From positions 744,001 to 808,000 of the forward strand of contig NZ_CP012401.1 of the NCBI RefSeq assembly GCF_001305595.1: a stretch of DNA of 64,000 nucleotides. Direction: 5' to 3'. Below are positions 1 to 64,000 of this stretch, piece by piece. Numbering within the stretch: the stretch's first letter is position 1; every line of letters begins with the position of its first letter. The notes under the pieces were generated by a model. The model saw nothing but the letters and a program-made list of their open reading frames with translations. It searched no databases and was not told the origin of the DNA. The DNA comes from Azospirillum thiophilum. Lineage in GTDB: Bacteria > Pseudomonadota > Alphaproteobacteria > Azospirillales > Azospirillaceae. The position numbers and the translations under genes are program-made.

Positions 1-285
1 CATACAGACGCCGAACCGCCAGATGTTCCAGTCGATTGCGAAGCGGATTTCGAGATTTTTGACGACCCATCTCCCAAGACGTGTCGTCCAATTCGGAATC
101 TCATCCGGATTCAACGGCCAGGGCTCATCGCGGCTGAAATCGCAATACAGGGGGCCGATCTCAACCCAGAAGTAGGCCGGCCGTAGATCCCAGCCAAACC
201 CGAAACTCCAAGACCCGAGATCGACACCGACGGTGGCCGTCCAGGAGGCGATGGGACGCTCGACCAGTGTCCAAGAACGCTTCAT
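1..285 (-). CDS. Hypothetical protein, 3' end outside window
   Basis: Reading from an ATG at 285 the frame stays open for 95 codons to the window edge, so the C-terminus is missing. A plausible ribosome site (GAGGTG about 4 bases before the ATG) supports the start. The visible part begins MKRSWTLVERPIASWTA and is rich in Trp and aromatic residues, with no signal peptide and no motif I recognise. It sits in the island and runs in the same direction as the next hypothetical gene. Function unknown. Confidence 0.6.
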   Translation of the reverse strand, partial: MKRSWTLVERPIASWTATVGVDLGSWSFGFGWDLRPAYFWVEIGPLYCDFSRDEPWPLNPDEIPNWTTRLGRWVVKNLEIRFAIDWNIWRFGVCM

Positions 286-379
286 TGGTCACCTCGATCC
301 GGTCAAATCGCTCCCCCTATACGGCGGTGGGGTGTTCCGGCCGAGCCGTCGGAGAGCCGCATGGTCTCCACAATGACCT

Positions 380-796
380 TCACGCTTCGCTCTGGAGGCG
401 GCGAGCGAGCAGGGTAAGCACCAGTTGCTCCGCGTGCTCCAGCATCCTGTCGAGGTGATACACTCGCGGGCTCCCGGCCTCGGAGTCCCACGCCACGGGC
501 TGCGGCCAGACTTGGTCGGGCAACGACAGGTAGATCAAATAGACTACAAACCGCTGGACCTCCAGGGCGGTGGCGACGGTGAACCGCTCGCGGAACGCCA
601 TGGGCTTGTCGGCGACGGTGGTGACGTTCGCGACCTCCAGTACCGTGCTGGCCAACCGGGTCATGCGGTGCCGGTAGCGGCTTTCCTGCTCGGTGTCCCA
701 CTGAGCGGGGAGCCGATCTGCGAGATCGATCATGTTCTGAAGGGCACGAGGGCGATCACTGTAACGGTCGATGAGCCAGTCGAGGGGATTGGGCAT
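380..796 (-). CDS. Hypothetical protein (138 aa)
   Basis: The frame stays open further upstream, but the ATG at 796 is chosen because AGGAG lies 6 bases before it. The protein starts MPNPLDWLIDRY, looks soluble and mostly helical, and carries many Arg, Leu and Glu residues. No catalytic motif or membrane segment is visible. It lies upstream of the partial gene at 1-285 on the same strand and is divergent from the serine recombinase gene. I do not recognise the family. Confidence 0.55.
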   Translation of the reverse strand: MPNPLDWLIDRYSDRPRALQNMIDLADRLPAQWDTEQESRYRHRMTRLASTVLEVANVTTVADKPMAFRERFTVATALEVQRFVVYLIYLSLPDQVWPQPVAWDSEAGSPRVYHLDRMLEHAEQLVLTLLARRLQSEA

Positions 797-1147
797 GACG
801 TACTCCTGCCGTGATCCCATTCGAGTACCCCCAATCTGAAAGCTGTCAAGCGAGCCCATGCTGGCGGCTCTGCGTAGCTCTGCTGTTCGCCACACGGCCT
901 GCATCGGCCCCCCAAGCCCGGCTGCAACATGGGAGCGTCTCTGGCGACGCCGAGGCGGTCGCGGCGGCCCTGGTGCTTCACCGGCTTCCGGGACAGCCGC
1001 AGGCTCGCTGAGCCCCTGACGCGGGCGGCGGTGCCACATGGCCCTGCCGGTGCTACCCAGCGGGCCTGAGTGCCACCGGGGCCGGATTTGACAGTTTTGG
1101 AACCCATGGTTCACTGGGTCCTTGAGTTGTCAGGAACCGAGGACGCC
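797..1147. other. Intergenic region before the recombinase gene
   Basis: No convincing gene is seen here. At 1089-1132 there is an imperfect inverted repeat whose outer arms both begin TGACA, centred on a CCATGG-containing spacer. Serine resolvases and invertases often act at or near paired sites next to their own gene, so this could be a res or crossover site, but that is inference only. Confidence 0.25.
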
Positions 1148-1714
1148 ATGCTGGTCGGCTACGCCCGCACATCCACCCATGATCAGGTCGCCGGCTTCGA
1201 GGACCAGATCGAGCACCTGAAGCGGCTCGGCGTCGAGAAGGTCTTCGCCGAGCAGGCGTCGGCCGTGGGAGACCGGCCCCAGCTTGCGTCCTGCCTGGAC
1301 TTCCTCAGGGAGGGCGACACGCTGATCGTCACCCGCCTGGATCGCCTGTGCCGGTCCACCGCCCACTTCTGCGAGGTGTTTGACCGGCTGGAGCGGAAGG
1401 GAGCGGCGATCCGCGTCTTGGACCTCGGGATCGACACCTCCAGCCCCACCGGCCGGATGGTGGCTGAGATCGTCGTGGCGGTGGCGGCGTTCGAGCGGCG
1501 GCTCTTGCTGGAGCGGCAGCGGGTCGGCATCGCCGCGGCCAAGGCCCAGGGCAAGTACCGCGGCCGAGCCCCGACGGCCCGGCGGCGGTTCGCCGAAGTG
1601 ATCGAACTCCGCCGGGCCGGCGTGCTGCCGGCCGAGATCGCCATCCGGCTCGGCATCAGCCGGTCGTCGGTGTTCAGGGCGTTGCGGGAAGCGAAGGCAT
1701 CCGCAATGCCCTGA
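1148..1714 (+). CDS. Serine recombinase, resolvase/invertase family
   Basis: This 188-residue protein begins MLVGYARTST, the N-terminal motif of small serine recombinases; Ser9 is the expected nucleophile. The catalytic domain continues with VTRLDRLCRS (Arg cluster near residues 65-72) and the long helix MVAEIVVAVAAFERRLLLERQ. A C-terminal helix-turn-helix reads EIAIRLGISRSSVFRAL. Length fits the resolvase/invertase group rather than the large serine integrases. The frame is open upstream, but the ATG at 1148 matches the family start. It probably served a transposon or inversion system now partly lost; no partner transposase is visible. Confidence 0.9.
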   Translation: MLVGYARTSTHDQVAGFEDQIEHLKRLGVEKVFAEQASAVGDRPQLASCLDFLREGDTLIVTRLDRLCRSTAHFCEVFDRLERKGAAIRVLDLGIDTSSPTGRMVAEIVVAVAAFERRLLLERQRVGIAAAKAQGKYRGRAPTARRRFAEVIELRRAGVLPAEIAIRLGISRSSVFRALREAKASAMP

Positions 1715-2060
1715 ACCACGCCGCCGTTCCCACGACAGGTCCGTAAGGTGCATCAGACCGCGAGCGGTTGCCCGGAAACTCGACCTCAATGCCGATAGAC
1801 CCGACATAGATCGGTTCGACCGGCACGTCCGGCTGATTCTTCCAAGCGGTCAGATGCGATGCCAAAAGGTCCCGAACGGCTTCTTGTCCAGGCAGGTGGC
1901 TCTCGGCAATCAAGGACGCCCGAGCAACCGAAATGACCAGATCGGCAACCACCTCATGGCTCACCGGTCCGGTATGTTCGTAGTTCGAATGCCCAAGGAT
2001 CACCCAGATCTTCTGTTGAGTTCCGTCCGCCCAGCGGATTTTGACGGTAGCCAGTTCCAT
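1674..2060 (-). CDS. Hypothetical protein (128 aa)
   Basis: The ORF starts MELATVKIRWADGTQQKIW with an AAGGGA-type ribosome site about 10 bases upstream. Its last 41 bases overlap the end of the convergent serine recombinase gene. The N-terminal half looks like a beta-rich domain and the middle is helical. No recognised motif. The 3' overlap means the very C-terminus may be fortuitous. Confidence 0.45.
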   Translation of the reverse strand: MELATVKIRWADGTQQKIWVILGHSNYEHTGPVSHEVVADLVISVARASLIAESHLPGQEAVRDLLASHLTAWKNQPDVPVEPIYVGSIGIEVEFPGNRSRSDAPYGPVVGTAAWFRALRMPSLPATP

Positions 2061-2316
2061 TTTTGCTTTCCCTTCGTATGTGGAGGCCCTGTGACCTCGC
2101 TGAGGTCCTGGCTACCTGACTCCGAATCGGGAAGTCGAAATTAAAAGTTCCGGGCAGACGCCTTTTCATCGCGATGCCGATGCCGATGGCGGAGCGGCGT
2201 GGCCCCGGCGATCCAGGCCGTCCTGGACGGGCGGGACGGCCGTCCGGAACCCGGCCGGTAAATACCCGGAGCCCGTCACGGGGCCAGCCGACAACCAGCC
2301 AATCCGAGGTCCCGCC

Positions 2317-2553
2317 ATGAAGGCCAGCGAGGTCTATTTCAACCGCAGTCCCCGATCCCAGCATCCCCACGACCATGTCGCCATCCTGGTCCTGGATGGC
2401 TCGAACTGGGTCCGGTTCCGCTCCTTCTTCGAGCCGGGTGACGCCGGTGTCGTGATCCTGGACGCCCAGGTGGACGGCATCGACCGCATCGTGGTGCGGG
2501 CGGGGTGTGCGACCCAGGAGGTCCTGGAGCGACTCTGCGACGGCTGGGCCTGA
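2317..2553 (+). CDS. Small hypothetical protein (78 aa)
   Basis: The ATG is preceded by GAGGTCCCGCC, an acceptable ribosome site. The product starts MKASEVYFNRSPRSQHPHDH and is followed by alternating hydrophobic beta-like segments (VAILVLDG, VVILDAQVDG, IVVRAG), suggesting a small soluble beta-sheet protein. No relatives recognised. It lies just upstream of a tandem repeat. Confidence 0.45.
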   Translation: MKASEVYFNRSPRSQHPHDHVAILVLDGSNWVRFRSFFEPGDAGVVILDAQVDGIDRIVVRAGCATQEVLERLCDGWA

Positions 2554-2566
2554 CGGTCTGGCCCCA

Positions 2567-2690
2567 GGGGGGGAAAACCTTCTTTCCCTACTTAGAGGCA
2601 CCAATCCTCCCGTTCTGCCCAGGTCAAAGGGGGGGAAAACCTTCTCCTCCAGGAGGAGGAGAACGCTCCCCCGCCTCTGCCCCGGTCAAA
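2567..2690. repeat. Two 62-bp tandem units with conserved ends and different middles
   Basis: Units 2567-2628 and 2629-2690 are each 62 bases. Both start GGGGGGGAAAACCTTCT (17 bases) and both end TCTGCCCMGGTCAAA (15 bases), while the middle 30 bases are unrelated. Seen another way, a 32-base repeat (2614-2645) sits between two 30-base unique stretches. There is no cas gene nearby. Confidence 0.6.
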
Positions 2691-3190
2691 ACGAGATGAT
2701 CGAACCTAACACCGGCCCTCCCGGCGTGAGTCTCGGGCTTCGCCCTCGTCTCCCGCCGTGCCGGGCCTCGTTGCCGACTGCGTCGCCGTGGGGAATTCGG
2801 CCATGCCAGCGGCTTCGGGGAAACACGGTCGTGGCCGCTCCTGCGTCGCGACCACGAGGTGCCGACCTTCGCGGCCCTCGCTGCCGCTCGGCCCGCTCCG
2901 GCCGGCACCGGAGTGCTTCGCCGGATCTGGATGGGTCGGAACCGCCGTGCCCGAGCTTGCGTCAGGGCCGGTATGGCCCGGCTGTCCGGCGGGTCGCTGC
3001 CGTTCAGACCGGGCTGGCGAGGTGGGCATCGGCCGAGCCCAGGGCCAGGATGGGTGCCCGGCCTGGATCGCGGAGACCAGGGAAACCGGGGGCCAGGATG
3101 AGCCGCCCCATCACCAGGAAGGCTCGCCGGGAATTTTGCGTTCCGAAAAGGCCGGGTGGTAAAAATGAAGGAGGAGAAGAGCGAGGACCA
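2691..3190. other. GC-rich non-coding stretch with many short hairpins
   Basis: About 500 bases without a convincing gene. Several frames are open only because GC is high. Short stems are frequent (GGGCTTCGCCC at about 2733; a TCGTGG/CCACGA pair around 2830-2862). It leads into an HNH-like ORF. It may encode a structured RNA or be a decayed element end; nothing decides this by eye. Confidence 0.3.
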
Positions 3191-3661
3191 ATGGGTAATG
3201 CACGCCCAATCCACGAACGGCTGGAAATGCACAGTGAGGACGACCTCAATACAGGATGCCGGATCTGGAAAGGAAGAGTGGACAAGAACGGCTACCCGGT
3301 GCTGAAGATCAACGGCGAACGTGTATGCGTTCGCCCCGTAGCCTTCGAAGCGGCCTACGGAAACCGTCTCAACTCCAACATGGTCGGGCGACCGCAGATT
3401 CGCATGACCTGCGGGATGAAGACCTGCATCAACCCCGCCCACATGACCGTCCGAACCGACGAGGACCGATTGTTCCTGGAGATCCGGCAGGAGGTCTACC
3501 TGAACGGCCGGACCAGGGCCGAGGCGAACCCCCGCTTTGCATTCATGACGACACCGAAGTTCGTTGACGCCGAGGCACGCCGACAGCTTGAGATCCGGCT
3601 GGCCAGGGAGGCACCGCTCACCCCAGAAGTCCAGGCGATCCTGGATCAGATCCGCCGGTAA
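3191..3661 (+). CDS. HNH-like protein, probably degenerate (156 aa)
   Basis: The start ATG at 3191 follows GAGGACCA; an in-frame ATG at 3098 is possible but lacks a clear ribosome site. Residues 22-75 read CRIWKGRVDKNGYPVLKING, then a stretch ending MTCGMKTCINPAHM. This matches the layout of phage-type HNH_3 nucleases (C-x-W-x-G, GYP, then H-x-C-x-x-x-x-C-x-NP-x-H-hydrophobic), including the CINPAHM end. The first His of the usual LHxCDNPxC motif is not present (RMTCGMKTC), so nuclease activity is doubtful. Such genes are often stand-alone homing-type nucleases in mobile DNA. Confidence 0.55.
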   Translation: MGNARPIHERLEMHSEDDLNTGCRIWKGRVDKNGYPVLKINGERVCVRPVAFEAAYGNRLNSNMVGRPQIRMTCGMKTCINPAHMTVRTDEDRLFLEIRQEVYLNGRTRAEANPRFAFMTTPKFVDAEARRQLEIRLAREAPLTPEVQAILDQIRR

Positions 3662-3870
3662 GGGTGAGGAACGCTGGCGGCCATGCCGGCGAGGCCAACA
3701 GCGGGATCGGTAACGATCCGATCACTCCGGCTGGTTGCCGCAACGAGGTATGACGGCCTCATTTGCCGCCCTGGGCGTGCCGCTGACCATGCCGTTCTGG
3801 AACCACTCGACCGCCAAAAGCCGGTGCTGGACAATGTCACCGGACAGACCTGACCCGGTGCCCGCATGAC

Positions 3871-3887
3871 CCTCCTCGGCTCCACCA
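3871..3887 (+). repeat. Second copy of the tRNA-Ala 3' end (att core), inverted
   Basis: CCTCCTCGGCTCCACCA is identical to the last 17 bases of the tRNA-Ala gene at 21363-21438, but on the opposite strand. It is followed, as in the other copy, by the leader of an integrase gene. The homologous arms run 3871-4432 and about 20817-21379, forming a 0.56-kb inverted repeat. The sequence left of 3871 is not tRNA-like. Confidence 0.9.
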
Positions 3888-3945
3888 TTCCTTCTCAAGA
3901 CATTGATGCGACACAGGAATTCGCCCGAAAGCGGCGGAATTTCCC

Positions 3946-3960
3946 GCGGTGTGACACCGC
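3946..3960. promoter_or_regulatory. 15-base palindrome upstream of int fragment
   Basis: GCGGTGTGACACCGC is a perfect palindrome around one central base. The same 15 bases occur before the intact integrase at 21290-21304. Conservation inside otherwise drifting copies suggests a protein-binding site (operator, or accessory site for integrase or excisionase); inference. Confidence 0.45.
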
Positions 3961-4519
3961 CCTGTCGCACGCGGCGTCGGCCGAATCGCCTCCATCCCCT
4001 TCTAAATCCGCTGTTTCAGCCCGTCCGGGGTGTCGCACATCCCTGTCGCCCAAGCGGCGTTCCATGGGGCTCTGGCTGCGGGGAGCCGTGTGGCAGTTCC
4101 GGACGCGGGTTCCGGCCGACCTACAGGCGGTTCTGGGCCGGACCCACATCAATCGCTCCCTCAGGACCAGCAGCTACCCCGACGCCATCCGGGCGGCCCG
4201 CAGGGTGGCCTTCGAGATCGAGGACATGTTCGATGCGGCCCGCGGGGGCACCGGAAGCGACCCGGCCCACGCCGCGTGCGACAGGGCTTGCCCGTCGCCG
4301 CTGGCCCCCTCGGTGACGGCCAACACCGTCCTGCCCGATCCCACCGGCCCCGCCATCCACATCGACCTGGACCTGCTGGCCAGCCGCATCGCCGAAAAAC
4401 TCCAGGCCACCCAACCAGTCGGCAAAGAGGCGGCTTCCATTCGACCTGCCTGAACGATGTCACACTGTGGCCGTGATGAAGGCCCGCATACCTGAATATC
4501 CGCAGGTGTTCCGAAGAAA

Positions 4520-4780
4520 AGGGACGCATTGGATGAAGGCGTCCGGCGGCAGCAGCCCGTCGGCCTTGAGTGCCGACACCATCCGCCGTCGCCCGGTGAA
4601 ATCCGCCTTGAGGTCGAGGAACCGCTCGATGCGGGCAGCGATTTCCGGAGCGTTGGCGGGGCCGGCGTAGCGGCTGTAGCGGTGGCCGCCCTCATAACCC
4701 TAAAGTACCAGTAGCCACGCCCCTTCCGCTTCTTCTTCGAATCGCCGCTCCATGTCGGCCAACATGGTCTTTATGGCCAG
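4520..4780 (-). pseudogene. Decayed N-terminal fragment, GSU2403-like nucleotidyltransferase-fold protein
   Basis: On the minus strand two frames together read KGRGYWYFR then GYEGGHRYSRYAGPANAPE and IERFLDLKADFTGRRRMV, resembling the start of GSU2403-family proteins (KG-x-x-YWY, then RYxGP and an R-rich helix). A shift of frame near 4698-4702 and a TAG interrupt it, and the rest of the protein is missing. The assignment is from memory of the family pattern and is moderate at best. Confidence 0.35.
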
Positions 4781-4921
4781 CCCGAGTTCCTCCACACCCG
4801 CTCCACTCCAGTTGCCTTCAAATCCGGATTTTGTAGGCAACCGATGGGCTGGACAGCGTTGGGCATCTCCATCAGGTTCGGTCGGGCGGACGTTTCCAGC
4901 TACCGGACAGGCGAAGCTCCT

Positions 4922-5968
4922 ATGGCACAAGCAGGTTCGACGATGGCCATTCTGGCCGCGGTGCTCTTCGGCATCAGCACGCCGCTGGCGAAGCTCTTGG
5001 TCCACGACCTGTCGCCCTGGATGCTGGCGGGCCTGCTGTATCTCGGCTCCGGGATCGGCCTGGGGTTGGTTCGGCTGGCCCGTGGGCTGTCGGCCTCGCA
5101 GGAGCGGAACGAGCGGAGCATCCACGGCATCGAGTGGTTCTGGTTGCTGGCCGCTGTATTTGCCGGTGGTGTCACCGGGCCGGTGCTGCTGATGTTCGGC
5201 CTGACGGCGACATCGGCATCGACCGCCTCGCTCCTGCTCAATCTGGAAGGGGTGTTTACCGCTTTGCTGGCGTGGTTCGTCTTCCAGGAAGGCTTCGACC
5301 GGCGGCTCGTTGCCGGAATGGTCGCCATCGTGGCGGGAGCAGTGGTGCTGTCCTGGGGCGGAACGGTGGACATTGTCGGTGGTTGGGGGCCGGCTGCGGT
5401 CGTCGCCGCCTGCCTGATGTGGGCGGTGGACAACAACCTGACCCGCAAGGTCTCGCTGGCAGATCCTGTGGACATCGCCACCATCAAGGGGTTGGTTGCC
5501 GGCAGCGTCAATGTCGGCATCGCCTCAGCCCTTGGCGATGGCCTGCCCGCCGTGCCAACCGCAGCGGCGGCGATGCTGGTCGGGCTGCTGGGCTACGGCG
5601 TCAGCCTCGTGCTGTTCGTGATCGCCCTGCGGCACATTGGCACCGCCCGCACCGGGGCCTATTTCTCGACGGCTCCCTTCGTCGGAGGCATCGCCTCCCT
5701 GGCGATCTTCGGAGAGCCTGTAACGGTCGGGCTGGCCGCGGCGGCGGTTCTGATGGGGCTTGGCGTCTGGCTCCACCTGACCGAGGACCACGACCATGAG
5801 CATGTCCACGACGAGATCGAACACGATCACCCGCACGTCCATGACGAGCACCACCGGCACCATCACGACGGCCCGGTAACCGAGCCGCACACCCACAAGC
5901 ATCGTCACGGACGACTACGGCACCGGCACGCCCACTTCCCCGACGCCCACCACGTCCACACGCACTGA
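4922..5968 (+). CDS. EamA/DMT-type transporter with a His-rich tail
   Basis: The 348-residue protein has about ten hydrophobic segments in two EamA halves (residues about 1-135 and 155-285), typical of drug/metabolite transporters in the inner membrane. The last 60 residues contain 24 His, mostly in H-x-H patterns with Asp and Glu, such as DHDHEHVHDEIEHDHPHVHD. Such tails bind divalent metals in many metal carriers, so metal efflux or metal sensing is likely but unproven. The start ATG at 4922 is chosen over one at 4844 because the extra residues are not membrane-like. It is island cargo with no metal regulator beside it. Confidence 0.8.
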   Translation: MAQAGSTMAILAAVLFGISTPLAKLLVHDLSPWMLAGLLYLGSGIGLGLVRLARGLSASQERNERSIHGIEWFWLLAAVFAGGVTGPVLLMFGLTATSASTASLLLNLEGVFTALLAWFVFQEGFDRRLVAGMVAIVAGAVVLSWGGTVDIVGGWGPAAVVAACLMWAVDNNLTRKVSLADPVDIATIKGLVAGSVNVGIASALGDGLPAVPTAAAAMLVGLLGYGVSLVLFVIALRHIGTARTGAYFSTAPFVGGIASLAIFGEPVTVGLAAAAVLMGLGVWLHLTEDHDHEHVHDEIEHDHPHVHDEHHRHHHDGPVTEPHTHKHRHGRLRHRHAHFPDAHHVHTH

Positions 5969-5999
5969 GGCGTGGGCCAAACCGACAGCAGGAGCCCCT

Positions 6000-6875
6000 A
6001 TGGGAAGCGTCGCCGACAAGATCGCCCGGAAGGTGGCGACCCAGATCCGCTCTAACGTCATCGACCTGTCCGCGTTTCGGGCGAGCCGGGAGCGTGCCGT
6101 TGAGGCCGGTCTCGACGGCAGTCGGTTCAAGGACCTCGTCGAGCAGGGCTACGATCCGGCCTTCGCCTTCTACGCACAGGGGCTGACGCTGGTGTCGATG
6201 TTCGCCGAGGCGATCTCCGCCATGCCCGAGGCGAAGGCGTACGCCAAGGCGGTGGCGAAGGCCGAGGACGAGTACGTGCCGGAAGGCCCGCCGATCAGTC
6301 CGCTGACGGCGAGCTATTTCAACATGTGGGCCTTCTTCGACCTCCAGTTCGGGTCCAGCCGGGAGACCATGGGGACCTGCATCCTGCGGGTGGCGGAGAC
6401 CACCGGCATGCCGGCCTGGATCGCCGACATCGTCCGGCCGATGCAGGAGTCTCGCATGGGGTTCTACATCCACATGGGCATGGACGGCCCGCTGGTTCTG
6501 CTGAAGGACATCGTCACCCGGCAGGTCCGGCGGTGCCACTCCGCGACGGGGTATGCGGGGGAACCCGGCCAACTCTGGTACACCCGCCTGCTGCCCCCAC
6601 CGCTCCCGGACATCGACCACCATGTGGTGGTCACCACGCCTTACGTGGTGCTGGACGGGACGGAGCAGCGGCTCCTGGACTATATCGGCCGCGAGGTCGC
6701 CCGGATGACCGCGGCCGGCGGACGGAAAGCCGTGGACGCCGAAACCCTGCTGAAGTTCGGCCCGACCGCCAACCACTGGAACGAGTACATCTTCCTCGCC
6801 TACGTCAACCACCAGCCCGACGCCATCTTCCTGGCCGGCGTTCCCGACATCCGGGAAAGCCTGCCGCAGGCGTGA
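6000..6875 (+). CDS. Conserved-looking hypothetical protein (291 aa)
   Basis: An AGGAG site six bases before the ATG supports the start. The N-terminus (MGSVADKIARKVATQIRSN) is helical; a middle part reads YFNMWAFFDLQFGSSRE, and the C-terminal half contains HHVVVTTPYVVLDGTEQRLLDY. No signal peptide and no known catalytic signature. It lies 31 bases after the EamA gene and 36 before the pRiA4b-type gene, so the three may be one transcript. Function unknown. Confidence 0.6.
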   Translation: MGSVADKIARKVATQIRSNVIDLSAFRASRERAVEAGLDGSRFKDLVEQGYDPAFAFYAQGLTLVSMFAEAISAMPEAKAYAKAVAKAEDEYVPEGPPISPLTASYFNMWAFFDLQFGSSRETMGTCILRVAETTGMPAWIADIVRPMQESRMGFYIHMGMDGPLVLLKDIVTRQVRRCHSATGYAGEPGQLWYTRLLPPPLPDIDHHVVVTTPYVVLDGTEQRLLDYIGREVARMTAAGGRKAVDAETLLKFGPTANHWNEYIFLAYVNHQPDAIFLAGVPDIRESLPQA

Positions 6876-6911
6876 CAAGGCGGACCGCAGCACCGACAGG
6901 AGGACAACGCC

Positions 6912-7361
6912 ATGGTCGAAGCCGCCACCCACATCGTCCGGGCCGCCCTTCGGCCCAAGCTTTACCGGGACATCGAGATCCCGAGCGACCGCTCCCTCTA
7001 CGACCTCGCCGAGGCCATCGTCCGGGCCTACGCCTTCGACCTGGACCACGCCTTCGGGTTCTTCCCCAAGCTCACCGGCCACATCTACGACGCCAAGCCC
7101 CGCTATGAACTCTTCGCCGACATGGGCGACGGCGGCGACTCCCTCAGCGTCAAGAAGACGACGGTGGCCCAGGCGTTCCCCAAGGTCGGGAAGGCGATGA
7201 CGTTCCTGTTCGACTACGGCGACGAGTGGCGGTTCCGGGTCGAGGTCCTTGCCCTCGGCGAGCGGGAGCCACGCAAACGCTACCCGAGGGTGGTCGCGTC
7301 GGTCGGCAAGGCCCCGCCCCAGTACCCGGACCCCGACGAGGATTTCGACGAGGAGGACTGA
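6912..7361 (+). CDS. pRiA4b ORF-3-like protein (149 aa)
   Basis: AGGAGG stands upstream of the ATG. The protein shows the pattern of the plasmid pRiA4b ORF-3 family (PF07929): an N-terminal RPKLYRDIEIP strand-loop, DLAEAIVRAYAFDLDHAFGF, then FLFDYGDEWRFRVEVL and YPRVVASVGKAPPQYP. These proteins are common on plasmids and beside IS elements and have no established biochemical role. The acidic tail (DPDEDFDEED) is typical. Probably cotranscribed with the upstream unknown gene. Confidence 0.8.
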   Translation: MVEAATHIVRAALRPKLYRDIEIPSDRSLYDLAEAIVRAYAFDLDHAFGFFPKLTGHIYDAKPRYELFADMGDGGDSLSVKKTTVAQAFPKVGKAMTFLFDYGDEWRFRVEVLALGEREPRKRYPRVVASVGKAPPQYPDPDEDFDEED

Positions 7362-7470
7362 GCCGGCCTCCCTGCCGCAGCCCCGCTTCCGGTCAACACC
7401 GTTGCCTGCCGCACCCGGTCTGATAGAGTGCCGCCGCGTTGCACACTTTTGAAGAGACGTTGGGCTCGCG

Positions 7471-8970
7471 ATGGCCGTTCTGACCCTGGACCAGCTTGAA
7501 TCCCACCTGTGGAAAGCCGCCGATATCCTGCGGGGTTCCATCGATTCGTCGGACTACAAGCACTACATCTTTGGGTTGCTGTTCTACAAGCGGCTCTGCG
7601 ACGTGTGGGAGGAGGAGTACGAGGAGCGGATGGCCAAGTACGGCGATGCGGCTCTGGCTGCCGACCCGGACGAGCACCGCTTCCACATCCCCGAGGGGCG
7701 GTTCTGGAAGGACGTGCGGACGCACACGACCAACATCGGCGAACAACTGAACGCCGCGTTCCACGCCGTTGAAGACGCCAATCACCGCCTGCGGGGCGTC
7801 TTCCAGGATGTGGACTTCAACAACAAGGAACGGTTCCCCGACGCATCTCTTGAAAAGCTGCTCCAGCATTTCGAGAAGTATCCTCTCCGCAACGCCAATG
7901 TGGAGCCGGACGTTCTGGGGCAGGCGTACGAATACCTGATCGAGCGGTTCGCCGACGATTCCGGCAAGAAGGGCGGCGAGTTCTACACGCCGAAGATGGT
8001 GGTGCGGCTGCTGGTGGAATGCCTGCGGCCCGAGGAAGGCACGTCTATCTACGATCCGACCTGCGGATCGGGCGGCATGCTGCTGGAAGCCTTCCATCAT
8101 CTGGAGCGGCAGGGCAAGAACGCCCGCAGCCTGACCCTGTGCGGGCAGGAAAAGAACCTGAACACCTGGGCCATCGCCCAGATGAACCTGTTCCTGCACG
8201 ATATCCAGGACTTCGACATCGCCCGTGGCGACACGCTGCTGGACCCGAAGCATCTGACCGGCGACGGCACCAAGGCGATCCGCACCTTCCACCGCGTGCT
8301 GGCGAACCCGCCCTTCTCCCTGAAAGACTGGGGGCACGAGGTCTGGAGCAAGGGCGACCGGTTCGGCCGCGACCGCTACGGCTGCCCGCCCAAATCCTAC
8401 GGCGACCTCGCCTTCGTGCAGCATATGGTCGCCAGCCTGCGGCAGGACGGCATGCTGGGGGTGGTGCTGCCCCACGGCATCCTGTTCCGCGGCGGGGCCG
8501 AGGGCCGCATCCGCGAGGGCCTGTTGAAGGACGACCTGATCGAGGCGGTGATCTCCCTCGCCCCCAACCTGTTCTACGGGGCCGGGATTCCCGCCTGCAT
8601 CCTGATCGTCCGCAAGTCCAAGCCGAAGGACCGCAAGGGCAAGGTGCTGTTCGTCAACGGGGCCGAGCAGTTCATCGAAGGCAAGGCCCAGAACCACCTG
8701 TCCGACGCCAACGTCGCCACGCTCGCCCAGGCGTATCACGACTATGCCGATGTGGATCGCCTCGCCCGCGTGGTGCCGATGGCGGAGATCGCCGGCAACG
8801 ACCACAACCTCAACATCAGCCGCTATGTCCACCTGACCGAGGAGGAGGAGGACCTGGACGTGGCCGAGGAGGTCCAGAAGCTCCTGGAACTGCGGGAGCA
8901 GCGGGACGCCGCCGAGGCCCGGATGATGGGGTTCCTGCGGGAACTCGGCTACCTGCCGGACGGGGAGTGA
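7471..8970 (+). CDS. hsdM: Type I restriction-modification methyltransferase subunit HsdM
   Basis: This 499-residue protein has the HsdM N-terminal helical domain (residues 1-150) followed by the N6-adenine methylase domain. The AdoMet motif DPTCGSGG is at 195-202 and the catalytic NPPF at 279-282. Family role: together with HsdS it methylates adenine in the bipartite target and forms the core of the HsdR2M2S2 nuclease. It starts the restriction locus, seven bases before the rhuM gene. It is intact, but its specificity partner downstream is split, so DNA methylation from this locus is probably lost unless another HsdS complements. Confidence 0.95.
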   Translation: MAVLTLDQLESHLWKAADILRGSIDSSDYKHYIFGLLFYKRLCDVWEEEYEERMAKYGDAALAADPDEHRFHIPEGRFWKDVRTHTTNIGEQLNAAFHAVEDANHRLRGVFQDVDFNNKERFPDASLEKLLQHFEKYPLRNANVEPDVLGQAYEYLIERFADDSGKKGGEFYTPKMVVRLLVECLRPEEGTSIYDPTCGSGGMLLEAFHHLERQGKNARSLTLCGQEKNLNTWAIAQMNLFLHDIQDFDIARGDTLLDPKHLTGDGTKAIRTFHRVLANPPFSLKDWGHEVWSKGDRFGRDRYGCPPKSYGDLAFVQHMVASLRQDGMLGVVLPHGILFRGGAEGRIREGLLKDDLIEAVISLAPNLFYGAGIPACILIVRKSKPKDRKGKVLFVNGAEQFIEGKAQNHLSDANVATLAQAYHDYADVDRLARVVPMAEIAGNDHNLNISRYVHLTEEEEDLDVAEEVQKLLELREQRDAAEARMMGFLRELGYLPDGE

Positions 8971-8977
8971 GGACACC

Positions 8978-10000
8978 ATGTCGGAAGGCGAAGTCATTCT
9001 TTATCGGACCGACGATGGGTCCGCCCAGTTCCGGCTGACCAAGCTGGACGGCACCGTCTGGATGAATCAGATCGAGATCGCGGAGCTTTACCAGACCTCG
9101 AAACAGGCCATCAGCCACCACATCCGCAACATCCTCGCCGAGGGCGAGGTGGCGGCGGAGGCAACTGTCAAAGATAATTTGACAGTTCAAACCGAGGGGC
9201 GGCGGCAGGTTTCCCGGAGCATCAAGCTATACCGCCTCGACATGATCCTGGCCGTCGGCTACCGCGTCCGGTCACCGCGGGGCGTCCAGTTCCGGCAATG
9301 GGCGACGGCAACGCTGGCCGAGTATCTCGTCAAGGGCTTCGTCATGAACGACGAACGCCTGAAGAATCCCGGCGGCTGGGACTATTTCGACGAACTGCTT
9401 GAACGCATCCGCGACATCCGGGCGTCGGAGAAGCGGTTCTACCAGAAGATCCGCGACCTGTTCGCCCTGTCGCAGGACTACCGCGACGACCATGGGGCGG
9501 CGGCCCTGTTCTTCGCCGAGGTTCAGAACAAGCTGCTGCACGCCGTCACCGGCCACACCGCCGCCGAACTGGTGGTGGACCGGTCCGATCCCGGCAAGCC
9601 CAACATGAACCTGCAAAGCTGGACCGGTGCCCGCGTCCGCAAAGCCGATGTGATCGTGGCCAAGAACTACCTCGCCGCCGGGGAGATCACCGAACTGAAC
9701 CGCATCGTCACCATGTTCCTCGACTACGCCGAGGACCGGGTGAGCCAGCGGAAGCACCTGACCCTGGACGACTGGCGGGCATATGTGGACCGCTTCATCA
9801 CCTTCAACGAACGGCCGCTCCTCAACGGGAACGGGCGGATCAGCCACGACGCCATGAAACGCATCGCCCACGACCGCTACGACGAGTTCGACCGGCAGCG
9901 GAAGCAGCAGGACGCCATCGCCGCCGACGCCGCGGACCTGGAGGAACTGAAGTCCATCGAGGCCCAGGTATCGAAGACCCTAAAGGGGGGCGGGCGATGA
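8978..10000 (+). CDS. rhuM: RhuM family protein
   Basis: The 340-residue product matches the RhuM family (PF13310): N-terminal LYRTDDGSAQFRL...VWMNQIEIAELYQTSKQAISHHI, a helix-turn-helix-like part, then YRLDMILAVGYRVRSPRGVQFRQWA. RhuM proteins are frequently placed between type I restriction genes; the name comes from a Salmonella pathogenicity-island gene, and the molecular function is not settled. It begins seven bases after hsdM and ends four bases inside hsdS (ATGA overlap), so it is translationally coupled in the operon. Confidence 0.9.
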   Translation: MSEGEVILYRTDDGSAQFRLTKLDGTVWMNQIEIAELYQTSKQAISHHIRNILAEGEVAAEATVKDNLTVQTEGRRQVSRSIKLYRLDMILAVGYRVRSPRGVQFRQWATATLAEYLVKGFVMNDERLKNPGGWDYFDELLERIRDIRASEKRFYQKIRDLFALSQDYRDDHGAAALFFAEVQNKLLHAVTGHTAAELVVDRSDPGKPNMNLQSWTGARVRKADVIVAKNYLAAGEITELNRIVTMFLDYAEDRVSQRKHLTLDDWRAYVDRFITFNERPLLNGNGRISHDAMKRIAHDRYDEFDRQRKQQDAIAADAADLEELKSIEAQVSKTLKGGGR

Positions 10001-11021
10001 AGGTGCCGGAGGGGTGGACAGTTCAGCCGCTTGGCGACTTTCTGCAAGAAAGCCGGATTCCGGGGAATGACGGGCGTAGTGCCCGGAAGCTGACAGTTCG
10101 GCTTTATGGGAAAGGTGTGGTGGCCAAAGAGATTGGCGGGCAAGGGAGCGAAAATACAAAGTACTACATTCGAAAGAAGGGTCAGTTCATCTACAGCAAG
10201 TTGGACTTTTTGAATGGTGCTTTCGGAGTTGTTCCTGAAGAGTTGGATGGGTGGGAGACCACGCTTGATCTGCCAGCCTTTGATGTTTCATCTATGATCG
10301 ACAAGCGTTGGCTGCTTGCATACGTGACTCGCGAGCAGTTCTACGCCGCTCACAAAGGACTGGCCCGAGGAGGTCGGAAGGCACGCCGGGTGCCGCCAGA
10401 GGACCTCTTTCAGATCGAGGTGGCTGTTCCGCCCCTACAGGAGCAATGCCGGATCGCCGAGGTGCTTTCCACCGTGGACGAGACGATCAAGACGACGTTG
10501 GCGGTCATTGAGCAAAACCGCACGGTCAAGCAGGGTGTCCTGGACCGCCTACTGACCAAGGGCATTGGACATGACCGCTTTAAGCAGACCGAGTTTGGTT
10601 TGATCCCCGAAGGCTGGGAAGTCGTGCCTCTCAGGACCGTGGCCCACGTCCAGACCGGAGTCGCCAAAGGCAAAAAGGACATCCAGGACCCTGTCGAACT
10701 CCCCTATCTGAGGGTCGCAAATGTCCAGGACGGCCGTATCGACCTTACGGAGTTGAAGACCATCATGGTCTCGGCATCACAGGTCGAACGGTACAGTCTC
10801 CGCTCCGGCGACGTGCTGATGACCGAAGGCGGGGATTTCGACAAGCTTGGCCGAGGCGATGTCTGGAATGGTCAAGTCCCTGTCTGCCTGCACCAAAACC
10901 ATGTTTTTGCGGTTCGCCCAAATCCGGACCTTCTCGTGTCGGAGTTTCTGGCGGCTTTGACTGCATCGGCCCATGGGAAAGGCTACTTCCTGGGTTGTGC
11001 GAAGCAGACCACGAATCTTGC
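9997..11021 (+). pseudogene. hsdS: hsdS, 5' part, split by transposon
   Basis: This is the first 341 codons of a type I specificity subunit. It has a first target-recognition domain starting KVPEGWTVQPLGDFL, the conserved region PPLQEQCRIAEVLSTVDETI, and a second domain starting GLIPEGWEVVPLRTVAHV. The gene is cut at TTNLA by the IS1595-type element; translation past the junction adds only a few residues before a TAG ending at 11034. Joining 11021 to 14743 restores a continuous frame of 413 codons, a normal HsdS length. As it stands the second recognition domain and its helix are incomplete. Confidence 0.95.
11014..11021. repeat. Target site duplication, left copy
   Basis: AATCTTGC directly precedes the left terminus of the transposon and is repeated directly after the right terminus. 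Eight bases is the usual duplication for IS1595-family elements. Confidence 0.95.
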
Positions 11022-11046
11022 CGGTATTCGGTAGCAAACACACCCA
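11022..11046 (+). repeat. Left terminal inverted repeat
   Basis: Begins CGGTATTCGGTAGCAAAC and matches all 25 bases of the right end in reverse complement. The first base after it differs between ends. Confidence 0.95.
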
Positions 11047-11112
11047 CGCTGCTGTATCCGGCAATCCATTGATTTCGTTAAGCTATCGCCCTTGAGTCTC
11101 TGAGAGGAAGCC

Positions 11113-11541
11113 ATGGGCGACACCTACCTGATCTCCGGCTTGACCGCTAAGCGCGCCGAAGTCTCCGGCATCATCGCTGACCTTGAAAAGCGCATCGCCC
11201 AGCACCGGGCCGATCTGGTCCACATCGACGCCGTACTGCGGCTATGCGCCCCGGATGTCGTCCCCGAAGAGATCGCACCCAAGGCCGTCAGGAAGCGCAA
11301 CGACTGGTTCAAGCAGGGCGAGTTGGCCCGCATGGTGCTGGATGTTCTCCGCATCGCACCCGCCCCCATGACCGTCCGAGACATCGCCGTCGAGGTGATG
11401 CAGCGCCGGGGGCTGGAGACCACCGACGCACGCACCGGAAAGCTGGTCACGAAGCTGGTCCATAACGCCGTCACCCGGCAAGCCAACGGGTTGGTAGAGA
11501 AAGTAGCGGATGGGAAGGTGACGGCGTGGAAAGTCTCATGA
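11113..11541 (+). CDS. Transposon passenger, coiled-coil plus winged-helix-like protein (142 aa)
   Basis: GAGAGGAAGCC precedes the ATG. Residues 10-50 (LTAKRAEVSGIIADLEKRIAQHRADLVHIDAVL) form a likely coiled coil; residues 65-142 look like a winged helix (RKRNDWFKQGELARMVLDVL, APAPMTVRDIAVEVM, LVTKLVHNAVTRQANGLVEKV, final strand pair KVTAWKV). The fold resembles HARE-type or similar DNA-binding domains, but I cannot assign a family. It starts 66 bases inside the left end, converging on the ParA gene. A regulatory or accessory role in the element is inference. Confidence 0.65.
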   Translation: MGDTYLISGLTAKRAEVSGIIADLEKRIAQHRADLVHIDAVLRLCAPDVVPEEIAPKAVRKRNDWFKQGELARMVLDVLRIAPAPMTVRDIAVEVMQRRGLETTDARTGKLVTKLVHNAVTRQANGLVEKVADGKVTAWKVS

Positions 11542-11551
11542 AATACTGCTA

Positions 11552-12589
11552 TTAAAGTGTAGCAAGCACCTTGTTGAGATCGCTCACTAGCGGGGTTATC
11601 TGGGTTTCGCTAGCTTGTGTTTGCCTTCCATAGATGTCATATTTTTTAGGAACAAGTTTCGACAACGGCATGCCAACGTGATTGATGATTGCTGCGAGCG
11701 TATTGCCGTCTTTGACATTCAAGACATCGCCGCCGCCATTGGCGGTGAACAGGGTTGGATAGGCGGCCCGCACACGCGCTGCCACGTCTTCGATTTCCCT
11801 TACATGGGATTTAAAGGCTGCCGCAGCATCGGCAAGATTAGACCTCGACTTATTCAGAACAAATCTATGAATGTTTGGTAGAGACAAAGCGGCATCCCTA
11901 GCATTCGAATGGAACGCGAGAAAAATTTCATCATCCATTGTCGCTTTCCCGACGTCAATGCCATAAATAAGCTTAAACAGATTGCGTATCCCTCTGATCG
12001 ATGCGGCGTCCGCCGTGCAAGGCACAATGATCCGATTTGATGCCAGCACAGCTATTTCAGTATAAGTTGCAAAACTTGGGTTGCAGTCGATAAAATACAC
12101 CTGCTTTTTCTGATCTGCTTCCTTCCTCTGCTCAAATGACGTAATTAGGTCGTTGAGCAATAGTCTGCTCTTCTTCCACGCGTTGCGCTCTGGTGCAGTA
12201 GCCATGTAATTTATGATTGCCGAGCAAATATCCAAATCAACATCTCCCGGAAGAAGATAGAGATTTTTTGGCATATTGCCGTTACGCTGGCTCGCGTTTA
12301 CGAAATAATCTATCTCAGTTCCAAGCTTAGATGACTTTGACCGCTCATATCTGTCTTTAATATACCCAGCTATCGTAGTATTGTTCTGCCTCAGCCTCTC
12401 TAGGTTTTCCTCTCCTTTGCCATTTCCTCCGAGTATCATTTCTGATACGTTAGCCTGCGGGCAGGCATCGACAACGATTACTTCTTCATTAGGATTTGCA
12501 AGAGCATATTCAACCGAAAGCATATAAGTAAGGAAGCTCTTCCCAACGCCACCTTTATTATTCCATACCAAATACTTTACGCGATCCAT
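11552..12589 (-). CDS. ParA-type AAA ATPase, transposon passenger
   Basis: The 345-residue protein begins MDRVKYLVWNNKGGVGKSFL, with the deviant Walker A motif KGGVGKS at residues 12-18 and the switch-like VVDACPQANVSEM at about 40-52; YFIDCNPSFATY near residue 160 fits Walker B. This places it in the ParA/MinD/Soj group of dimerising ATPases. No ParB-like gene or centromere-like repeat is seen. Codon use is more AT-rich than neighbours, implying foreign origin. It could partition the element, regulate transposition or act in defence; none is shown. It converges on the gene at 11113 with 10 bases between. Confidence 0.85.
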   Translation of the reverse strand: MDRVKYLVWNNKGGVGKSFLTYMLSVEYALANPNEEVIVVDACPQANVSEMILGGNGKGEENLERLRQNNTTIAGYIKDRYERSKSSKLGTEIDYFVNASQRNGNMPKNLYLLPGDVDLDICSAIINYMATAPERNAWKKSRLLLNDLITSFEQRKEADQKKQVYFIDCNPSFATYTEIAVLASNRIIVPCTADAASIRGIRNLFKLIYGIDVGKATMDDEIFLAFHSNARDAALSLPNIHRFVLNKSRSNLADAAAAFKSHVREIEDVAARVRAAYPTLFTANGGGDVLNVKDGNTLAAIINHVGMPLSKLVPKKYDIYGRQTQASETQITPLVSDLNKVLATL

Positions 12590-12679
12590 TGATCATCTCC
12601 ACTTCCAGCGCAAAAAATAAACCGCACTTGTTGAACATAGGCTGATGCGTGGTGGTATAGCAAGCTCACGGGCACGAGT

Positions 12680-12910
12680 TTATACATCATCCACCCGCAC
12701 CGCTGGGCACCCTATAGCCCTCATGCTGGCGAGGAAGAACCACGTCGGGAAGGCCCCCCGGTTTATCTTCACCGTGATGGAGCCTTCCGTTTCCTCAATG
12801 CCCATCTCGGTCAAACGGCGGGCCAACTCGTCATAGGTCACGTCGTGCCGCTTCAACTCCGCCTTCATGAACCGCTTGGCGCGGCCTGCCCATTCGTCCT
12901 TCGCTTCCAT
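12680..12910 (-). CDS. DUF6471 protein, transposon passenger (76 aa)
   Basis: The small protein reads EWAGRAKRFMKAELKRHDVTY then DELARRLTEMGIEETEGSI and ends with KINRGAFPTWFFLASMRAIG, the layout of DUF6471, a helix-turn-helix-like domain often found beside IS1595-type transposases. GAGAGG precedes the ATG. It is divergent from the transposase with 112 bases between, so a role as repressor of the shared promoter region is likely but untested. An extended -10-like TGTTATATT lies upstream on its strand. Confidence 0.75.
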   Translation of the reverse strand: MEAKDEWAGRAKRFMKAELKRHDVTYDELARRLTEMGIEETEGSITVKINRGAFPTWFFLASMRAIGCPAVRVDDV

Positions 12911-12963
12911 GCTATGTACCTCTCGTTAGCGCATGGAATATAACATATGTGAAAGCTTTCTCG

Positions 12964-12992
12964 TTGACAAGAAAGGGCGATGAAACTAACGT
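12964..12992 (+). promoter_or_regulatory. Predicted promoter for the transposase
   Basis: TTGACA at 12964-12969 and a weak TAACGT at 12987-12992 are 17 bases apart, 30 bases before the transposase start codon. The -35 is perfect and the -10 is poor, consistent with a tightly held gene. Confidence 0.45.
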
Positions 12993-13022
12993 ATCTGTTA
13001 GGAACAACACGGATACGCTACC

Positions 13023-13997
13023 ATGTCGCAACACTTTCTCATGTCCTCCGCCGCTCGCACCGTCAGCATGAAACAGGTTGCGCGCATGACGGACGGGGAA
13101 GCCCGCGCGCTGTTCCGTCAAATCCGCTGGCCCGACACCAAGGGCGCTGCCGTCTGCCCCTACTGCGATTGCCGGAAGTGCTACGAATACACCACCCGGA
13201 ACGTTTTTAAGTGCAAGGCGTGCCGTCGCCAGTTCTCCGAAACGTCCGGCACCCTGTTTGCCTCGCGCAAGCTGCCGATCCGGGATTACCTGATCGGCAT
13301 CATCATCTTCGTCAACGCGGTCAAGGGCATCTCCGCTCTCCAACTCGGCCGCGATCTCGACGTGCAGTACAAGACGGCCTATGTGTTGGCGCATAAGCTC
13401 CGGGAAGCCATGGCGGCGGAAGTCCGCGGCGTGGTGCTGGGTGGCGACGGCGCCGACGTGGAAGTTGACGGCTGCTATGTCGGTGGTCACGTCCGCCCCG
13501 AGAACCGCAAGGAAGACCGGAAGGACCGTCGCCTTGCCGAGAACCAGACGGGCAAGCGTCAGGTAGTTGTCGTGGCCCGTGAGCGTGACGGCCGGACTGT
13601 TACCCAGGTGTTCGGCTCGGAAGACGAAAGCGTCGCCTTCATCAAGGCCCGCGTTGATCGCGCCTCCACCGTCCATGCCGATGAAGCCGCCGGTTGGAAC
13701 AGCCTGCATGCCCGCTTCAACATGAAGCGCATCAACCACCAGGAAGCCTACAGCGCGGATGACGCCTGCACCAACCAAGCGGAGTCCTATTTCGCCCGTC
13801 TGCGTCGTGCGGAAGCCGGGCAGTATCACCGGATCGGCGGCAAGTACCTGAACCGCTATGCTGCCGAAATGGCGTGGCGTGAAGACCAGCGCCGGACCAG
13901 CAACGGCGAACAGTTCCGAACCGTTGGCTTCCGTGCCGCTGCGCTGCCGCCGTCCGTGGATTGGTCCGGCTACTGGCAGCGCGGCCGGGCGGCTTGA
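13023..13997 (+). CDS. tnpA: IS1595-family (ISXO2-like) transposase
   Basis: The 324-residue protein has an N-terminal zinc ribbon (CPYCDCRKCYEY then FKCKACRRQFSETSGTLF, residues about 40-80), and the ISXO2-like DDE domain: GDGADVEVDGCYVGG (first Asp), STVHADEAAGWNSL (second Asp) and TNQAESYFARLRRAE (the E/N region with NQAES). The R-rich middle and length are normal for IS1595. It appears intact, so the element may be active. It is the only transposase in the element. Confidence 0.97.
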   Translation: MSQHFLMSSAARTVSMKQVARMTDGEARALFRQIRWPDTKGAAVCPYCDCRKCYEYTTRNVFKCKACRRQFSETSGTLFASRKLPIRDYLIGIIIFVNAVKGISALQLGRDLDVQYKTAYVLAHKLREAMAAEVRGVVLGGDGADVEVDGCYVGGHVRPENRKEDRKDRRLAENQTGKRQVVVVARERDGRTVTQVFGSEDESVAFIKARVDRASTVHADEAAGWNSLHARFNMKRINHQEAYSADDACTNQAESYFARLRRAEAGQYHRIGGKYLNRYAAEMAWREDQRRTSNGEQFRTVGFRAAALPPSVDWSGYWQRGRAA

Positions 13998-14016
13998 ATG
14001 CGGCCTTCGTCGCCGA

Positions 14017-14268
14017 TTACCAGATTTCGCGCGCCCGGTGGAAGCAAACATCAGGCCCCGCCAATTCCTTCGCGCACCCGTCCGAGTCGCGCCACGCCAC
14101 AGTCAAAACACCGCCATCAACGTCAACTACGAGAGAAGTCGGCCCCCCGCTGTTCAGCCGAACGATGTCCCCAATGCGGTGCGGCGGCTCGTTGTCGCGA
14201 CGAAAGGACTCGGCCGACGCTACAACCACAAGATCTTTTGCCCGGATAGGGCGAGCCTTTGGTGACAT
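14017..14268 (-). CDS. DUF2158 (YodC-like) protein, transposon passenger
   Basis: Chosen start ATG at 14268 has GAGAGGG six bases upstream. The 83-residue product contains RIGDIVRLNSGGPTSLVVDV and VTVAWRDSD-like strands (VLTVAWRDSDGCAKEL), the DUF2158 signature (G-D-x-V-x-L-x-SGGP-x-M/L-x-V). The role is unknown; the family is thought to be a small SH3-like barrel. It is divergent from a second, shorter family member. Confidence 0.75.
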   Translation of the reverse strand: MSPKARPIRAKDLVVVASAESFRRDNEPPHRIGDIVRLNSGGPTSLVVDVDGGVLTVAWRDSDGCAKELAGPDVCFHRAREIW

Positions 14269-14318
14269 TTTATACCCTCTCTGCCATTCTTGGTGCCCCT
14301 CTACCAAAGGAGTCGCCA

Positions 14319-14501
14319 ATGCCAGAAGACATCGTAAAAGGGAAAGTTGTGCGTCTAAAGTCTGGTGGGCCAAATATGACCGTCATAAGCGTCGGTCATG
14401 ACGAAATCCAAGACGAAGTGCTTGCGTATTGCGTCTGGTTCGTTAGCAACGAGGCAAAGTACAACTCTTTTCCTTTGTTTACTCTTGACTTGATGGGGTA
14501 A
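14319..14501 (+). CDS. DUF2158 (YodC-like) protein, second passenger copy
   Basis: The 60-residue protein reads IVKGKVVRLKSGGPNMTVIS, the DUF2158 signature, and ends with YCVWFVSNEAKYNSFPLFTLDLM, where W and the F-rich end fit the family. AAAGGAG lies seven bases before the ATG. Two diverged members of the same family back to back in one transposon is unusual. A terminator follows. Confidence 0.8.
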   Translation: MPEDIVKGKVVRLKSGGPNMTVISVGHDEIQDEVLAYCVWFVSNEAKYNSFPLFTLDLMG

Positions 14502-14578
14502 CTAGCCCCGCTAAGCCGCCGGGCGACCACAGCCTAGCGATTAGCCTCTAGGCTAGCCAAAACCCGTAACGCCGCAGC

Positions 14579-14605
14579 AAAGGGCCGCTGGTGAGGCGGC
14601 CCTTT
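14579..14605 (+). terminator. Rho-independent-type terminator after the DUF2158 gene
   Basis: A perfect 10-base stem (AAAGGGCCGC with GCGGCCCTTT) and a 7-base loop, 77 bases after the stop codon. It would shield the rest of hsdS from element transcripts. Confidence 0.75.
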
Positions 14606-14709
14606 CGCTTTGCGCGCGGATTCCGCCAGTGAACGGTTGATTGAAACTTCCATAGCACGAAATCTCACTTGCGCATTTAAAGATATCTGCATGTATCTAG
14701 TTTTTTGGT

Positions 14710-14734
14710 TGGGTGTGTTTGCTACCGAATACCG
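14710..14734 (-). repeat. Right terminal inverted repeat
   Basis: Ends GCTACCGAATACCG and is the exact reverse complement of the left 25 bases. Confidence 0.95.
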
Positions 14735-14742
14735 AATCTTGC
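14735..14742. repeat. Target site duplication, right copy
   Basis: AATCTTGC, identical to 11014-11021. Confidence 0.95.
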
Positions 14743-14959
14743 TTCAATCAACTCCACGCAGGTCAAAGATTTCCCGGTTCTGTTGCCGGGGAAGGAAGAG
14801 CAGGAAAGGATTGTCCAACAGGTCGCCGCATACTCCCTTGCGGAGCGGTCGGCTTCGGACGCATTGGCCCAACTGGCAAAGACCAAAGCAGCCCTCCTGT
14901 CCGACCTTCTGACCGGCCGGAAGCGGATCTCCGCCGACGCCTTATCCCCCGCATTATAA
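14743..14959 (+). pseudogene. hsdS: hsdS, 3' part, beyond the transposon
   Basis: The segment encodes the last 72 residues of HsdS: INSTQVKDFPVLLPGKEEQE then RIVQQVAAYSLAERSASDAL and a final helix LLSDLLTGRKRI. This is the second conserved helix that pairs with HsdM. It has no start codon of its own in the original gene; an ATG at 14705 inside the transposon end could give an 84-residue fusion, but there is no ribosome site. It ends 24 bases before hsdR. Confidence 0.95.
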
Positions 14960-14983
14960 CGCACGACCACAGGGAGCAGCACC

Positions 14984-17900
14984 GTGGCCCAGGGCATGGA
15001 ATGGCACCTCGCCGAGCAACCCACCATCGCCTGCCTTGAGGCCATGGGCTACCGCTTCGTCCCGCCGGAGGAGCATGCCGGTCTGCGGGACGGCGAGAAT
15101 CAGGTGCTGTTCCGCCCCCACCTCGTCGAGGCCATCCAGCGGATCAACGGCGTCTCCCTGGCCGATGCCCAGGCCGCCTACGCCGACCTCGTGTCGATCA
15201 CCGACAACGAAGCGTGGCTCAAAAAGCTCCGCGGCGACTTCAGTCGGCCGGTGCAGGGGGAGGCGACGCGGCGGACCCTGCGGGTGGTCGATTTCGCCAA
15301 CCCGGCCAACAACCGGCTGACCGTCACCCACCAGTTCCGCGTCAAGGCCGAACGGACCCGGATTCCCGACGTGGTGGTTCACCTGAACGGCATCCCGGTG
15401 GTGGTGATCGAGTGCAAGAGCCCGATCAATTCCAAGGACAAGACCGGCGAGGCGTTCGACCAGATCCGGCAGTATGAGCGGGACATCCCCCGGTTGTTCC
15501 TGTCCAACGTCTTCAACCTCGTCACCGACGGCACCAACTGCCTCTACGGCTCCACCGGCAGCCCGTCGAAGTTCTTCGCGGCGTGGCGGGACCCGTGGCC
15601 CCGCCAGGAGGCCGACTTCACCGACGAATTGTCCAAGGGGCTGTGGTGCCTGCTGGAGCCGTCCCGCTTGCTCGACCTGATCGCCCACTTCGTGGTGTTC
15701 GAGAAGACCGAGGAGGGCATCGTCAAGAAGATGTGCCGCTACCAGCAGTTCCGGGCGGTCAACAAGATCGTCGAGCGGGTGGTGGAGAACCGGCACCGGC
15801 GGGGGCTGGTGTGGCACACCCAGGGGTCGGGCAAGTCGCTGACCATGGCCTTCGCCGCCCTGAAGCTGAAGACCCACCGGACGGTGGAGTCGCCCGAACT
15901 GACCAACCCCAACATCCTGGTGCTGACCGACCGGGTGGATCTGCACACCCAAATCACCACCACCTTCATCGCCTGCGGCCTGCCGAACCCGACCGACATC
16001 GGCAGCATCCGCGATCTGCGGACCCTGATGGACGGCAAGACGGACGGGTTGATGGCCCTTTCGACCATCTTCAAGTTCCAGGGGTCCGAAGAGGCGGTCG
16101 CGAACTCCGCCACCTGGATCGTCATGGTGGACGAGGCCCACCGCACCCAGGAAAAGGACCTCGGGGCCTTCCTGCGGAAGACTCTGCCCGACGCCCGCTT
16201 CTTCGGCTTCACCGGCACGCCGATCAAGAAGGACGACAAGGATACCTACGCCAACTTCGGCGTGGTCGGCGAAGGCTATCTCGACAAGTACGGCATCGAC
16301 GACGCCGTGGCCGACGGGGCGACGGTGCCGATCTACTACACCGGCCGCAAGACCGACTGGCATATCGACGAGGCCAAGATCGACATCCTGTTCGACCAGT
16401 GGTTCGCCGACCTGCCCGACGACAAGCTTGCGGAACTGAAGAAGCGGGGCGTGACGGTCGCCGATCTGGTCAAGCACCCGAGGCGGATCGCCCTGATCGC
16501 CTACGACATCTGGACCCACTTCAAGGAATACGCCCGCCCCGACGGCTTCAAGGCCCAGATCGTCGCCTTCGACCGCGAGGCGGTCATCCTCTACAAGCGG
16601 GCCTTGGATGCGGTCATCGCCGCCGATCTGGCCGCCGAGGGCATGCCCATCGAAGACGCCCAGGCGATGGCGGCGGACATGTCGGCCTGCGTCTACTCGT
16701 CGTCGCAGGAGGACGCGAAGCCGAGCGAGGACGCGTACACCCAGTCGATCCGCGACGGCCTTGTCGCCCACTATCTGGACGACAAGGCCGAGATCGATGT
16801 GAAGAAGGCGTTCGGCAAGAAGGGCGTCCGGCCGGATTTCCTGATCGTCTGCGACAAGCTGCTGACCGGGTTCGACGCCCCCGTCGAGTCCGTCATGTAT
16901 CTCGACAAGCCGCTGAAGGAGCACGGCCTGCTCCAGGCCATCGCCCGTACCAACCGGGTCGCCGACGCCCGCAAACGAAACGGGCTGATCGTCGATTACA
17001 TCGGCGTGTCCGCTCATCTGGACAGGGCTCTCGCCTCCTACCGGGCCGACGATGTCCGCAACGCCATGCGGGATCTGGACGACCTCCGCAACCAGCTTCG
17101 GGCCGCCCACGCCGCCGTGCTCCACATGATGAAGGGGGTGAAGCGGGCCGGCGGGCGACTGGACAAGGACAGCCTGAAGGCCGAGTTCGACCAGCTTGTC
17201 GCCCGGCTGAAACCCGACGAGACCCAGTGGATCGAGTTCCGCAAGGCGGCCCGCGAGTTCATCGGCCTGTACGAGGCCGTCAGCCCGGACCCCTGCGTGC
17301 TGGAGTTCACCGCCGACCTGAAATGGGTGGCCCTGTTCCTCCAGTACGCCACCCAGGCCATCGAGAAGCGGGAGGCGTTCGACCAGCGGTCCTACAGCCG
17401 TAAGATCCGCGACATGCTGGAACGCCACCTCGACGCCACCGGGCTGAGCGTGACGGTGAAGCTCCGCCACATCACCGATCCGGAGTTCTGGGAGGACTTC
17501 AAGGTCGAGGGCAAGACGGAGGACGACCTCAAGACGGCGGCGATCCGCAAGACCACCGAACTCCGCAAGGTCGTCTACGAGCGGCTGGGCCAGAACGCCC
17601 ACCAGTACGGCAAATTCTCCGACCGGCTGCGGGAGTTGCTGGAGAAGTTGGAGGGTGCCCAGCTTTCCTGGGCCGACACGCTGAGTAAGTTGCAGGATCT
17701 CGCCAAGGACCTGGAAGCCGAGGCGACCGCCCATGAGGAGGCCGGGATGTCGCAGGGGGCATATGGCATTCTCCAGGTCCTCCTAGCCTTCCACGCGGGG
17801 GATGGAGCGGATGGGCTGGCGGAGCGGATCGCCGCCCTCTATGAGGATGATGCGACCGCCCCGCGACTGTGGCAGGAGAAGGAGGGGCTGCGGCGGTCGC

Positions 17901-18007
17901 TGCGACAGCAGGTCCGCGGCTTGGCCCACGAATTCGGCCTGGGGAACCTCAAGGAGGTCTCCGAGCAGGTCGAGGAGTTCGCCCTCAAGCAGTTCGCCAA
18001 GGTCTGA
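14984..18007 (+). CDS. hsdR: Type I restriction endonuclease subunit HsdR
   Basis: The GTG start is supported by AGGGAG seven bases upstream. The 1007-residue protein has the N-terminal PD-ExK nuclease (VVVIECKSPIN; E143, K145), then an SF2 translocase with Walker A QGSGKS at 280-285, DEAH at 383-386 and FTGTPI just after, and a second RecA domain ending AIARTNRVADARKR. A long helical C-terminus binds the methylase core. It is intact. Without complete HsdS it cannot be targeted, so restriction is predicted off. It continues the operon into the YgjP-type gene three bases later. Confidence 0.96.
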   Translation: MAQGMEWHLAEQPTIACLEAMGYRFVPPEEHAGLRDGENQVLFRPHLVEAIQRINGVSLADAQAAYADLVSITDNEAWLKKLRGDFSRPVQGEATRRTLRVVDFANPANNRLTVTHQFRVKAERTRIPDVVVHLNGIPVVVIECKSPINSKDKTGEAFDQIRQYERDIPRLFLSNVFNLVTDGTNCLYGSTGSPSKFFAAWRDPWPRQEADFTDELSKGLWCLLEPSRLLDLIAHFVVFEKTEEGIVKKMCRYQQFRAVNKIVERVVENRHRRGLVWHTQGSGKSLTMAFAALKLKTHRTVESPELTNPNILVLTDRVDLHTQITTTFIACGLPNPTDIGSIRDLRTLMDGKTDGLMALSTIFKFQGSEEAVANSATWIVMVDEAHRTQEKDLGAFLRKTLPDARFFGFTGTPIKKDDKDTYANFGVVGEGYLDKYGIDDAVADGATVPIYYTGRKTDWHIDEAKIDILFDQWFADLPDDKLAELKKRGVTVADLVKHPRRIALIAYDIWTHFKEYARPDGFKAQIVAFDREAVILYKRALDAVIAADLAAEGMPIEDAQAMAADMSACVYSSSQEDAKPSEDAYTQSIRDGLVAHYLDDKAEIDVKKAFGKKGVRPDFLIVCDKLLTGFDAPVESVMYLDKPLKEHGLLQAIARTNRVADARKRNGLIVDYIGVSAHLDRALASYRADDVRNAMRDLDDLRNQLRAAHAAVLHMMKGVKRAGGRLDKDSLKAEFDQLVARLKPDETQWIEFRKAAREFIGLYEAVSPDPCVLEFTADLKWVALFLQYATQAIEKREAFDQRSYSRKIRDMLERHLDATGLSVTVKLRHITDPEFWEDFKVEGKTEDDLKTAAIRKTTELRKVVYERLGQNAHQYGKFSDRLRELLEKLEGAQLSWADTLSKLQDLAKDLEAEATAHEEAGMSQGAYGILQVLLAFHAGDGADGLAERIAALYEDDATAPRLWQEKEGLRRSLRQQVRGLAHEFGLGNLKEVSEQVEEFALKQFAKV

Positions 18008-18010
18008 TCC

Positions 18011-18751
18011 ATGCCCATGCTGACGGTCGGCAGCGTCGAGATCCCCTACGTCCTGCGTCGCTCCGACGCGGCGACGCGGGCACGCATCACCGTCACCCCC
18101 GACAGCGTCGAGGTGGTCGTGCCCACCGCCGCCACCGAGGACGAGATTGCCGGGGTGCTCCACCGCCGCAGGGCATGGCTGTACGAGCAGACCCGCCACA
18201 TGGCCGAGCGGATGGCCCGCTCCAATGCCGTCCGGCGGTTCGTCAGCGGGGCCAAGATCCCCTACCGCGGCCGGCTCATGCGGCTGCGGGTCGAGCCCTG
18301 CGACGACACGCTGGTGAGTGTCGCCTACCGCAACGGCTTCCTGGTCGGCTGCCCGCGGTCCGTGGCTCCCGCCTCCCACGACGACCTGATCGAGTCGGCC
18401 TTGCGGCTGTGGCTGAGGAAGCGGCTCCGCCAGGATGTCGCCGACCTCGTCCGCCGACACGGCGAGCCGAACGGGCTGAAGCCCAGAGATGTCCGGGTCA
18501 AGGACCAGAAGCATGTCTGGGGAAGCTGCGGGATCGACCGCGTCGTAAACCTGAACTGGCAGTTGGTCTTCGCCCCCCGGACGGTGCTGGAATACGCGGT
18601 GGTCCATGAACTCTGCCACCTGCGGCACCGCACCCACGACCGGGCCTTCTGGGGGCTGGTCGGAACCATCCTGCCGGACTGGGAGGCCAGGAAGGCATGG
18701 CTGGACCAGAACGAGCATTTCCTGACGCTGCGACGCGTGGAGCCGACCTGA
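18011..18751 (+). CDS. YgjP-type metallopeptidase-like protein
   Basis: The 246-residue protein carries the zincin motif HELCH with a downstream His (HRTHDRAFW) and the preceding VWGSC, typical of the YgjP/DUF45 family (PF01863), predicted Zn-dependent peptidases. Members are regularly placed directly after hsdR in type I loci; the target is unknown. Its stop overlaps the start of the mrr gene (TGATG), so the two are coupled. Confidence 0.88.
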   Translation: MPMLTVGSVEIPYVLRRSDAATRARITVTPDSVEVVVPTAATEDEIAGVLHRRRAWLYEQTRHMAERMARSNAVRRFVSGAKIPYRGRLMRLRVEPCDDTLVSVAYRNGFLVGCPRSVAPASHDDLIESALRLWLRKRLRQDVADLVRRHGEPNGLKPRDVRVKDQKHVWGSCGIDRVVNLNWQLVFAPRTVLEYAVVHELCHLRHRTHDRAFWGLVGTILPDWEARKAWLDQNEHFLTLRRVEPT

Positions 18752-19668
18752 TGGCCATTCCCGATTTCCAGACCTTGATGCTCCCCGTGCTGAAGATCGC
18801 CGCCGGGGGTGGCGAGGTCCGCATCCGCGACGTAGTGGACATTCTTGCGGACGAGTTTGCCCTGACCGACGAGGAGCGGGCTCATCGCGTGCCGTCGAAA
18901 CAACAGACGACCTTTGGCAACCGCGTGAGTTGGGCAAAGAGCTATCTCAGCAAAGCCGGGTTGGTCGAACTGACCCGACGAGCACATTTCCGTATCACCG
19001 AGACCGGCCGACAGGTGCTGAACTCGCCCCCTGACCGGATCACTGTCCGGTTCCTGGAGCAGTTTCCAGCCTTTAAGGAAGCACGTGAAGGCGAGGCCGA
19101 GGCGGTGGCGGCCACCGAGACCGTACTGCCGGTTGCCGACAACCCGCTCACCCCCGATGAGGTGATGCGTCAAGCCCACGCCCGAATCGAGGCGTCGCTG
19201 GCCGACGAAATCCTTCAGCGTGTCCAATCCGGAACGCCCGCGTTCTTCGAGAAGACGGTGGTCCGCCTGCTGATCACCATGGGCTATGGCGGGTCGGTGA
19301 CGGAACTGGACAAGGCTTTGGTCGGGAAGTCCGGCGACGACGGCGTGGACGGTGTCATCGACCAGGACCCGCTCGGGTTGGACCGGGTCTATGTCCAGGC
19401 CAAGCGGTACGCCGACGGCAACACCGTCGGGGCAGGGGCGATCCGCGACTTCTTCGGCAGCCTGAACCTGTTCAAGGCGACCAAGGGACTATTCGTTACC
19501 ACCTCCGCCTTCACCACGTCGGCCAGGGAGACGGCCGACCGGCTCGGCACCCGCATCGTGTTGATCGATGGAATCCAACTGGCCAAGCTCATGATCCGGC
19601 ACGAGGTCGGATGCAGGATCGAGGAGACCCTGCACATCAAGAGAGTGGACGAGGACTTCTTCGAATAA
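18751..19668 (+). CDS. mrr: Mrr-like restriction endonuclease
   Basis: The 305-residue protein has an N-terminal winged-helix Mrr_N domain (residues about 1-90, with RVSWAKSYLSKAGLVE) and a C-terminal Mrr catalytic domain: FEKTVVRLLITMGYGG, GDDGVDGVI (Asp) and VYVQAKRY (the Q-x-K form of PD-(D/E)-x-K). Mrr enzymes cut modified DNA. Beside a type I system it suggests a two-sided defence island. The ATG overlaps the previous stop. It looks intact and may be the only active nuclease of the locus. Confidence 0.92.
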   Translation: MAIPDFQTLMLPVLKIAAGGGEVRIRDVVDILADEFALTDEERAHRVPSKQQTTFGNRVSWAKSYLSKAGLVELTRRAHFRITETGRQVLNSPPDRITVRFLEQFPAFKEAREGEAEAVAATETVLPVADNPLTPDEVMRQAHARIEASLADEILQRVQSGTPAFFEKTVVRLLITMGYGGSVTELDKALVGKSGDDGVDGVIDQDPLGLDRVYVQAKRYADGNTVGAGAIRDFFGSLNLFKATKGLFVTTSAFTTSARETADRLGTRIVLIDGIQLAKLMIRHEVGCRIEETLHIKRVDEDFFE

Positions 19669-19677
19669 CAGCCGGGC

Positions 19678-21285
19678 CTACGCCGGGAACGGGGCGAGCA
19701 TCAGGTGGACAAGGTCCAGTTCCGGGTAGCGGACTTTGGAGATGGCCTCCAGAAGGGTAGATGCCCGGAACCCCCGACCGTAGAACTCGGCACTTTCCGA
19801 GCCCATGTCGCCGTTGTCGCCGGCCCAACCGCCAAGGGCCAGGGCAAGCTCACGGTCGACCCGAGCCTCCCGGAGAGCATCCCGGAAGTTGTGTCGGAAG
19901 CTATGGAAGCAAGTCCGGCCAGCCGACGCCCCCGCCTTCTGGAGGAACCGCCGGAACCACTTCGAGAATACATCGGAGTAATATCCGGTTTTTGCCGGAA
20001 GTAGTTCCGGAAACAGTTTGGCGTTCCTCTTCCGCCGCTGCTCGCTGACGTACTCATCGAATCCCGCCGCAAGCAGCGTGGGGTGGACCGGGATAACCCG
20101 CTCGCTGCTGCCGGTCTTGAGCCGCTTGTCGTCGGTTCCCTTGATCGCCTCAGCCGTGACCACGAAGCACAGGGTGCCGTCGATCACCCGGACATCCTCG
20201 GTGTTCATCTGGCAGATCTCGTTGAGCCGCATGCCCGAAAACAAGCCGATCAGCGGCACCCAGAAGCGTCCCCGCCGGGGACGGGCGTCTCCCGGCTTGG
20301 CGTAGCCGTGGTCGTCGTCCTGGCAACCGGTGTAGAGCGGGGCGGTGAAGATGGCTTGAAGCTGCTTTGGGGTGAATGGCTGCCGCTTGTCCTTGCGATT
20401 GGTGGTGTCCACGACGCCAAGCCCCTTCGCTGGATTCCGGTCGATGAACCCCTCGTTGACCGCCCAGGTCAGGAGGGCGGACAGCTTTGTCATGTAACCG
20501 TTCACGGTCGCGGGGCTGAGGCCGGACGCCTTGCCGGCGTCGCGGGTTTTCTGGGCGATCTCACGTGCGGTCAGGTCGGGGTACCGCTTGGTCGAGTTGG
20601 GCGGCAGCCACCGGAGGGTGTCCATGACCTCGCGGCAGGTCTCCCGGCCGATGTCGGACACCGGCGTGTCCTGGCCGATGATCTCGATCAGCAGCCCGAA
20701 AACCGTCTCGTAGGCCAGGATGGTCTTGCCGGATCGGATAACGCCGGGATCGGCCATGTAGGCGTCGTAGACCTGCTGGATGGTCTTCGCCTTGGCGGGG
20801 GCGACGGTAGGCACAACCGCCTCCGCGGCGACTGGTTGGGCGGCCTGGAGTTTTTCGGCGATGCGGCTGGCCAGCAGGTCCAGGTCGATCTGGATGGCGG
20901 GGCCGGTGGGCTCGGGCAGGACGGTGTTGGCCGACACCGAGGGGGCGGGGGGCAATAGGCAAGGCCTGTCGCACACGGCGTGGGCCGGGTCGCTTCCGAT
21001 GCCCCCACGGGCCGCCTCGAACAGTTCCTCGATCTGGAAGGCCACCCGGCGGGCCGCCCGGATGGCGTCGGGGTAGCTGCTGGTCCTAAGGGAGCGATTG
21101 ATGTGGGTCCGGCCCAGAACCGCCTGGAGGTCGGCCGGAACCCGCGTCCGGAACTGCCAGACGGCTCCCCGGATCCACAGCCCTGTGGGACGCCGCTTGG
21201 GCGACAGGAATGTGCGACACCCCGGATGGGCTGAAACGGCGGATTTTGAAGGCGATGAAGACGATTCGGCCGACGCCGCGTGCAA
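19678..21285 (-). CDS. int: Tyrosine site-specific integrase of the island
   Basis: The 535-codon frame has an N-terminal DUF6538-like part (WIRGAVWQFRTRVPADLQAV), a core-binding domain near residues 200-280, and the catalytic domain with Arg in LFSGMRLNEICQ, the H-x-x-R box HSFRHNFRDA and Tyr in AEFYGRGF. It seems complete and sits beside tRNA-Ala, the expected attachment site. The start is uncertain: only a TTG is available at 21285, and the frame stays open back into the tRNA T-arm. It converges on mrr with nine bases between. Confidence 0.92.
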   Translation of the reverse strand: MHAASAESSSSPSKSAVSAHPGCRTFLSPKRRPTGLWIRGAVWQFRTRVPADLQAVLGRTHINRSLRTSSYPDAIRAARRVAFQIEELFEAARGGIGSDPAHAVCDRPCLLPPAPSVSANTVLPEPTGPAIQIDLDLLASRIAEKLQAAQPVAAEAVVPTVAPAKAKTIQQVYDAYMADPGVIRSGKTILAYETVFGLLIEIIGQDTPVSDIGRETCREVMDTLRWLPPNSTKRYPDLTAREIAQKTRDAGKASGLSPATVNGYMTKLSALLTWAVNEGFIDRNPAKGLGVVDTTNRKDKRQPFTPKQLQAIFTAPLYTGCQDDDHGYAKPGDARPRRGRFWVPLIGLFSGMRLNEICQMNTEDVRVIDGTLCFVVTAEAIKGTDDKRLKTGSSERVIPVHPTLLAAGFDEYVSEQRRKRNAKLFPELLPAKTGYYSDVFSKWFRRFLQKAGASAGRTCFHSFRHNFRDALREARVDRELALALGGWAGDNGDMGSESAEFYGRGFRASTLLEAISKVRYPELDLVHLMLAPFPA

Positions 21286-21289
21286 CAGG

Positions 21290-21304
21290 GCGGTGTCACA
21301 CCGC
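21290..21304. promoter_or_regulatory. 15-base palindrome upstream of int
   Basis: Same perfect palindrome as at 3946-3960 (GCGGTGTCACACCGC on this strand), just upstream of the likely integrase start region. Candidate operator or accessory recombination site. Confidence 0.45.
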
Positions 21305-21362
21305 GGGGAATTCCGCCGCTTCCGGGCGAATTCCTGTGTTGCATCAATGTCTTGGGGGTGAT

Positions 21363-21379
21363 TGGTGGAGCCGAGGAGG
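21363..21379 (-). repeat. att core, 3' end of tRNA-Ala
   Basis: The last 17 bases of the tRNA, including CCA, equal the inverted copy at 3871-3887. The adjacent integrase leader marks this as the island junction. No direct-orientation copy was found to the left within the window, so the true far end probably lies outside it. Confidence 0.85.
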
Positions 21380-21438
21380 ATCGAACTCCCGACCTACGCA
21401 TTGCGAACGCGTCGCTCTCCCAGCTGAGCTACGGCCCC
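21363..21438 (-). tRNA. tRNA-Ala (anticodon CGC)
   Basis: The minus strand gives a full cloverleaf starting GGGGCCGTAGCTCAGCTGGG, anticodon loop TTCGCAA, T-loop TTCGATC, and encoded CCA. The G3-U70 pair that marks alanine tRNAs is present. The 3' end serves as the integration site of the island on its left. Confidence 0.97.
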
Positions 21439-21480
21439 ACACAAACACCGTCGCGTCTTCGTCGCTCCGGCGTGGCGCGG

Positions 21481-21509
21481 TTATTGTCCATGACGGGGGG
21501 GGCTGTCAA
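21481..21509 (-). promoter_or_regulatory. Predicted promoter of tRNA-Ala
   Basis: On the minus strand a perfect TTGACA (21504-21509) and a weak CAATAA (21481-21486) are 17 bases apart, about 43 bases before the tRNA. Confidence 0.5.
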
Positions 21510-21685
21510 GCGCTCTGTTCGGAAAAAATGCAGCGGATGATCGGGGGCGCCGGCCGGCGCTTCCGAACCCGCCGTACTGGACAGCCCTTGCCGCTTATGC
21601 TTAGGGTGCCCGGAAAAGGCTGGCGCCCGCTTCGCAGTGCGCTGCGCGCGGCCGTCGCAAAGAACCGCCATGGAGCTGGCCCGGC

Positions 21686-21970
21686 ATGATCGCGCTGTAT
21701 TTGCTCATCAACACCATCCTGGATCTGTTCTTTTGGATCCTCATCCTGTCGGCCATCCTCAGCTGGCTGGTCGCCTTCAACGTGGTGAACACGCGCAACC
21801 GCGCGGTCTATCTGATCGGCGATTTCCTGTACCGGGTGACCGAGCCGGTGCTGCGCCCGATCCGCCGTGTCCTGCCCAACATGGGCGGGCTCGACCTGTC
21901 GCCGATCGTGGTGCTGCTGGCGATCTCCTTCATCCAGAACCTGCTGGCCCAGTACTGGCCGCGCATGTGA
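21686..21970 (+). CDS. yggT: YggT family membrane protein
   Basis: The 94-residue protein has two membrane segments ([18 protein letters not shown] and [18 protein letters not shown]) with [18 protein letters not shown] between them, the standard YggT pattern. The family is an inner-membrane protein linked to osmotic response or division in different bacteria; its exact role is unclear. It overlaps the next gene by one base (TGATG), and yggT-DUF167 pairing is common. Confidence 0.93.
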
Positions 21971-22311
21971 TGGCGATGCCGTCCCCGTTCGAGGCCGTCG
22001 CCGACGGCCTGCGGGTGGCGCTGCGGGTGACGCCCAAGGCGTCGCGCAACGCGGTCACCGGGCTGGCGGAGACGGCAGGGGGCGGCAGGGTCCTGAAGGT
22101 GGCGGTCACGACCGTGCCGGAAAACGGCAAGGCCAACGAGGCCGTCATAAAACTGTTGTCGAAAGCGTGGAAAGTGCCGAAGACCAGCCTGACGGTGGTG
22201 GCCGGCGCCACCGATCGGAACAAGATACTGCATGTGGCCGGCGACCCGGCGGCTCTGCTGCCGCGGCTGTCGGCCCTGATCGACGATGTGGGCAGCGAGG
22301 GTGGAGAGTAG
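21970..22311 (+). CDS. yggU: DUF167 (YggU) family protein
   Basis: The 113-residue protein shows the DUF167 pattern [35 protein letters not shown] and [14 protein letters not shown]. Function is unknown. Its start codon overlaps the yggT stop, and its stop lies one base before the folD start, so the three form one transcript. Confidence 0.93.
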
Positions 22312-22312
22312 C

Positions 22313-23269
22313 ATGGCGGACGCAAGGATCATCGACGGCAAGGCCTTCGCGGCCGGCCTGCGTGCGCGGGTGGCGGACGGGGTGGCGGCGCTGAAGGCAA
22401 GCCACGGCGTCACCCCCGGTCTGGCCGTCGTGCTGGTCGGCGAGGATCCGGCGAGCCAGGTCTATGTCCGCTCCAAGGAGCGGGCGCTGGTCGACCTCGG
22501 CATGAACAGCTTCGACCACCATGAGCCGGCCGACATGGCCGAATCCGACCTGCTGGCGCTGATCGACCGGCTGAACGCCGATCCGGCCGTGCATGGCATC
22601 CTGGTCCAGCTGCCGCTGCCGCGCCACATCGACAGCCAGAAGGTGCTGGGCCGCATCGTGCCGGAGAAGGACGCCGACGGCTTCCACATCGTCAATGCCG
22701 GCCTGCTCGCCACCGGCCAGCCGGGCGCCATCGTGCCCTGCACCCCGCTGGGCAGCCTGCTGCTGATCCGCGACACGCTGGGCCGCGACCTGAAGGGCAA
22801 GCGCGCGCTGGTGCTGGGCCGCTCCAACATCGTCGGCAAGCCGATGGCCCAGCTGCTGCTGCAGGCCGACTGCACGGTGACGATGGCCCATTCCCGCACC
22901 GCCGACCTTCCCGGCGAATGCCGCCGTGCCGACATCCTGGTCGCGGCGGTCGGCCGGCCGGAGATGGTGCGCGGCGACTGGATCAAGCCCGGCGCCACCG
23001 TGATCGACGTCGGCATCAACCGCGTGCCGGCGGCCGAGCCGGGCAAGACCCGGCTGGTCGGCGACGTCGCCTTCGACGAGGCGGTCAAGGTGGCGGGCGC
23101 CATCACGCCGGTTCCGGGCGGCGTCGGCCCGATGACCATCGCCTGCCTGATGCTGAACACGCTGGCCGCCGCCTGCCGCGCCGCCGGCGCGCCGGTACCG
23201 GAAGAGGCGGCCGCCCTGGGGAACGCCCAAGGGAACGCCCAACTGAACGCCCAGGGGATGGCGCGGTGA
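22313..23269 (+). CDS. folD: Bifunctional methylene-THF dehydrogenase/cyclohydrolase
   Basis: FolD interconverts 5,10-methylene-, methenyl- and 10-formyl-tetrahydrofolate. The 318-residue protein has the two signatures ([20 protein letters not shown] with the catalytic Lys region; and [15 protein letters not shown]) plus the NADP-binding [18 protein letters not shown] precedes the ATG. The C-terminus carries a short repeat ([13 protein letters not shown]) beyond the usual end, from a DNA slippage repeat at about 23219-23258. Overlaps the corA-like start. Confidence 0.97.
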
Positions 23270-24261
23270 TCACGGTCCACGCCCGCGCCGAAGACGGGCG
23301 GGTGGTGCGCCAGCCGCTGGAGCTGGGCGAGGAGCTGCCGGCCGGCGCCGTCTGGATCGATCTTCTGCGCCCGACGGAAGCGGAGCGCGGCCATGTCGGC
23401 GCGCTCACCGGCTGCGACCTGCCGACGCGCGAGGAGATGAAGGAGATCGAGGCCTCCAGCCAGCTCTATGTCGAGGGCGAGGCGCTCTACATGACCTCCT
23501 CCATCATCTCGCGCGCCACCTCGCCCCATCCCGAACAGGGCGAGCTGACCTTCGTGCTGACGCCGCGCCACCTGATCACGCTGCGCTACACCGAACCGCT
23601 GCCCGTCATCACCTTCGCCGCCCGCAGCGTCCGCCAGCCCGAGCTGCTGGCGACGGGGGAGAGCGCACTGTTCGGCCTGCTCGACGCGGTGATCGACCGG
23701 GTCGCCGACGTGCTGGAGCTGGTCGGCGGCCGCATCGACGAGCTGTCGGCCCGCATCTTCGACGATTCGCTCGACGGCGGCGGTTTCGGCAAGGCGGCGA
23801 AGAAGCCGGACGAGTTGCAGGACGTGCTGCGCGGCATCGGCCGGGCCGGCGACCTCACCCACAAGGTGCGCGACAGCCTGGCCGGGCTGGACCGGCTGGT
23901 GGTGTTCCTGACCTCGGCCAGCGGCGGCCGGCTGAGCAAGGACCAGAAGACGGCGCTGAAGACGATGACGCGCGACCTGCGCTCGCTGACCGAACATGCC
24001 GGCTTCCTGGCGCATGAGGCGAACTTCCTGCTCGACGCGACGCTGGGCCTGATCAACATCGAACAGAACGCCATCATCAAGATCTTCTCGGTTGTGTCGG
24101 TGGCGCTGATGCCGCCCACCCTGATCGCGTCGGCCTACGGCATGAATTTCAGGCACATGCCGGAACTGGACTGGGACTTCGGCTATCCCATGGCCATCCT
24201 GCTGATGGTATTGTCGGCGGTGGTTCCCCTCTGGTACTTCCGCCGGCGCGGCTGGCTCTAA
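23266..24261 (+). CDS. CorA-family divalent cation transporter
   Basis: The 331-residue protein starts with GTG overlapping the folD stop (GTGA). It has a soluble N-terminal domain, a long helical stretch, and two C-terminal membrane helices with the pore motif YGMNF after [15 protein letters not shown]. The family carries Mg2+, or Zn2+/Co2+ in some branches. The residue after GMN is F and the loop is FRHMPELDW, which does not decide substrate. Likely Mg2+ transport. Confidence 0.9.
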
Positions 24262-24278
24262 GCAGGGAAAACACGCCG

Positions 24279-25109
24279 ATGCCGACCATCCTGCCCGACG
24301 CCGCCCTCGACGCGCTGCTGGCGCAGGATGTCCCCTACGGCGACCTGACCACCGAGTCGCTCGCCATCGCCGGCCGGCCCGCCCGCATGCTGTTCGCCGC
24401 CCGCGGCGCCATGGTGCTGGCCGGGACGGAGGAGGCGGCGCGGCTGGTGGAGAAGGCCGGCGGCCACATCCTGCGCGTCGAGCCCAGCGGCGCGGCGGCG
24501 GAGGCCGGGGCGGTCTTCCTGGAGGCCGCCGGCACCGCCGGATCGCTGCACCGCGCGTGGAAGGTGGCGCAGACGCTGGTCGAATACGCCTCCGGCATCG
24601 CCACCCGCGCCCGGCGGATCGTCGAGGCGGCCCCCGGCGTCACCGTCGCCTGCACCCGCAAGAACTTTCCAGGATCCAAGGATCTCAGCGTCAAGGCGGT
24701 GCAGGCGGGCGGCGCGGTGATGCACCGGCTCGGCCTGTCGGAAACGCTGCTGGTCTTCCCCGAGCACCGCGCCTTCCTGACCGGGGCGCCTTCGGAATGG
24801 ATCGCCGCGCTGCGCCGCAAGGCCCCGGAAAAGAAGATCGTGGTGGAGGTCGGGTCGGTGGAGGAGGCGGTCGCCTTCGCCCGGGCCGGCGCCGACGTGA
24901 TCCAGCTGGAAAAGCTGCCGCCCGCCGCCGCCCGCGCGGTGATCGAGGCGACGCAGGGCCTCGCTCCGCCGCCGGTGGTGGCGCCGGCCGGCGGCGTCAC
25001 CGAAGCCAACGCCGCCGCCTATGCCGCGGCCGGCTGCCGTTTGCTGGTCACCTCGGCCCCCTTCTTCGGCCAGCCGGCCGATGTCAAGGTGACCCTGCTG
25101 CCGGCGTGA
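24279..25109 (+). CDS. modD: ModD, pyrophosphorylase-like molybdenum utilisation protein
   Basis: The 276-residue protein belongs to the quinolinate phosphoribosyltransferase superfamily, but the pattern is ModD rather than NadC: DVPYGDLTTESL near the N-terminus, FAARGAMVLAGTEEAARL, RKNFPGSKDLSVKAVQAGGA, LGLSETLLVFPEHRAF, and the end LLVTSAPFFGQPADV. ModD is usually found with molybdate transport genes; none is here. The reaction is not firmly known. It lies 17 bases after the corA-like gene on the same strand. Confidence 0.75.
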   Translation: MPTILPDAALDALLAQDVPYGDLTTESLAIAGRPARMLFAARGAMVLAGTEEAARLVEKAGGHILRVEPSGAAAEAGAVFLEAAGTAGSLHRAWKVAQTLVEYASGIATRARRIVEAAPGVTVACTRKNFPGSKDLSVKAVQAGGAVMHRLGLSETLLVFPEHRAFLTGAPSEWIAALRRKAPEKKIVVEVGSVEEAVAFARAGADVIQLEKLPPAAARAVIEATQGLAPPPVVAPAGGVTEANAAAYAAAGCRLLVTSAPFFGQPADVKVTLLPA

Positions 25110-25153
25110 CGGCAGGCCGCGGCCACTGAATGCAGCCGCTGGAATTCCTGAAT

Positions 25154-25182
25154 TTGCGAGCGAAAGGGCTTCCGCAATACCT
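25154..25182 (+). promoter_or_regulatory. Predicted promoter for a 23-codon ORF
   Basis: TTGCGA (25154-25159) and ATACCT (25177-25182) are separated by 17 bases. Together with the terminator at 25342 this would define a transcript of about 185 bases. Confidence 0.45.
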
Positions 25183-25259
25183 ATGCGTGCGCCACAGTGG
25201 CGGCGCGGACGGGATGGCGGACTGGCCGCCATCCCCGCCGCTTACGAGGAGTGAAGAGG

Positions 25260-25331
25260 ATGTCGCAAATCCTCAAGCTCCTGATCCTCGTACTGGAGAT
25301 CGTCAAGCGTCTGCTTGACCTCTGCAGGTAA
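25260..25331 (+). CDS. Putative 23-residue hydrophobic small protein
   Basis: A very short frame starts ATG at 25260 after a dense ribosome site (CGAGGAGTGAAGAGG) and encodes MSQILKLLILVLEIVKRL plus five residues ending in DLCR, an amphipathic or membrane-seeking helix with two basic positions. It is framed by a predicted promoter and a strong terminator, so it appears to be a separate transcript. The size and character recall small membrane proteins or type I toxins, but no antisense RNA is evident. I know no named relative. Confidence 0.55.
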   Translation: MSQILKLLILVLEIVKRLLDLCR

Positions 25332-25341
25332 GGATCGGGCC

Positions 25342-25373
25342 GGCGGGCAGGGGGAAGAGAGCCCCTGCCCGCC
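25342..25373 (+). terminator. Strong hairpin terminator after the small ORF
   Basis: A perfect 12-base stem (GGCGGGCAGGGG with CCCCTGCCCGCC) and an 8-base loop, 10 bases after the stop codon; no long T run follows. It may also serve the opposite-strand pat gene ending at 25427. Confidence 0.7.
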
Positions 25374-25426
25374 AAGCCTGATATTGCCTCATCCACGCCC
25401 TTAGTCAACCGCCGGGACAGGAACGC

Positions 25427-28138
25427 TCAGGCCGCCAGACCGCCGCCCAGCTCGATGCGGACCTCGACCACGCCGGGCTCGTCCAGGTTCTCCTTGCGGA
25501 CGAATCCCAGGGCGCGGCACATGTTCAGCATGTTGGTGTTCTCGCGCAGAACCTCGCCATAGACCTCCTTGATGCCGCGCGAGCGGGCATAGTCCAGGAT
25601 CTTGTTCATCAGGATGAAGCCCAGCCCCTGCCCCTTCATGTCGGACCGCACCATCACCGCATATTCGGCGCGGCGGTTGTCCGGGTCGGCGGTGATGCGC
25701 ACGACGCCGTACATGATGGTGTCGCCGGTCTGCGGGTCGGGGCCGACGGCGATCAACCCCATCTCGCGGTCATAGTCGATCTGGGTGAGCCGCGCCGCCG
25801 CCTGGTGCGACAGCCGCTTCAGGGGTGCGAAGAAGCGCAGGCGCAGGTCTTCCGCCGTCTGGTTCTCCACCAGATGATGCACCAGCGGCTCGTCCTCCGG
25901 CAGGATCGGGCGGACCAGGAACTGGCGGCCGTCCTTGATGGTGATGCGGTCCTCCAGCGCCTTGGGATAGGGGCGGATCGCCAGCCGCGCCGCGCCGGCC
26001 AGCGTCGGCACCCCGACCTTGATGCGGGCGTCCAGCGCCAGCACGCCGTCGGCGTCGGCCAGCAGCGGGTTGATGTCCAGCTCGGCGATCTCGGGAAAAT
26101 CGACGACCAGCTGGCTGACCTTGTTCAGCGTCAGCGCCACCGCGTCCAGATCGACCGCCGCGCGCGAGCGGTAGCCCTGGAGCTGCCGGTGGATGCGGGT
26201 CCGGCCCATCTGCTCGGCCGCCAGCTTCATGTTCAGCGGCGGCAGGGCCAGCGCGTAATCCTCCACCACCTCCACCCCGATGCCGCCCTCGCCGAACAGC
26301 AGGACCGGGCCGAACATCTCGTTCTCGGTCATGCCGACGATCAGCTCGTAGGCGTCGGGGCGAACGGCCATCTCCTGCACGGTGAAGCCCTCGATCTTCG
26401 CCTCGGGCGCCAGCTCGGCGACGCGGGCCAGCATCGCCTCGGCCTCCGCCTTCACCTCGTCCGGGCCGGACAGGCCGAGCGCCACGCCGCCGACGTCGGA
26501 TTTGTGGGTGATGTCGTGCGACAGGATCTTCAGCGCGATCGGCCCGCCGATGACGCGGGCGGCGTTCGCCGCCTCCTCCGGCGTCTCGGCGACGCGGGTG
26601 TCGACCGCCGGGATGCCGTAGGCGGCCAGCACGCGCTTGGCCTCATATTCGCTGAGCCACTCGCGCTTCTCGGCCATGGCGCGGGAAACCACCTTCTTCA
26701 CGGCGATCTCGTCGGGCTGGAAATCCTCGGCCACCGACGGCGGGGTTTCCATCAGCAGCTGCTGGCTGCGGCGGTAGCGCACCAGATGCATGAAGGCGCG
26801 CACCGCGTCCGACGGGCCGTTGTAGGTCGGGATGCGGCCGGCGGCGAACAGCTTGCGGGCCTCCATCGCCGACTGGTCGCCGATCCAGCTGGTCAGCACC
26901 GGGTGGCGGCGCGCCTTGTTGGCCTGCACCGTCTCGGCCACCGCCTGGGCGATGGCGGCGCTGTCGGTCAGCGCCGACGGGCAGTGCAGCACCAGCACCG
27001 CGTCGTTGCCGCTGTCCTGCATCAGCGCGTTCAGCGCCTCGGCATAGCGCTTGGGCGTGGCGTCGGCGCCGATGCGCAGCGGGTTGCGGAAGGGTGCGCC
27101 ACCCGGCTGCCCCCCGCCCGGCGGCGAGCCGAGCGCCTTGGCCAGCGCGTCCTGCGTCTCAGGCGCCAGGGCGGCGAGCCGGCCGCGGGCCTGGATCAGC
27201 TTGTCGGTGGCCATCACCCCCATGCCGCCGCCGTTGGTCAGGATCGCCAGCCGGTCGCCGGTGATCGGCACCCCGGTGCCCAGCGTGCCGGCGGCGTCGA
27301 ACAGCTCGGCCAGATCGTTGACCCGCAGCACGCCGGCGCGGCGGAACACCGCGTCATAGACGGCGTCCGACACCGCCAGCGCGCCGGTGTGTGACGCCGC
27401 GGCCTCCTGCGCCTCGTCCGAGCGGCCGGCCTTGATCACGATCACCGGCTTCTGGCGCGAGGCGGAACGGGCGGCCGACATGAATTTGCGGGCGTGCGTG
27501 ATGCTCTCGATATAGAGCAGGATGGCGCGCACCGTGACGTCGCTGGCCAGATAGTCCAGCAGGTCGCCGAAATCGACGTCGCCGCGGTCGCCCAGCGACA
27601 CCAGATGCGAGAAGCCGATGCCGCGCGAGGTCGCCCAGTCGGCGATGGAGGTCAGCACCATCGAGCTCTGCGCCACCAGCGCCACGTCGCCCTTGCGCGG
27701 CGCCACCGGCGCGAAGCTGGCGTTCATGCCGCGGGACGGCACCATGGCGCCCAGGCTGTTCGGGCCGAGCACCCGCATCAGGTAGGGCTTGGCCGTGTCC
27801 AGCATCGCCTGGGTCTGGTCGGCCGTCATGCCGTTGGTCATGACGATGGCGGCCTTGGTCCCGCGCTTGCCCAGCGCGTCGATGGTCGCCGCCACCGTGT
27901 CGGGAGCGGTGCAGATGACGCCCAGGTCCGGGGCGATCGGCAGGCTGTCCACCGTCTTGTAGGTCAGCACACCTTCGACCGCGCGTTCGGTGGCGTTGAC
28001 CGGCATCACCGGGCCGTCGAATCCGGCCTGGAACAGGTTGCGGGCCACCACCGCGCCGACCGTGCCCGGCTTGCGGCTGGCACCGATCAGGGCGATGGAC
28101 GCCGGTTTGAACAGCTTGTCGAGATTGCGAACGGTCAT
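25427..28138 (-). CDS. pat: Pat/YfiQ-type NDP-forming acyl-CoA synthetase fused to a GNAT acetyltransferase
   Basis: The 903-residue protein begins with a CoA-binding domain (FKPASIALIGASRKPGTVGA), followed by the succinyl-CoA-ligase-like parts (ILTNGGGMGVMATD; SHTGALAVSDAVYDAVFRRA) and an ATP-grasp domain (LSEYEAKRVLAAYGIPAV; DINPLL). The C-terminal 160 residues are a GNAT domain with MKGQGLGFILMNKILDYA. This order is that of protein lysine acetyltransferases Pat/YfiQ, which control acetyl-CoA synthetase and others. The ATG at 28138 starts the CoA-binding domain, and an earlier in-frame TTG-type start is rejected. Confidence 0.93.
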   Translation of the reverse strand: MTVRNLDKLFKPASIALIGASRKPGTVGAVVARNLFQAGFDGPVMPVNATERAVEGVLTYKTVDSLPIAPDLGVICTAPDTVAATIDALGKRGTKAAIVMTNGMTADQTQAMLDTAKPYLMRVLGPNSLGAMVPSRGMNASFAPVAPRKGDVALVAQSSMVLTSIADWATSRGIGFSHLVSLGDRGDVDFGDLLDYLASDVTVRAILLYIESITHARKFMSAARSASRQKPVIVIKAGRSDEAQEAAASHTGALAVSDAVYDAVFRRAGVLRVNDLAELFDAAGTLGTGVPITGDRLAILTNGGGMGVMATDKLIQARGRLAALAPETQDALAKALGSPPGGGQPGGAPFRNPLRIGADATPKRYAEALNALMQDSGNDAVLVLHCPSALTDSAAIAQAVAETVQANKARRHPVLTSWIGDQSAMEARKLFAAGRIPTYNGPSDAVRAFMHLVRYRRSQQLLMETPPSVAEDFQPDEIAVKKVVSRAMAEKREWLSEYEAKRVLAAYGIPAVDTRVAETPEEAANAARVIGGPIALKILSHDITHKSDVGGVALGLSGPDEVKAEAEAMLARVAELAPEAKIEGFTVQEMAVRPDAYELIVGMTENEMFGPVLLFGEGGIGVEVVEDYALALPPLNMKLAAEQMGRTRIHRQLQGYRSRAAVDLDAVALTLNKVSQLVVDFPEIAELDINPLLADADGVLALDARIKVGVPTLAGAARLAIRPYPKALEDRITIKDGRQFLVRPILPEDEPLVHHLVENQTAEDLRLRFFAPLKRLSHQAAARLTQIDYDREMGLIAVGPDPQTGDTIMYGVVRITADPDNRRAEYAVMVRSDMKGQGLGFILMNKILDYARSRGIKEVYGEVLRENTNMLNMCRALGFVRKENLDEPGVVEVRIELGGGLAA

Positions 28139-28411
28139 GACCGGATCCGGTGCTGGGAAAGCCGCCGGCCCCAGTCTGCCACGGGTCGCCAACGGTTTTG
28201 ATGACGGTTTTGATGACGAACAGCACCGGGCGGGACTTTCATCCCCACCATTTGCTGCGGCGCAACATTACGGGTTGGTATGACCATTGGGCAAGGGGCG
28301 TTTCGTCGCGCCCGTGCAAAACCGGTCGGGTGCCGCACGGCGCCCTTGCGGCGGGGGGCCGACCGTCGCCAAGCTGTCGGCGGGACCGCCGGCCGTCCGG
28401 CCGGCACTTGA

Positions 28412-30300
<1,889 letters not shown>

Positions 30301-30389
30301 CGAAAACAGTATAGCGACCCACCGCAGTTCGACAATTCCGTTCAGACGTGACCACGGCCATCCTCGCTCCGGCAAGGAACCTCACGGCG

Positions 30390-31460
30390 ATGGAGAAGAC
30401 GATGGACGGCCGGAAATCCACCAACGGCAAGCTCGCGCTGGTGCTGGGGGCGACCGGCGGGGTCGGCGGCGAGATGGCGCGGGCGCTGGCGGCGCGCGGC
30501 TGGTCGGTGCGCGGCCTGCGCCGCAAACCGGCGGAGGCCGGCGGCGGCGCCCCGGCCATGGAGTGGGTGGTCGGCGACGCGATGAACGCGGCCGACGTTC
30601 GGGCCGCCGCCGAGGGCGCCTCGCTGATCGTCCACGCAGTGAACCCGCCGGCCTACCGGCATTGGAACCGGCTGGTGCTGCCGATGCTGGACAACTCCAT
30701 CGCCGCGGCCTCAGCCAACGATGCCCGCATCCTGCTGCCGGGCACCGTCTACAATTACGGCCCGGACGTCTTTCCGCTGATCGGCGAGACGGCGCCGCAA
30801 AACCCCGTCACCCGCAAGGGCGCGATCCGGGTGGAGATGGAGCGCCGCCTGCACCGCGCGGTGGGGGAAGGGGCGCGGCTGCTGATCCTGCGCTGCGGCG
30901 ACTTCTTCGGGCCGCGGGCCGCCAACAGCTGGTTCAGCCAGGGGCTGCTGACTCCCGGCCGGCCGCCGGTCCGGATCACCCAGCCGGGACGGCCGGGGAT
31001 CGGCCACCAATGGGCCTATCTGCCCGACGTGGCGGAGACGGCGATGCGGCTGCTCGACCGCGAGTCGGAGTTGGGTGACGACGCGGTCTTCCACATGGAC
31101 GGGCATTGGGACGATGACGGCCGGCGGATGATCGCGGCCATCGCCCACGCGCTCGGCAAGCCCGGCCTGCCGGTGCGGCGGATGCCCTGGGGGCTGCTGC
31201 GCCTGGCCTCGCCGCTGGTGCCGCTGTTCCGCGAACTGAATGAGATGCGGTATCTGTGGGAACGGCCGGTGCGGCTGGACAACCGCCGCCTGCTGGCCTT
31301 CCTGGGCGAGGAGCCGCACACGCCGCTCGACCTCGCGGTGCGCCGGACGCTCGCCGGGCTGGGGTGCCTCGGGCCGGAGCCTCTCCCCGCGCAGCCGGCG
31401 GACCTGCCGGAGGCGGGGAGAGGCGTGCCGGACCACGCGAACTCAAGCCGCTCGGTCTGA
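30390..31460 (+). CDS. SDR-family NAD(P)-dependent epimerase/reductase
   Basis: The 356-residue protein has the nucleotide-binding motif LVLGATGGVGGEMARALAAR and a YN-Y-G-P type active site region (LLPGTVYNYGPDVFPL), placing it in the extended SDR group. The substrate is unknown. A GTG at 30348 would add 14 residues; the ATG at 30390 with AAGGA about 11 bases before is preferred. It is probably controlled by the divergent LysR protein. Confidence 0.82.
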   Translation: MEKTMDGRKSTNGKLALVLGATGGVGGEMARALAARGWSVRGLRRKPAEAGGGAPAMEWVVGDAMNAADVRAAAEGASLIVHAVNPPAYRHWNRLVLPMLDNSIAAASANDARILLPGTVYNYGPDVFPLIGETAPQNPVTRKGAIRVEMERRLHRAVGEGARLLILRCGDFFGPRAANSWFSQGLLTPGRPPVRITQPGRPGIGHQWAYLPDVAETAMRLLDRESELGDDAVFHMDGHWDDDGRRMIAAIAHALGKPGLPVRRMPWGLLRLASPLVPLFRELNEMRYLWERPVRLDNRRLLAFLGEEPHTPLDLAVRRTLAGLGCLGPEPLPAQPADLPEAGRGVPDHANSSRSV

Positions 31461-31500
31461 GTCCGACACGGTTTGAGCCGCCGGCCTCAGACCACTGGCC

Positions 31501-32058
31501 TCAGACCACCGGGCCCGGGTTGCCCTTGTTGGCCTCCAGCGCGCGGGCCAGGCCCTCTTCGATCTTCTTCGCGGCCTCTTCGGCGTTGCCCCAGCCGCGG
31601 ACCTTCACCCACTTGTTCTTCTCGAGATCCTTGTAGTGCTCGAAGAAGTGGGCGATCTGCTCGATCACGATCGACGGCAGGTCGGTGTAGTTCTTCACGT
31701 CGGTGTAGAACGGATGCAGCTTGTCGACCGGCACGGCCAGCAGCTTCTCGTCCTCGCCGGCCTCGTCCTCCATGTAGAGCACGCCGATGGGACGCGAGCG
31801 CAGCACCGCGCCCGGGACGACGCCATGCTGGCCGACGACGCAGACGTCGACCGGGTCGCCATCGCCCGACAGGGTGTGCGGGATGAAGCCGTAGTTGCAG
31901 GGATAGAACATCGCGGTGTGCAGGAAACGGTCGACGAACACCGCGCCCGATTCCTTGTCGACCTCGTACTTCACCGGCTGGCCGCCGATCGGGATCTCGA
32001 TGACGACGTTCACGTCCCAGGGAAGATTCTTGCCCGCGGCGAGCTTGCTCAGATCCAT
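31501..32058 (-). CDS. ppa: Inorganic pyrophosphatase (family I)
   Basis: The 185-residue enzyme hydrolyses pyrophosphate. The metal-site signature DGDPVDVCV is present (the D-x-D-P-x-D motif), along with VVIEIPIGGQPVKYEVDKE and the tail NKWVKVRGWGN. AAGGAA lies eight bases before the ATG. A short duplicated phrase (CCTCAGACCAC) lies just past its end. Confidence 0.97.
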   Translation of the reverse strand: MDLSKLAAGKNLPWDVNVVIEIPIGGQPVKYEVDKESGAVFVDRFLHTAMFYPCNYGFIPHTLSGDGDPVDVCVVGQHGVVPGAVLRSRPIGVLYMEDEAGEDEKLLAVPVDKLHPFYTDVKNYTDLPSIVIEQIAHFFEHYKDLEKNKWVKVRGWGNAEEAAKKIEEGLARALEANKGNPGPVV

Positions 32059-32224
32059 GTATCGCGTTCCTTCGACTGGCGTATTCAGGGCAGTTTCTTT
32101 GTTTTGGCACCGGTGCCCGGTCCGGCGCCACGCGGGGCCGGAGTTTAGGCGGAACGCGGATCGAGGCCAAGGAACTTGCGCGGGCTCTTGCGCAGGTGCG
32201 GCATAAGGAGCAACCCTGCCGGGG

Positions 32225-34051
32225 ATGGCCCGCCCGCTCCTCCCGCTCCTCCTCCTTCTGGCCTTGCTGGCGCCGCTTCCGCTGCCGGCCGGGCAGCAGA
32301 CCAACGGCATCGCCCACGGCATCGCCCACGGCATCGCCATGCATGGCGATCCGGCCCTGCCGCCTGATTTCACCGCCCTGCCCTACGTGAACCCGGCCGC
32401 GCCGAAGGGCGGCACCATCCGGCAGGCGGTGACCGGCAGCTTCGACAGCCTGCACCCGCACATCGTCAAGGGCGTCCCGGCGCTGGGGACGGGCTATGTC
32501 TTCGAAACCCTGCTGACGCGGTCGTGGGACGAGCCCTTCTCGCTCTACGGCCTGCTGGCCGACCGGGTCGAGGTCGCCGACGACCGGTCGTCCGTCACCT
32601 TCCACATCGACGGCCGGGCGCGCTGGCATGACGGGACACCGGTGACCGCCGACGACGTGCTGTTCTCGCTGGAGGTGCAGCGGCAGCACGGCACGCCCAA
32701 CCGCCGCCTGTTCTACGCCAAGGTCACGGAGGCCACGGCCCCCGACCCGCAGACCGTCCGCTTCGCCTTCGCCGCCGCCCCAAAGGATGGCCCGGAGGGC
32801 GGGATCGACCGCGAGATGCCGCTGCTGATGGGGCTGATGCCGATCCATTCCAAGGCCTTCTGGAGCGGGCGCGACTTCAGCCGCACCACGCTGGAGCCGA
32901 TCCTGGGCAGCGGCCCCTACCGCGTGGCGGCGGTCGATCCCGGCCGGCGCATCGTCTACGAGCGGGTGCCCGGCTATTGGGGCCGCGACCTGCCGACACG
33001 GGTCGGGCAGTTCAACGCCGACCGGCTGGAGTTCGACTATTACCGCGACGATTCGGTGGCGCTGGAAGCCTTCAAGGCGGGACAGGGCGACGTTCGTTAC
33101 GAAAGCGATCCGGCCAAATGGGCCACCGGCTACGACGGTCCGGCGCTGCGCGATGGCCGCATTGTGCGCGAGGAGTTGCCCAACCGCCGGCCCGAGCCGG
33201 CCCGCGGCCTGATCGCCAACACCCGCCGGCCTCTGTTCGCCGACGTCCGGGTCAGGCGGGCGCTGGGGATGGCGGCGGATTTCGACTGGATCGGCCGCAG
33301 CCTGTTCCACGGCCTGCTGACCCGCACCGCCAGCTATTACCCCAACTCCGAACTCGCAGCCCGCGGCCTGCCGGCGGGGGAGGAGCTGCGGGCGCTCGAA
33401 CCCTTCCGCGACCGGCTGCCGCCCGACCTGTTCACCCGCCCCTTCGTCCTGCCGGCCGGCGGCGGCCCGGCCGGCCTGCGCGCCAACCGGCGCGACGCCT
33501 TGCGGCTGCTGGAGGAGGCCGGCTGGCGGGTGCGCGACGGCCGGTTGACCGATGCCGCCGGCAACCGTTTCGCCTTCGAAATCCTCCTGTCGAACCCGGC
33601 GGACGAGCGGGTGGCGCTGGAGTTCGCCCGCTCGCTGGAGCCGCTGGGGATCGCGGCGCGGGTCCGCACCGTCGACAGCGCCCAGTTCCAGGCCCGGCTG
33701 GACCGTTTCGATTTCGATATGACCATGCGCTGGTGGGCGTCCACCCTGTCGCCCGGCAATGAGCAGCTCTATTATTACGGGTCCGAAGCGGCCGGGCAGG
33801 AGGGCAGCCGGAACCTTGCCGGCATCCGCGACCCGGTGGTCGACGCGCTCGCCCGTTCGATCGCCGCGGCGGCCACGCGGGCCGAGCTGGTCGGGCGGGT
33901 GCGGGCGCTCGACCGGGTGCTGCTGTGGGGCCATTACATGGTCCCGCTGTTCCACAGCCCGGTCGACCGCGTCGCCCGCTGGTCGCGGCTCCACCGCCCG
34001 GACGTCACGCCGCTCTACGGGCCGATGATCGAAACCTGGTGGGTGGAGTGA
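32225..34051 (+). CDS. Family 5 extracellular solute-binding protein (YejA-like)
   Basis: The 608-residue protein has a signal peptide (MARPLLPLLLLLALLAPLPL), then HGDPALPPDFTALPYVNPAAPKGG, a start typical of the YejA group of peptide/microcin C binding proteins, and SGPYRVAAVDPGRRIVYERV mid-way. No ABC permease or ATPase is adjacent. A DNA triplication encoding HGIAHGIAHGIAMHG follows the signal peptide. Likely periplasmic, delivering oligopeptides to a transporter encoded elsewhere. Confidence 0.88.
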   Translation: MARPLLPLLLLLALLAPLPLPAGQQTNGIAHGIAHGIAMHGDPALPPDFTALPYVNPAAPKGGTIRQAVTGSFDSLHPHIVKGVPALGTGYVFETLLTRSWDEPFSLYGLLADRVEVADDRSSVTFHIDGRARWHDGTPVTADDVLFSLEVQRQHGTPNRRLFYAKVTEATAPDPQTVRFAFAAAPKDGPEGGIDREMPLLMGLMPIHSKAFWSGRDFSRTTLEPILGSGPYRVAAVDPGRRIVYERVPGYWGRDLPTRVGQFNADRLEFDYYRDDSVALEAFKAGQGDVRYESDPAKWATGYDGPALRDGRIVREELPNRRPEPARGLIANTRRPLFADVRVRRALGMAADFDWIGRSLFHGLLTRTASYYPNSELAARGLPAGEELRALEPFRDRLPPDLFTRPFVLPAGGGPAGLRANRRDALRLLEEAGWRVRDGRLTDAAGNRFAFEILLSNPADERVALEFARSLEPLGIAARVRTVDSAQFQARLDRFDFDMTMRWWASTLSPGNEQLYYYGSEAAGQEGSRNLAGIRDPVVDALARSIAAAATRAELVGRVRALDRVLLWGHYMVPLFHSPVDRVARWSRLHRPDVTPLYGPMIETWWVE

Positions 34052-34063
34052 CGGCGGCCCCAC

Positions 34064-34366
34064 TCACCGATCATGCAGCGGCGCCATCTGGTCCAGCCGG
34101 TGGGCGAAATCGACGTCGGCCTGGGTCACGCCGTCGACGCTGCGGGTGTAGAGGATCACCTCGACCCGGCCCAGGTCGTTGAACCATTCGGGATGGTGGC
34201 CGCATTTCTCGGCCAGCAGGGCGACCTGGGCCATGAAGCCCCAGGCGGTGGCGAAATCGGCGAAATGGTAGGTCTTGCGGATGGCGTCGCGTTCCAGCAC
34301 CTCCGACCAGCCGTGCAGTTCCTTCAGTGCCGTCTGGCGATGCGCGCCGACCAGGCGATCGGACAT
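34064..34366 (-). CDS. phhB: Pterin-4a-carbinolamine dehydratase
   Basis: The 100-residue protein has the family motif KCGHHPEWFNDLGRVEVILY with the catalytic His pair and the end GVTQADVDFAHRLDQM. It recycles the pterin cofactor of aromatic amino acid hydroxylases. No hydroxylase gene is near. It is divergent from the zincin gene. Confidence 0.95.
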   Translation of the reverse strand: MSDRLVGAHRQTALKELHGWSEVLERDAIRKTYHFADFATAWGFMAQVALLAEKCGHHPEWFNDLGRVEVILYTRSVDGVTQADVDFAHRLDQMAPLHDR

Positions 34367-34438
34367 GATGACCTCCCTTTCTCTTTTGCCGCCTGCGCCT
34401 CCTTGGCGAATGGGCGGCGGTTCGCTACCTTCTCCGGC

Positions 34439-34849
34439 ATGATAAGGAAACCATCAGGTCCCCATACGGTTCCGCCCACGGTCGAAGACCTGGAGCGCAT
34501 GGCCGAAGAGGCGCTCGGCACCATCCCGGCGGAGCTGCTCGCCCCGGTCGGGAACCTCGTCATCCATGTCGAGGATTTTCCCGATGAGGATACCGAGCGG
34601 GAGATGGAGCTGGAAAGCCCCTTCGACCTCCTCGGCCTCTACCGGGGGGTGGATCTGACGCGGCAAAGCGTCGCCGACCTGCGCGGCGGCCCCGACATGA
34701 TCTTCCTCTACCGCCGCCCGATCCTGGATTACTGGTGCGAGACGGGGGAGGATCTGCCCTCCATCGTCCGCCATGTCCTGATCCACGAGATCGGCCATCA
34801 TTTCGGCTTCTCCGACGACGACATGGAGCGGATCGAGGCGATGGAGTAG
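34439..34849 (+). CDS. Metallopeptidase family (zincin_1) protein
   Basis: The 136-residue protein has HEIGHHFGFSDDDM, the signature of PF06262 (HExGHHxGxxDxD), with upstream FLYRRPILDYW. These are predicted minimal zincins of unknown target. The frame is open upstream, but the ATG at 34439 matches usual length. It shares a short divergent region with phhB. Confidence 0.88.
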   Translation: MIRKPSGPHTVPPTVEDLERMAEEALGTIPAELLAPVGNLVIHVEDFPDEDTEREMELESPFDLLGLYRGVDLTRQSVADLRGGPDMIFLYRRPILDYWCETGEDLPSIVRHVLIHEIGHHFGFSDDDMERIEAME

Positions 34850-34864
34850 GGACGCTCCAAAGGC

Positions 34865-35476
34865 TCAGCCCGCCAGCGCCTCGCCCACCCGGCGGCGGAG
34901 CGCCGGCACCAGCTCGGCGTCGAACCAGGGATTGCGGTTCAGCCAGCCGGTGTTGCGCCAGCTCGGATGAGGCAGCGGCATGAAGGCCGGGCCATAGGCG
35001 CGCCAGTCCGCCACCGTCTCGGTCATCGTCGCCCGGCGCCGGTCGCCCAGATAGCGGGCCTGGGCATACTGCCCGACCAGCAGGGTCAGCCGGACGCCCG
35101 ACAGCGCCGCCAGCAGCGGCGGGTGCCACAGCGGCGCGCATTCCGGCCGCGGCGGATGATCGCCGCCCTTCGCCATGGTGCCGGGATAGCACAGCCCCAT
35201 CGGCACCACGGCGATGCGGGTTTCGTCGTAGAAGGCGGCGCGGTCCATGTCCAGCCACCGGCGCAGCCGGTCGCCGGAGGCGTCGTCCCAGGGGATGCCG
35301 CTGGCATGCACCCGCGCCCCCGGCGCCTGCCCGACGATCAGCAGGCGGGCGGTCGGGCTGCCGCGCAGCACCGGCCGGCAGCCATGCGGCAGCACGCCGG
35401 CGCACAGCGTGCAGGCACGGGCGCCCGCGAACAGGCGGCCCAGATCGGATTCGCGTTCGGAACCGGTCTCAGACAA
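34865..35476 (-). CDS. Uracil-DNA glycosylase superfamily protein
   Basis: The 203-residue protein has four Cys-like positions near the N-terminus (CTLCAGVLPHGCRP), the motif LLIVGQAPGARVHASGIPWD equivalent to GE/QAPG of the UDG fold, and PLPHPSWRN at the end where HPS/HPSP is expected. This resembles the small UDG-like family rather than classical Ung. The activity is not certain. Its start overlaps the cobB end by eight bases, so the two are coupled. Confidence 0.82.
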   Translation of the reverse strand: MSETGSERESDLGRLFAGARACTLCAGVLPHGCRPVLRGSPTARLLIVGQAPGARVHASGIPWDDASGDRLRRWLDMDRAAFYDETRIAVVPMGLCYPGTMAKGGDHPPRPECAPLWHPPLLAALSGVRLTLLVGQYAQARYLGDRRRATMTETVADWRAYGPAFMPLPHPSWRNTGWLNRNPWFDAELVPALRRRVGEALAG

Positions 35477-36209
35477 GCGTCAGCAGATCCTGGACGAAGG
35501 CCGGCACCACCCGGGTGGCCGGACCGTGGATTGAGCTGTGGAAATATGACGCCCCCTCCGACGGTTCCAGGTTCAGCTCGACCGTATAGGCACCGGCCGA
35601 CCGCGCCTCGGCGACGAAGCCGGCGGCCGGATAGACATGGCCCGAGGTGCCGATCGACACGAACAGGTCGCATTCCTCCAGCGCCCGCTGGATGCGGTCC
35701 ATCCGGTAGGGCATCTCGCCGAACCAGACCACGTCCGGCCGCATGCCGCCCTTGCGCCCGCAGGCCAGGCAATGGTCGTGCACCGACAGGTCGCCCTGCA
35801 CCTCCACCACGGTACGGCAATGCAGGCAGACGGCCTTCAGCAGCTCGCCATGCATGTGCAGCGGCGCGGTCGACCCGCCGCGCTCGTGCAGATCGTCGAT
35901 GTTCTGCGTCACCAGCAGCAGCTCGCCCTTCCAGCGCCGCTCCAGCTCGGCCAGCGCCCGGTGCGCGTCATTGGGCTGCACCGCCGGGTCGGCGAGGCCG
36001 CGGCGGCGGTCGTTGTAGAAGCGGTGGACGAGGTCGGGATCGCGGGCGAATCCCTCCGGCGTCGCCACGTCCTCCAGATCGACCTGACTCCAGATGCCGC
36101 CTTCGCAGCGGAAGGTGTCGAGTCCCGATTCCTTGGAGATCCCGGCCCCGGTCAGGATGACGATGGAATCGGTCGGGCGCAGTCGGTTGGTCAGCGCGGG
36201 TGAGGGCAT
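35469..36209 (-). CDS. cobB: Sir2-type NAD-dependent protein deacylase
   Basis: The 246-residue protein has GAGISKESGLDTFR at 21-34, TQNIDDLHERGG, the catalytic His in LHMHGELLK and the zinc Cys pairs CLHC and CLACG. CobB removes acetyl or succinyl groups from lysines. Functionally it is the counterpart of the Pat acetyltransferase at 25427 in this window, though the genes are not adjacent. Confidence 0.95.
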   Translation of the reverse strand: MPSPALTNRLRPTDSIVILTGAGISKESGLDTFRCEGGIWSQVDLEDVATPEGFARDPDLVHRFYNDRRRGLADPAVQPNDAHRALAELERRWKGELLLVTQNIDDLHERGGSTAPLHMHGELLKAVCLHCRTVVEVQGDLSVHDHCLACGRKGGMRPDVVWFGEMPYRMDRIQRALEECDLFVSIGTSGHVYPAAGFVAEARSAGAYTVELNLEPSEGASYFHSSIHGPATRVVPAFVQDLLTLV

Positions 36210-36317
36210 GGGATCCCCTTAGCGGTTCGGAAACCGGTCATGTGGAAAACTGCTGCGGCGTACGCTTGTCGCGCCGGGAAGTAAAGACGCTGAAATTGAC
36301 GAAAAGGAGTATCCACG

Positions 36318-36815
36318 GTGGTCAAGATCCTGTTCGTCTGCACCGGCAACATCTGCCGCTCGCCGACCGCCGAGGGGGTGTTCCGCCATCTGGCCGGGCG
36401 CGCCGGTCTGGACGGCCGGGTGACCGCCGCGTCCGCCGGCACCCACGGCTACCATGTCGGCGAGCCGCCCGACCCGCGCACGCTGCGCGCGGCGCTGGCC
36501 CGCGGTGTCGACCTGTCGTCCCAGCGCGCCCGCAGGCTGGCGGCGGCCGACTTCACCCGCTTCGACCATATCCTGGCGATGGACCATGGCCATCTGGCCC
36601 AGATGCAGCGCCTCGCCCCGCCGGGCGCCACCGCCGCGCTGCGCCTGTTCCTCGACGATGCGCCGGGGCTGGCCGGCCGCGAGGTGCCCGATCCCTATTA
36701 CGGCGGCGCCGACGGATTCGAGGAGGTGCTCGACCTGTGCGAGGCCGGGGCGCGCGGCCTGCTCGACCGTCTGGCACGCGAAAGCAAGTTTCCGCGTCGC
36801 GAACACATCGGTTAG
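36318..36815 (+). CDS. Low-molecular-weight protein tyrosine phosphatase
   Basis: The 165-residue protein starts with GTG after AAGGAG (nine-base spacing). The P-loop CTGNICRS covers residues 8-15 with Cys8 and Arg14 catalytic, and the general acid Asp is in VPDPYYGG. Standard length. It dephosphorylates tyrosine or small molecules; partner unknown. Divergent from cobB. Confidence 0.94.
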   Translation: MVKILFVCTGNICRSPTAEGVFRHLAGRAGLDGRVTAASAGTHGYHVGEPPDPRTLRAALARGVDLSSQRARRLAAADFTRFDHILAMDHGHLAQMQRLAPPGATAALRLFLDDAPGLAGREVPDPYYGGADGFEEVLDLCEAGARGLLDRLARESKFPRREHIG

Positions 36816-36898
36816 CGTCTTGCGGTTAACGTCTCGCGAAGCCCCGGTGGCTTGGTTTATGCTGGCGGGACAGAGCCCTTTCGGAGCAACCCCTCGCC

Positions 36899-38107
36899 AT
36901 GACCAGCGCAGTCACCAGCGCACCCACCGGCACCGCCACCCCCGGCGGGATCCTCGACGGCATCGTCCTGTTCGAGGCCTTCACGCCGGAGGAGCGCGCC
37001 GCGGTTGCCTCGCGCGGCCGGGTGTTCGATGCCGCGGCGGGCACGATGCTGATGCGGGAGGGCGACACCGCCAGCTCGCTCTATGTCCTGCTCGACGGCA
37101 CGGTGCGGGTGGTGCGCAGCGACAAGTTCGGCGGTCAGGTCGAGGTCGGGTTCCGCCGGGTCGGCGATTGCTTCGGCGAGATGGCGCTGATCGACGGCGG
37201 CTCGCGCTCCGCCTCGGTGATCGCCGCCACGCCGGTCCGGGTGTTCGAGCTGGAACGAGACCTGTTCCTGTCGCTGATCTCCCCCTCCCCCGCCCTGCTG
37301 GCCAAGCTGCTGCGCGAGCTCAGCCGGATGATCCGCGACGTGTCGGAGCGGGTGGTCCGCGAGGATCTTGAGCGCCGCACCCGCATCGCCGAATCGGAGC
37401 TGGCCCGCCAGCGCGCCATCACCCTGGCGGTGACCGGGCTGGCCCATGAGCTGAACACGCCGCTCGGCGTCTGCGTGACCGCGGCCAGCCACCTGAAGGA
37501 GCTGTCGCGTTCCGGCAGCGGCCCGCTCGCCACCGAGGAGCTGCAGGAGCCGGCGGCCCTGCTGGACGCCAACCTCACCCGCGCGGTGGAACTGGTGGAG
37601 GCCTTCGCCGCCATCGCCGCCTGCCAGAACACCGAGCCGCTGGAGGCGCTGGACCTGCGGCAGGCGGCGGCCGATGCCGCCGCGCTGTTCGCCGTCCAGC
37701 ACCCCGACCTGCCGCTGGAGATCGAGGTGGCTCCGGGTCCGCCCTGCCCCTGGCTCGGCTATGTCCCGCATCTGGAGCGGGTGCTGCACAATCTGCTCGC
37801 CAACGCGGCGGCCCACGGCTATGGCGGCGGTCCCGGCCGCGTCGAGGTGACGATGGCGCCGACGACGCTGGACGCCGTGCCCGCCTGGTGCCTGACCGTC
37901 CGCGACTGGGGCACCGGCATTCCGGCCCGGCATCTGCCCGCCCTGACCGACGCGTTCTTCACCACCGCCCGCGGGCGCGGGCACAAGGGGTTGGGTCTGG
38001 CGGTGGTCTTCAACACCGTGACCGGGCCGCTCGCCGGCCGGCTCGCCATCGACAGCACGCCGGGCGCCGGCACCATCGTCGGCATCACCGTGCCGCAGGA
38101 GCTGTGA
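36899..38107 (+). CDS. Sensor histidine kinase with an N-terminal cyclic-nucleotide-binding domain
   Basis: The 402-residue protein has a cNMP-binding domain at about 20-135 (LFEAFTPEERAAVASRGRVF; FGEMALIDGGSRSASVIA), a coiled linker, an H box with VTGLAHELNTPLG (His near 185), an N box HNLLANAAAHG, and the ATPase motifs RDWGTGIP and GHKGLGLAVV. There is no membrane segment, so it is cytosolic. No response regulator is adjacent. Cyclic-nucleotide or fatty-ligand control of an orphan kinase is inferred from domains. Confidence 0.9.
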   Translation: MTSAVTSAPTGTATPGGILDGIVLFEAFTPEERAAVASRGRVFDAAAGTMLMREGDTASSLYVLLDGTVRVVRSDKFGGQVEVGFRRVGDCFGEMALIDGGSRSASVIAATPVRVFELERDLFLSLISPSPALLAKLLRELSRMIRDVSERVVREDLERRTRIAESELARQRAITLAVTGLAHELNTPLGVCVTAASHLKELSRSGSGPLATEELQEPAALLDANLTRAVELVEAFAAIAACQNTEPLEALDLRQAAADAAALFAVQHPDLPLEIEVAPGPPCPWLGYVPHLERVLHNLLANAAAHGYGGGPGRVEVTMAPTTLDAVPAWCLTVRDWGTGIPARHLPALTDAFFTTARGRGHKGLGLAVVFNTVTGPLAGRLAIDSTPGAGTIVGITVPQEL

Positions 38108-38140
38108 CGGAGGGGGATCTCAGGGTAGATCGCAAGCTCC

Positions 38141-38255
38141 CCCCTCTCCCCCCCGGGGAGAGGGCCGGGGTGAGGGGGAGGCACCGGTTGGATTCTTGGA
38201 AATAGCCGCCACGCATCCCCCTCACCCTAACCCTCTCCCCGGGGGGGGAGAGGGG
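38141..38255. repeat. Inverted pair of about 40-bp GC-rich palindromic units
   Basis: Units at 38141-38180 and 38215-38255 are near-perfect inverted copies, each itself able to fold (CCCCTCTCCCC with GGGGAGAGGGG). Similar CCCTAACCCTC sequence occurs between gltB and gltD. These are REP-like intergenic repeats and probably terminate convergent transcription. Confidence 0.7.
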
Positions 38256-38310
38256 ATCCGGTCCGGCTCGACAGGAAGTGTGCACCCCGAGCGCGAAGGG
38301 GGAAATCCCC

Positions 38311-38796
38311 CTACCCGTGCAGCGCCAGCCCCTTCACCGTCTTGTCGACCGCCTTCTTCGGGCCGCGCAGCGCCAGGCCGACCAGATCGGGGGCGTCCGC
38401 ATCCTCGGCCCGGAAGACGGCGCGGTTGGCGGCGTCATGGCCGGTGGTGAACATCGCGGCGACATAGGGGACCAGCGTCAGCCCGCGCTCCAGCGCGGCG
38501 TCGCGCACGGCGCGCAGTTGGTCGCGCTCGGCGGCGAAGATCAGGATCGGCTGGCCGAGCATGCGGCCGTAGCGGCGCTCCGCCGCATCGACATAGGGCT
38601 CGCCGAGCGCCTCGGGCGCCGCGGCGGCGATGCCGGTGGCGAGGAAGGCGGCGACGTTCAGCTTCTGCCACACCGGCAGGTCGGCGCGGACGATCAGCGC
38701 AACCTTGGTGTCGAAGCGGACGGGTGCATCCGGCGAAGCGGCGCCGGTCATCGGGCTTTCAGGCATCTGGCTGTCGGTCATCTGGCTGTCGGGCAT
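38311..38796 (-). CDS. DUF2000 family protein
   Basis: The 161-residue protein has the DUF2000 pattern TKVALIVRADLPVWQKLNVAA, then GRMLGQPILIFAAERDQLRA. AAGGAG is eight bases before the ATG at 38796. The N-terminus is a small repeat (DSQMTDSQMPESPM) encoded by a slipped DNA repeat. Function unknown; often next to AraC-type regulators, as here. Confidence 0.85.
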   Translation of the reverse strand: MPDSQMTDSQMPESPMTGAASPDAPVRFDTKVALIVRADLPVWQKLNVAAFLATGIAAAAPEALGEPYVDAAERRYGRMLGQPILIFAAERDQLRAVRDAALERGLTLVPYVAAMFTTGHDAANRAVFRAEDADAPDLVGLALRGPKKAVDKTVKGLALHG

Positions 38797-38839
38797 GGCG
38801 GTGTCTCCTTCGCCGTCCCTGATGCCCGATGACGGTGCG

Positions 38840-39682
38840 TCAGTCTGGAACGTTCGTGCACAGATCGCGGTAGGCCGCCGGGGTCAGGCCGTAGGCGCGG
38901 CGGAACCAGCGGCCGAGATGGCTCTGGTCGGCGAACCCGACCGCCGCCGCGACCGGTGCCGGCGCCTCGCCGGCCGCCAGCCGCCGCCGGGCCGCCCGCA
39001 GGCGCAGCCGCACCAGATAGGCATGGGGCGACAGGCCGAAGGCGGCGCGGAAGGCGCGGTTCAGGCGGAAGCGGTCGACGCCCGCGGCGGCGGCCAGCGC
39101 CTCCAGCCCGACATCCTCGGCCATCCGGGCATGGAGAAGCTCGCGGGCCAGCGCCGCGGCGCGGTCGGGCCGCAGGCGTGGCCGCTCCGGCGGCGGGGCG
39201 AGATGGCCGGCCAGCCGCGCGGCGAGGCGGTCCACCGACAGGTCGCGGGCCAGCCGCCCCTCGCCCTGATGCAGCGCCAGGAAGGCGGAGCGGATCGCCG
39301 CGGCGAGGCCGGGATCGTCGGCCAGCGTGTCGCGGAAGCCGAACGGAAAGCCCGCCGGAAGGCCCAGTGCCTGGCCGGAGGCCGCCAGCAGCGGCACCGG
39401 CAGATAGAGCATGGCGTAGGTGAAGCCGTCCTCGCCCGGGCTGTGGCCGTCATGGGCCTCGCCGGGTTCGATCAGGATGACGCGGCCGGGGGTGCTGGTG
39501 TGCAGCCGGCGGCGGCAGCGGAAGGCCTGCACCCCCTGTTCGGTGACGCCGACCAGCAGCTCGTCATGGTCGTGCAGGTCGTAGGCATGGCCGTGGAAAT
39601 GGGCACGGATGGTCTCGATGCCGCTCTCCGCGTCGCGGCGCACCGCCATCCAGTCCCTGCCCCGGTCCGCCGGCATGCCCAT
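38840..39682 (-). CDS. AraC-family transcription regulator
   Basis: The 280-residue protein has a cupin-like N-terminal sensing domain (HFHGHAYDLHDHDELLVGV) and two C-terminal helix-turn-helices (LEALAAAAGVDRFRLNRAFR and APVAAAVGFADQSHLGRWFR). It lies 43 bases upstream of the DUF2000 gene on the same strand and probably controls it. Effector unknown. Confidence 0.92.
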   Translation of the reverse strand: MGMPADRGRDWMAVRRDAESGIETIRAHFHGHAYDLHDHDELLVGVTEQGVQAFRCRRRLHTSTPGRVILIEPGEAHDGHSPGEDGFTYAMLYLPVPLLAASGQALGLPAGFPFGFRDTLADDPGLAAAIRSAFLALHQGEGRLARDLSVDRLAARLAGHLAPPPERPRLRPDRAAALARELLHARMAEDVGLEALAAAAGVDRFRLNRAFRAAFGLSPHAYLVRLRLRAARRRLAAGEAPAPVAAAVGFADQSHLGRWFRRAYGLTPAAYRDLCTNVPD

Positions 39683-39734
39683 ACGGCCCCTCCGCCGCCG
39701 GATCGCTCCACCGGAAGCCCCGGCGGGCGTCCGG

Positions 39735-40757
39735 TCAGTAGATCAGTTCGTTCTCGCCGCTGCCCTCGGAGATGACCAGCTCGCCGCGGGCGGCGAGATC
39801 CTTGGCCAGCTGGACCATGTACATCTGCGCCTCGTCCACCTCGCGGACGCGGACCGGCCCCATGGCCGCCATGTCCTCGCGCAGGATCTTGGCGGCGCGT
39901 TCGGACATGTTGGAGAAGAACAGATCCTTCAGCGTCTCCGACGCGCCCTTCAGGGCGGTGCCCAGCTTCTGCTTGTCGACGGTGCGCATCAGGGTCTGGA
40001 CGCCGCTGGGGTCGAGCTTCGACAGATCCTCGAAGGTGAACATCAGCGACTTGATGCGCTCGGCGCTGTCGCGGTTGCGCTCCTCCAGGGCCGCCATGAA
40101 GCGGTGCTCGGTGGTGCGGTCGAGGCCGTTGAAGATTTCCGCCAGCATCTCGTGGCTGTCGCGGCGGCTGGTGCGGGCGAGGTTGGTCATGAACTCGGTG
40201 CGCAGGGTGCGCTCGACGTCGTCCAGCACCTCCTTCTGCACCGCCTCCATGCGCAGCATGCGCATGATGACCTCCATCGCGAAGCTTTCCGGCAGCTGGG
40301 TCAGCACCCGGCCGGCATGTTCGGGACGGATCTTCGACAGCACCACCGCGACGGTCTGCGGATATTCGTTCTTCAGGTAGTTGGACAGGACCGATTCGTT
40401 GACGTTGGCCAGCTTGTCCCACATGGTCCGGCCGGCCGGACCGCGGATTTCCTCCATGATCTGGTCGACCTTGTCCTTGGGCAGGGTCTTCAGCAGGAGG
40501 CGCTCGGTCGAATCGAAGGAGCCGACGAGCGAGCCGGTGGCCGACATCTGCTCCGCGAACTCGACGAACAGGCGCTCGATCAGGTTGGCCGACACGGTGC
40601 CCAGGTTGGCCATCACCTGGGACAGCTCCTTGATCTCCTCGTCGTCCATCAGGGAGAACAGCTTGGACGAATGCTCCTCGCCCAGCGCCAGCATCATGAT
40701 GGCGGCCTTTTCGGGGCCGGTGAGGGTCCGGTAATCCTCGCGAACCTTCAACGCCAT
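39735..40757 (-). CDS. fliG: Flagellar motor switch protein FliG
   Basis: The 340-residue protein has N, middle and C domains of Fli[21 protein letters not shown] matches the EHPQ-equivalent middle motif and [17 protein letters not shown] the C-terminal start, with the charged ridge region following. It forms the rotor C-ring and sets rotation direction. It stands alone, with no other flagellar gene nearby, so it may be a second FliG. GGTGGAG precedes the ATG at 40757. Confidence 0.95.
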
Positions 40758-40881
40758 ATGCCTGTCTCCACCAATCCGCATTCATGGACGGGGGTAAGGG
40801 GCCGCGATGCGCGGCCGGCCGTTCCCATCGACACGATCCTGATCGTCCGTTGTAATACGATCCAGTTGGGGGTTCCATCCC

Positions 40882-40946
40882 CAAGGGGGGAGCAAAGAAG
40901 GGACAAATTTAGTCAAATCCCTTCCTTGTCCCCTTTGCCCCCCTTG
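40882..40946. repeat. Imperfect inverted repeat between aminopeptidase and fliG genes
   Basis: Arms 40882-40916 and 40926-40946 (GGGGGGAGCAAAGAAGGGAC against a matching right arm) with an AT-rich centre. Together with CCCCCTATGGGGGC just beyond, it may end the upstream transcript or be a REP-like unit. Confidence 0.5.
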
Positions 40947-40967
40947 CCCCCTATGGGGGCCGTGGCC

Positions 40968-42359
<1,392 letters not shown>

Positions 42360-42599
42360 GACGGGTAATCCTTCTCACGAAATCACGTCACGCATCCGGT
42401 GCGGATGCCCACCCCCAAGGATGGCGTGCCGAACGCCGGCTGGAAAGGGGGAGGATGCGCCGGACAGGCATGGCGGAGGCGCCCGACGGCTCTCCGGCCA
42501 CGCGTCGGCCGTCCTTGACCGGAGCTTGCGGAGATGCGGAGGGGGCGGCATGCTCGGCCACCGATTTTGCGCGATCCCGCGCCTGCCCGCGAGGTACCG

Positions 42600-43250
42600 A
42601 TGTCCGACATGACCCTGGTGATGGGAAACAAGGCCTACTCGTCCTGGTCGCTGCGCCCCTGGCTGGCGATGAAACAGGCCGGGCTGCCGTTCGCCGAGAC
42701 CGTGATTCCCCTGCGCCAGCCCGACACCGCCGCGCGCATCGCCGCACACTCGCCGTCCGGCCGGGTGCCCTGCCTGCTCGATGGCGACCTCGTCCTCTGG
42801 GATTCGCTGGCGATCTGCGAGTATGTGGCGGAACTGGCGCCCGGGGCCGGGCTGTGGCCGGCGGACCGCGCCGCCCGCGCGGTGGCCCGCGCGGTGTCGG
42901 CGGAGATGCATTCCGGCTTCGTCTCGCTGCGCACCACCATGTCGATGGATCTCAGGCGCGACCGCAAGGGCGAGGGCATGACGGAGGCGACCGCCGCCGA
43001 CATCGCCCGCATCGAGGCGCTGTGGGCCGATGCCCGCACCCGCTTCGGCGGGCCGGCGGGCGGGCCCTTCCTGTTCGGCGCCTTCACCATCGCCGACGCC
43101 ATGTTCGCCCCGGTGGTGACGCGGCTGGAGACCTACGGCGTCGCGGTGTCGCCGGAAACGCGCGCCTACATGGACGCGGTGCTGGCCCTGCCGGCGATGC
43201 GGGAATGGACCGCTGCGGCCAAGGCGGAGCCTTGGGAGTTGCCGCTCTGA
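42600..43250 (+). CDS. Glutathione S-transferase family protein
   Basis: The 216-residue protein has a thioredoxin-like N-terminal domain (MGNKAYSSWSLRPWLAMKQA, with SSWS as the likely catalytic Ser region; SGRVPCLLDGD with cis-Pro; WDSLAICEYVAE) and a helical C-terminal domain. This matches the YfcF-like bacterial GSTs. GAGGT precedes the ATG at 42600. Substrate unknown. Confidence 0.93.
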   Translation: MSDMTLVMGNKAYSSWSLRPWLAMKQAGLPFAETVIPLRQPDTAARIAAHSPSGRVPCLLDGDLVLWDSLAICEYVAELAPGAGLWPADRAARAVARAVSAEMHSGFVSLRTTMSMDLRRDRKGEGMTEATAADIARIEALWADARTRFGGPAGGPFLFGAFTIADAMFAPVVTRLETYGVAVSPETRAYMDAVLALPAMREWTAAAKAEPWELPL

Positions 43251-43296
43251 CCGCCCTCGGCGGTCCCTCCCCCGATGGGGAGGGAGGCGCCCCCGG

Positions 43297-43689
43297 TCAA
43301 CTTGGAATGCGGGCGATCACCTTGATCTCGAAATCGAAGCCGGAAAGCCAGGTCACCCCGACCGCCGTCCAGTTCGGGTAGGGAGCCTGGGGGAAGATCT
43401 CGCTCTTCACCGCCATGATCGTCGGGAACTGGTTTTTGGGATCGGTATGGAAGGTCGTCACGTCGACGATGTCGTCGAAGCCGCAACCCGCTGCCCGCAG
43501 GGTTGCCTTCAGGTTGGCGAAGGCCAGCCGCACCTGCGCCCCGAAATCCGGTTCCGGCGAGCCGTCGGCGCGGCTGCCGACCTGGCCCGACACGAACAGT
43601 AGCGTGTCGGACCGGATGGCGGCAGAATAGCCATGCGCCTCGTAGAGCGCATGGCGGTTCTCGGGAAATACCGCGTCACGTCGGGTCAT
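43297..43689 (-). CDS. RidA/YjgF family protein
   Basis: The 130-residue protein has LLFVSGQVGSRADGSPE, QVRLAFANLKATLRAAGCGF and an end of WTAVGVTWLSGFDFEIKVIA; the usual RidA Arg in R-x-x-V-x-V-x-x-L is replaced by the T-A-V-G-V form, so it may be a non-deaminating subgroup. AAAGGAG precedes the ATG. It is divergent from a TetR gene that probably represses it. Confidence 0.9.
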   Translation of the reverse strand: MTRRDAVFPENRHALYEAHGYSAAIRSDTLLFVSGQVGSRADGSPEPDFGAQVRLAFANLKATLRAAGCGFDDIVDVTTFHTDPKNQFPTIMAVKSEIFPQAPYPNWTAVGVTWLSGFDFEIKVIARIPS

Positions 43690-43765
43690 ATCGGTCTCCT
43701 TTCGAGCCTTGGTCCGGCAAGGGCGGAATCGCCATGCGGGAATGGGTCGCTGGTCGCGCATTTCA

Positions 43766-43806
43766 CATACGCGACGTATGTAGAAGACTGGCATACGTCG
43801 CGTATG
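43766..43806. promoter_or_regulatory. Paired palindromic operator between RidA and TetR genes
   Basis: CATACGCGACGTATG (43766-43780) and CATACGTCGCGTATG (43792-43806) are exact reverse complements of each other, each an imperfect palindrome, 11 bases apart. The position in the divergent promoter region makes this a strong candidate TetR operator with two dimer sites. Confidence 0.8.
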
Positions 43807-43847
43807 TCAAGCGGATTGCGCGACGCATCTGACTGGAAAGGATCGCA

Positions 43848-44444
43848 GTGGCTGCGAAGCGTCGCATCGACACGATGGAGGAGAACCGCAGGAAGCTGCT
43901 GGCGGCGGCGCGCAAGGCCTTTGCAACGAAGGGCTTCGCAGCGTCGTCGATGGATGAGCTGACCGCGGATGCCGGGCTCACGCGCGGCGCGCTCTATCAC
44001 AATTTCGGCGACAAGACCGGCTTGCTCGGCGCCGTCGTGGCGGAGATCGACGGCGAGATGGCCGAGCGTGCGAAGCAGGCCGGGGCCTTGGCCGGCGACG
44101 GCTGGGAGGGGCTGCTCGCGGAGGGGGCCGCCTACATCGAGATGGCGCTGAACCCCGAGGTCCGGCGGGTCGTGCTGCTGGACGGTCCCGCATTCCTGGG
44201 CGATCCGTCCCGCTGGCCCAGCCAGAACGCCTGCCTGGCCGTCACGAAGCAGGCGGTGGCGGAGTTGGTGTCCGACGGCGTCATGAAACCGGTCGACGTC
44301 GAGGCCGCCGCGCGCCTGCTGAGCGGAGCGGCCTTGAATGCCGCGCTGTGGGTCGCGTCCAGTGACGACCCGCAATCCGTTCTGCCGAAGGCGATCGCAG
44401 CGTTCAGGCTGATGGCGGGCGGCTTTCTGGCGGAGCGGCGCTGA
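43848..44444 (+). CDS. TetR-family transcription regulator
   Basis: The 198-residue protein has the TetR helix-turn-helix SMDELTADAGLTRGALYHNFGDKTGLLGAV and a ligand-binding C-terminal part. It starts with GTG after GGAAAGGATCGCA. It probably controls itself and the divergent RidA gene through the operator pair at 43766-43806. Ligand unknown. Confidence 0.93.
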   Translation: MAAKRRIDTMEENRRKLLAAARKAFATKGFAASSMDELTADAGLTRGALYHNFGDKTGLLGAVVAEIDGEMAERAKQAGALAGDGWEGLLAEGAAYIEMALNPEVRRVVLLDGPAFLGDPSRWPSQNACLAVTKQAVAELVSDGVMKPVDVEAAARLLSGAALNAALWVASSDDPQSVLPKAIAAFRLMAGGFLAERR

Positions 44445-44479
44445 TCCGGCGCCGGCGGTCCGGTTCCAACGGAAACGGG

Positions 44480-44515
44480 AAACGGCGCGCCACCCTGCCG
44501 GATGGCGCGCCGTTT
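44480..44515. terminator. Bidirectional hairpin terminator
   Basis: Perfect 13-base stem (AAACGGCGCGCCA with TGGCGCGCCGTTT) and a 10-base loop between the convergent tetR and gltB genes, A-rich on one side and T-rich on the other. Confidence 0.85.
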
Positions 44516-44567
44516 TCATATCCGCCCACCGCCCCGCCGGTGAAGGCGGGGCAGGGAGCAGTCTTCG

Positions 44568-47500
44568 TCACTCCGCCGGGATGGCGCGCGGCAGGGTCAC
44601 CGGCACGGCCAGACGGTGCAGCATCTCCTTCGGCACCACCTGCCAGAAATGGCCGAGCTCGCGCTGCCAGTCGTTGAGGATCTCGGCGGCGAAACGGCTC
44701 TGCGTCTCCGCCACATGCTCCTCGATCAGGGCGCGGAGCTGGGCCTCGTAATGCGGCACCTCGATCCGCTGGAAGATGACGCTTTCCTCGTTGATGTGCA
44801 GCGGCAGCGAGTCCTCCGGGTCGTAGAGGTAGGCCATGCCCCCGGTCATGCCGGCGGCGAAATTGTCGCCGACCTTGCCCAGGATGACCGCCGTGCCGCC
44901 GGTCATGTACTCGCAGCCGTTGGAGCCGCAGCCCTCCACCACCACGGTGGCGCCGGAGTTGCGCACCGCGAACCGCTCGCCGGCCTGGCCGGCGGCGAAC
45001 AGCTTGCCGGCGGTGGCGCCGTACAGCACCGTGTTGCCGATGATGGTGTTCTCGTTCGACAGCAGCGGGCTGCTGGTCGCCGGACGGACGACGATGGTGC
45101 CGCCCGACAGGCCCTTGCCGACATAGTCGTTGGCGTCGCCCATCACCTCCAGCTTGATACCCTGGACCGCGAAGGCGCCCAGCGACTGGCCGGCGGTGCC
45201 GCGCAGGCGGACGGTGATGTGGCCGGGCTGCAGCCCGAACATCCCGAACTTCCGCGTGACCATCGAGGACAGCCGCGTACCGATGGCACGCTGCGTGTTC
45301 CGCGCGTTGTAGGCGAGCTGCATCTTCTCGCCTTCCTCGAACAGCGGGCGGGCATCGGCGACGATGCGGGCGTCCAGCGTGTCAGGCACCTCGTTGCGGC
45401 CCTGGAGCGTGCAGTAGCGCGCGTTCTCGCCCGGATCGACCTGAGCCAGCAGCGGGTTGAGGTCGAGGTCATCCAGATGGGCGCCGCCGCGGCTGACCTG
45501 ATGCAGCAGGTCGGTGCGGCCGATCACCTCGGTCAGCGAGCGGACGCCCAGCCGGGCCAGGATCTCGCGGACCTCCTCGGCCAGGAAGGTGAAGAGGTTG
45601 ACCACCTTCTCAGGCGTGCCGACAAACTTCTCGCGCAGCGTCTCGTCCTGGACGCAGACGCCGACCGGGCAGGTGTTGGAATGGCACTGCCGGACCATGA
45701 TGCAGCCCATGGCGATCAGGCTGGCGGTGCCGATGCCGAACTCTTCCGCACCCAGCATGGCGGCGATGACGATGTCGCGGCCGGTCTTCAGGCCGCCGTC
45801 GGTGCGCAGCCGCACGCGGTGGCGCAGCTTGTTCAAGGTCAGGACCTGATGCACCTCCGACAGCCCCATCTCCCAGGGCAGGCCGGCGAACTTGATCGAG
45901 GTCTGCGGGCTGGCGCCGGTGCCGCCGGAGTTGCCGGAGATCAGGATGATGTCGGCGTTCGCCTTCGCCACGCCGGCGGCGATGGTGCCGATGCCCGACC
46001 GGCTGACCAGCTTCACCGTGACCTTGGCGTCCGGGTTGATCTGCTTCAGGTCATAGATGAGCTGGGCCAGATCCTCGATGGAATAGATGTCGTGGTGCGG
46101 CGGCGGGCTGATCAGGGTCACGCCCGGCGTGGCGTGGCGCAACCGCGCGATCATCTCCGTCACCTTGAAGCCGGGCAGCTGCCCGCCCTCGCCGGGCTTG
46201 GCGCCCTGGGCGACCTTGATCTCCAGCTCGCGGCACTGGTTCAGGTACTCGGCGGTGACGCCGAAGCGGCCCGACGCCACCTGCTTGATGGCGGAGTTCC
46301 AGTTGTCGCCGTTCTTGTCGGGACGGAAGCGCGCCGGATCCTCGCCGCCCTCGCCCGAGTCGGACTTGGCGCCGATGCGGTTCATGGCGACGTTCAGCGT
46401 GCCGTGCGCCTCGGGCGACAGCGCGCCCATCGACATGCCCGGCGTGATGAAGCGCTTGCGGATCGCGGTGATGCTCTCGACCTCGTCGACCGGGACGGCG
46501 GCCTTGGTGGTGCGGAACTCCAGCAGGTCGCGCAGCTGCATCGGCGGCCGCTTGTTCACCTGCTCGGAATACTTCTTGAAGGTGGTGTAGCTGTCGTTGG
46601 TGACGGCCTGCTGGAGGGTGTGGATGATGCCGCCCTCCCAGCCATGGCGGTCGCCCGACTTGCGGAAGCGGTAGAAGCCGCCGACCGGCAGCGGCAGCGC
46701 CTCGCCGGCATAGGCCAGCGCATGCTGCTCCAGCACCTTCTTCTGGATGCCGTTCAGGCCGATGCCGGAGATGCGGCTGACCATCGCCGGGAAATGCTCG
46801 GCGACCAGGGCGCGGCTGAGGCCGATGGCCTCGAAGTTGCCGCCGCCGCGATAGCTGCTGATGACCGAGATGCCCATCTTGGACATGATCTTCAGCAGGC
46901 CGTCGTCGATCGCCTTCTTGTAGTTCGTCATCGCCTTTTCCAGCGACAGCGAGCCCAAGAGGCCGCGGCGCTGGCGCTCGGCCACCGCTTCCTGCGCCAG
47001 ATAGGCGTTGACGGTGGTGGCGCCGACGCCGATCAGCACCGCGAAGTAATGGGTGTCCAGGCATTCCGCCGTGCGCAGGTTCAGCGAGGTGAAGGTGCGC
47101 AGGTTGGAGCGGATCAGGTGGGTGTGGACCGCGCCGGTCGCCAGGATCGCCGGGATGGCGGCGCGCTCCGGCCCCATCGCCTCGTCGGTCAGGATGACGT
47201 GGTTGGCGCCGCCGCGCACCGCGTCCTCGGTCTCCTGGCGGATGCGGCGCAGCGCGTCCCGCAGGGCGTCGGGGCCGCCCTCCACCGGGAAGGTCGCGTC
47301 GATCTCGGCCGCCGTCTCGCCCATATACTCGCGCATGGCGCGGAATTCGGCGGTGGTCAGCACCGGGCTGTCGAGTTGCAGCAACCGGGTCTGGCTCTCA
47401 TCCTCGTCCAGGATGTTGCCGAGATTGCCGAGCCGCGTCTTCAGGCTCATCACCCGGCGCTCGCGAAGCGAGTCGATGGGCGGGTTGGTGACCTGGGAGA

Positions 47501-49115
47501 AGTTCTGGCGGAAGAAATGATGCAGGCCGCGATACTTGTCGGACAGCACGGCGATCGGGCTGTCGTCGCCCATCGAGCCGATGGCCTCCTTGCCGTCCTC
47601 CGCCATCGGGTGGAGGATCAGCTCCATGTCCTCCATGGCGAGGCCGAAGGCCATCTGGCGGCGGCGCAGCTCGGCCTTCTCCATCTCCGACGCCTCGCCC
47701 TTCAGCGCGGCGGTCTTGACCAGCTCGTCCAGGTGCGTGGTGTTCTTGACCCACTGGTTCCACGGCTTCTGCCCGGCCAGATGGTCCTTCAGCTCGCGGT
47801 CGTTGAACAGCTTGCCGGCCTGGAGATCGACGGCGATCATCTCGCCCGGGCCGAGGCGGCCCTTCTCGACCACCTGGTTCTCCTCGATCTTGACCATGCC
47901 GGTCTCGGACCCGCCGATGATCAGCCCGTCGCTGGTGATGGTGTAGCGCATCGGGCGCAGGCCGTTGCGGTCCATGCCGCCGACGACCCAGCGGCCGTCG
48001 GTCATGGCGAGCGCGGCCGGGCCGTCCCACGGCTCCATCACCGAGTTGCAGTAGGCGATCAGCGCCTTGTGGTTGTCCGGCGTGGTCTGCGAGCTGGTCA
48101 GCGCCTGCGGCACCAGCATCATCTTGACCATCGGCGCGCTGCGGCCGGCGCGGACCATCACCTCGAACACGGTGTCGAGCGCGCCCGAATCCGACAGGCC
48201 GACGCCGATCACCGGCTTCAGGTCGCCCATGTTGCCGCCGAACACCGGATGCTCCATCCGGGTCTCGTGCGCCTTCATCCAGTTGACGTTGCCCTTCAGC
48301 GTGTTGATCTCGCCGTTGTGGGCGAGCATGCGGAAGGGCTGGGCCAGCGGCCAGGTCGGGAAGGTGTTGGTCGAATAGCGCTGGTGGTAGATGGCGAAGG
48401 CCGACTCGAAGCGGTCGTCGGTCAGGTCGGGATAGAAGGTGGAGAGCTGTTCGGCCAGGAACATGCCCTTGTAGATGATCGAGCGGGCCGACAGCGAGCA
48501 GATGTAGAAGTCGGTGATCTGCTCGCCATGGACCGCCTTCTCGATCCGGCGGCGGATGATGTAGAGGTCGAGCTCGAACTGCTCGTCCGACACGCCCTTG
48601 CTGTTGCCGACGATGATCTGCTCGATCTCGGGCCGGGTGGCGTTGGCCTTCTCGCCGATGATGTCGACGTTGATCGGCACCTGACGCCAGCCATAGATGT
48701 AATAGCCGAAGGCCAGGATCTCGGTCTCGACGATGCAGCGGCAGGCTTCCTGCGCGTCCAGGCTGATGCGCGGCAGGAAGACCTGGCCGACCGCCAGGTT
48801 GTTCTCCGGCGGCAGGTGACCGATGATCTTGACGTGGTCCTTGAAGAACTTCTGCGGCACCTGGACATGGATGCCGGCGCCGTCGCCGGTCTTGCCGTCG
48901 GCATCGACCGCGCCGCGGTGCCAGACCGCCTTCAGGGCTTCGATGCCTTTCTCGACCACCGAACGGCGGGGCTTGCCGTCGATCGCGGCGATGAAGCCGA
49001 CGCCGCAGGCGTCGTGCTCGTCGGCCGGATTGTAGGCGTGGGCAGTGGTCAGCGCCGCGGCGTTGGCGCGGAAGTCGGCGACGAACTGCTCACCCTGGTT
49101 CAACTCGGTGGTCAT
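44568..49115 (-). CDS. gltB: Glutamate synthase (NADPH) large subunit
   Basis: The 1515-residue protein converts glutamine and 2-oxoglutarate to glutamate with GltD. The first 36 residues are a propeptide; DEHDACGVGF puts the catalytic Cys at 37, to become residue 1. The FMN/2-oxoglutarate domain has GNSGGTGASPQTS and the 3Fe-4S Cys set in MVRQCHSNTCPVGVC. The C-terminal GXGXG domain includes the VVEGCGSNGCEYMTGG part. AAAGGG precedes the ATG. It is on the same strand and downstream of gltD, with 252 bases between. Confidence 0.98.
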   Translation of the reverse strand: MTTELNQGEQFVADFRANAAALTTAHAYNPADEHDACGVGFIAAIDGKPRRSVVEKGIEALKAVWHRGAVDADGKTGDGAGIHVQVPQKFFKDHVKIIGHLPPENNLAVGQVFLPRISLDAQEACRCIVETEILAFGYYIYGWRQVPINVDIIGEKANATRPEIEQIIVGNSKGVSDEQFELDLYIIRRRIEKAVHGEQITDFYICSLSARSIIYKGMFLAEQLSTFYPDLTDDRFESAFAIYHQRYSTNTFPTWPLAQPFRMLAHNGEINTLKGNVNWMKAHETRMEHPVFGGNMGDLKPVIGVGLSDSGALDTVFEVMVRAGRSAPMVKMMLVPQALTSSQTTPDNHKALIAYCNSVMEPWDGPAALAMTDGRWVVGGMDRNGLRPMRYTITSDGLIIGGSETGMVKIEENQVVEKGRLGPGEMIAVDLQAGKLFNDRELKDHLAGQKPWNQWVKNTTHLDELVKTAALKGEASEMEKAELRRRQMAFGLAMEDMELILHPMAEDGKEAIGSMGDDSPIAVLSDKYRGLHHFFRQNFSQVTNPPIDSLRERRVMSLKTRLGNLGNILDEDESQTRLLQLDSPVLTTAEFRAMREYMGETAAEIDATFPVEGGPDALRDALRRIRQETEDAVRGGANHVILTDEAMGPERAAIPAILATGAVHTHLIRSNLRTFTSLNLRTAECLDTHYFAVLIGVGATTVNAYLAQEAVAERQRRGLLGSLSLEKAMTNYKKAIDDGLLKIMSKMGISVISSYRGGGNFEAIGLSRALVAEHFPAMVSRISGIGLNGIQKKVLEQHALAYAGEALPLPVGGFYRFRKSGDRHGWEGGIIHTLQQAVTNDSYTTFKKYSEQVNKRPPMQLRDLLEFRTTKAAVPVDEVESITAIRKRFITPGMSMGALSPEAHGTLNVAMNRIGAKSDSGEGGEDPARFRPDKNGDNWNSAIKQVASGRFGVTAEYLNQCRELEIKVAQGAKPGEGGQLPGFKVTEMIARLRHATPGVTLISPPPHHDIYSIEDLAQLIYDLKQINPDAKVTVKLVSRSGIGTIAAGVAKANADIILISGNSGGTGASPQTSIKFAGLPWEMGLSEVHQVLTLNKLRHRVRLRTDGGLKTGRDIVIAAMLGAEEFGIGTASLIAMGCIMVRQCHSNTCPVGVCVQDETLREKFVGTPEKVVNLFTFLAEEVREILARLGVRSLTEVIGRTDLLHQVSRGGAHLDDLDLNPLLAQVDPGENARYCTLQGRNEVPDTLDARIVADARPLFEEGEKMQLAYNARNTQRAIGTRLSSMVTRKFGMFGLQPGHITVRLRGTAGQSLGAFAVQGIKLEVMGDANDYVGKGLSGGTIVVRPATSSPLLSNENTIIGNTVLYGATAGKLFAAGQAGERFAVRNSGATVVVEGCGSNGCEYMTGGTAVILGKVGDNFAAGMTGGMAYLYDPEDSLPLHINEESVIFQRIEVPHYEAQLRALIEEHVAETQSRFAAEILNDWQRELGHFWQVVPKEMLHRLAVPVTLPRAIPAE

Positions 49116-49218
49116 GGAACGACCCTTTCACAGTCTGGACGTTGACCTGGGGGACCGAAGGGAAGGCCCCCTGGGGTAGACGGTGGTACTGATGGCGAAC
49201 TTGGGTGGGAGACTGTTG

Positions 49219-49342
49219 CCCCCTCCCTAACCCTCCCCCGCCTCGGCCGGCCAAAGGCCGGTCCGATCGCGGGAGAGGGGACTGCCGCCGCCTTCCCGTA
49301 AGGCACCCTCTCCCGCGAAGCGGGGGAGGGTCGGGGAGGGGG
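49219..49342. repeat. Nested GC-rich inverted repeat between gltD and gltB
   Basis: Outer arms 49219-49241 and 49320-49342 (CCCTCCCTAACCCTCCCCCG against its complement) enclose a second pair CGCGGGAGAGGG/CCCTCTCCCGCG. It lies between two genes normally transcribed together and could attenuate gltB. Confidence 0.65.
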
Positions 49343-49367
49343 CAGGCGGCCTTGCGACGGGAGCGCC

Positions 49368-50816
49368 TTACTCCGCCGCGACCGCCAGCTTGGGCATGCC
49401 GACGGTCTGGGCGTAGGCGTGCATCGCCTCGGCGGCGTCGCGGCCGTCGCGGATGGCCCACACCACCAGCGAGGCGCCGCGCACGATGTCGCCGGCGGCG
49501 AACACGCCGTCCAGACCGGTCATCTTGGTGCGGTGGTCGACCAGCAGCGTGCCCCAGCGGGTGACGGTCAGGTCCGGCGAGCCGAACATGCCCGGCAGAT
49601 CCTCCGGCTCGAAGCCCAGCGCCTTGATGACCAGATCGGCCGGCTCGGTGAATTCGGAGCCCTCGATCACCTGCGGGGTCTGGCGGCCGGTGGCGTCGGC
49701 GACGCCCAGATGGATGCGGACCGCGCGCACGCCGGTCACGACGTCGTTGCCGGTGAAGGCCTCAGGCGCGGCCTGCCAGACGAACTCGACGCCCTCCTCC
49801 TCGGCATGCGCCACTTCGCGCTGCGAGCCCGGCATGTTCTTGCGGTCGCGGCGGTACAGGCACTTGACCGAGGTGGCGCCCTGGCGGATCGCCGTGCGCA
49901 CGCAGTCCATCGCGGTGTCGCCGCCGCCCAGCACCACCACCTTCTTGCCGGCGGCGTTCAGCGAGCCGTCCTCATAAGCCGGAACCGAGTCGCCCAGCCC
50001 GACCTTGTTGGAGGCGGTGAGGTAATCCAGCGCCGGCACGATGTTCCTCAGCCCCGCGCCGGGGGCCTCGATGTCGCGGGCCTTGTAGACGCCGGTGGCG
50101 ATCAGGACCGTCACATGGCGCTCGCGCAGCTCGGCCAGGGTGGCGTCGCGGCCGACCTCGAAATTCGGGTGGAAGATCACGCCGGCATCGGCCAGCCGCT
50201 GGACCCGGCGGGCGACGACGTCCTTCTCCAGCTTGAAGCCGGGGATGCCGTAGACCAGCAGGCCGCCCATGCGGTCGTAGCGGTCGTAGACATGGACCTC
50301 GTAGCCCTTGGCGCGCAGTTCCTCCGCGGCGGCCAGCCCGCCCGGGCCGGCGCCGATCACGCCGACCGAGAGGCCGAGTTCGCGGGCGGGGGTGCGCGGC
50401 TTGACCCAGCCGTTCTCCCAGGCGGTGTCGTTGATGTACTTCTCGACCGAGCCGATGGTGACGGCGCCGTGGGTCGACTGCTCGATGACGCAATTGCCTT
50501 CGCACAGCCGGTCCTGCGGGCAGATGCGGCCGCAGATTTCCGGGAAGTTGTTGGTGGCCTGGGAGACCTCGTAGGCCTCCTCCAGCCGGCCTTCCGCCGT
50601 CAGCTTCAGCCAGTCGGGGATGTTGTTGGAGACCGGGCAATGCACCTGGCAGAAGGGAACGCCGCACTGCGAGCAGCGGTTGGCCTGCTCGTTGGCGCGC
50701 TCGTCGCTGAAGCGGGCATAGATCTCCGCGAAGTCCTGGCGGCGGTCGGCGGCGGACCGCTTGTCGGGCATCTTCTGCGCGGTGTGCACGAAGCCCAACA
50801 TCTTCTGGTTCGCCAT
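49368..50816 (-). CDS. gltD: Glutamate synthase (NADPH) small subunit
   Basis: The 482-residue protein has N-terminal Cys clusters for 4Fe-4S centres (CSQCGVPFCQVHCPVSNNIP and CGRICPQDRLCEGNC), an FAD-binding VGVIGAGPGGLAAAEEL, and an NADPH-binding VVVLGGGDTAMDC, ending in GVFAAGDIVRGASLVVWAIR. It passes electrons to GltB. AAGGAGC precedes the ATG at 50816; the frame upstream lacks such support. Length equals the known Azospirillum protein as I recall it. Confidence 0.97.
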   Translation of the reverse strand: MANQKMLGFVHTAQKMPDKRSAADRRQDFAEIYARFSDERANEQANRCSQCGVPFCQVHCPVSNNIPDWLKLTAEGRLEEAYEVSQATNNFPEICGRICPQDRLCEGNCVIEQSTHGAVTIGSVEKYINDTAWENGWVKPRTPARELGLSVGVIGAGPGGLAAAEELRAKGYEVHVYDRYDRMGGLLVYGIPGFKLEKDVVARRVQRLADAGVIFHPNFEVGRDATLAELRERHVTVLIATGVYKARDIEAPGAGLRNIVPALDYLTASNKVGLGDSVPAYEDGSLNAAGKKVVVLGGGDTAMDCVRTAIRQGATSVKCLYRRDRKNMPGSQREVAHAEEEGVEFVWQAAPEAFTGNDVVTGVRAVRIHLGVADATGRQTPQVIEGSEFTEPADLVIKALGFEPEDLPGMFGSPDLTVTRWGTLLVDHRTKMTGLDGVFAAGDIVRGASLVVWAIRDGRDAAEAMHAYAQTVGMPKLAVAAE

Positions 50817-51193
50817 GACCTTTGCTCCTTCGCTTCGCCGCCCCGCGGGCTGTCGCGGGGACGTCGCCTGACCGGGGGCTGCGGCAGGGGCCTGCACCGA
50901 CCGGCTGGGTTGAAACCGAATGTCCGCGAAGTGGCGGACGCTCGTCATATAACGCATGTACCGCGCCTGCGAAAGCACAAAAGAACCGATAGGTACTGTT
51001 TGTTGACCTTTTTTCCGGCAGACCTGCAATGCACAGGCATGGTCATGGTGCGACACAAAAGTGAGATAGAAAATTAGTTCCGAAACGAGACTATCGCGCA
51101 AAGAGGGGTACCGATCCCTCGCCGTCGCCAAGCGTGGCCCTGGCCTGCTATAAGCGCCCGCATATCAATTGTGCCGAAGGCTGCGGGCCCGCG
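50817..51193. other. Divergent promoter region of gltD and uppP
   Basis: No gene is seen. The part around 50950-51070 is much less GC-rich than the surroundings, as expected for promoters. A TATATG hexamer lies on the gltD strand near 50950. I found no clear sigma-54 site. Confidence 0.4.
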
Positions 51194-51994
51194 ATGATGA
51201 TCGATCAATATCTGGACGCCACCCTGATGGGTCTGGTCGAGGGACTGACCGAGTTCCTGCCGGTCTCCTCGACCGGACATCTCATCATGCTGGACGAGCT
51301 GCTGGGATTCCAGGGCCCGCCCGGCAAGGTGTTCGAGGTGGTGATCCAGCTCGGCGCCATTCTGGCGATCTGCGTCGTCTATTTCCAGAGGCTGTGGCAT
51401 GTCGCCACGGGGCTGAAGGACGATCCCGGCGCCCGGCGCTTCGTGATGGCGGTGCTGATCGCCTTCCTGCCGGCGATGGTGCTGGGCGCCGGGCTGCACG
51501 GCGTCATCAAGACGCTGCTGTTCAACCCCACCGTGGTCAGCATCGCCCTGATCCTGGGCGGAGTCGCCATCCTGGTGGTGGAACGGCTGGTCCCGACCGC
51601 GCGCTATCACCGGATCGAGAATTTCCCGGCCCCGCTGGCGCTCAAGATCGGCTTCTGCCAGTGCCTGGCGCTGGTGCCGGGGGTGTCGCGCTCGGGCGCC
51701 AGCATCCTGGGTGCCCTGCTGATGGGGGTCGACCGCCGCGCCGCCGCGGAGTTCTCCTTCTTCCTGGCGGTGCCGACGATGGCCGGCGCCACCGCCTACG
51801 ACCTCTACAAGAACTGGTCGGTGATGAGCCTGGACAGCGGCCTGCTGATCCTGGTCGGCTTCGTCACCGCCTTCATCGCCGCAGCACTGGTGGTCAGGAC
51901 GCTGGTCGATTTCGTCGGCCGCTACGGCTTCGCCCCCTTCGGCTGGTACCGCATCGCCATCGGCACCGGCATGCTGGCGTTCCTGTATCTCTAG
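51194..51994 (+). CDS. uppP: Undecaprenyl-diphosphate phosphatase
   Basis: The 266-residue membrane protein has EGLTEFLPVSSTGH at 16-29 and PGVSRSGASI mid-way, the two catalytic signatures of the UppP/BacA family, and about eight membrane segments. It recycles the lipid carrier for peptidoglycan and other envelope polymers. ATG at 51194 or 51197; an earlier frame extension is not membrane-like. Confidence 0.96.
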   Translation: MMIDQYLDATLMGLVEGLTEFLPVSSTGHLIMLDELLGFQGPPGKVFEVVIQLGAILAICVVYFQRLWHVATGLKDDPGARRFVMAVLIAFLPAMVLGAGLHGVIKTLLFNPTVVSIALILGGVAILVVERLVPTARYHRIENFPAPLALKIGFCQCLALVPGVSRSGASILGALLMGVDRRAAAEFSFFLAVPTMAGATAYDLYKNWSVMSLDSGLLILVGFVTAFIAAALVVRTLVDFVGRYGFAPFGWYRIAIGTGMLAFLYL

Positions 51995-52005
51995 ATCCGT
52001 CCGGC

Positions 52006-53217
52006 CTACGGCTGCCGCGGCACCGCGCGCGCCGCGGCAGCGGCGACGAACAGGGCGAGGACGGCGATCAGGCCGAAGGCGGTGGCGAGGCTGGTGCCCT
52101 CGGCGATGAAGCCGACCAGCGGCGGCCCGACCAGCACCCCGGTATAGCCCATGGTGGAGACCGCGGCGACGGCATGGTCGGCCCGCCCGCGCTCCACCGC
52201 CCCGGCGGCGCTGAACAGCACCGGGACGATGTTCGACAGGCCGATCCCGGTCAACCCGAAGCCGGCCACCGCCAGCAGCGGCGCCAGATCGTCCGGGAGG
52301 CCCGCCCAGAGCCCCGCCGCCAGCACCAGCCCGAGCCCGGCCGCCGCCAGCACCCCGCCGACCCGCATCAGCGCGTCGCCGCCGAAACGATGGCGCAGCC
52401 GGTCGCCGCTGAAGCGCCCGGCCGCCATGGCGGCGCAGAACACGCCGAAGCCCATGCCGGCCAGCGAGGCCGGCGCCCCCAGGTCGTCGCGCAGATGGAT
52501 GGCGCTCCAGTCGAGGATGGCGCCCTCGCTCATGAAGGACAGGGCGGCCAGCAGCCCGAGCAGCAGGGTCTTGCGGTCGGGCAGCACCAGCCCGCCGCCC
52601 GCGGCGTTGCGGTCGGGCAGGAAGCGCCCCTGCACCGCCATGAACAGGGCGAGCAGGCCGGCCGACACCAGTCCGGCCTGGGCCGCCGCCGGCATCAGCG
52701 GCAGCAGCAGCCCGCCCAGCCCAGCCCCGGCCAGCCCGCCGAGGCTCCACATCCCGTGCAGCGACGACATGATGGGCCGGCCGAGCCGCCGCTCGACCAG
52801 CGCGCCCTGCGCGTTCATGGCGACGTCCATGGTGCCGCCCGACGCGCCGAACAGCGCCAGCACGATGCACAGCGTCACCACATCCGGCACCAGAGCCGGC
52901 AGCGGCAGCAGCCCGGCGAACAGCAGCGCCGTCGCCCGCGTCACCGGCGCGCTGCCCAGCCGTCCCAGCAGCGGCCCGCTGGCGATCATCGCCGTCAGGG
53001 CGCCGGCCGCCAGGCAGAGCAGCGCCACCCCCAGCACCGCGGCGCTGAGGTCGAGCCGGCTCTTCAGCAGCGGGATCTGGGTCGCCCAGACGCCGAAGAC
53101 GGTGCCGTTCAGGAAGAAGGCGGTGACGGTCGCCCAGCGCGCGGCGGCGGCCTGTTCCGCCACCCGGCCCTCGGCATCCCGGCCCCCAGCATCCCGGATC
53201 TCCTCTGCGCCAGTCAT
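52006..53217 (-). CDS. MFS transporter
   Basis: The 403-residue protein has about twelve hydrophobic segments and an MFS-like loop (GASGGTMDVAMNAQGALVER; ALVERRLGRPIMSSLHGMWS is typical of the FucP/YbjJ-like branch). The substrate is not evident. ATG at 53217 is chosen; others at 53229 and 53313 are in frame. It converges on uppP with 11 bases between. Confidence 0.85.
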   Translation of the reverse strand: MTGAEEIRDAGGRDAEGRVAEQAAAARWATVTAFFLNGTVFGVWATQIPLLKSRLDLSAAVLGVALLCLAAGALTAMIASGPLLGRLGSAPVTRATALLFAGLLPLPALVPDVVTLCIVLALFGASGGTMDVAMNAQGALVERRLGRPIMSSLHGMWSLGGLAGAGLGGLLLPLMPAAAQAGLVSAGLLALFMAVQGRFLPDRNAAGGGLVLPDRKTLLLGLLAALSFMSEGAILDWSAIHLRDDLGAPASLAGMGFGVFCAAMAAGRFSGDRLRHRFGGDALMRVGGVLAAAGLGLVLAAGLWAGLPDDLAPLLAVAGFGLTGIGLSNIVPVLFSAAGAVERGRADHAVAAVSTMGYTGVLVGPPLVGFIAEGTSLATAFGLIAVLALFVAAAAARAVPRQP

Positions 53218-53342
53218 TCCCGATCCCATCGCCTGTGGAAACGCCCAGATGACCGCGGCGGCCGGGGAATTCAAGCGCCGATGGATCGGGCGTGCCATGC
53301 CCGGCGCCGTCACGCCCCGTGCCGGAAATGCGCCGGAAATGC

Positions 53343-53372
53343 GAAAGCCCCGGCGCGCGGGCCGGGGCTTTC
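53343..53372. terminator. Hairpin terminator between MFS and NDUFA9-type genes
   Basis: Perfect 12-base stem (GAAAGCCCCGGC with GCCGGGGCTTTC) and 6-base loop, placed after the minus-strand gene starting at 54375. Confidence 0.8.
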
Positions 53373-53403
53373 GGTTTCGATGTCCGGTCGCGGGCTTCGG
53401 CGC

Positions 53404-54375
53404 TCAGTGCGCGTTGCCGGTCTGGCCGTTGTATTTGCCGCCGACGATGAAGCGCGACAGGTAGGTCGGCAGGATCACCTCGCAGCTGGCGAGTTCGGTG
53501 ATGCCGAGATCCTTGAAACCCAGGGCGCCTTGCGCGACGACGGTGTCGCGCTTCAGCATCGCCACCTGGTCGCGGGTCAGCGCCGGGGCCAGCACCGGGA
53601 TCTTCTCCAGGAAGCCGGCCAGCGATTCGGCGACGTTCCAGGGCAGCGTCACCAGCGGGCGATGACGCTGGATGTCCTTCTGCATCAGCTCCAGCAGCTC
53701 CTTGAAGCTGTAGACCCGCGGGCCGCCCAGCTCGTAGGTCTTGCCCCTGGCGCCGTCGAGATCCAGCGCGGCGACGACCGCATCGGCGAGGTCGCCGACA
53801 TAGACCGGCTGGAAGCGGGTCTTGCCGCCGCCGATCAGCGGCAGGACCGGGGCCTTCTGCGCCATCGCCGCGAACTTGTTGAAGAAATTGTCCTCCGGTC
53901 CGAAGACGATGCTCGGGCGCAGGATCGTCGCCGTCGGGAAGGCGGCCAGCACCGCCTGCTCGCCGGCCGCCTTGGACCGGGCATAGGCCGCGGGCGAGGC
54001 GGCGTCGGCGCCGATGGCGGAGAGATGGACCAGCCGGCCGACGCCGGCGGCCTTGGCCAGCCGGGCGATGCGGGCGGCCGCGTCGACATGCACGGCCTGG
54101 AAGCTCTGGCTTCCCCGCTCGTACAGCACGCCCAGCAGGTTGATGGCGACGTCCGCCCCCTGCAGCGCGCGGGCGACCGACTCGTCCTTGGCGCAATCGG
54201 TTGCGAAGGGCACGATCTGGCCGACGGCGCCGGCCGTCTTCAGGAAGGCCGCCTTGCCCGGGTTGCGGGTGGCGATGCGGACGACCGCGCCCGACTTGGC
54301 GAGGCGCCGGATCAGGTGGCGGCCGATGAAGCCCGAACCGCCGAACACCGTGATTACCTGAGTGCGATAGGACAT
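53404..54375 (-). CDS. NDUFA9-type NAD(P)H-binding protein
   Basis: The 323-residue protein has ITVFGGSGFIGRHLIRRLAK, LVHLSAIGADAASPAAYARSK and ILRPSIVFGPEDNFFN, the pattern of complex I NDUFA9-like atypical SDR proteins. In alphaproteobacteria they are linked to respiration or quinone-related roles, but the reaction is not known. It ends before a strong terminator. Confidence 0.88.
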   Translation of the reverse strand: MSYRTQVITVFGGSGFIGRHLIRRLAKSGAVVRIATRNPGKAAFLKTAGAVGQIVPFATDCAKDESVARALQGADVAINLLGVLYERGSQSFQAVHVDAAARIARLAKAAGVGRLVHLSAIGADAASPAAYARSKAAGEQAVLAAFPTATILRPSIVFGPEDNFFNKFAAMAQKAPVLPLIGGGKTRFQPVYVGDLADAVVAALDLDGARGKTYELGGPRVYSFKELLELMQKDIQRHRPLVTLPWNVAESLAGFLEKIPVLAPALTRDQVAMLKRDTVVAQGALGFKDLGITELASCEVILPTYLSRFIVGGKYNGQTGNAH

Positions 54376-54586
54376 CGACCGTCTCCCGTGCCGTTGCGCG
54401 CCGGAAGGGGGCTTTCGCGCTGCCGCGCGCCCCCGCGCGTCGTCCGACTGTGTGTCACCATGAAACTGAGGGGATGCTTATAACCAAAGCCCCGGCGGCA
54501 GGCTAGGGACTGCATCGCCGCGGGCGGGGCAATCGGGACGGAAACCCGCGATGCGGCAAAAAAATGAAGGGGCCGGAAAAAAGCTG

Positions 54587-54615
54587 TTGACGCTCCCCGG
54601 CCGGATCATTAAACA
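54587..54615 (+). promoter_or_regulatory. Predicted promoter of tRNA-Leu
   Basis: TTGACG (54587-54592), 17 bases, TAAACA (54610-54615), ending 23 bases before the tRNA. Confidence 0.5.
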
Positions 54616-54638
54616 ACCGCCCACACACCGAGCACCGA

Positions 54639-54725
54639 GCCCAGGTGGCGGAATTGGTAGACGCGCAGGTTTCAGGTACCTGTGGCAGAAATGTCGTGGA
54701 AGTTCGAGTCTTCTCCTGGGCACCA
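54639..54725 (+). tRNA. tRNA-Leu (anticodon CAG)
   Basis: An 87-base class II tRNA with GCCCAGG/CCTGGGC acceptor stem, anticodon stem CAGGT/ACCTG around loop TTCAGGT (anticodon CAG), a long variable arm, T-loop TTCGAGT and encoded CCA. Confidence 0.97.
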
Positions 54726-54846
54726 TTTCTTTCTACCCGGCTGCGCCGCATGCACAGCTCCTTCGATCAAGAGGGAGGCCGTGCAGAGCGGCGTTCGTCG
54801 TTTCTAGGGTCCGTGGCCGGGGGCCTTACCCACCCGGGATTCCACC

Positions 54847-55473
54847 ATGCCCATCGACCTTCATGACGGCGACCTCCCCGACGGCCTCGACCTCGCCGCC
54901 GGCGCCCGCGACAACTGCGTCGCCATCGACACCGAGACGATGGGGCTCAATCCCCACCGCGACCGTCTGTGCCTCGTGCAGCTGTCGGCCGGCGACGGCG
55001 CCGTCCATCTGGTCCAGTTCCGCCCCGGCCGCTACGAGGCGCCGAACCTGAAGCGCCTGCTGGCCAGCCCAGACGTCACCAAGCTGTTCCATTTCGCCCG
55101 CTTCGACGTGGCGGTGATGAAGGCCTATCTCGGCGTCGGCTGCCAGCCGGTCTATTGCACCAAGGTCGCCTCCAAGCTGGTCCGCACCTTCACCGACCGC
55201 CACGGGCTGAAGGATCTGTGCAAGGATCTGCTGGGGGTGGAGCTGTCCAAGCAGCAGCAATCCTCCGACTGGGGCGCCGCCGACCTCACCACCGACCAGA
55301 TGAAGTACGCCGCCTCCGACGTGCTCCACCTGCACGACCTGAAGGCGAAGCTGGACGTCATGCTGGCGCGCGAGGGCCGCACCCATCTGGCCCGGGCCTG
55401 CTTCGACTTCCTGCCGGCCCGCGGCGAGCTGGACCTCGGCGGCTGGGAAACCCCGGACATATTGGCGCACTGA
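54847..55473 (+). CDS. rnd: RNase D-type 3'-5' exonuclease
   Basis: The 208-residue protein contains only the DEDD exonuclease domain: VAIDTETMGL (Asp28, Glu30), HFARFDVAVMKAYLG, and the DEDDy end YAASDVLHL. Classical RNase D has C-terminal HRDC domains that are absent here; short forms are usual in alphaproteobacteria. Likely trims tRNA or other small RNAs. It lies directly after tRNA-Leu. Confidence 0.92.
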   Translation: MPIDLHDGDLPDGLDLAAGARDNCVAIDTETMGLNPHRDRLCLVQLSAGDGAVHLVQFRPGRYEAPNLKRLLASPDVTKLFHFARFDVAVMKAYLGVGCQPVYCTKVASKLVRTFTDRHGLKDLCKDLLGVELSKQQQSSDWGAADLTTDQMKYAASDVLHLHDLKAKLDVMLAREGRTHLARACFDFLPARGELDLGGWETPDILAH

Positions 55474-55677
55474 CCCCCGGCGCATCGGGGGCGGCCCCGG
55501 TAACGCCTCCGCGGCGGGGCCGTGGATTTGACCCCGCGCCCGCCGGTGGGCATACTGGCCGCGGCTGCCGCCCGCCCGAAGGGGTGTGGCGGCCGCCGTC
55601 TTTGGCGTGCCGGCGGTGCGGCCGGTGCGGTGTGAACGGCTCCTTCGCGGGCCTTTGAACGGAAGGCATCGACCGCC

Positions 55678-56721
55678 TTGACCAGTGTGATGACGTCCAG
55701 CCCGACCGGCGGCTCCGCCGGCTCGCTCGACAGCGGCTCCGCCGCTCCAGATGAATCGAGCACCGCGGAGAACCGCGACATCGCCTGCGCCGTCCGCGTC
55801 CTGCGGACCGAGGCGGAGGCGCTGGTGACGCTGGCCGACAGCCTCGACGGCGCCTTCATCCGGGCGCTCGACCTGCTGCACGGCATCGAGGGCCGGGTGG
55901 TCGTCAGCGGCATGGGCAAGTCCGGCCATGTCGCCCGCAAGATCGCCGCGACCATGGCGTCGACCGGAACGCCGGCCTTCTTCGTCCATCCGGGCGAGGC
56001 GAGCCACGGCGACCTCGGCATGATCGCCAGGATCGACGCGGTGATCGCCCTGTCCAACTCCGGCGAGACGCACGAGCTGGCCGACATCATCGCCTACACC
56101 CGCCGCTTCGGCATCCCGCTGATCGGCATGACGCGCAAGGCGGCGTCGTCGCTGGCCGAGCAGTCGGACGTGGCGCTGATCCTGCCGCCGGTGCCGGAGG
56201 CCTGCCCGCTGGGGCTGGCGCCGACCACCTCCACCACCATGATGCTGGCGCTGGGCGACGCCCTGGCGGTGGCGCTCCTGGAACGGCGCGGCTTCTCCGC
56301 CGCCGATTTCCGCGAGTTCCACCCCGGCGGCCAGCTCGGCCGCGCCCTGCTGAAGGTGACGGACATCATGCATGCGGGCGCCGATTTGCCCCTGTGCCGT
56401 CTTGACTCGCCGCTGTCCGACGTCATCTTCGAGATGACGGCCAAGCGGCTCGGCTGCGTCGGGGTGACCGACGAGGCGGGGGCGCTGGTCGGGATCATCA
56501 CCGACGGCGACGTGCGCCGTCATCTGACGCCGGAGCTTCTGGCGGAGCGCGCCGACAGCATCATGTCGCCGCGGCCCAAGACCATCCGCCCCAAGGCGCT
56601 GATCGTCGAGGCGCTGCGCGAGATGAACGAGAAGAAGATCACCACCTTGTTCGTGATCGAGGCAGACCGGCCGCTGGGCATCGTGCACATCCACGATTGC
56701 CTGCGGGCAGGGGCCGCCTGA
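55678..56721 (+). CDS. kdsD: Arabinose-5-phosphate isomerase (KpsF/GutQ family)
   Basis: The 347-residue frame has a SIS domain (VVVSGMGKSGHVARKIAATM; SNSGETHELADII) and two CBS domains (DIMHAGADLPLCRLDSPLSD; IMSPRPKTIRPKALIVEALR). It makes arabinose 5-phosphate for Kdo of LPS. The start could be TTG 55678 (with GGAAGG upstream), GTG 55687 or ATG 55690. It precedes lptC, in line with the common LPS gene order. Confidence 0.94.
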   Translation: MTSVMTSSPTGGSAGSLDSGSAAPDESSTAENRDIACAVRVLRTEAEALVTLADSLDGAFIRALDLLHGIEGRVVVSGMGKSGHVARKIAATMASTGTPAFFVHPGEASHGDLGMIARIDAVIALSNSGETHELADIIAYTRRFGIPLIGMTRKAASSLAEQSDVALILPPVPEACPLGLAPTTSTTMMLALGDALAVALLERRGFSAADFREFHPGGQLGRALLKVTDIMHAGADLPLCRLDSPLSDVIFEMTAKRLGCVGVTDEAGALVGIITDGDVRRHLTPELLAERADSIMSPRPKTIRPKALIVEALREMNEKKITTLFVIEADRPLGIVHIHDCLRAGAA

Positions 56722-56730
56722 CGCCGCCCC

Positions 56731-56775
56731 GTCCATGATGGACATGTCCATGATGGAAACGTCCATGATGGTAGC
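56731..56775 (+). repeat. Three 15-base direct repeats before lptC
   Basis: GTCCATGATGG recurs at 56731, 56746 and 56761 with exact 15-base period. In one frame it encodes a Met-rich peptide (MMDMSMMETSMMVATRRAGG and three more) whose TGA stop overlaps the lptC TTG start. Confidence 0.75.
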
Positions 56776-56802
56776 CACGCGCCGAGCCGGAGGGACCGAG
56801 AT

Positions 56803-57558
56803 TTGAGCCTGGACGACCTGCGCATCCCCGACCGCACCGCAGCCGAGCGCGCGCCAGCCAACCAGAAGGCGGCCGACCACAAGGCCGCGGATCGCGCCGG
56901 ACGCGACCGGACCGCCGCGGCGGAGCCGGCAGCCGTGCTGCGCGCCCACCGGCGACGCGACACCCGGCCGGTCAGCCGCGTCTACAGCCGCTTCGTCTCG
57001 GCCATGAAGTTCGTCCTGCCGGCAGCGGCGCTGGCGATGATGGCGCTGCTCGCCGCCTGGCCGTCGCTGAACAGCCCGCAGGCGCCGCGCATCGCCGCCG
57101 ACGCCGGACAGAGCGAGATGCTGAAGCCGCGCTATTTCAGCCTGGACGAACACAACCAGCCCTTCTCCCTGGTGGCGGCCAAGGCCGACAAGTCGACCGA
57201 CCAGCCGGACATCGTCCTGCTCGACGATCCGCAGGCGGAGATGACCGAGACCGCCGGCACCTGGGTGACCATGCGGTCCGACAAGGGTTGGTACAACCAG
57301 GTCACCGGCATTCTGCTGATGCGCGGCAACGTCCATGTCCTGCGCGACGACGGCAACGAGTTCACCACCAGCGAGGCCGAGGCCGACATCCGCAAGGGCA
57401 ACGCCTGGGGCGACCAGGCGGTGGCCGGCCAGGGGCCGCAGGGCGAGATCAACGCCATCGGTTTCCGCATGACGGACCGCGGCAAGAGCGTCGTCTTCCT
57501 CAACCAGTCGAAGGCCGCAGTCCAGGCCGCCGAACGCCCCGGGAGCAAGAAGCCGTGA
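56803..57558 (+). CDS. lptC: LPS export protein LptC
   Basis: The 251-residue protein starts TTG after GGAGGG. It has a long basic N-terminal tail (about 65 residues), one membrane helix (FVLPAAALAMMALLAAWPSL) and a periplasmic LptC domain (PRYFSLDEHNQPFSLVAAKA; GNVHVLRDDGNEFTTSEAEA). It links the LptBFG transporter to LptA. The N-terminal tail is longer than in E. coli. It overlaps lptA by four bases. Confidence 0.93.
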   Translation: MSLDDLRIPDRTAAERAPANQKAADHKAADRAGRDRTAAAEPAAVLRAHRRRDTRPVSRVYSRFVSAMKFVLPAAALAMMALLAAWPSLNSPQAPRIAADAGQSEMLKPRYFSLDEHNQPFSLVAAKADKSTDQPDIVLLDDPQAEMTETAGTWVTMRSDKGWYNQVTGILLMRGNVHVLRDDGNEFTTSEAEADIRKGNAWGDQAVAGQGPQGEINAIGFRMTDRGKSVVFLNQSKAAVQAAERPGSKKP

Positions 57559-58426
57559 CGTCCCAACGGTCGCCATTCCGCACCGTCCCCCGTCTGCCGG
57601 CCGCGGCGCTGGCCGCCGGTCTGGCCCTGGCGGTTCCCACCCTCCTCTCCTCCGCCGTCTCCCCGGCCTTCGCCCAGGGACTGCCCGGCATGGGCGGCAA
57701 GCAGCCGGTGGAGATCAACGCCGACCAGGCGATCGAATGGCACCAGGACGTGCGCGCCTATGTGGCGCGCGGCAACGCCTCGGCCAAGCGCAACGACTCG
57801 ACCGTCTTCGCCGACGTGCTGACCGCCTATTACCGCGAGGTGCCCGGCAAGGGGAACGAGGTGTTCCAGCTGGTCGCCGACGGCAATGTCCGCGTCGTCA
57901 GCCCGACCCAGCAGGTGTTCGGCGACCATGGCGTCTACGACGTCGACAAGCAGGTGGCGGTGGTCACCGGCAAGGATCTGAAGCTGGTCACCACCAAGGA
58001 CGTGGTCACCGCCCGCGACAGCCTGGAATATTACGAGGCGCGCGAGCTGACGGTGGCCCGCGGCGACGCGGTGGCGGTGCGCGGCACCGACCGGCTGCGC
58101 GCCGACGTGCTGATCGGCCGGCTGAAGAAATCGCCCGACGGCACCACCCAGATGGAGCGGATCGACGGCGCCGGCAACGTGGTGGTGACCACCCCGACCG
58201 ACGTGGCGCTGTCCGACAAGCTGGTCTATTCGGTGGCCGACAACGTCGCGGTGCTGATCGGCAACGTGAAGATCACCCGCGGCGACAACCAGCTGAACGG
58301 CGAAGCCGCCGAGATGAACATGACGACCAAGATCAACCGCGTCATCGCCGGCCGCGATGCCGGCGGCCGGGTCAGCGGCCTGCTGATCCCCGGCGACCAG
58401 CCGGGTGCAGCGGCAGGCAAGAAGCC

Positions 58427-58430
<4 letters not shown>
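57555..58430 (+). CDS. lptA: LPS transport periplasmic protein LptA
   Basis: The 291-residue protein begins with GTG in a GTGA overlap with lptC, has a signal peptide (ending SPAFAQG near residue 41) and the OstA-like beta-jellyroll (VEINADQAIEWHQDVRAYVA; GNVVVTTPTDVALSDKLVYS). It forms the bridge carrying LPS across the periplasm. Longer than E. coli LptA, as usual for alphaproteobacteria. Confidence 0.94.
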
Positions 58431-59242
<812 letters not shown>

Positions 59243-59275
59243 CCCTCCGTTCCCACTGGTCCCGGTTCAACAGCC

Positions 59276-60892
59276 ATGGCGCTTGCTCAACGTCTCGACC
59301 TCCGACAGGCCCAGACACTGGTGATGACGCCGCAGCTGCAGCAGGCCATCAAGCTGCTGCAGCTGTCGAACATCGAGCTGTCGGACTTCGTGGACCGCGA
59401 GATCGAGCAGAACCCGCTGCTGGAGCGTGACAGCGGCCCCGGCGACGGCGGCAGCGACCCGGCGGGTCCGGCGGACGGCGGCGATGTGCCGGGCGGGCTG
59501 GACGGCCCCGGCGGCATGGAGGCCAACGGCCTCAGCATCGACGGGCTGAACGGCCGCGACGACGGGCCGGCGCTGCCGCCGTCCGACGGGCGCACCCGCG
59601 ACACCGTGGAGATGACCTCGTCGGACACCATGGTCTCCTCGTCGGAATCGCCGCTCGACACCGATTTCGAGAATGTCTACGGCGACGACCGCTTCTCCGA
59701 CGGGTCGGACGGCGGCAGCGAGGTCTACGGCTCCTACGGCGAGCGCGGCGGCCGCAGCGGCTTCGAGGACGACGACAGCAACCTCGAAGCGACCCTGACC
59801 AGCGAGAAGAACCTCCGCGACCATCTGACCGAACAGCTGAAGATCGACGTGACCGACCTGGGCGACCAGCTGATCGGGCTGGCCCTGATCGACATGCTGG
59901 ACGAGGCCGGCTGGCTGGTCGGCTTCGACGCGCAGGCGCTGGCCGAGCAGCTCGGCTGCGGTGCCGACCGGGTGGAACGGGTGCTGGCCGTTTGCCAGCG
60001 CTTCGACCCGCCCGGCATCTTCGCCCGCTCGCTGAAGGAATGCCTGGCCATCCAGCTGCGCGAGAAGAACCGGCTCGACCCGGCGATGGCGGCGCTGCTC
60101 GACAATCTGGAGCTTCTGGCCGCCCGCAACCTGCCGGCCATCATGAAGGTCTGCGGCGTCGATGCCGAGGACGTCGCCGACATGGTCGTCGACATCCGCA
60201 AGCTGAACCCGAAGCCGGCGCTGGCCTTCGACCACACCCCGGCCCAGCTGGTCACCCCCGACATCCTGATGCGCCCCAACCCCGGCGGCGGCTGGCTGAT
60301 CGACCTCAACCCCGACACCCTGCCGCGGGTGCTGGTCAACCACCGCTATTTCGCCCGCATCTCCGACGGGGCCAGGAACAAGGCCGACAAGGAATACATC
60401 TCCGAGCGGTTCCAGTCGGCGAACTGGCTGGTCAAGTCGCTGCACCAGCGCGCCACCACCATCCTGAAGGTGGCGAGCGAGATCATCCGCCAGCAGGACG
60501 CCTTCTTCATCCATGGCGTCTCGCATCTGCGGCCGCTGATCCTGCGCGACATCGCCGAGGCCATCGGCATGCATGAGAGCACGGTCAGCCGCGTCACCAC
60601 CAACAAGTTCATGGCGACCCAGCGCGGCGTCTTCGAACTGAAATACTTCTTCACCTCCGCCATCCAGGGGGCGGACGGCCAGGCGTCCCATTCCGCCGAG
60701 GCGGTCCGGCACCGGATCAAGACGATGATCGACGCCGAAAAGCCCGAGGATGTGCTGTCCGACGATAAACTGGTGGAGATCCTCCGGGCGGAGGGGATCG
60801 ACATTGCACGAAGGACGGTCGCGAAGTATCGTGAAGCGATGAAAATACCGTCATCGGTGCAGCGACGACGTGCCAAGATGTCACGCATGTAG
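59276..60892 (+). CDS. rpoN: RNA polymerase sigma-54 factor
   Basis: The 538-residue protein has the Gln/Leu-rich region I (LRQAQTLVMTPQLQQAIKLL), an acidic/Gly-rich region II, the core-binding region and C-terminal HTH with the RpoN box ARRTVAKYRE. It directs transcription of nitrogen and other GG-N10-GC promoters. It follows lptB by 33 bases and is followed by its own-promoter hpf. Confidence 0.98.
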   Translation: MALAQRLDLRQAQTLVMTPQLQQAIKLLQLSNIELSDFVDREIEQNPLLERDSGPGDGGSDPAGPADGGDVPGGLDGPGGMEANGLSIDGLNGRDDGPALPPSDGRTRDTVEMTSSDTMVSSSESPLDTDFENVYGDDRFSDGSDGGSEVYGSYGERGGRSGFEDDDSNLEATLTSEKNLRDHLTEQLKIDVTDLGDQLIGLALIDMLDEAGWLVGFDAQALAEQLGCGADRVERVLAVCQRFDPPGIFARSLKECLAIQLREKNRLDPAMAALLDNLELLAARNLPAIMKVCGVDAEDVADMVVDIRKLNPKPALAFDHTPAQLVTPDILMRPNPGGGWLIDLNPDTLPRVLVNHRYFARISDGARNKADKEYISERFQSANWLVKSLHQRATTILKVASEIIRQQDAFFIHGVSHLRPLILRDIAEAIGMHESTVSRVTTNKFMATQRGVFELKYFFTSAIQGADGQASHSAEAVRHRIKTMIDAEKPEDVLSDDKLVEILRAEGIDIARRTVAKYREAMKIPSSVQRRRAKMSRM

Positions 60893-60917
60893 CCGGGCCG
60901 GGCAAAGGTGGGCTCGA

Positions 60918-60946
60918 TTGACAGCCTGTCTACCCTTGCCTATCGT
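60918..60946 (+). promoter_or_regulatory. Predicted promoter of hpf
   Basis: Perfect TTGACA (60918-60923), 17 bases, TATCGT (60941-60946), about 85 bases before the hpf ATG. Confidence 0.65.
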
Positions 60947-61030
60947 CCCGGGCCGCAAGCGGCGGACCAGCATCCACACACGCCGTCTCTACACCGTCCC
61001 CAGCGGACCAATTTTTGGAAACGTTCCACC

Positions 61031-61621
61031 ATGCAACTCTCCGTCAAAGGCAAGCAGCTCGACGTGGGTGACGCTCTGCGCACCCATGTGGCCGACAGCC
61101 TGACCGCCGTGGTCGGCAAGTACTTCGACAAGCCGATCGAAGCGAACGTCGTCCTGACCAAGGACGCGCATCTCTACAAGGCCGACATCCAGGTTCATGT
61201 GAGCCGGGGAATCGTCCTGCAGAGCGCCGGCGAGGCCACCGAACCCTACCCCGCCTTCGACATCGCCTGCGACAAGCTGGCCAAGCGCCTGCGCCGCTAC
61301 AAGCGCCGTCTGCGCGATCACCACGCGATCGAGAACGGCGCCGCCATCCCGGCCCGCTACCAGATCCTGGAGGCCGAGGCCGAGGATCATCACGACGAGG
61401 TGGAGGCCCCGGTCGACGGTGCCCACCAGCCGATGGTCGTGGCCGAGATGGAGACCAGCATCGCCACCCTGTCGGTCAGCGAAGCGGTGATGCGGCTGGA
61501 GCTGGCGCAGGCTCCCGCCCTGATGTTCCACAACGGTGCGCATGGACGGCTGAACATGGTCTACCGCCGCGCCGACGGGAACATCGGCTGGGTCGATCCG
61601 GCGGAGAAGGCCGGCGCCTGA
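61031..61621 (+). CDS. hpf: Long ribosome hibernation promoting factor
   Basis: The 196-residue protein has the N-terminal HPF/YfiA domain (MQLSVKGKQLDVGDALRTHV; YKADIQVHVSRGIVLQSAGE; DKLAKRLRRYKRRLRDHH) and the C-terminal dimerisation domain (LSVSEAVMRLELAQAPALMF, ending NMVYRRADGNIGWV). Long HPF makes 100S ribosome dimers in stationary phase. The order rpoN-hpf-ptsN is typical of proteobacteria. Confidence 0.96.
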   Translation: MQLSVKGKQLDVGDALRTHVADSLTAVVGKYFDKPIEANVVLTKDAHLYKADIQVHVSRGIVLQSAGEATEPYPAFDIACDKLAKRLRRYKRRLRDHHAIENGAAIPARYQILEAEAEDHHDEVEAPVDGAHQPMVVAEMETSIATLSVSEAVMRLELAQAPALMFHNGAHGRLNMVYRRADGNIGWVDPAEKAGA

Positions 61622-61656
61622 CGGCGCCGACCCCCTCCCCCCGGTCAAGAAGCGTC

Positions 61657-62115
61657 ATGCTCGACCTCATCTCCCCGCACGCCATCCTCCCGAACCTGAA
61701 GGCCGGCAACAAGAAGCAGGCCCTGCAGGAGATGGCGCGCAAAGCGTCCGAGCTGACCGGTCAGCACGAGCGGGCGATCTTCGACGTCCTGCTGGAGCGG
61801 GAACGGCTGGGCACGACCGGCGTGGGCCATGGCATCGCCATCCCGCACGGCAAGCTGTCCAGCCTGACCCGCGTCCACGGCGTCTTCGCCCGCCTGGAGC
61901 GGCCCATCGATTTCGACGCGATCGATGAGCAGCCGGTCGACCTGATCTTCCTCCTCCTCGCCCCGGAACAGGCGGGAGCCGACCATCTGAAGGCGCTCGC
62001 CCGGGTGTCGCGCCTGCTGCGCGACCAGTCCATGTGCGAGAAATTGCGCGGAGCCGAATCCGGCGACGCGATGTACGCGCTTCTGACCCAGCACGAGCCG
62101 ACCCCGTCCAACTGA
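61657..62115 (+). CDS. ptsN: Nitrogen-related PTS IIA protein PtsN
   Basis: The 152-residue protein has the IIA-Ntr pattern TGVGHGIAIPHGKL with the phosphorylated His at 64, and LIFLLLAPEQAGADHLKALA. It is the last carrier of the PTS-Ntr chain, affecting nitrogen and potassium regulation. It follows hpf by 35 bases and ends before a terminator. Confidence 0.96.
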   Translation: MLDLISPHAILPNLKAGNKKQALQEMARKASELTGQHERAIFDVLLERERLGTTGVGHGIAIPHGKLSSLTRVHGVFARLERPIDFDAIDEQPVDLIFLLLAPEQAGADHLKALARVSRLLRDQSMCEKLRGAESGDAMYALLTQHEPTPSN

Positions 62116-62144
62116 CGGGCCGCCGGTTCGGGGACAGCATGCCG

Positions 62145-62183
62145 AAGGGGCCGCCGCACGGGGACGTGCGCGGCCCTTTTTCT
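62145..62183 (+). terminator. Terminator of the rpoN-hpf-ptsN block
   Basis: Stem of GGGCCGC-CGCAC with GTGCG-CGGCCC (one bulge), short loop and a following T-run. Confidence 0.8.
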
Positions 62184-62268
62184 TTGCCGGCGGGCGCCCC
62201 AGTTGGTGTGAGGCCGGCTCGGCTGCTACACTTGCGCCACGCCGACCAGATCAACGGGGGCCAAGGCC

Positions 62269-62811
62269 ATGGGAAACGCGCAGCGCAAGCCCTGGATTTC
62301 GCCGCAGGATTATCTCGCCGCCGAACGGAGCGCCGAGGTGCGTCACGAGTATGTCGACGGCGAGATCTTCGCCATGGTCGGGGCGAGCCTGAACCATGCA
62401 CGGATCGTGGCGCGTCTCGGGTATGCGATCCGGCAGGCGGCGCTACGCCGTGGATGCGACGCATTCACCAACGATGTGAAGGTCCGGGTGGAGGCGGCGA
62501 ATGCCTTCTACTATCCCGACATTGTGGCGACCTGCGCGGCCGACGACGACCCCTATGTGGTCAAGGATCCGGTGCTGGTGGTGGAGGTGCTGTTCGACAG
62601 CACCGAGGCCATCGACCGCCGCGAGAAGCGGACCAACTACCAGAAGATCCCGTCCCTGCGCGAGATCGTCCTGGTCTCCCAGAGCGAGCGTCTGGTCGAG
62701 GTCTACCGCCGCGACAGTGCCGGCTGGACCGTCGACATGGTGCGCGAGGGGCCGGTCATGCTGGCCGCGTTGGACCTGACCGTCCCGCTGGAGGCGGTGT
62801 ACGAGGACTGA
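62269..62811 (+). CDS. Uma2 family (DUF820) predicted nuclease
   Basis: The 180-residue protein has the Uma2 layout: YLAAERSAEVRHEYVDGEIF, DVKVRVEAANAFYYPDIVAT with the PD motif and VLVVEVL as the E-x-x site. The fold is PD-(D/E)xK-like; activity in vivo is unknown. Its last 56 bases overlap the end of the convergent gene. Confidence 0.9.
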   Translation: MGNAQRKPWISPQDYLAAERSAEVRHEYVDGEIFAMVGASLNHARIVARLGYAIRQAALRRGCDAFTNDVKVRVEAANAFYYPDIVATCAADDDPYVVKDPVLVVEVLFDSTEAIDRREKRTNYQKIPSLREIVLVSQSERLVEVYRRDSAGWTVDMVREGPVMLAALDLTVPLEAVYED

Positions 62812-64000
62812 GGGGCGGTTCGCCACCCGGCGGCGGCGTGGGGGGCTTGCCTTCGCCGGCTTTCATGGCTTCGAGGATTCGGACGATTCTATCGATGTCC
62901 GGGAAATATTTGGCGATGCCGGTAGTCGGTGCAAGAAGTGTAACGAACAGGTATGCGGCTGTAATGCTGACACCTGTACCGATCATGAGCTTTGCCGTTC
63001 CCTTGACCATTTCAGGGCGGAGTTCCTTGCGGACATCCTTGGCAAAGCGCACCAGCTCCGTTGCGGATCCTTTGGTGGCGTGAAGCAGCGTGGTCAGCAG
63101 GTTGCGGGCTGTAAGGCCGAACATCGCGATGCGCCGCCGCCGCAGATCCTCGGCATCCGGTTCGGCGCTGTCCTCGGAGAGGGTGTCGAAGGCCGCTTGC
63201 ACGTCCGGCCCGATGATATCCGCGTCCTTGATCCCGTCGCGCAGCGCGTCGAGGTGATGGAGCAGGTCGGATGCGCTGTCCGGCGTCAGGCCGTTCGCCA
63301 ACCGCTCTGCTTCCCGCTGCCACAGGGCGGGCAGGCAGTTGCACAGGCGGCGCGCGGTGTCGGCAAGGTCGCCCAAATCGGCCAGAATGCGGGACGGCAT
63401 TTCTGCCGCGTCCTGCGGGTTGTCGAGTGCCTTGGCAAGGCGTTCGACCGAAATGCTGCGTGAGTCCACCAGTGCCGGGCGCAGATCAGCGGCGCGTTCG
63501 GTCAGAACCTCCCGCAGTCGGCCGACCTTGCGGGCAATGGTGGGATCGGTGTTGCTGCGGGCCAGGGCTTCGAGCAGGTCGTCGGCCTTCTCGCGCGTCT
63601 CGTCGAGGTAATCCTGGGCGATCCCGCCATCCTCGGGCAGGGCGTCGGGTGGAAGAACCTCCATGCGCCCGTTGCGCCAGTCGAACAGATAGGGTGCTGG
63701 TTGCTGGGCGGGGAGGGCGTCCAGCGCCTGGCTCAGTTCTTCCTGTGGGTTGGGGCGATCACCGGACGCGGTTTCCTCGCGCAGCCAGTCGGCGATGTCG
63801 GCGTTGACCTCTTTCGCCGGGCGATTCCACCATTCGTCGGGTCGGGTGGCGATGCGTAGGGCCAAGGCGTCGCTGAACACCCACCGTGGCGGCTTGCCCT
63901 CATCCAGCGAGGCCAGTGCCTCATACCACTGGATCCAGGGTTGGAATCCATGCTCGATGGCCAAGGAACTGTTGGCGAATTGGCTCCAGACGGCGCGAAG
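62756..64000 (-). CDS. Hypothetical protein, 5' end outside window
   Basis: The frame is open to the window edge (415 codons), so the start is not seen; a TTG at 63964 is unlikely to be the start because WSQFANSS before it reads as normal protein. The visible part has WYEALASLDEGKPPRWVFSD, a long helical middle, one membrane-like segment near the C-terminus (LMIGTGVSITAAYLFVTLLA) and a Pro-rich tail. Its end overlaps the Uma2 gene by 56 bases. No family recognised. Confidence 0.6.
   Translation of the reverse strand, partial: LRAVWSQFANSSLAIEHGFQPWIQWYEALASLDEGKPPRWVFSDALALRIATRPDEWWNRPAKEVNADIADWLREETASGDRPNPQEELSQALDALPAQQPAPYLFDWRNGRMEVLPPDALPEDGGIAQDYLDETREKADDLLEALARSNTDPTIARKVGRLREVLTERAADLRPALVDSRSISVERLAKALDNPQDAAEMPSRILADLGDLADTARRLCNCLPALWQREAERLANGLTPDSASDLLHHLDALRDGIKDADIIGPDVQAAFDTLSEDSAEPDAEDLRRRRIAMFGLTARNLLTTLLHATKGSATELVRFAKDVRKELRPEMVKGTAKLMIGTGVSITAAYLFVTLLAPTTGIAKYFPDIDRIVRILEAMKAGEGKPPTPPPGGEPPLSPRTPPPAGRSGPTRPA

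Follow-up and report, generated by a model that had tools for sequence, protein, structure and literature searches.

In the 64,000-nucleotide stretch of the Azospirillum thiophilum genome analysed here (the window; all coordinates are window positions unless noted), a complete element of the IS1595/ISXO2 group occupies positions 11022-14734 (3713 bp) inside hsdS. The element sits in an hsdM-rhuM-hsdS-hsdR locus of this soil bacterium, and the HsdS protein loses its C-terminal tail. The structure of the element, the uninterrupted sites in relatives and the pattern of a backbone combined with changing cargo are established. Probably, an IS1595 lineage that swaps its cargo has recently inserted here in an ordinary way, disabling one defence system and adding a candidate accessory gene.

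The element and the interrupted hsdS locus

Comparison of the ends revealed 25-bp terminal inverted repeats at 11022..11046 (forward strand) and, as a perfect match, at 14710..14734 (reverse strand), and direct reading gave identical 8-bp target duplications AATCTTGC at 11014..11021 and 14735..14742. Perfect ends and identical duplications had been described before, and the span given then (11014-14742) took in both duplications, while the element proper covers 11022-14734. A chance origin of the ends is excluded, since a perfect 25-bp pair with matching 8-mers recurs in a second copy in the same genome (el2) and in relatives. An assembly artefact was also considered and is unlikely, because the element has its own target duplication and differs from el2 by ~10-12% in the shared parts. 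The left-end repeat was matched with at most two mismatches in 9 of 45 genomes of the genus, the strain's own included.

Four genes are carried by the element: o142 (142 aa, 11113..11541, forward strand), with weak HARE-HTH resemblance under the Pfam cut-off; a cargo gene for a ParA-like ATPase (345 aa, 11552..12589, reverse strand; AAA_31, 3.7e-17); a DUF6471 gene (76 aa, 12680..12910, reverse strand; PF20075, 3.6e-26) divergent to the transposase gene; and the ISXO2-like transposase gene itself (324 aa, 13023..13997, forward strand). The transposase covers positions 5-153 of 153 of DDE_Tnp_IS1595 (PF12762, 1e-40) and 2-46 of 46 of Zn_ribbon_IS1595 (PF12760, 2e-12) and scores 137.9 bits against NCBIfam transpos_IS1595 (NF033547, cut-off 75). 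By its transposase, inverted ends and 8-bp duplication the element belongs to the IS1595 family (ISXO2-like), and the ends, the duplication and the full-length transposase bear out the earlier reading of a recent, complete insertion. A GC-rich hairpin with a weak U tract near the right end (14579..14605, forward strand) was considered as a terminator and set aside, being absent from the output of the terminator consensus scan and not significant in its fold (-36.3 kcal/mol over 81 nt, z -1.6, equalled by 14 of 200 shuffles).

The surrounding locus, all on the forward strand, holds hsdM (499 aa, 7471..8970), a RhuM-family gene (8978..10000; 3.3e-110, PADLOC PDC-S05), the 5' part of hsdS (9997..11021), the 3' part of hsdS (14743..14959) and hsdR (1007 aa, 14984..18007). 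As had been proposed, hsdM and hsdR are both complete by domain content. Domain matches place TRD1, the first conserved region and nearly all of TRD2 in the 5' part of hsdS, whose frame reaches a stop within the element at 11034, and comparison with uninterrupted relatives places the second conserved region in the 3' part. A type I system with hsdM, an interrupted hsdS with two TRDs and hsdR is thus found in a single locus. Joining 11021 to 14743 reproduced the reported uninterrupted frame of 413 codons before the stop. The four genes likely form one operon, as suggested by their spacing: a 7-bp gap between hsdM and rhuM, a 4-bp overlap of rhuM and hsdS, and an hsdR start 24 bp past the joined hsdS stop. 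A reading as a split protein was also considered: a predicted TTG-started frame of 84 aa (14705-14959), running from the right element end into the hsdS tail, matches specificity-subunit C-termini.

The hsdS stretch is uninterrupted at the same site in all three relatives read, which are other Azospirillum genomes (junction identity 93.8% over 80 nt in G010, 94.9% over 79 nt in G017 and 81% over 79 nt in G036). The empty site is therefore real, with a single AATCTTGC in two of the three (G010 and G017), and the joined frame sought in relatives does exist. In G017 the island is otherwise collinear with the window, at 84.9-93.6% DNA identity, and one TRD1 segment fails to align.

Predicted consequences for the restriction system

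An IS1595/ISXO2-group transporter IS has probably inserted recently near the 3' end of hsdS, so that HsdS would end after ~341 of 413 residues, without its second conserved helix. By polarity, the insertion may also reduce transcription into hsdR. The most likely outcome would be loss of both restriction and normal methylation, and the insertion offers a reason for the possible absence of one methylation motif from the strain. The preliminary description had called the locus silent; this is likely for the type I system of the window and stays a prediction, since an HsdS truncated by a transposon may retain activity and take on a new, palindromic specificity (excerpts of PMC3874165).

Under such a change of specificity, the truncated HsdS would form a homodimer by way of TRD1 and the first helix, and the cell would methylate a palindromic version of the TRD1 half-site; restriction might be absent if hsdR is silenced. 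Behaviour of this kind is described, in the excerpts of PMC3874165, for EcoDXXI HsdS with Tn5 in its C-terminal TRD, for EcoR124I delta-50 and for NgoAV; the Tn5 insertion gave an active homodimer with new specificity (Meister 1993, in PMC3874165). An HsdS homodimer is conceivable here because HsdM is nearer to EcoR124II (type IC, 2.1e-64) than to EcoKI (3.3e-24) among the classical solved enzymes, and because the D1 and D2 helices are alike (score 39; 500 shuffles averaged 21.8 with sd 4.2, and the highest of them equalled 39). However, among all solved structures 7vru matches HsdM best (2.1e-159). In the window the N-terminal TRD and D1 are kept and D2 is lost. Unlike in EcoR124I delta-50, however, nearly the whole of TRD2 is retained without its helix, and this extra domain may prevent dimerisation or make the protein unstable. 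A changed specificity is considered unlikely.

A second complete hsdS in the genome would keep type I activity in another way. Such a gene is present ~185 kb from the window system, at ~567.6-568.9 kb of C1, encoding a complete HsdS of 458 aa with its own HsdM and HsdR adjacent. The two HsdS proteins share a similar TRD2 (53.8% identical), but their conserved regions are merely 30-35% identical and the HsdM proteins 30% identical over 426 aa, making complementation doubtful. Complementation across type I families is generally not expected. Service of the second HsdS to the window HsdM and HsdR was judged extremely unlikely on the HsdM identity of just 30%, so that the second gene, although present, probably brings no rescue.

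The locus had also been proposed as a possible on/off switch, in which the element exits precisely at a useful rate and hsdS is restored. The perfect target duplication and the joined frame allow exact removal, circles are formed by ISApl4 of the IS1595 family (excerpt of PMC12561309), and reversion is reported for IS256, IS5, IS1301 and a Pseudomonas atlantica element (excerpts of PMC11178275 and PMC5493358). However, intact duplications make any simple DDE insertion removable on paper, a circular form is no proof of donor-site repair, and precise excision of IS256 is described as rare and independent of transposition (excerpt of PMC11178275). The target duplications of the window element, el2 and relatives also indicate that the lineage targets varied sites with no single hotspot. 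In the genome of the strain (n=1) hsdS is in the interrupted state. The hsdS genes of this genome are those of the window and the second system only, with no silent hsdS cassette, and the inverted repeats in 7000-19700 are the element ends and two weak pairs (73-78%), so that neither silent cassettes nor hsdS-shuffling repeats, as in phase-variable type I systems, were found. The literature search for reports of a comparable switch gave no support either. Apart from the duplication itself, nothing found supports the switch proposal; a dedicated switch is nowhere indicated, and useful reversibility is very unlikely. Reversal would require precise excision between the 8-bp repeats, presumably a rare event, or recombinational replacement. 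The window also contains two recombinase genes, one for a resolvase (1148-1714) and one for a tyrosine integrase (19678-21285), with no link of either to hsdS.

Shared backbone and changing cargo

Passenger genes that are foreign to transposition and vary between related copies make the element a transporter IS, a feature overlooked in the preliminary description. Its backbone of o142, the DUF6471 gene and the transposase gene recurs across Alphaproteobacteria with differing cargo, and is common to el2 (target duplication GTTTGTCG), A. soli and A. picis, each with different cargo. o142 is present in these three and, at 30-39% identity, in several further relatives. The lineage would thus keep the three backbone genes and swap cargo between copies. 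Of the 27 relatives' loci entered into the boundary script (of 31, with L088-L091 left out), 12 show an exact 8-bp target duplication. Loci with unsettled ends were excluded from the cargo count given below (L065, L068, L069, L081, L083, L084, L085 and L087), the ends of L066, L073, L080 and L082 were placed by inverted repeats without an exact duplication, and the two partial elements, L060 and L053, share their contigs with L063 and L064.

Cargo ORFs, called by length rather than by a gene finder, were scanned against PADLOC: 36 of the 37 ORFs called at 165 aa or longer in 19 elements, the IS3 part of el2 (195 aa) being left unscanned, and five from two partial elements, with the first ten picked by eye. 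The control set, drawn from 15 of 16 loci (no ORF of L076 qualified), comprised 55 flanking ORFs with lengths of 165-420 aa. At E<=1e-10, candidate phage-defence families were matched by 8/41 cargo ORFs and 0/55 flanking ORFs (best flanking match 3.9e-10; Fisher p 0.0007), and by 4/29 cargo ORFs when only the same 16 loci were used (p 0.012). At 1e-3 the cargo count was 9/41, and flanking ORFs matched 14 PADLOC families, each in one member. Since the eight ORFs include two gene pairs, they represent 6 of 21 elements, and the matches to Fic, KilA-N and peptidase are not defence-specific. Two of the 41 cargo ORFs are transposases.

The window copy carries a ParA-like gene of prophage type, whose function as cargo is putative. 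The protein shares 58-59% identity with ParA-family proteins from phage-like stretches of enterobacteria and matches PHROG 164 (PHROGs run without a control). It matched none of the PADLOC models and so corresponds to no known defence system there. In the phages and prophages read, its homologues mostly lie directly after the repressor. From sequence, it is a candidate accessory gene.

It is possible, though doubtful, that in Alphaproteobacteria the lineage acts as a small shuttle that moves defence genes of phage origin, its three chassis genes staying constant and one or two cargo slots being refilled with moron-type genes. One defence would here be swapped for another, type I restriction being disabled and a ParA-type prophage exclusion gene, new as a defence system, delivered. 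Should the cargo protect against phages, single-gene defences would have a carrier in a simple DDE insertion sequence, and the cargo slots would be worth searching for unknown defence genes, the ParA-like gene first. The wider cargo pattern is more useful than the insertion itself, which is ordinary.

Comparison with known systems

As in the Tn5 insertion in EcoDXXI hsdS, a transposon truncates HsdS in its C-terminal half; that enzyme was active (excerpt of PMC3874165), whereas in the window the cut lies past nearly all of TRD2. IS256 phase variation in Staphylococcus epidermidis likewise involves an IS with an 8-bp target duplication that inactivates a gene; reversion was observed there (excerpt of PMC11178275), whereas in the one genome of the strain hsdS is in the interrupted state.

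The prophage abortive-infection genes rexAB and bstA are placed just after the repressor (excerpt of PMC8585504), the same place as in most ParA homologue contexts read. Unlike BstA and RexAB, the ParA-like protein belongs to a different family with a putative function, and in the window it rides an IS rather than a prophage.

Transporter IS (tIS) of the IS1595 family were described by Siguier, Gagnevin and Chandler (2009), as cited in PMC3129680 and PMC8496243. The literature search, with the full text of Siguier 2009 outside it, gave no account of the backbone trio with two cargo slots, nor of phage-moron or candidate-defence-like cargo in tIS. The window element shares with tIS the IS1595 transposase, terminal inverted repeats, an 8-bp target duplication and passengers unrelated to transposition; compared with tIS as cited, its lineage adds a fixed backbone trio, two cargo slots and cargo resembling morons or candidate defence genes.

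Structure of the interrupted hsdS locus and its sister genes

The hsdS gene in the window is interrupted by an element of 3713 bp (11022-14734) with perfect 25-bp inverted ends and the 8-bp duplication AATCTTGC flanking it at both ends; its 324-aa transposase matched IS1595 families across almost the entire family length. These features bear out the preliminary description of a complete IS1595-family element, whose span of 11014-14742 comprises the element and both duplications. Joining position 11021 to 14743 results in an hsdS of 413 codons, so that the element is indeed removable on paper. The interrupted product has 345 residues, of which the first 341 are native, and keeps the target recognition domain TRD1, the first conserved region and almost the whole of TRD2; the second conserved region is absent, and the missing tail sits past the far end of the element. 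The hsdM, RhuM-family, hsdS and hsdR genes probably form a single operon, since they share the same strand, with a 7-bp gap between hsdM and rhuM, a 4-bp overlap between rhuM and hsdS, and 24 bp from the joined hsdS stop to hsdR. As claimed before, hsdM and hsdR are intact, judging from the domains that they encode.

With the interrupted HsdS as query, 29 of 100 genomes (own genome included) were matched, and three relatives with 65-77% identity across the matched part were read (G010, Azospirillum isscasi G017 and G036). The hsdS junction was uninterrupted in all three (93.8%, 94.9% and 81% identity, respectively, across 79-80 nt), indicating that the joined frame is real, and AATCTTGC was present once at the junction in G010 and A. 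isscasi. The insertion would be younger than the split of A. thiophilum from these species. A complete hsdS was found in A. isscasi and G036, while the gene of G010 shares the site and has a stop codon within TRD2. Across the 17-kb stretch fetched from G010, the hsdM match was limited to the first 29 residues and the hsdR match to residues 855-1007; this sister locus is in decay.

A. isscasi is collinear with the window through the island and on into its right flank. Its TRD1 was 24% identical to the corresponding part of the window gene (9997-10440), and its TRD2 and tail 90% identical to theirs; exchange of TRD1 between relatives, with the remainder of the island far closer, is expected for hsdS domain shuffling. 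Inverted copies (3868-4433 and 20817-21382, 91% identical) of an integrase start and tRNA 3' end flank the restriction-modification region, with a tRNA-Ala at 21363-21438. Of the two integrases, one is fragmentary and one long (19678-21285), and A. isscasi shows a similar layout. Downstream of hsdR, YgjP-like metallopeptidase and Mrr-type restriction genes were observed, whose listed reading frames overlap (18011-19668), and upstream of the region lies a serine recombinase gene (1148-1714, Pfam Resolvase 3.4e-38).

Activity of the interrupted type I system

The system was previously predicted to be silent, and this is probably the case. The insertion places 3.7 kb ahead of hsdR, and a hairpin close to the right end of the element could terminate transcription, although its fold was not significant and it was absent from the list of a consensus terminator scan. 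Against silence, truncated type IC HsdS proteins can yield active homodimers with palindromic specificity, as described for a deletion of about 160 C-terminal residues in EcoR124I, a Tn5 insertion in the C-terminal TRD of EcoDXXI, and the natural case NgoAV (PMC3874165). A homodimer of the truncated window HsdS is conceivable given these precedents, the window HsdM matching EcoR124II M (2.1e-64) better than EcoKI M (3.3e-24), with chains of 7vru as its closest matches, and the likeness of the two conserved HsdS helices, which scored 39 against each other (shuffled mean 21.8, sd 4.2; best of 500 shuffles also 39). However, the transposon of EcoDXXI lies in the C-terminal TRD, whereas the window HsdS is cut after almost the whole of TRD2.

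A second, complete type I system is present on own contig C1 at about 564.8-573.2 kb (L032 6773-15241), about 185 kb from the window hsdS, and comprises hsdM, a DUF4357 gene that also has a GIY-YIG match below threshold, an hsdS that is complete (458 aa), a Fic gene and hsdR. A second complete hsdS, which could keep the window system active, thus formally exists, but rescue is unlikely because the partner proteins are distant (HsdM just 30% and HsdR 23% identical to the window counterparts). The two HsdS proteins are 53.8% identical in TRD2 and 23.1% in TRD1, and the common TRD2 type matters when a methylome is read.

The suggestion that the element acts as a reversible on/off switch was unsupported: no silent hsdS cassette was found in the own genome, and, apart from the ends of the element, the locus contained no inverted repeats other than two weak pairs. 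Some IS elements are described as inserting reversibly at a single hotspot (PMC5493358), and the IS1595-family ISApl4 is reported to form circles (PMC12561309), but circles do not demonstrate donor repair, every simple DDE insertion whose duplications are intact is removable on paper, and IS256 excision is reported to be rare and not to depend on transposition (PMC11178275).

A cargo-swapping IS1595 lineage

What merits follow-up is the IS1595 lineage with its changing cargo. A complete second copy (C2:472675-478228, L009) has the same ends and the target duplication GTTTGTCG; it matches the window element in its leftmost 510 bp and its transposase block (88-90%), and as cargo it carries DUF3800 and P63C genes plus an IS3-type insert. 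A remnant of the lineage was found on own C4. A 1.67-kb relative of IS1595 type is present in seven copies of 99.9-100% identity (e.g. L011 ~1970-3632), with identical 8-bp duplications in five, one differing by one base in another and none in the last; IS1595 elements have spread within this genome. The seven copies carry a gene like o142, the 142-aa backbone gene of the window element.

Element ends with at most 2 mismatches occurred in 9 of 45 genus genomes, own included. The elements of A. soli (duplication GGTGTCCC) and A. picis (duplication looked for, none found) share the left part and transposase with the window element, the remainder being different, and a 1048-bp element in G027 (L052 1514-2561) with matching ends and duplication GACAAGCG but without transposase is possibly a non-autonomous form. 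Scanning the genome collection yielded 31 relatives (29 with titles naming Alphaproteobacteria), and exact 8-bp duplications were found in at least 12 of the 27 put through a boundary script, with adjoining ends starting CGG or CGA. Besides the transposase, the backbone comprises a DUF6471 gene, recognized by Pfam in the window element and spotted by eye in several other relatives, and an o142 homologue, which tblastn did not find in every relative.

PADLOC (E<=1e-10) matched 8 of 41 cargo ORFs versus 0 of 55 flanking ORFs, the eight including two gene pairs and the first ten cargo ORFs having been picked by eye: PD-Lambda-2_C (1.9e-39) and cll (9.5e-25) in A. picis, PDC-M04A (3.8e-93) and PDC-M04B (4.5e-47) in A. 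isscasi, and one each in L070 and L076 (both Fic-like), L078 (capP-like protein) and L080 (KilA-N gene). The other 33 gave no match at this threshold, including both cargo genes of the second copy and the window ParA-like gene, for which PADLOC gave no match at all. In PHROGs (ten proteins, without control), a phage family was matched by 7 of 8 cargo and 0 of 2 backbone proteins. In Pfam, 9 of 20 proteins were over the cut-off, namely the window DUF6471 protein and cargo of the families SocA/Panacea (twice), Fic, KilA-N, SDH-type protease, P63C, DUF3800 and Beta_protein.

The ParA-like cargo gene and comparison with known systems

The nearest relatives found of the window ParA-like gene (11552-12589) were 58-59% identical over the full length, in Pantoea, Klebsiella and E. 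coli records and one Klebsiella phage; in E. coli the gene occurred in 71 of 5426 genomes. In six of the eight contexts read (three with the same E. coli protein, two alike from Klebsiella, and Pseudomonas phage phi297, 40% identical), it adjoined a gene whose annotation was CI repressor, HTH/XRE regulator or S24 peptidase, directly or one small ORF past, on the same strand and among phage genes; this placement was not seen in the Pantoea or Proteus contexts. The same place next to the repressor is described for rexAB and bstA (PMC8585504), and a defence role of the window gene is hypothesized; the plain alternative is a partition role, as the phage annotation names.

Passenger genes are also known in the IS1595 family as "transporter IS" (PMC8496243, PMC3129680), and since the window element has them in common, it is considered a form of this already described type.
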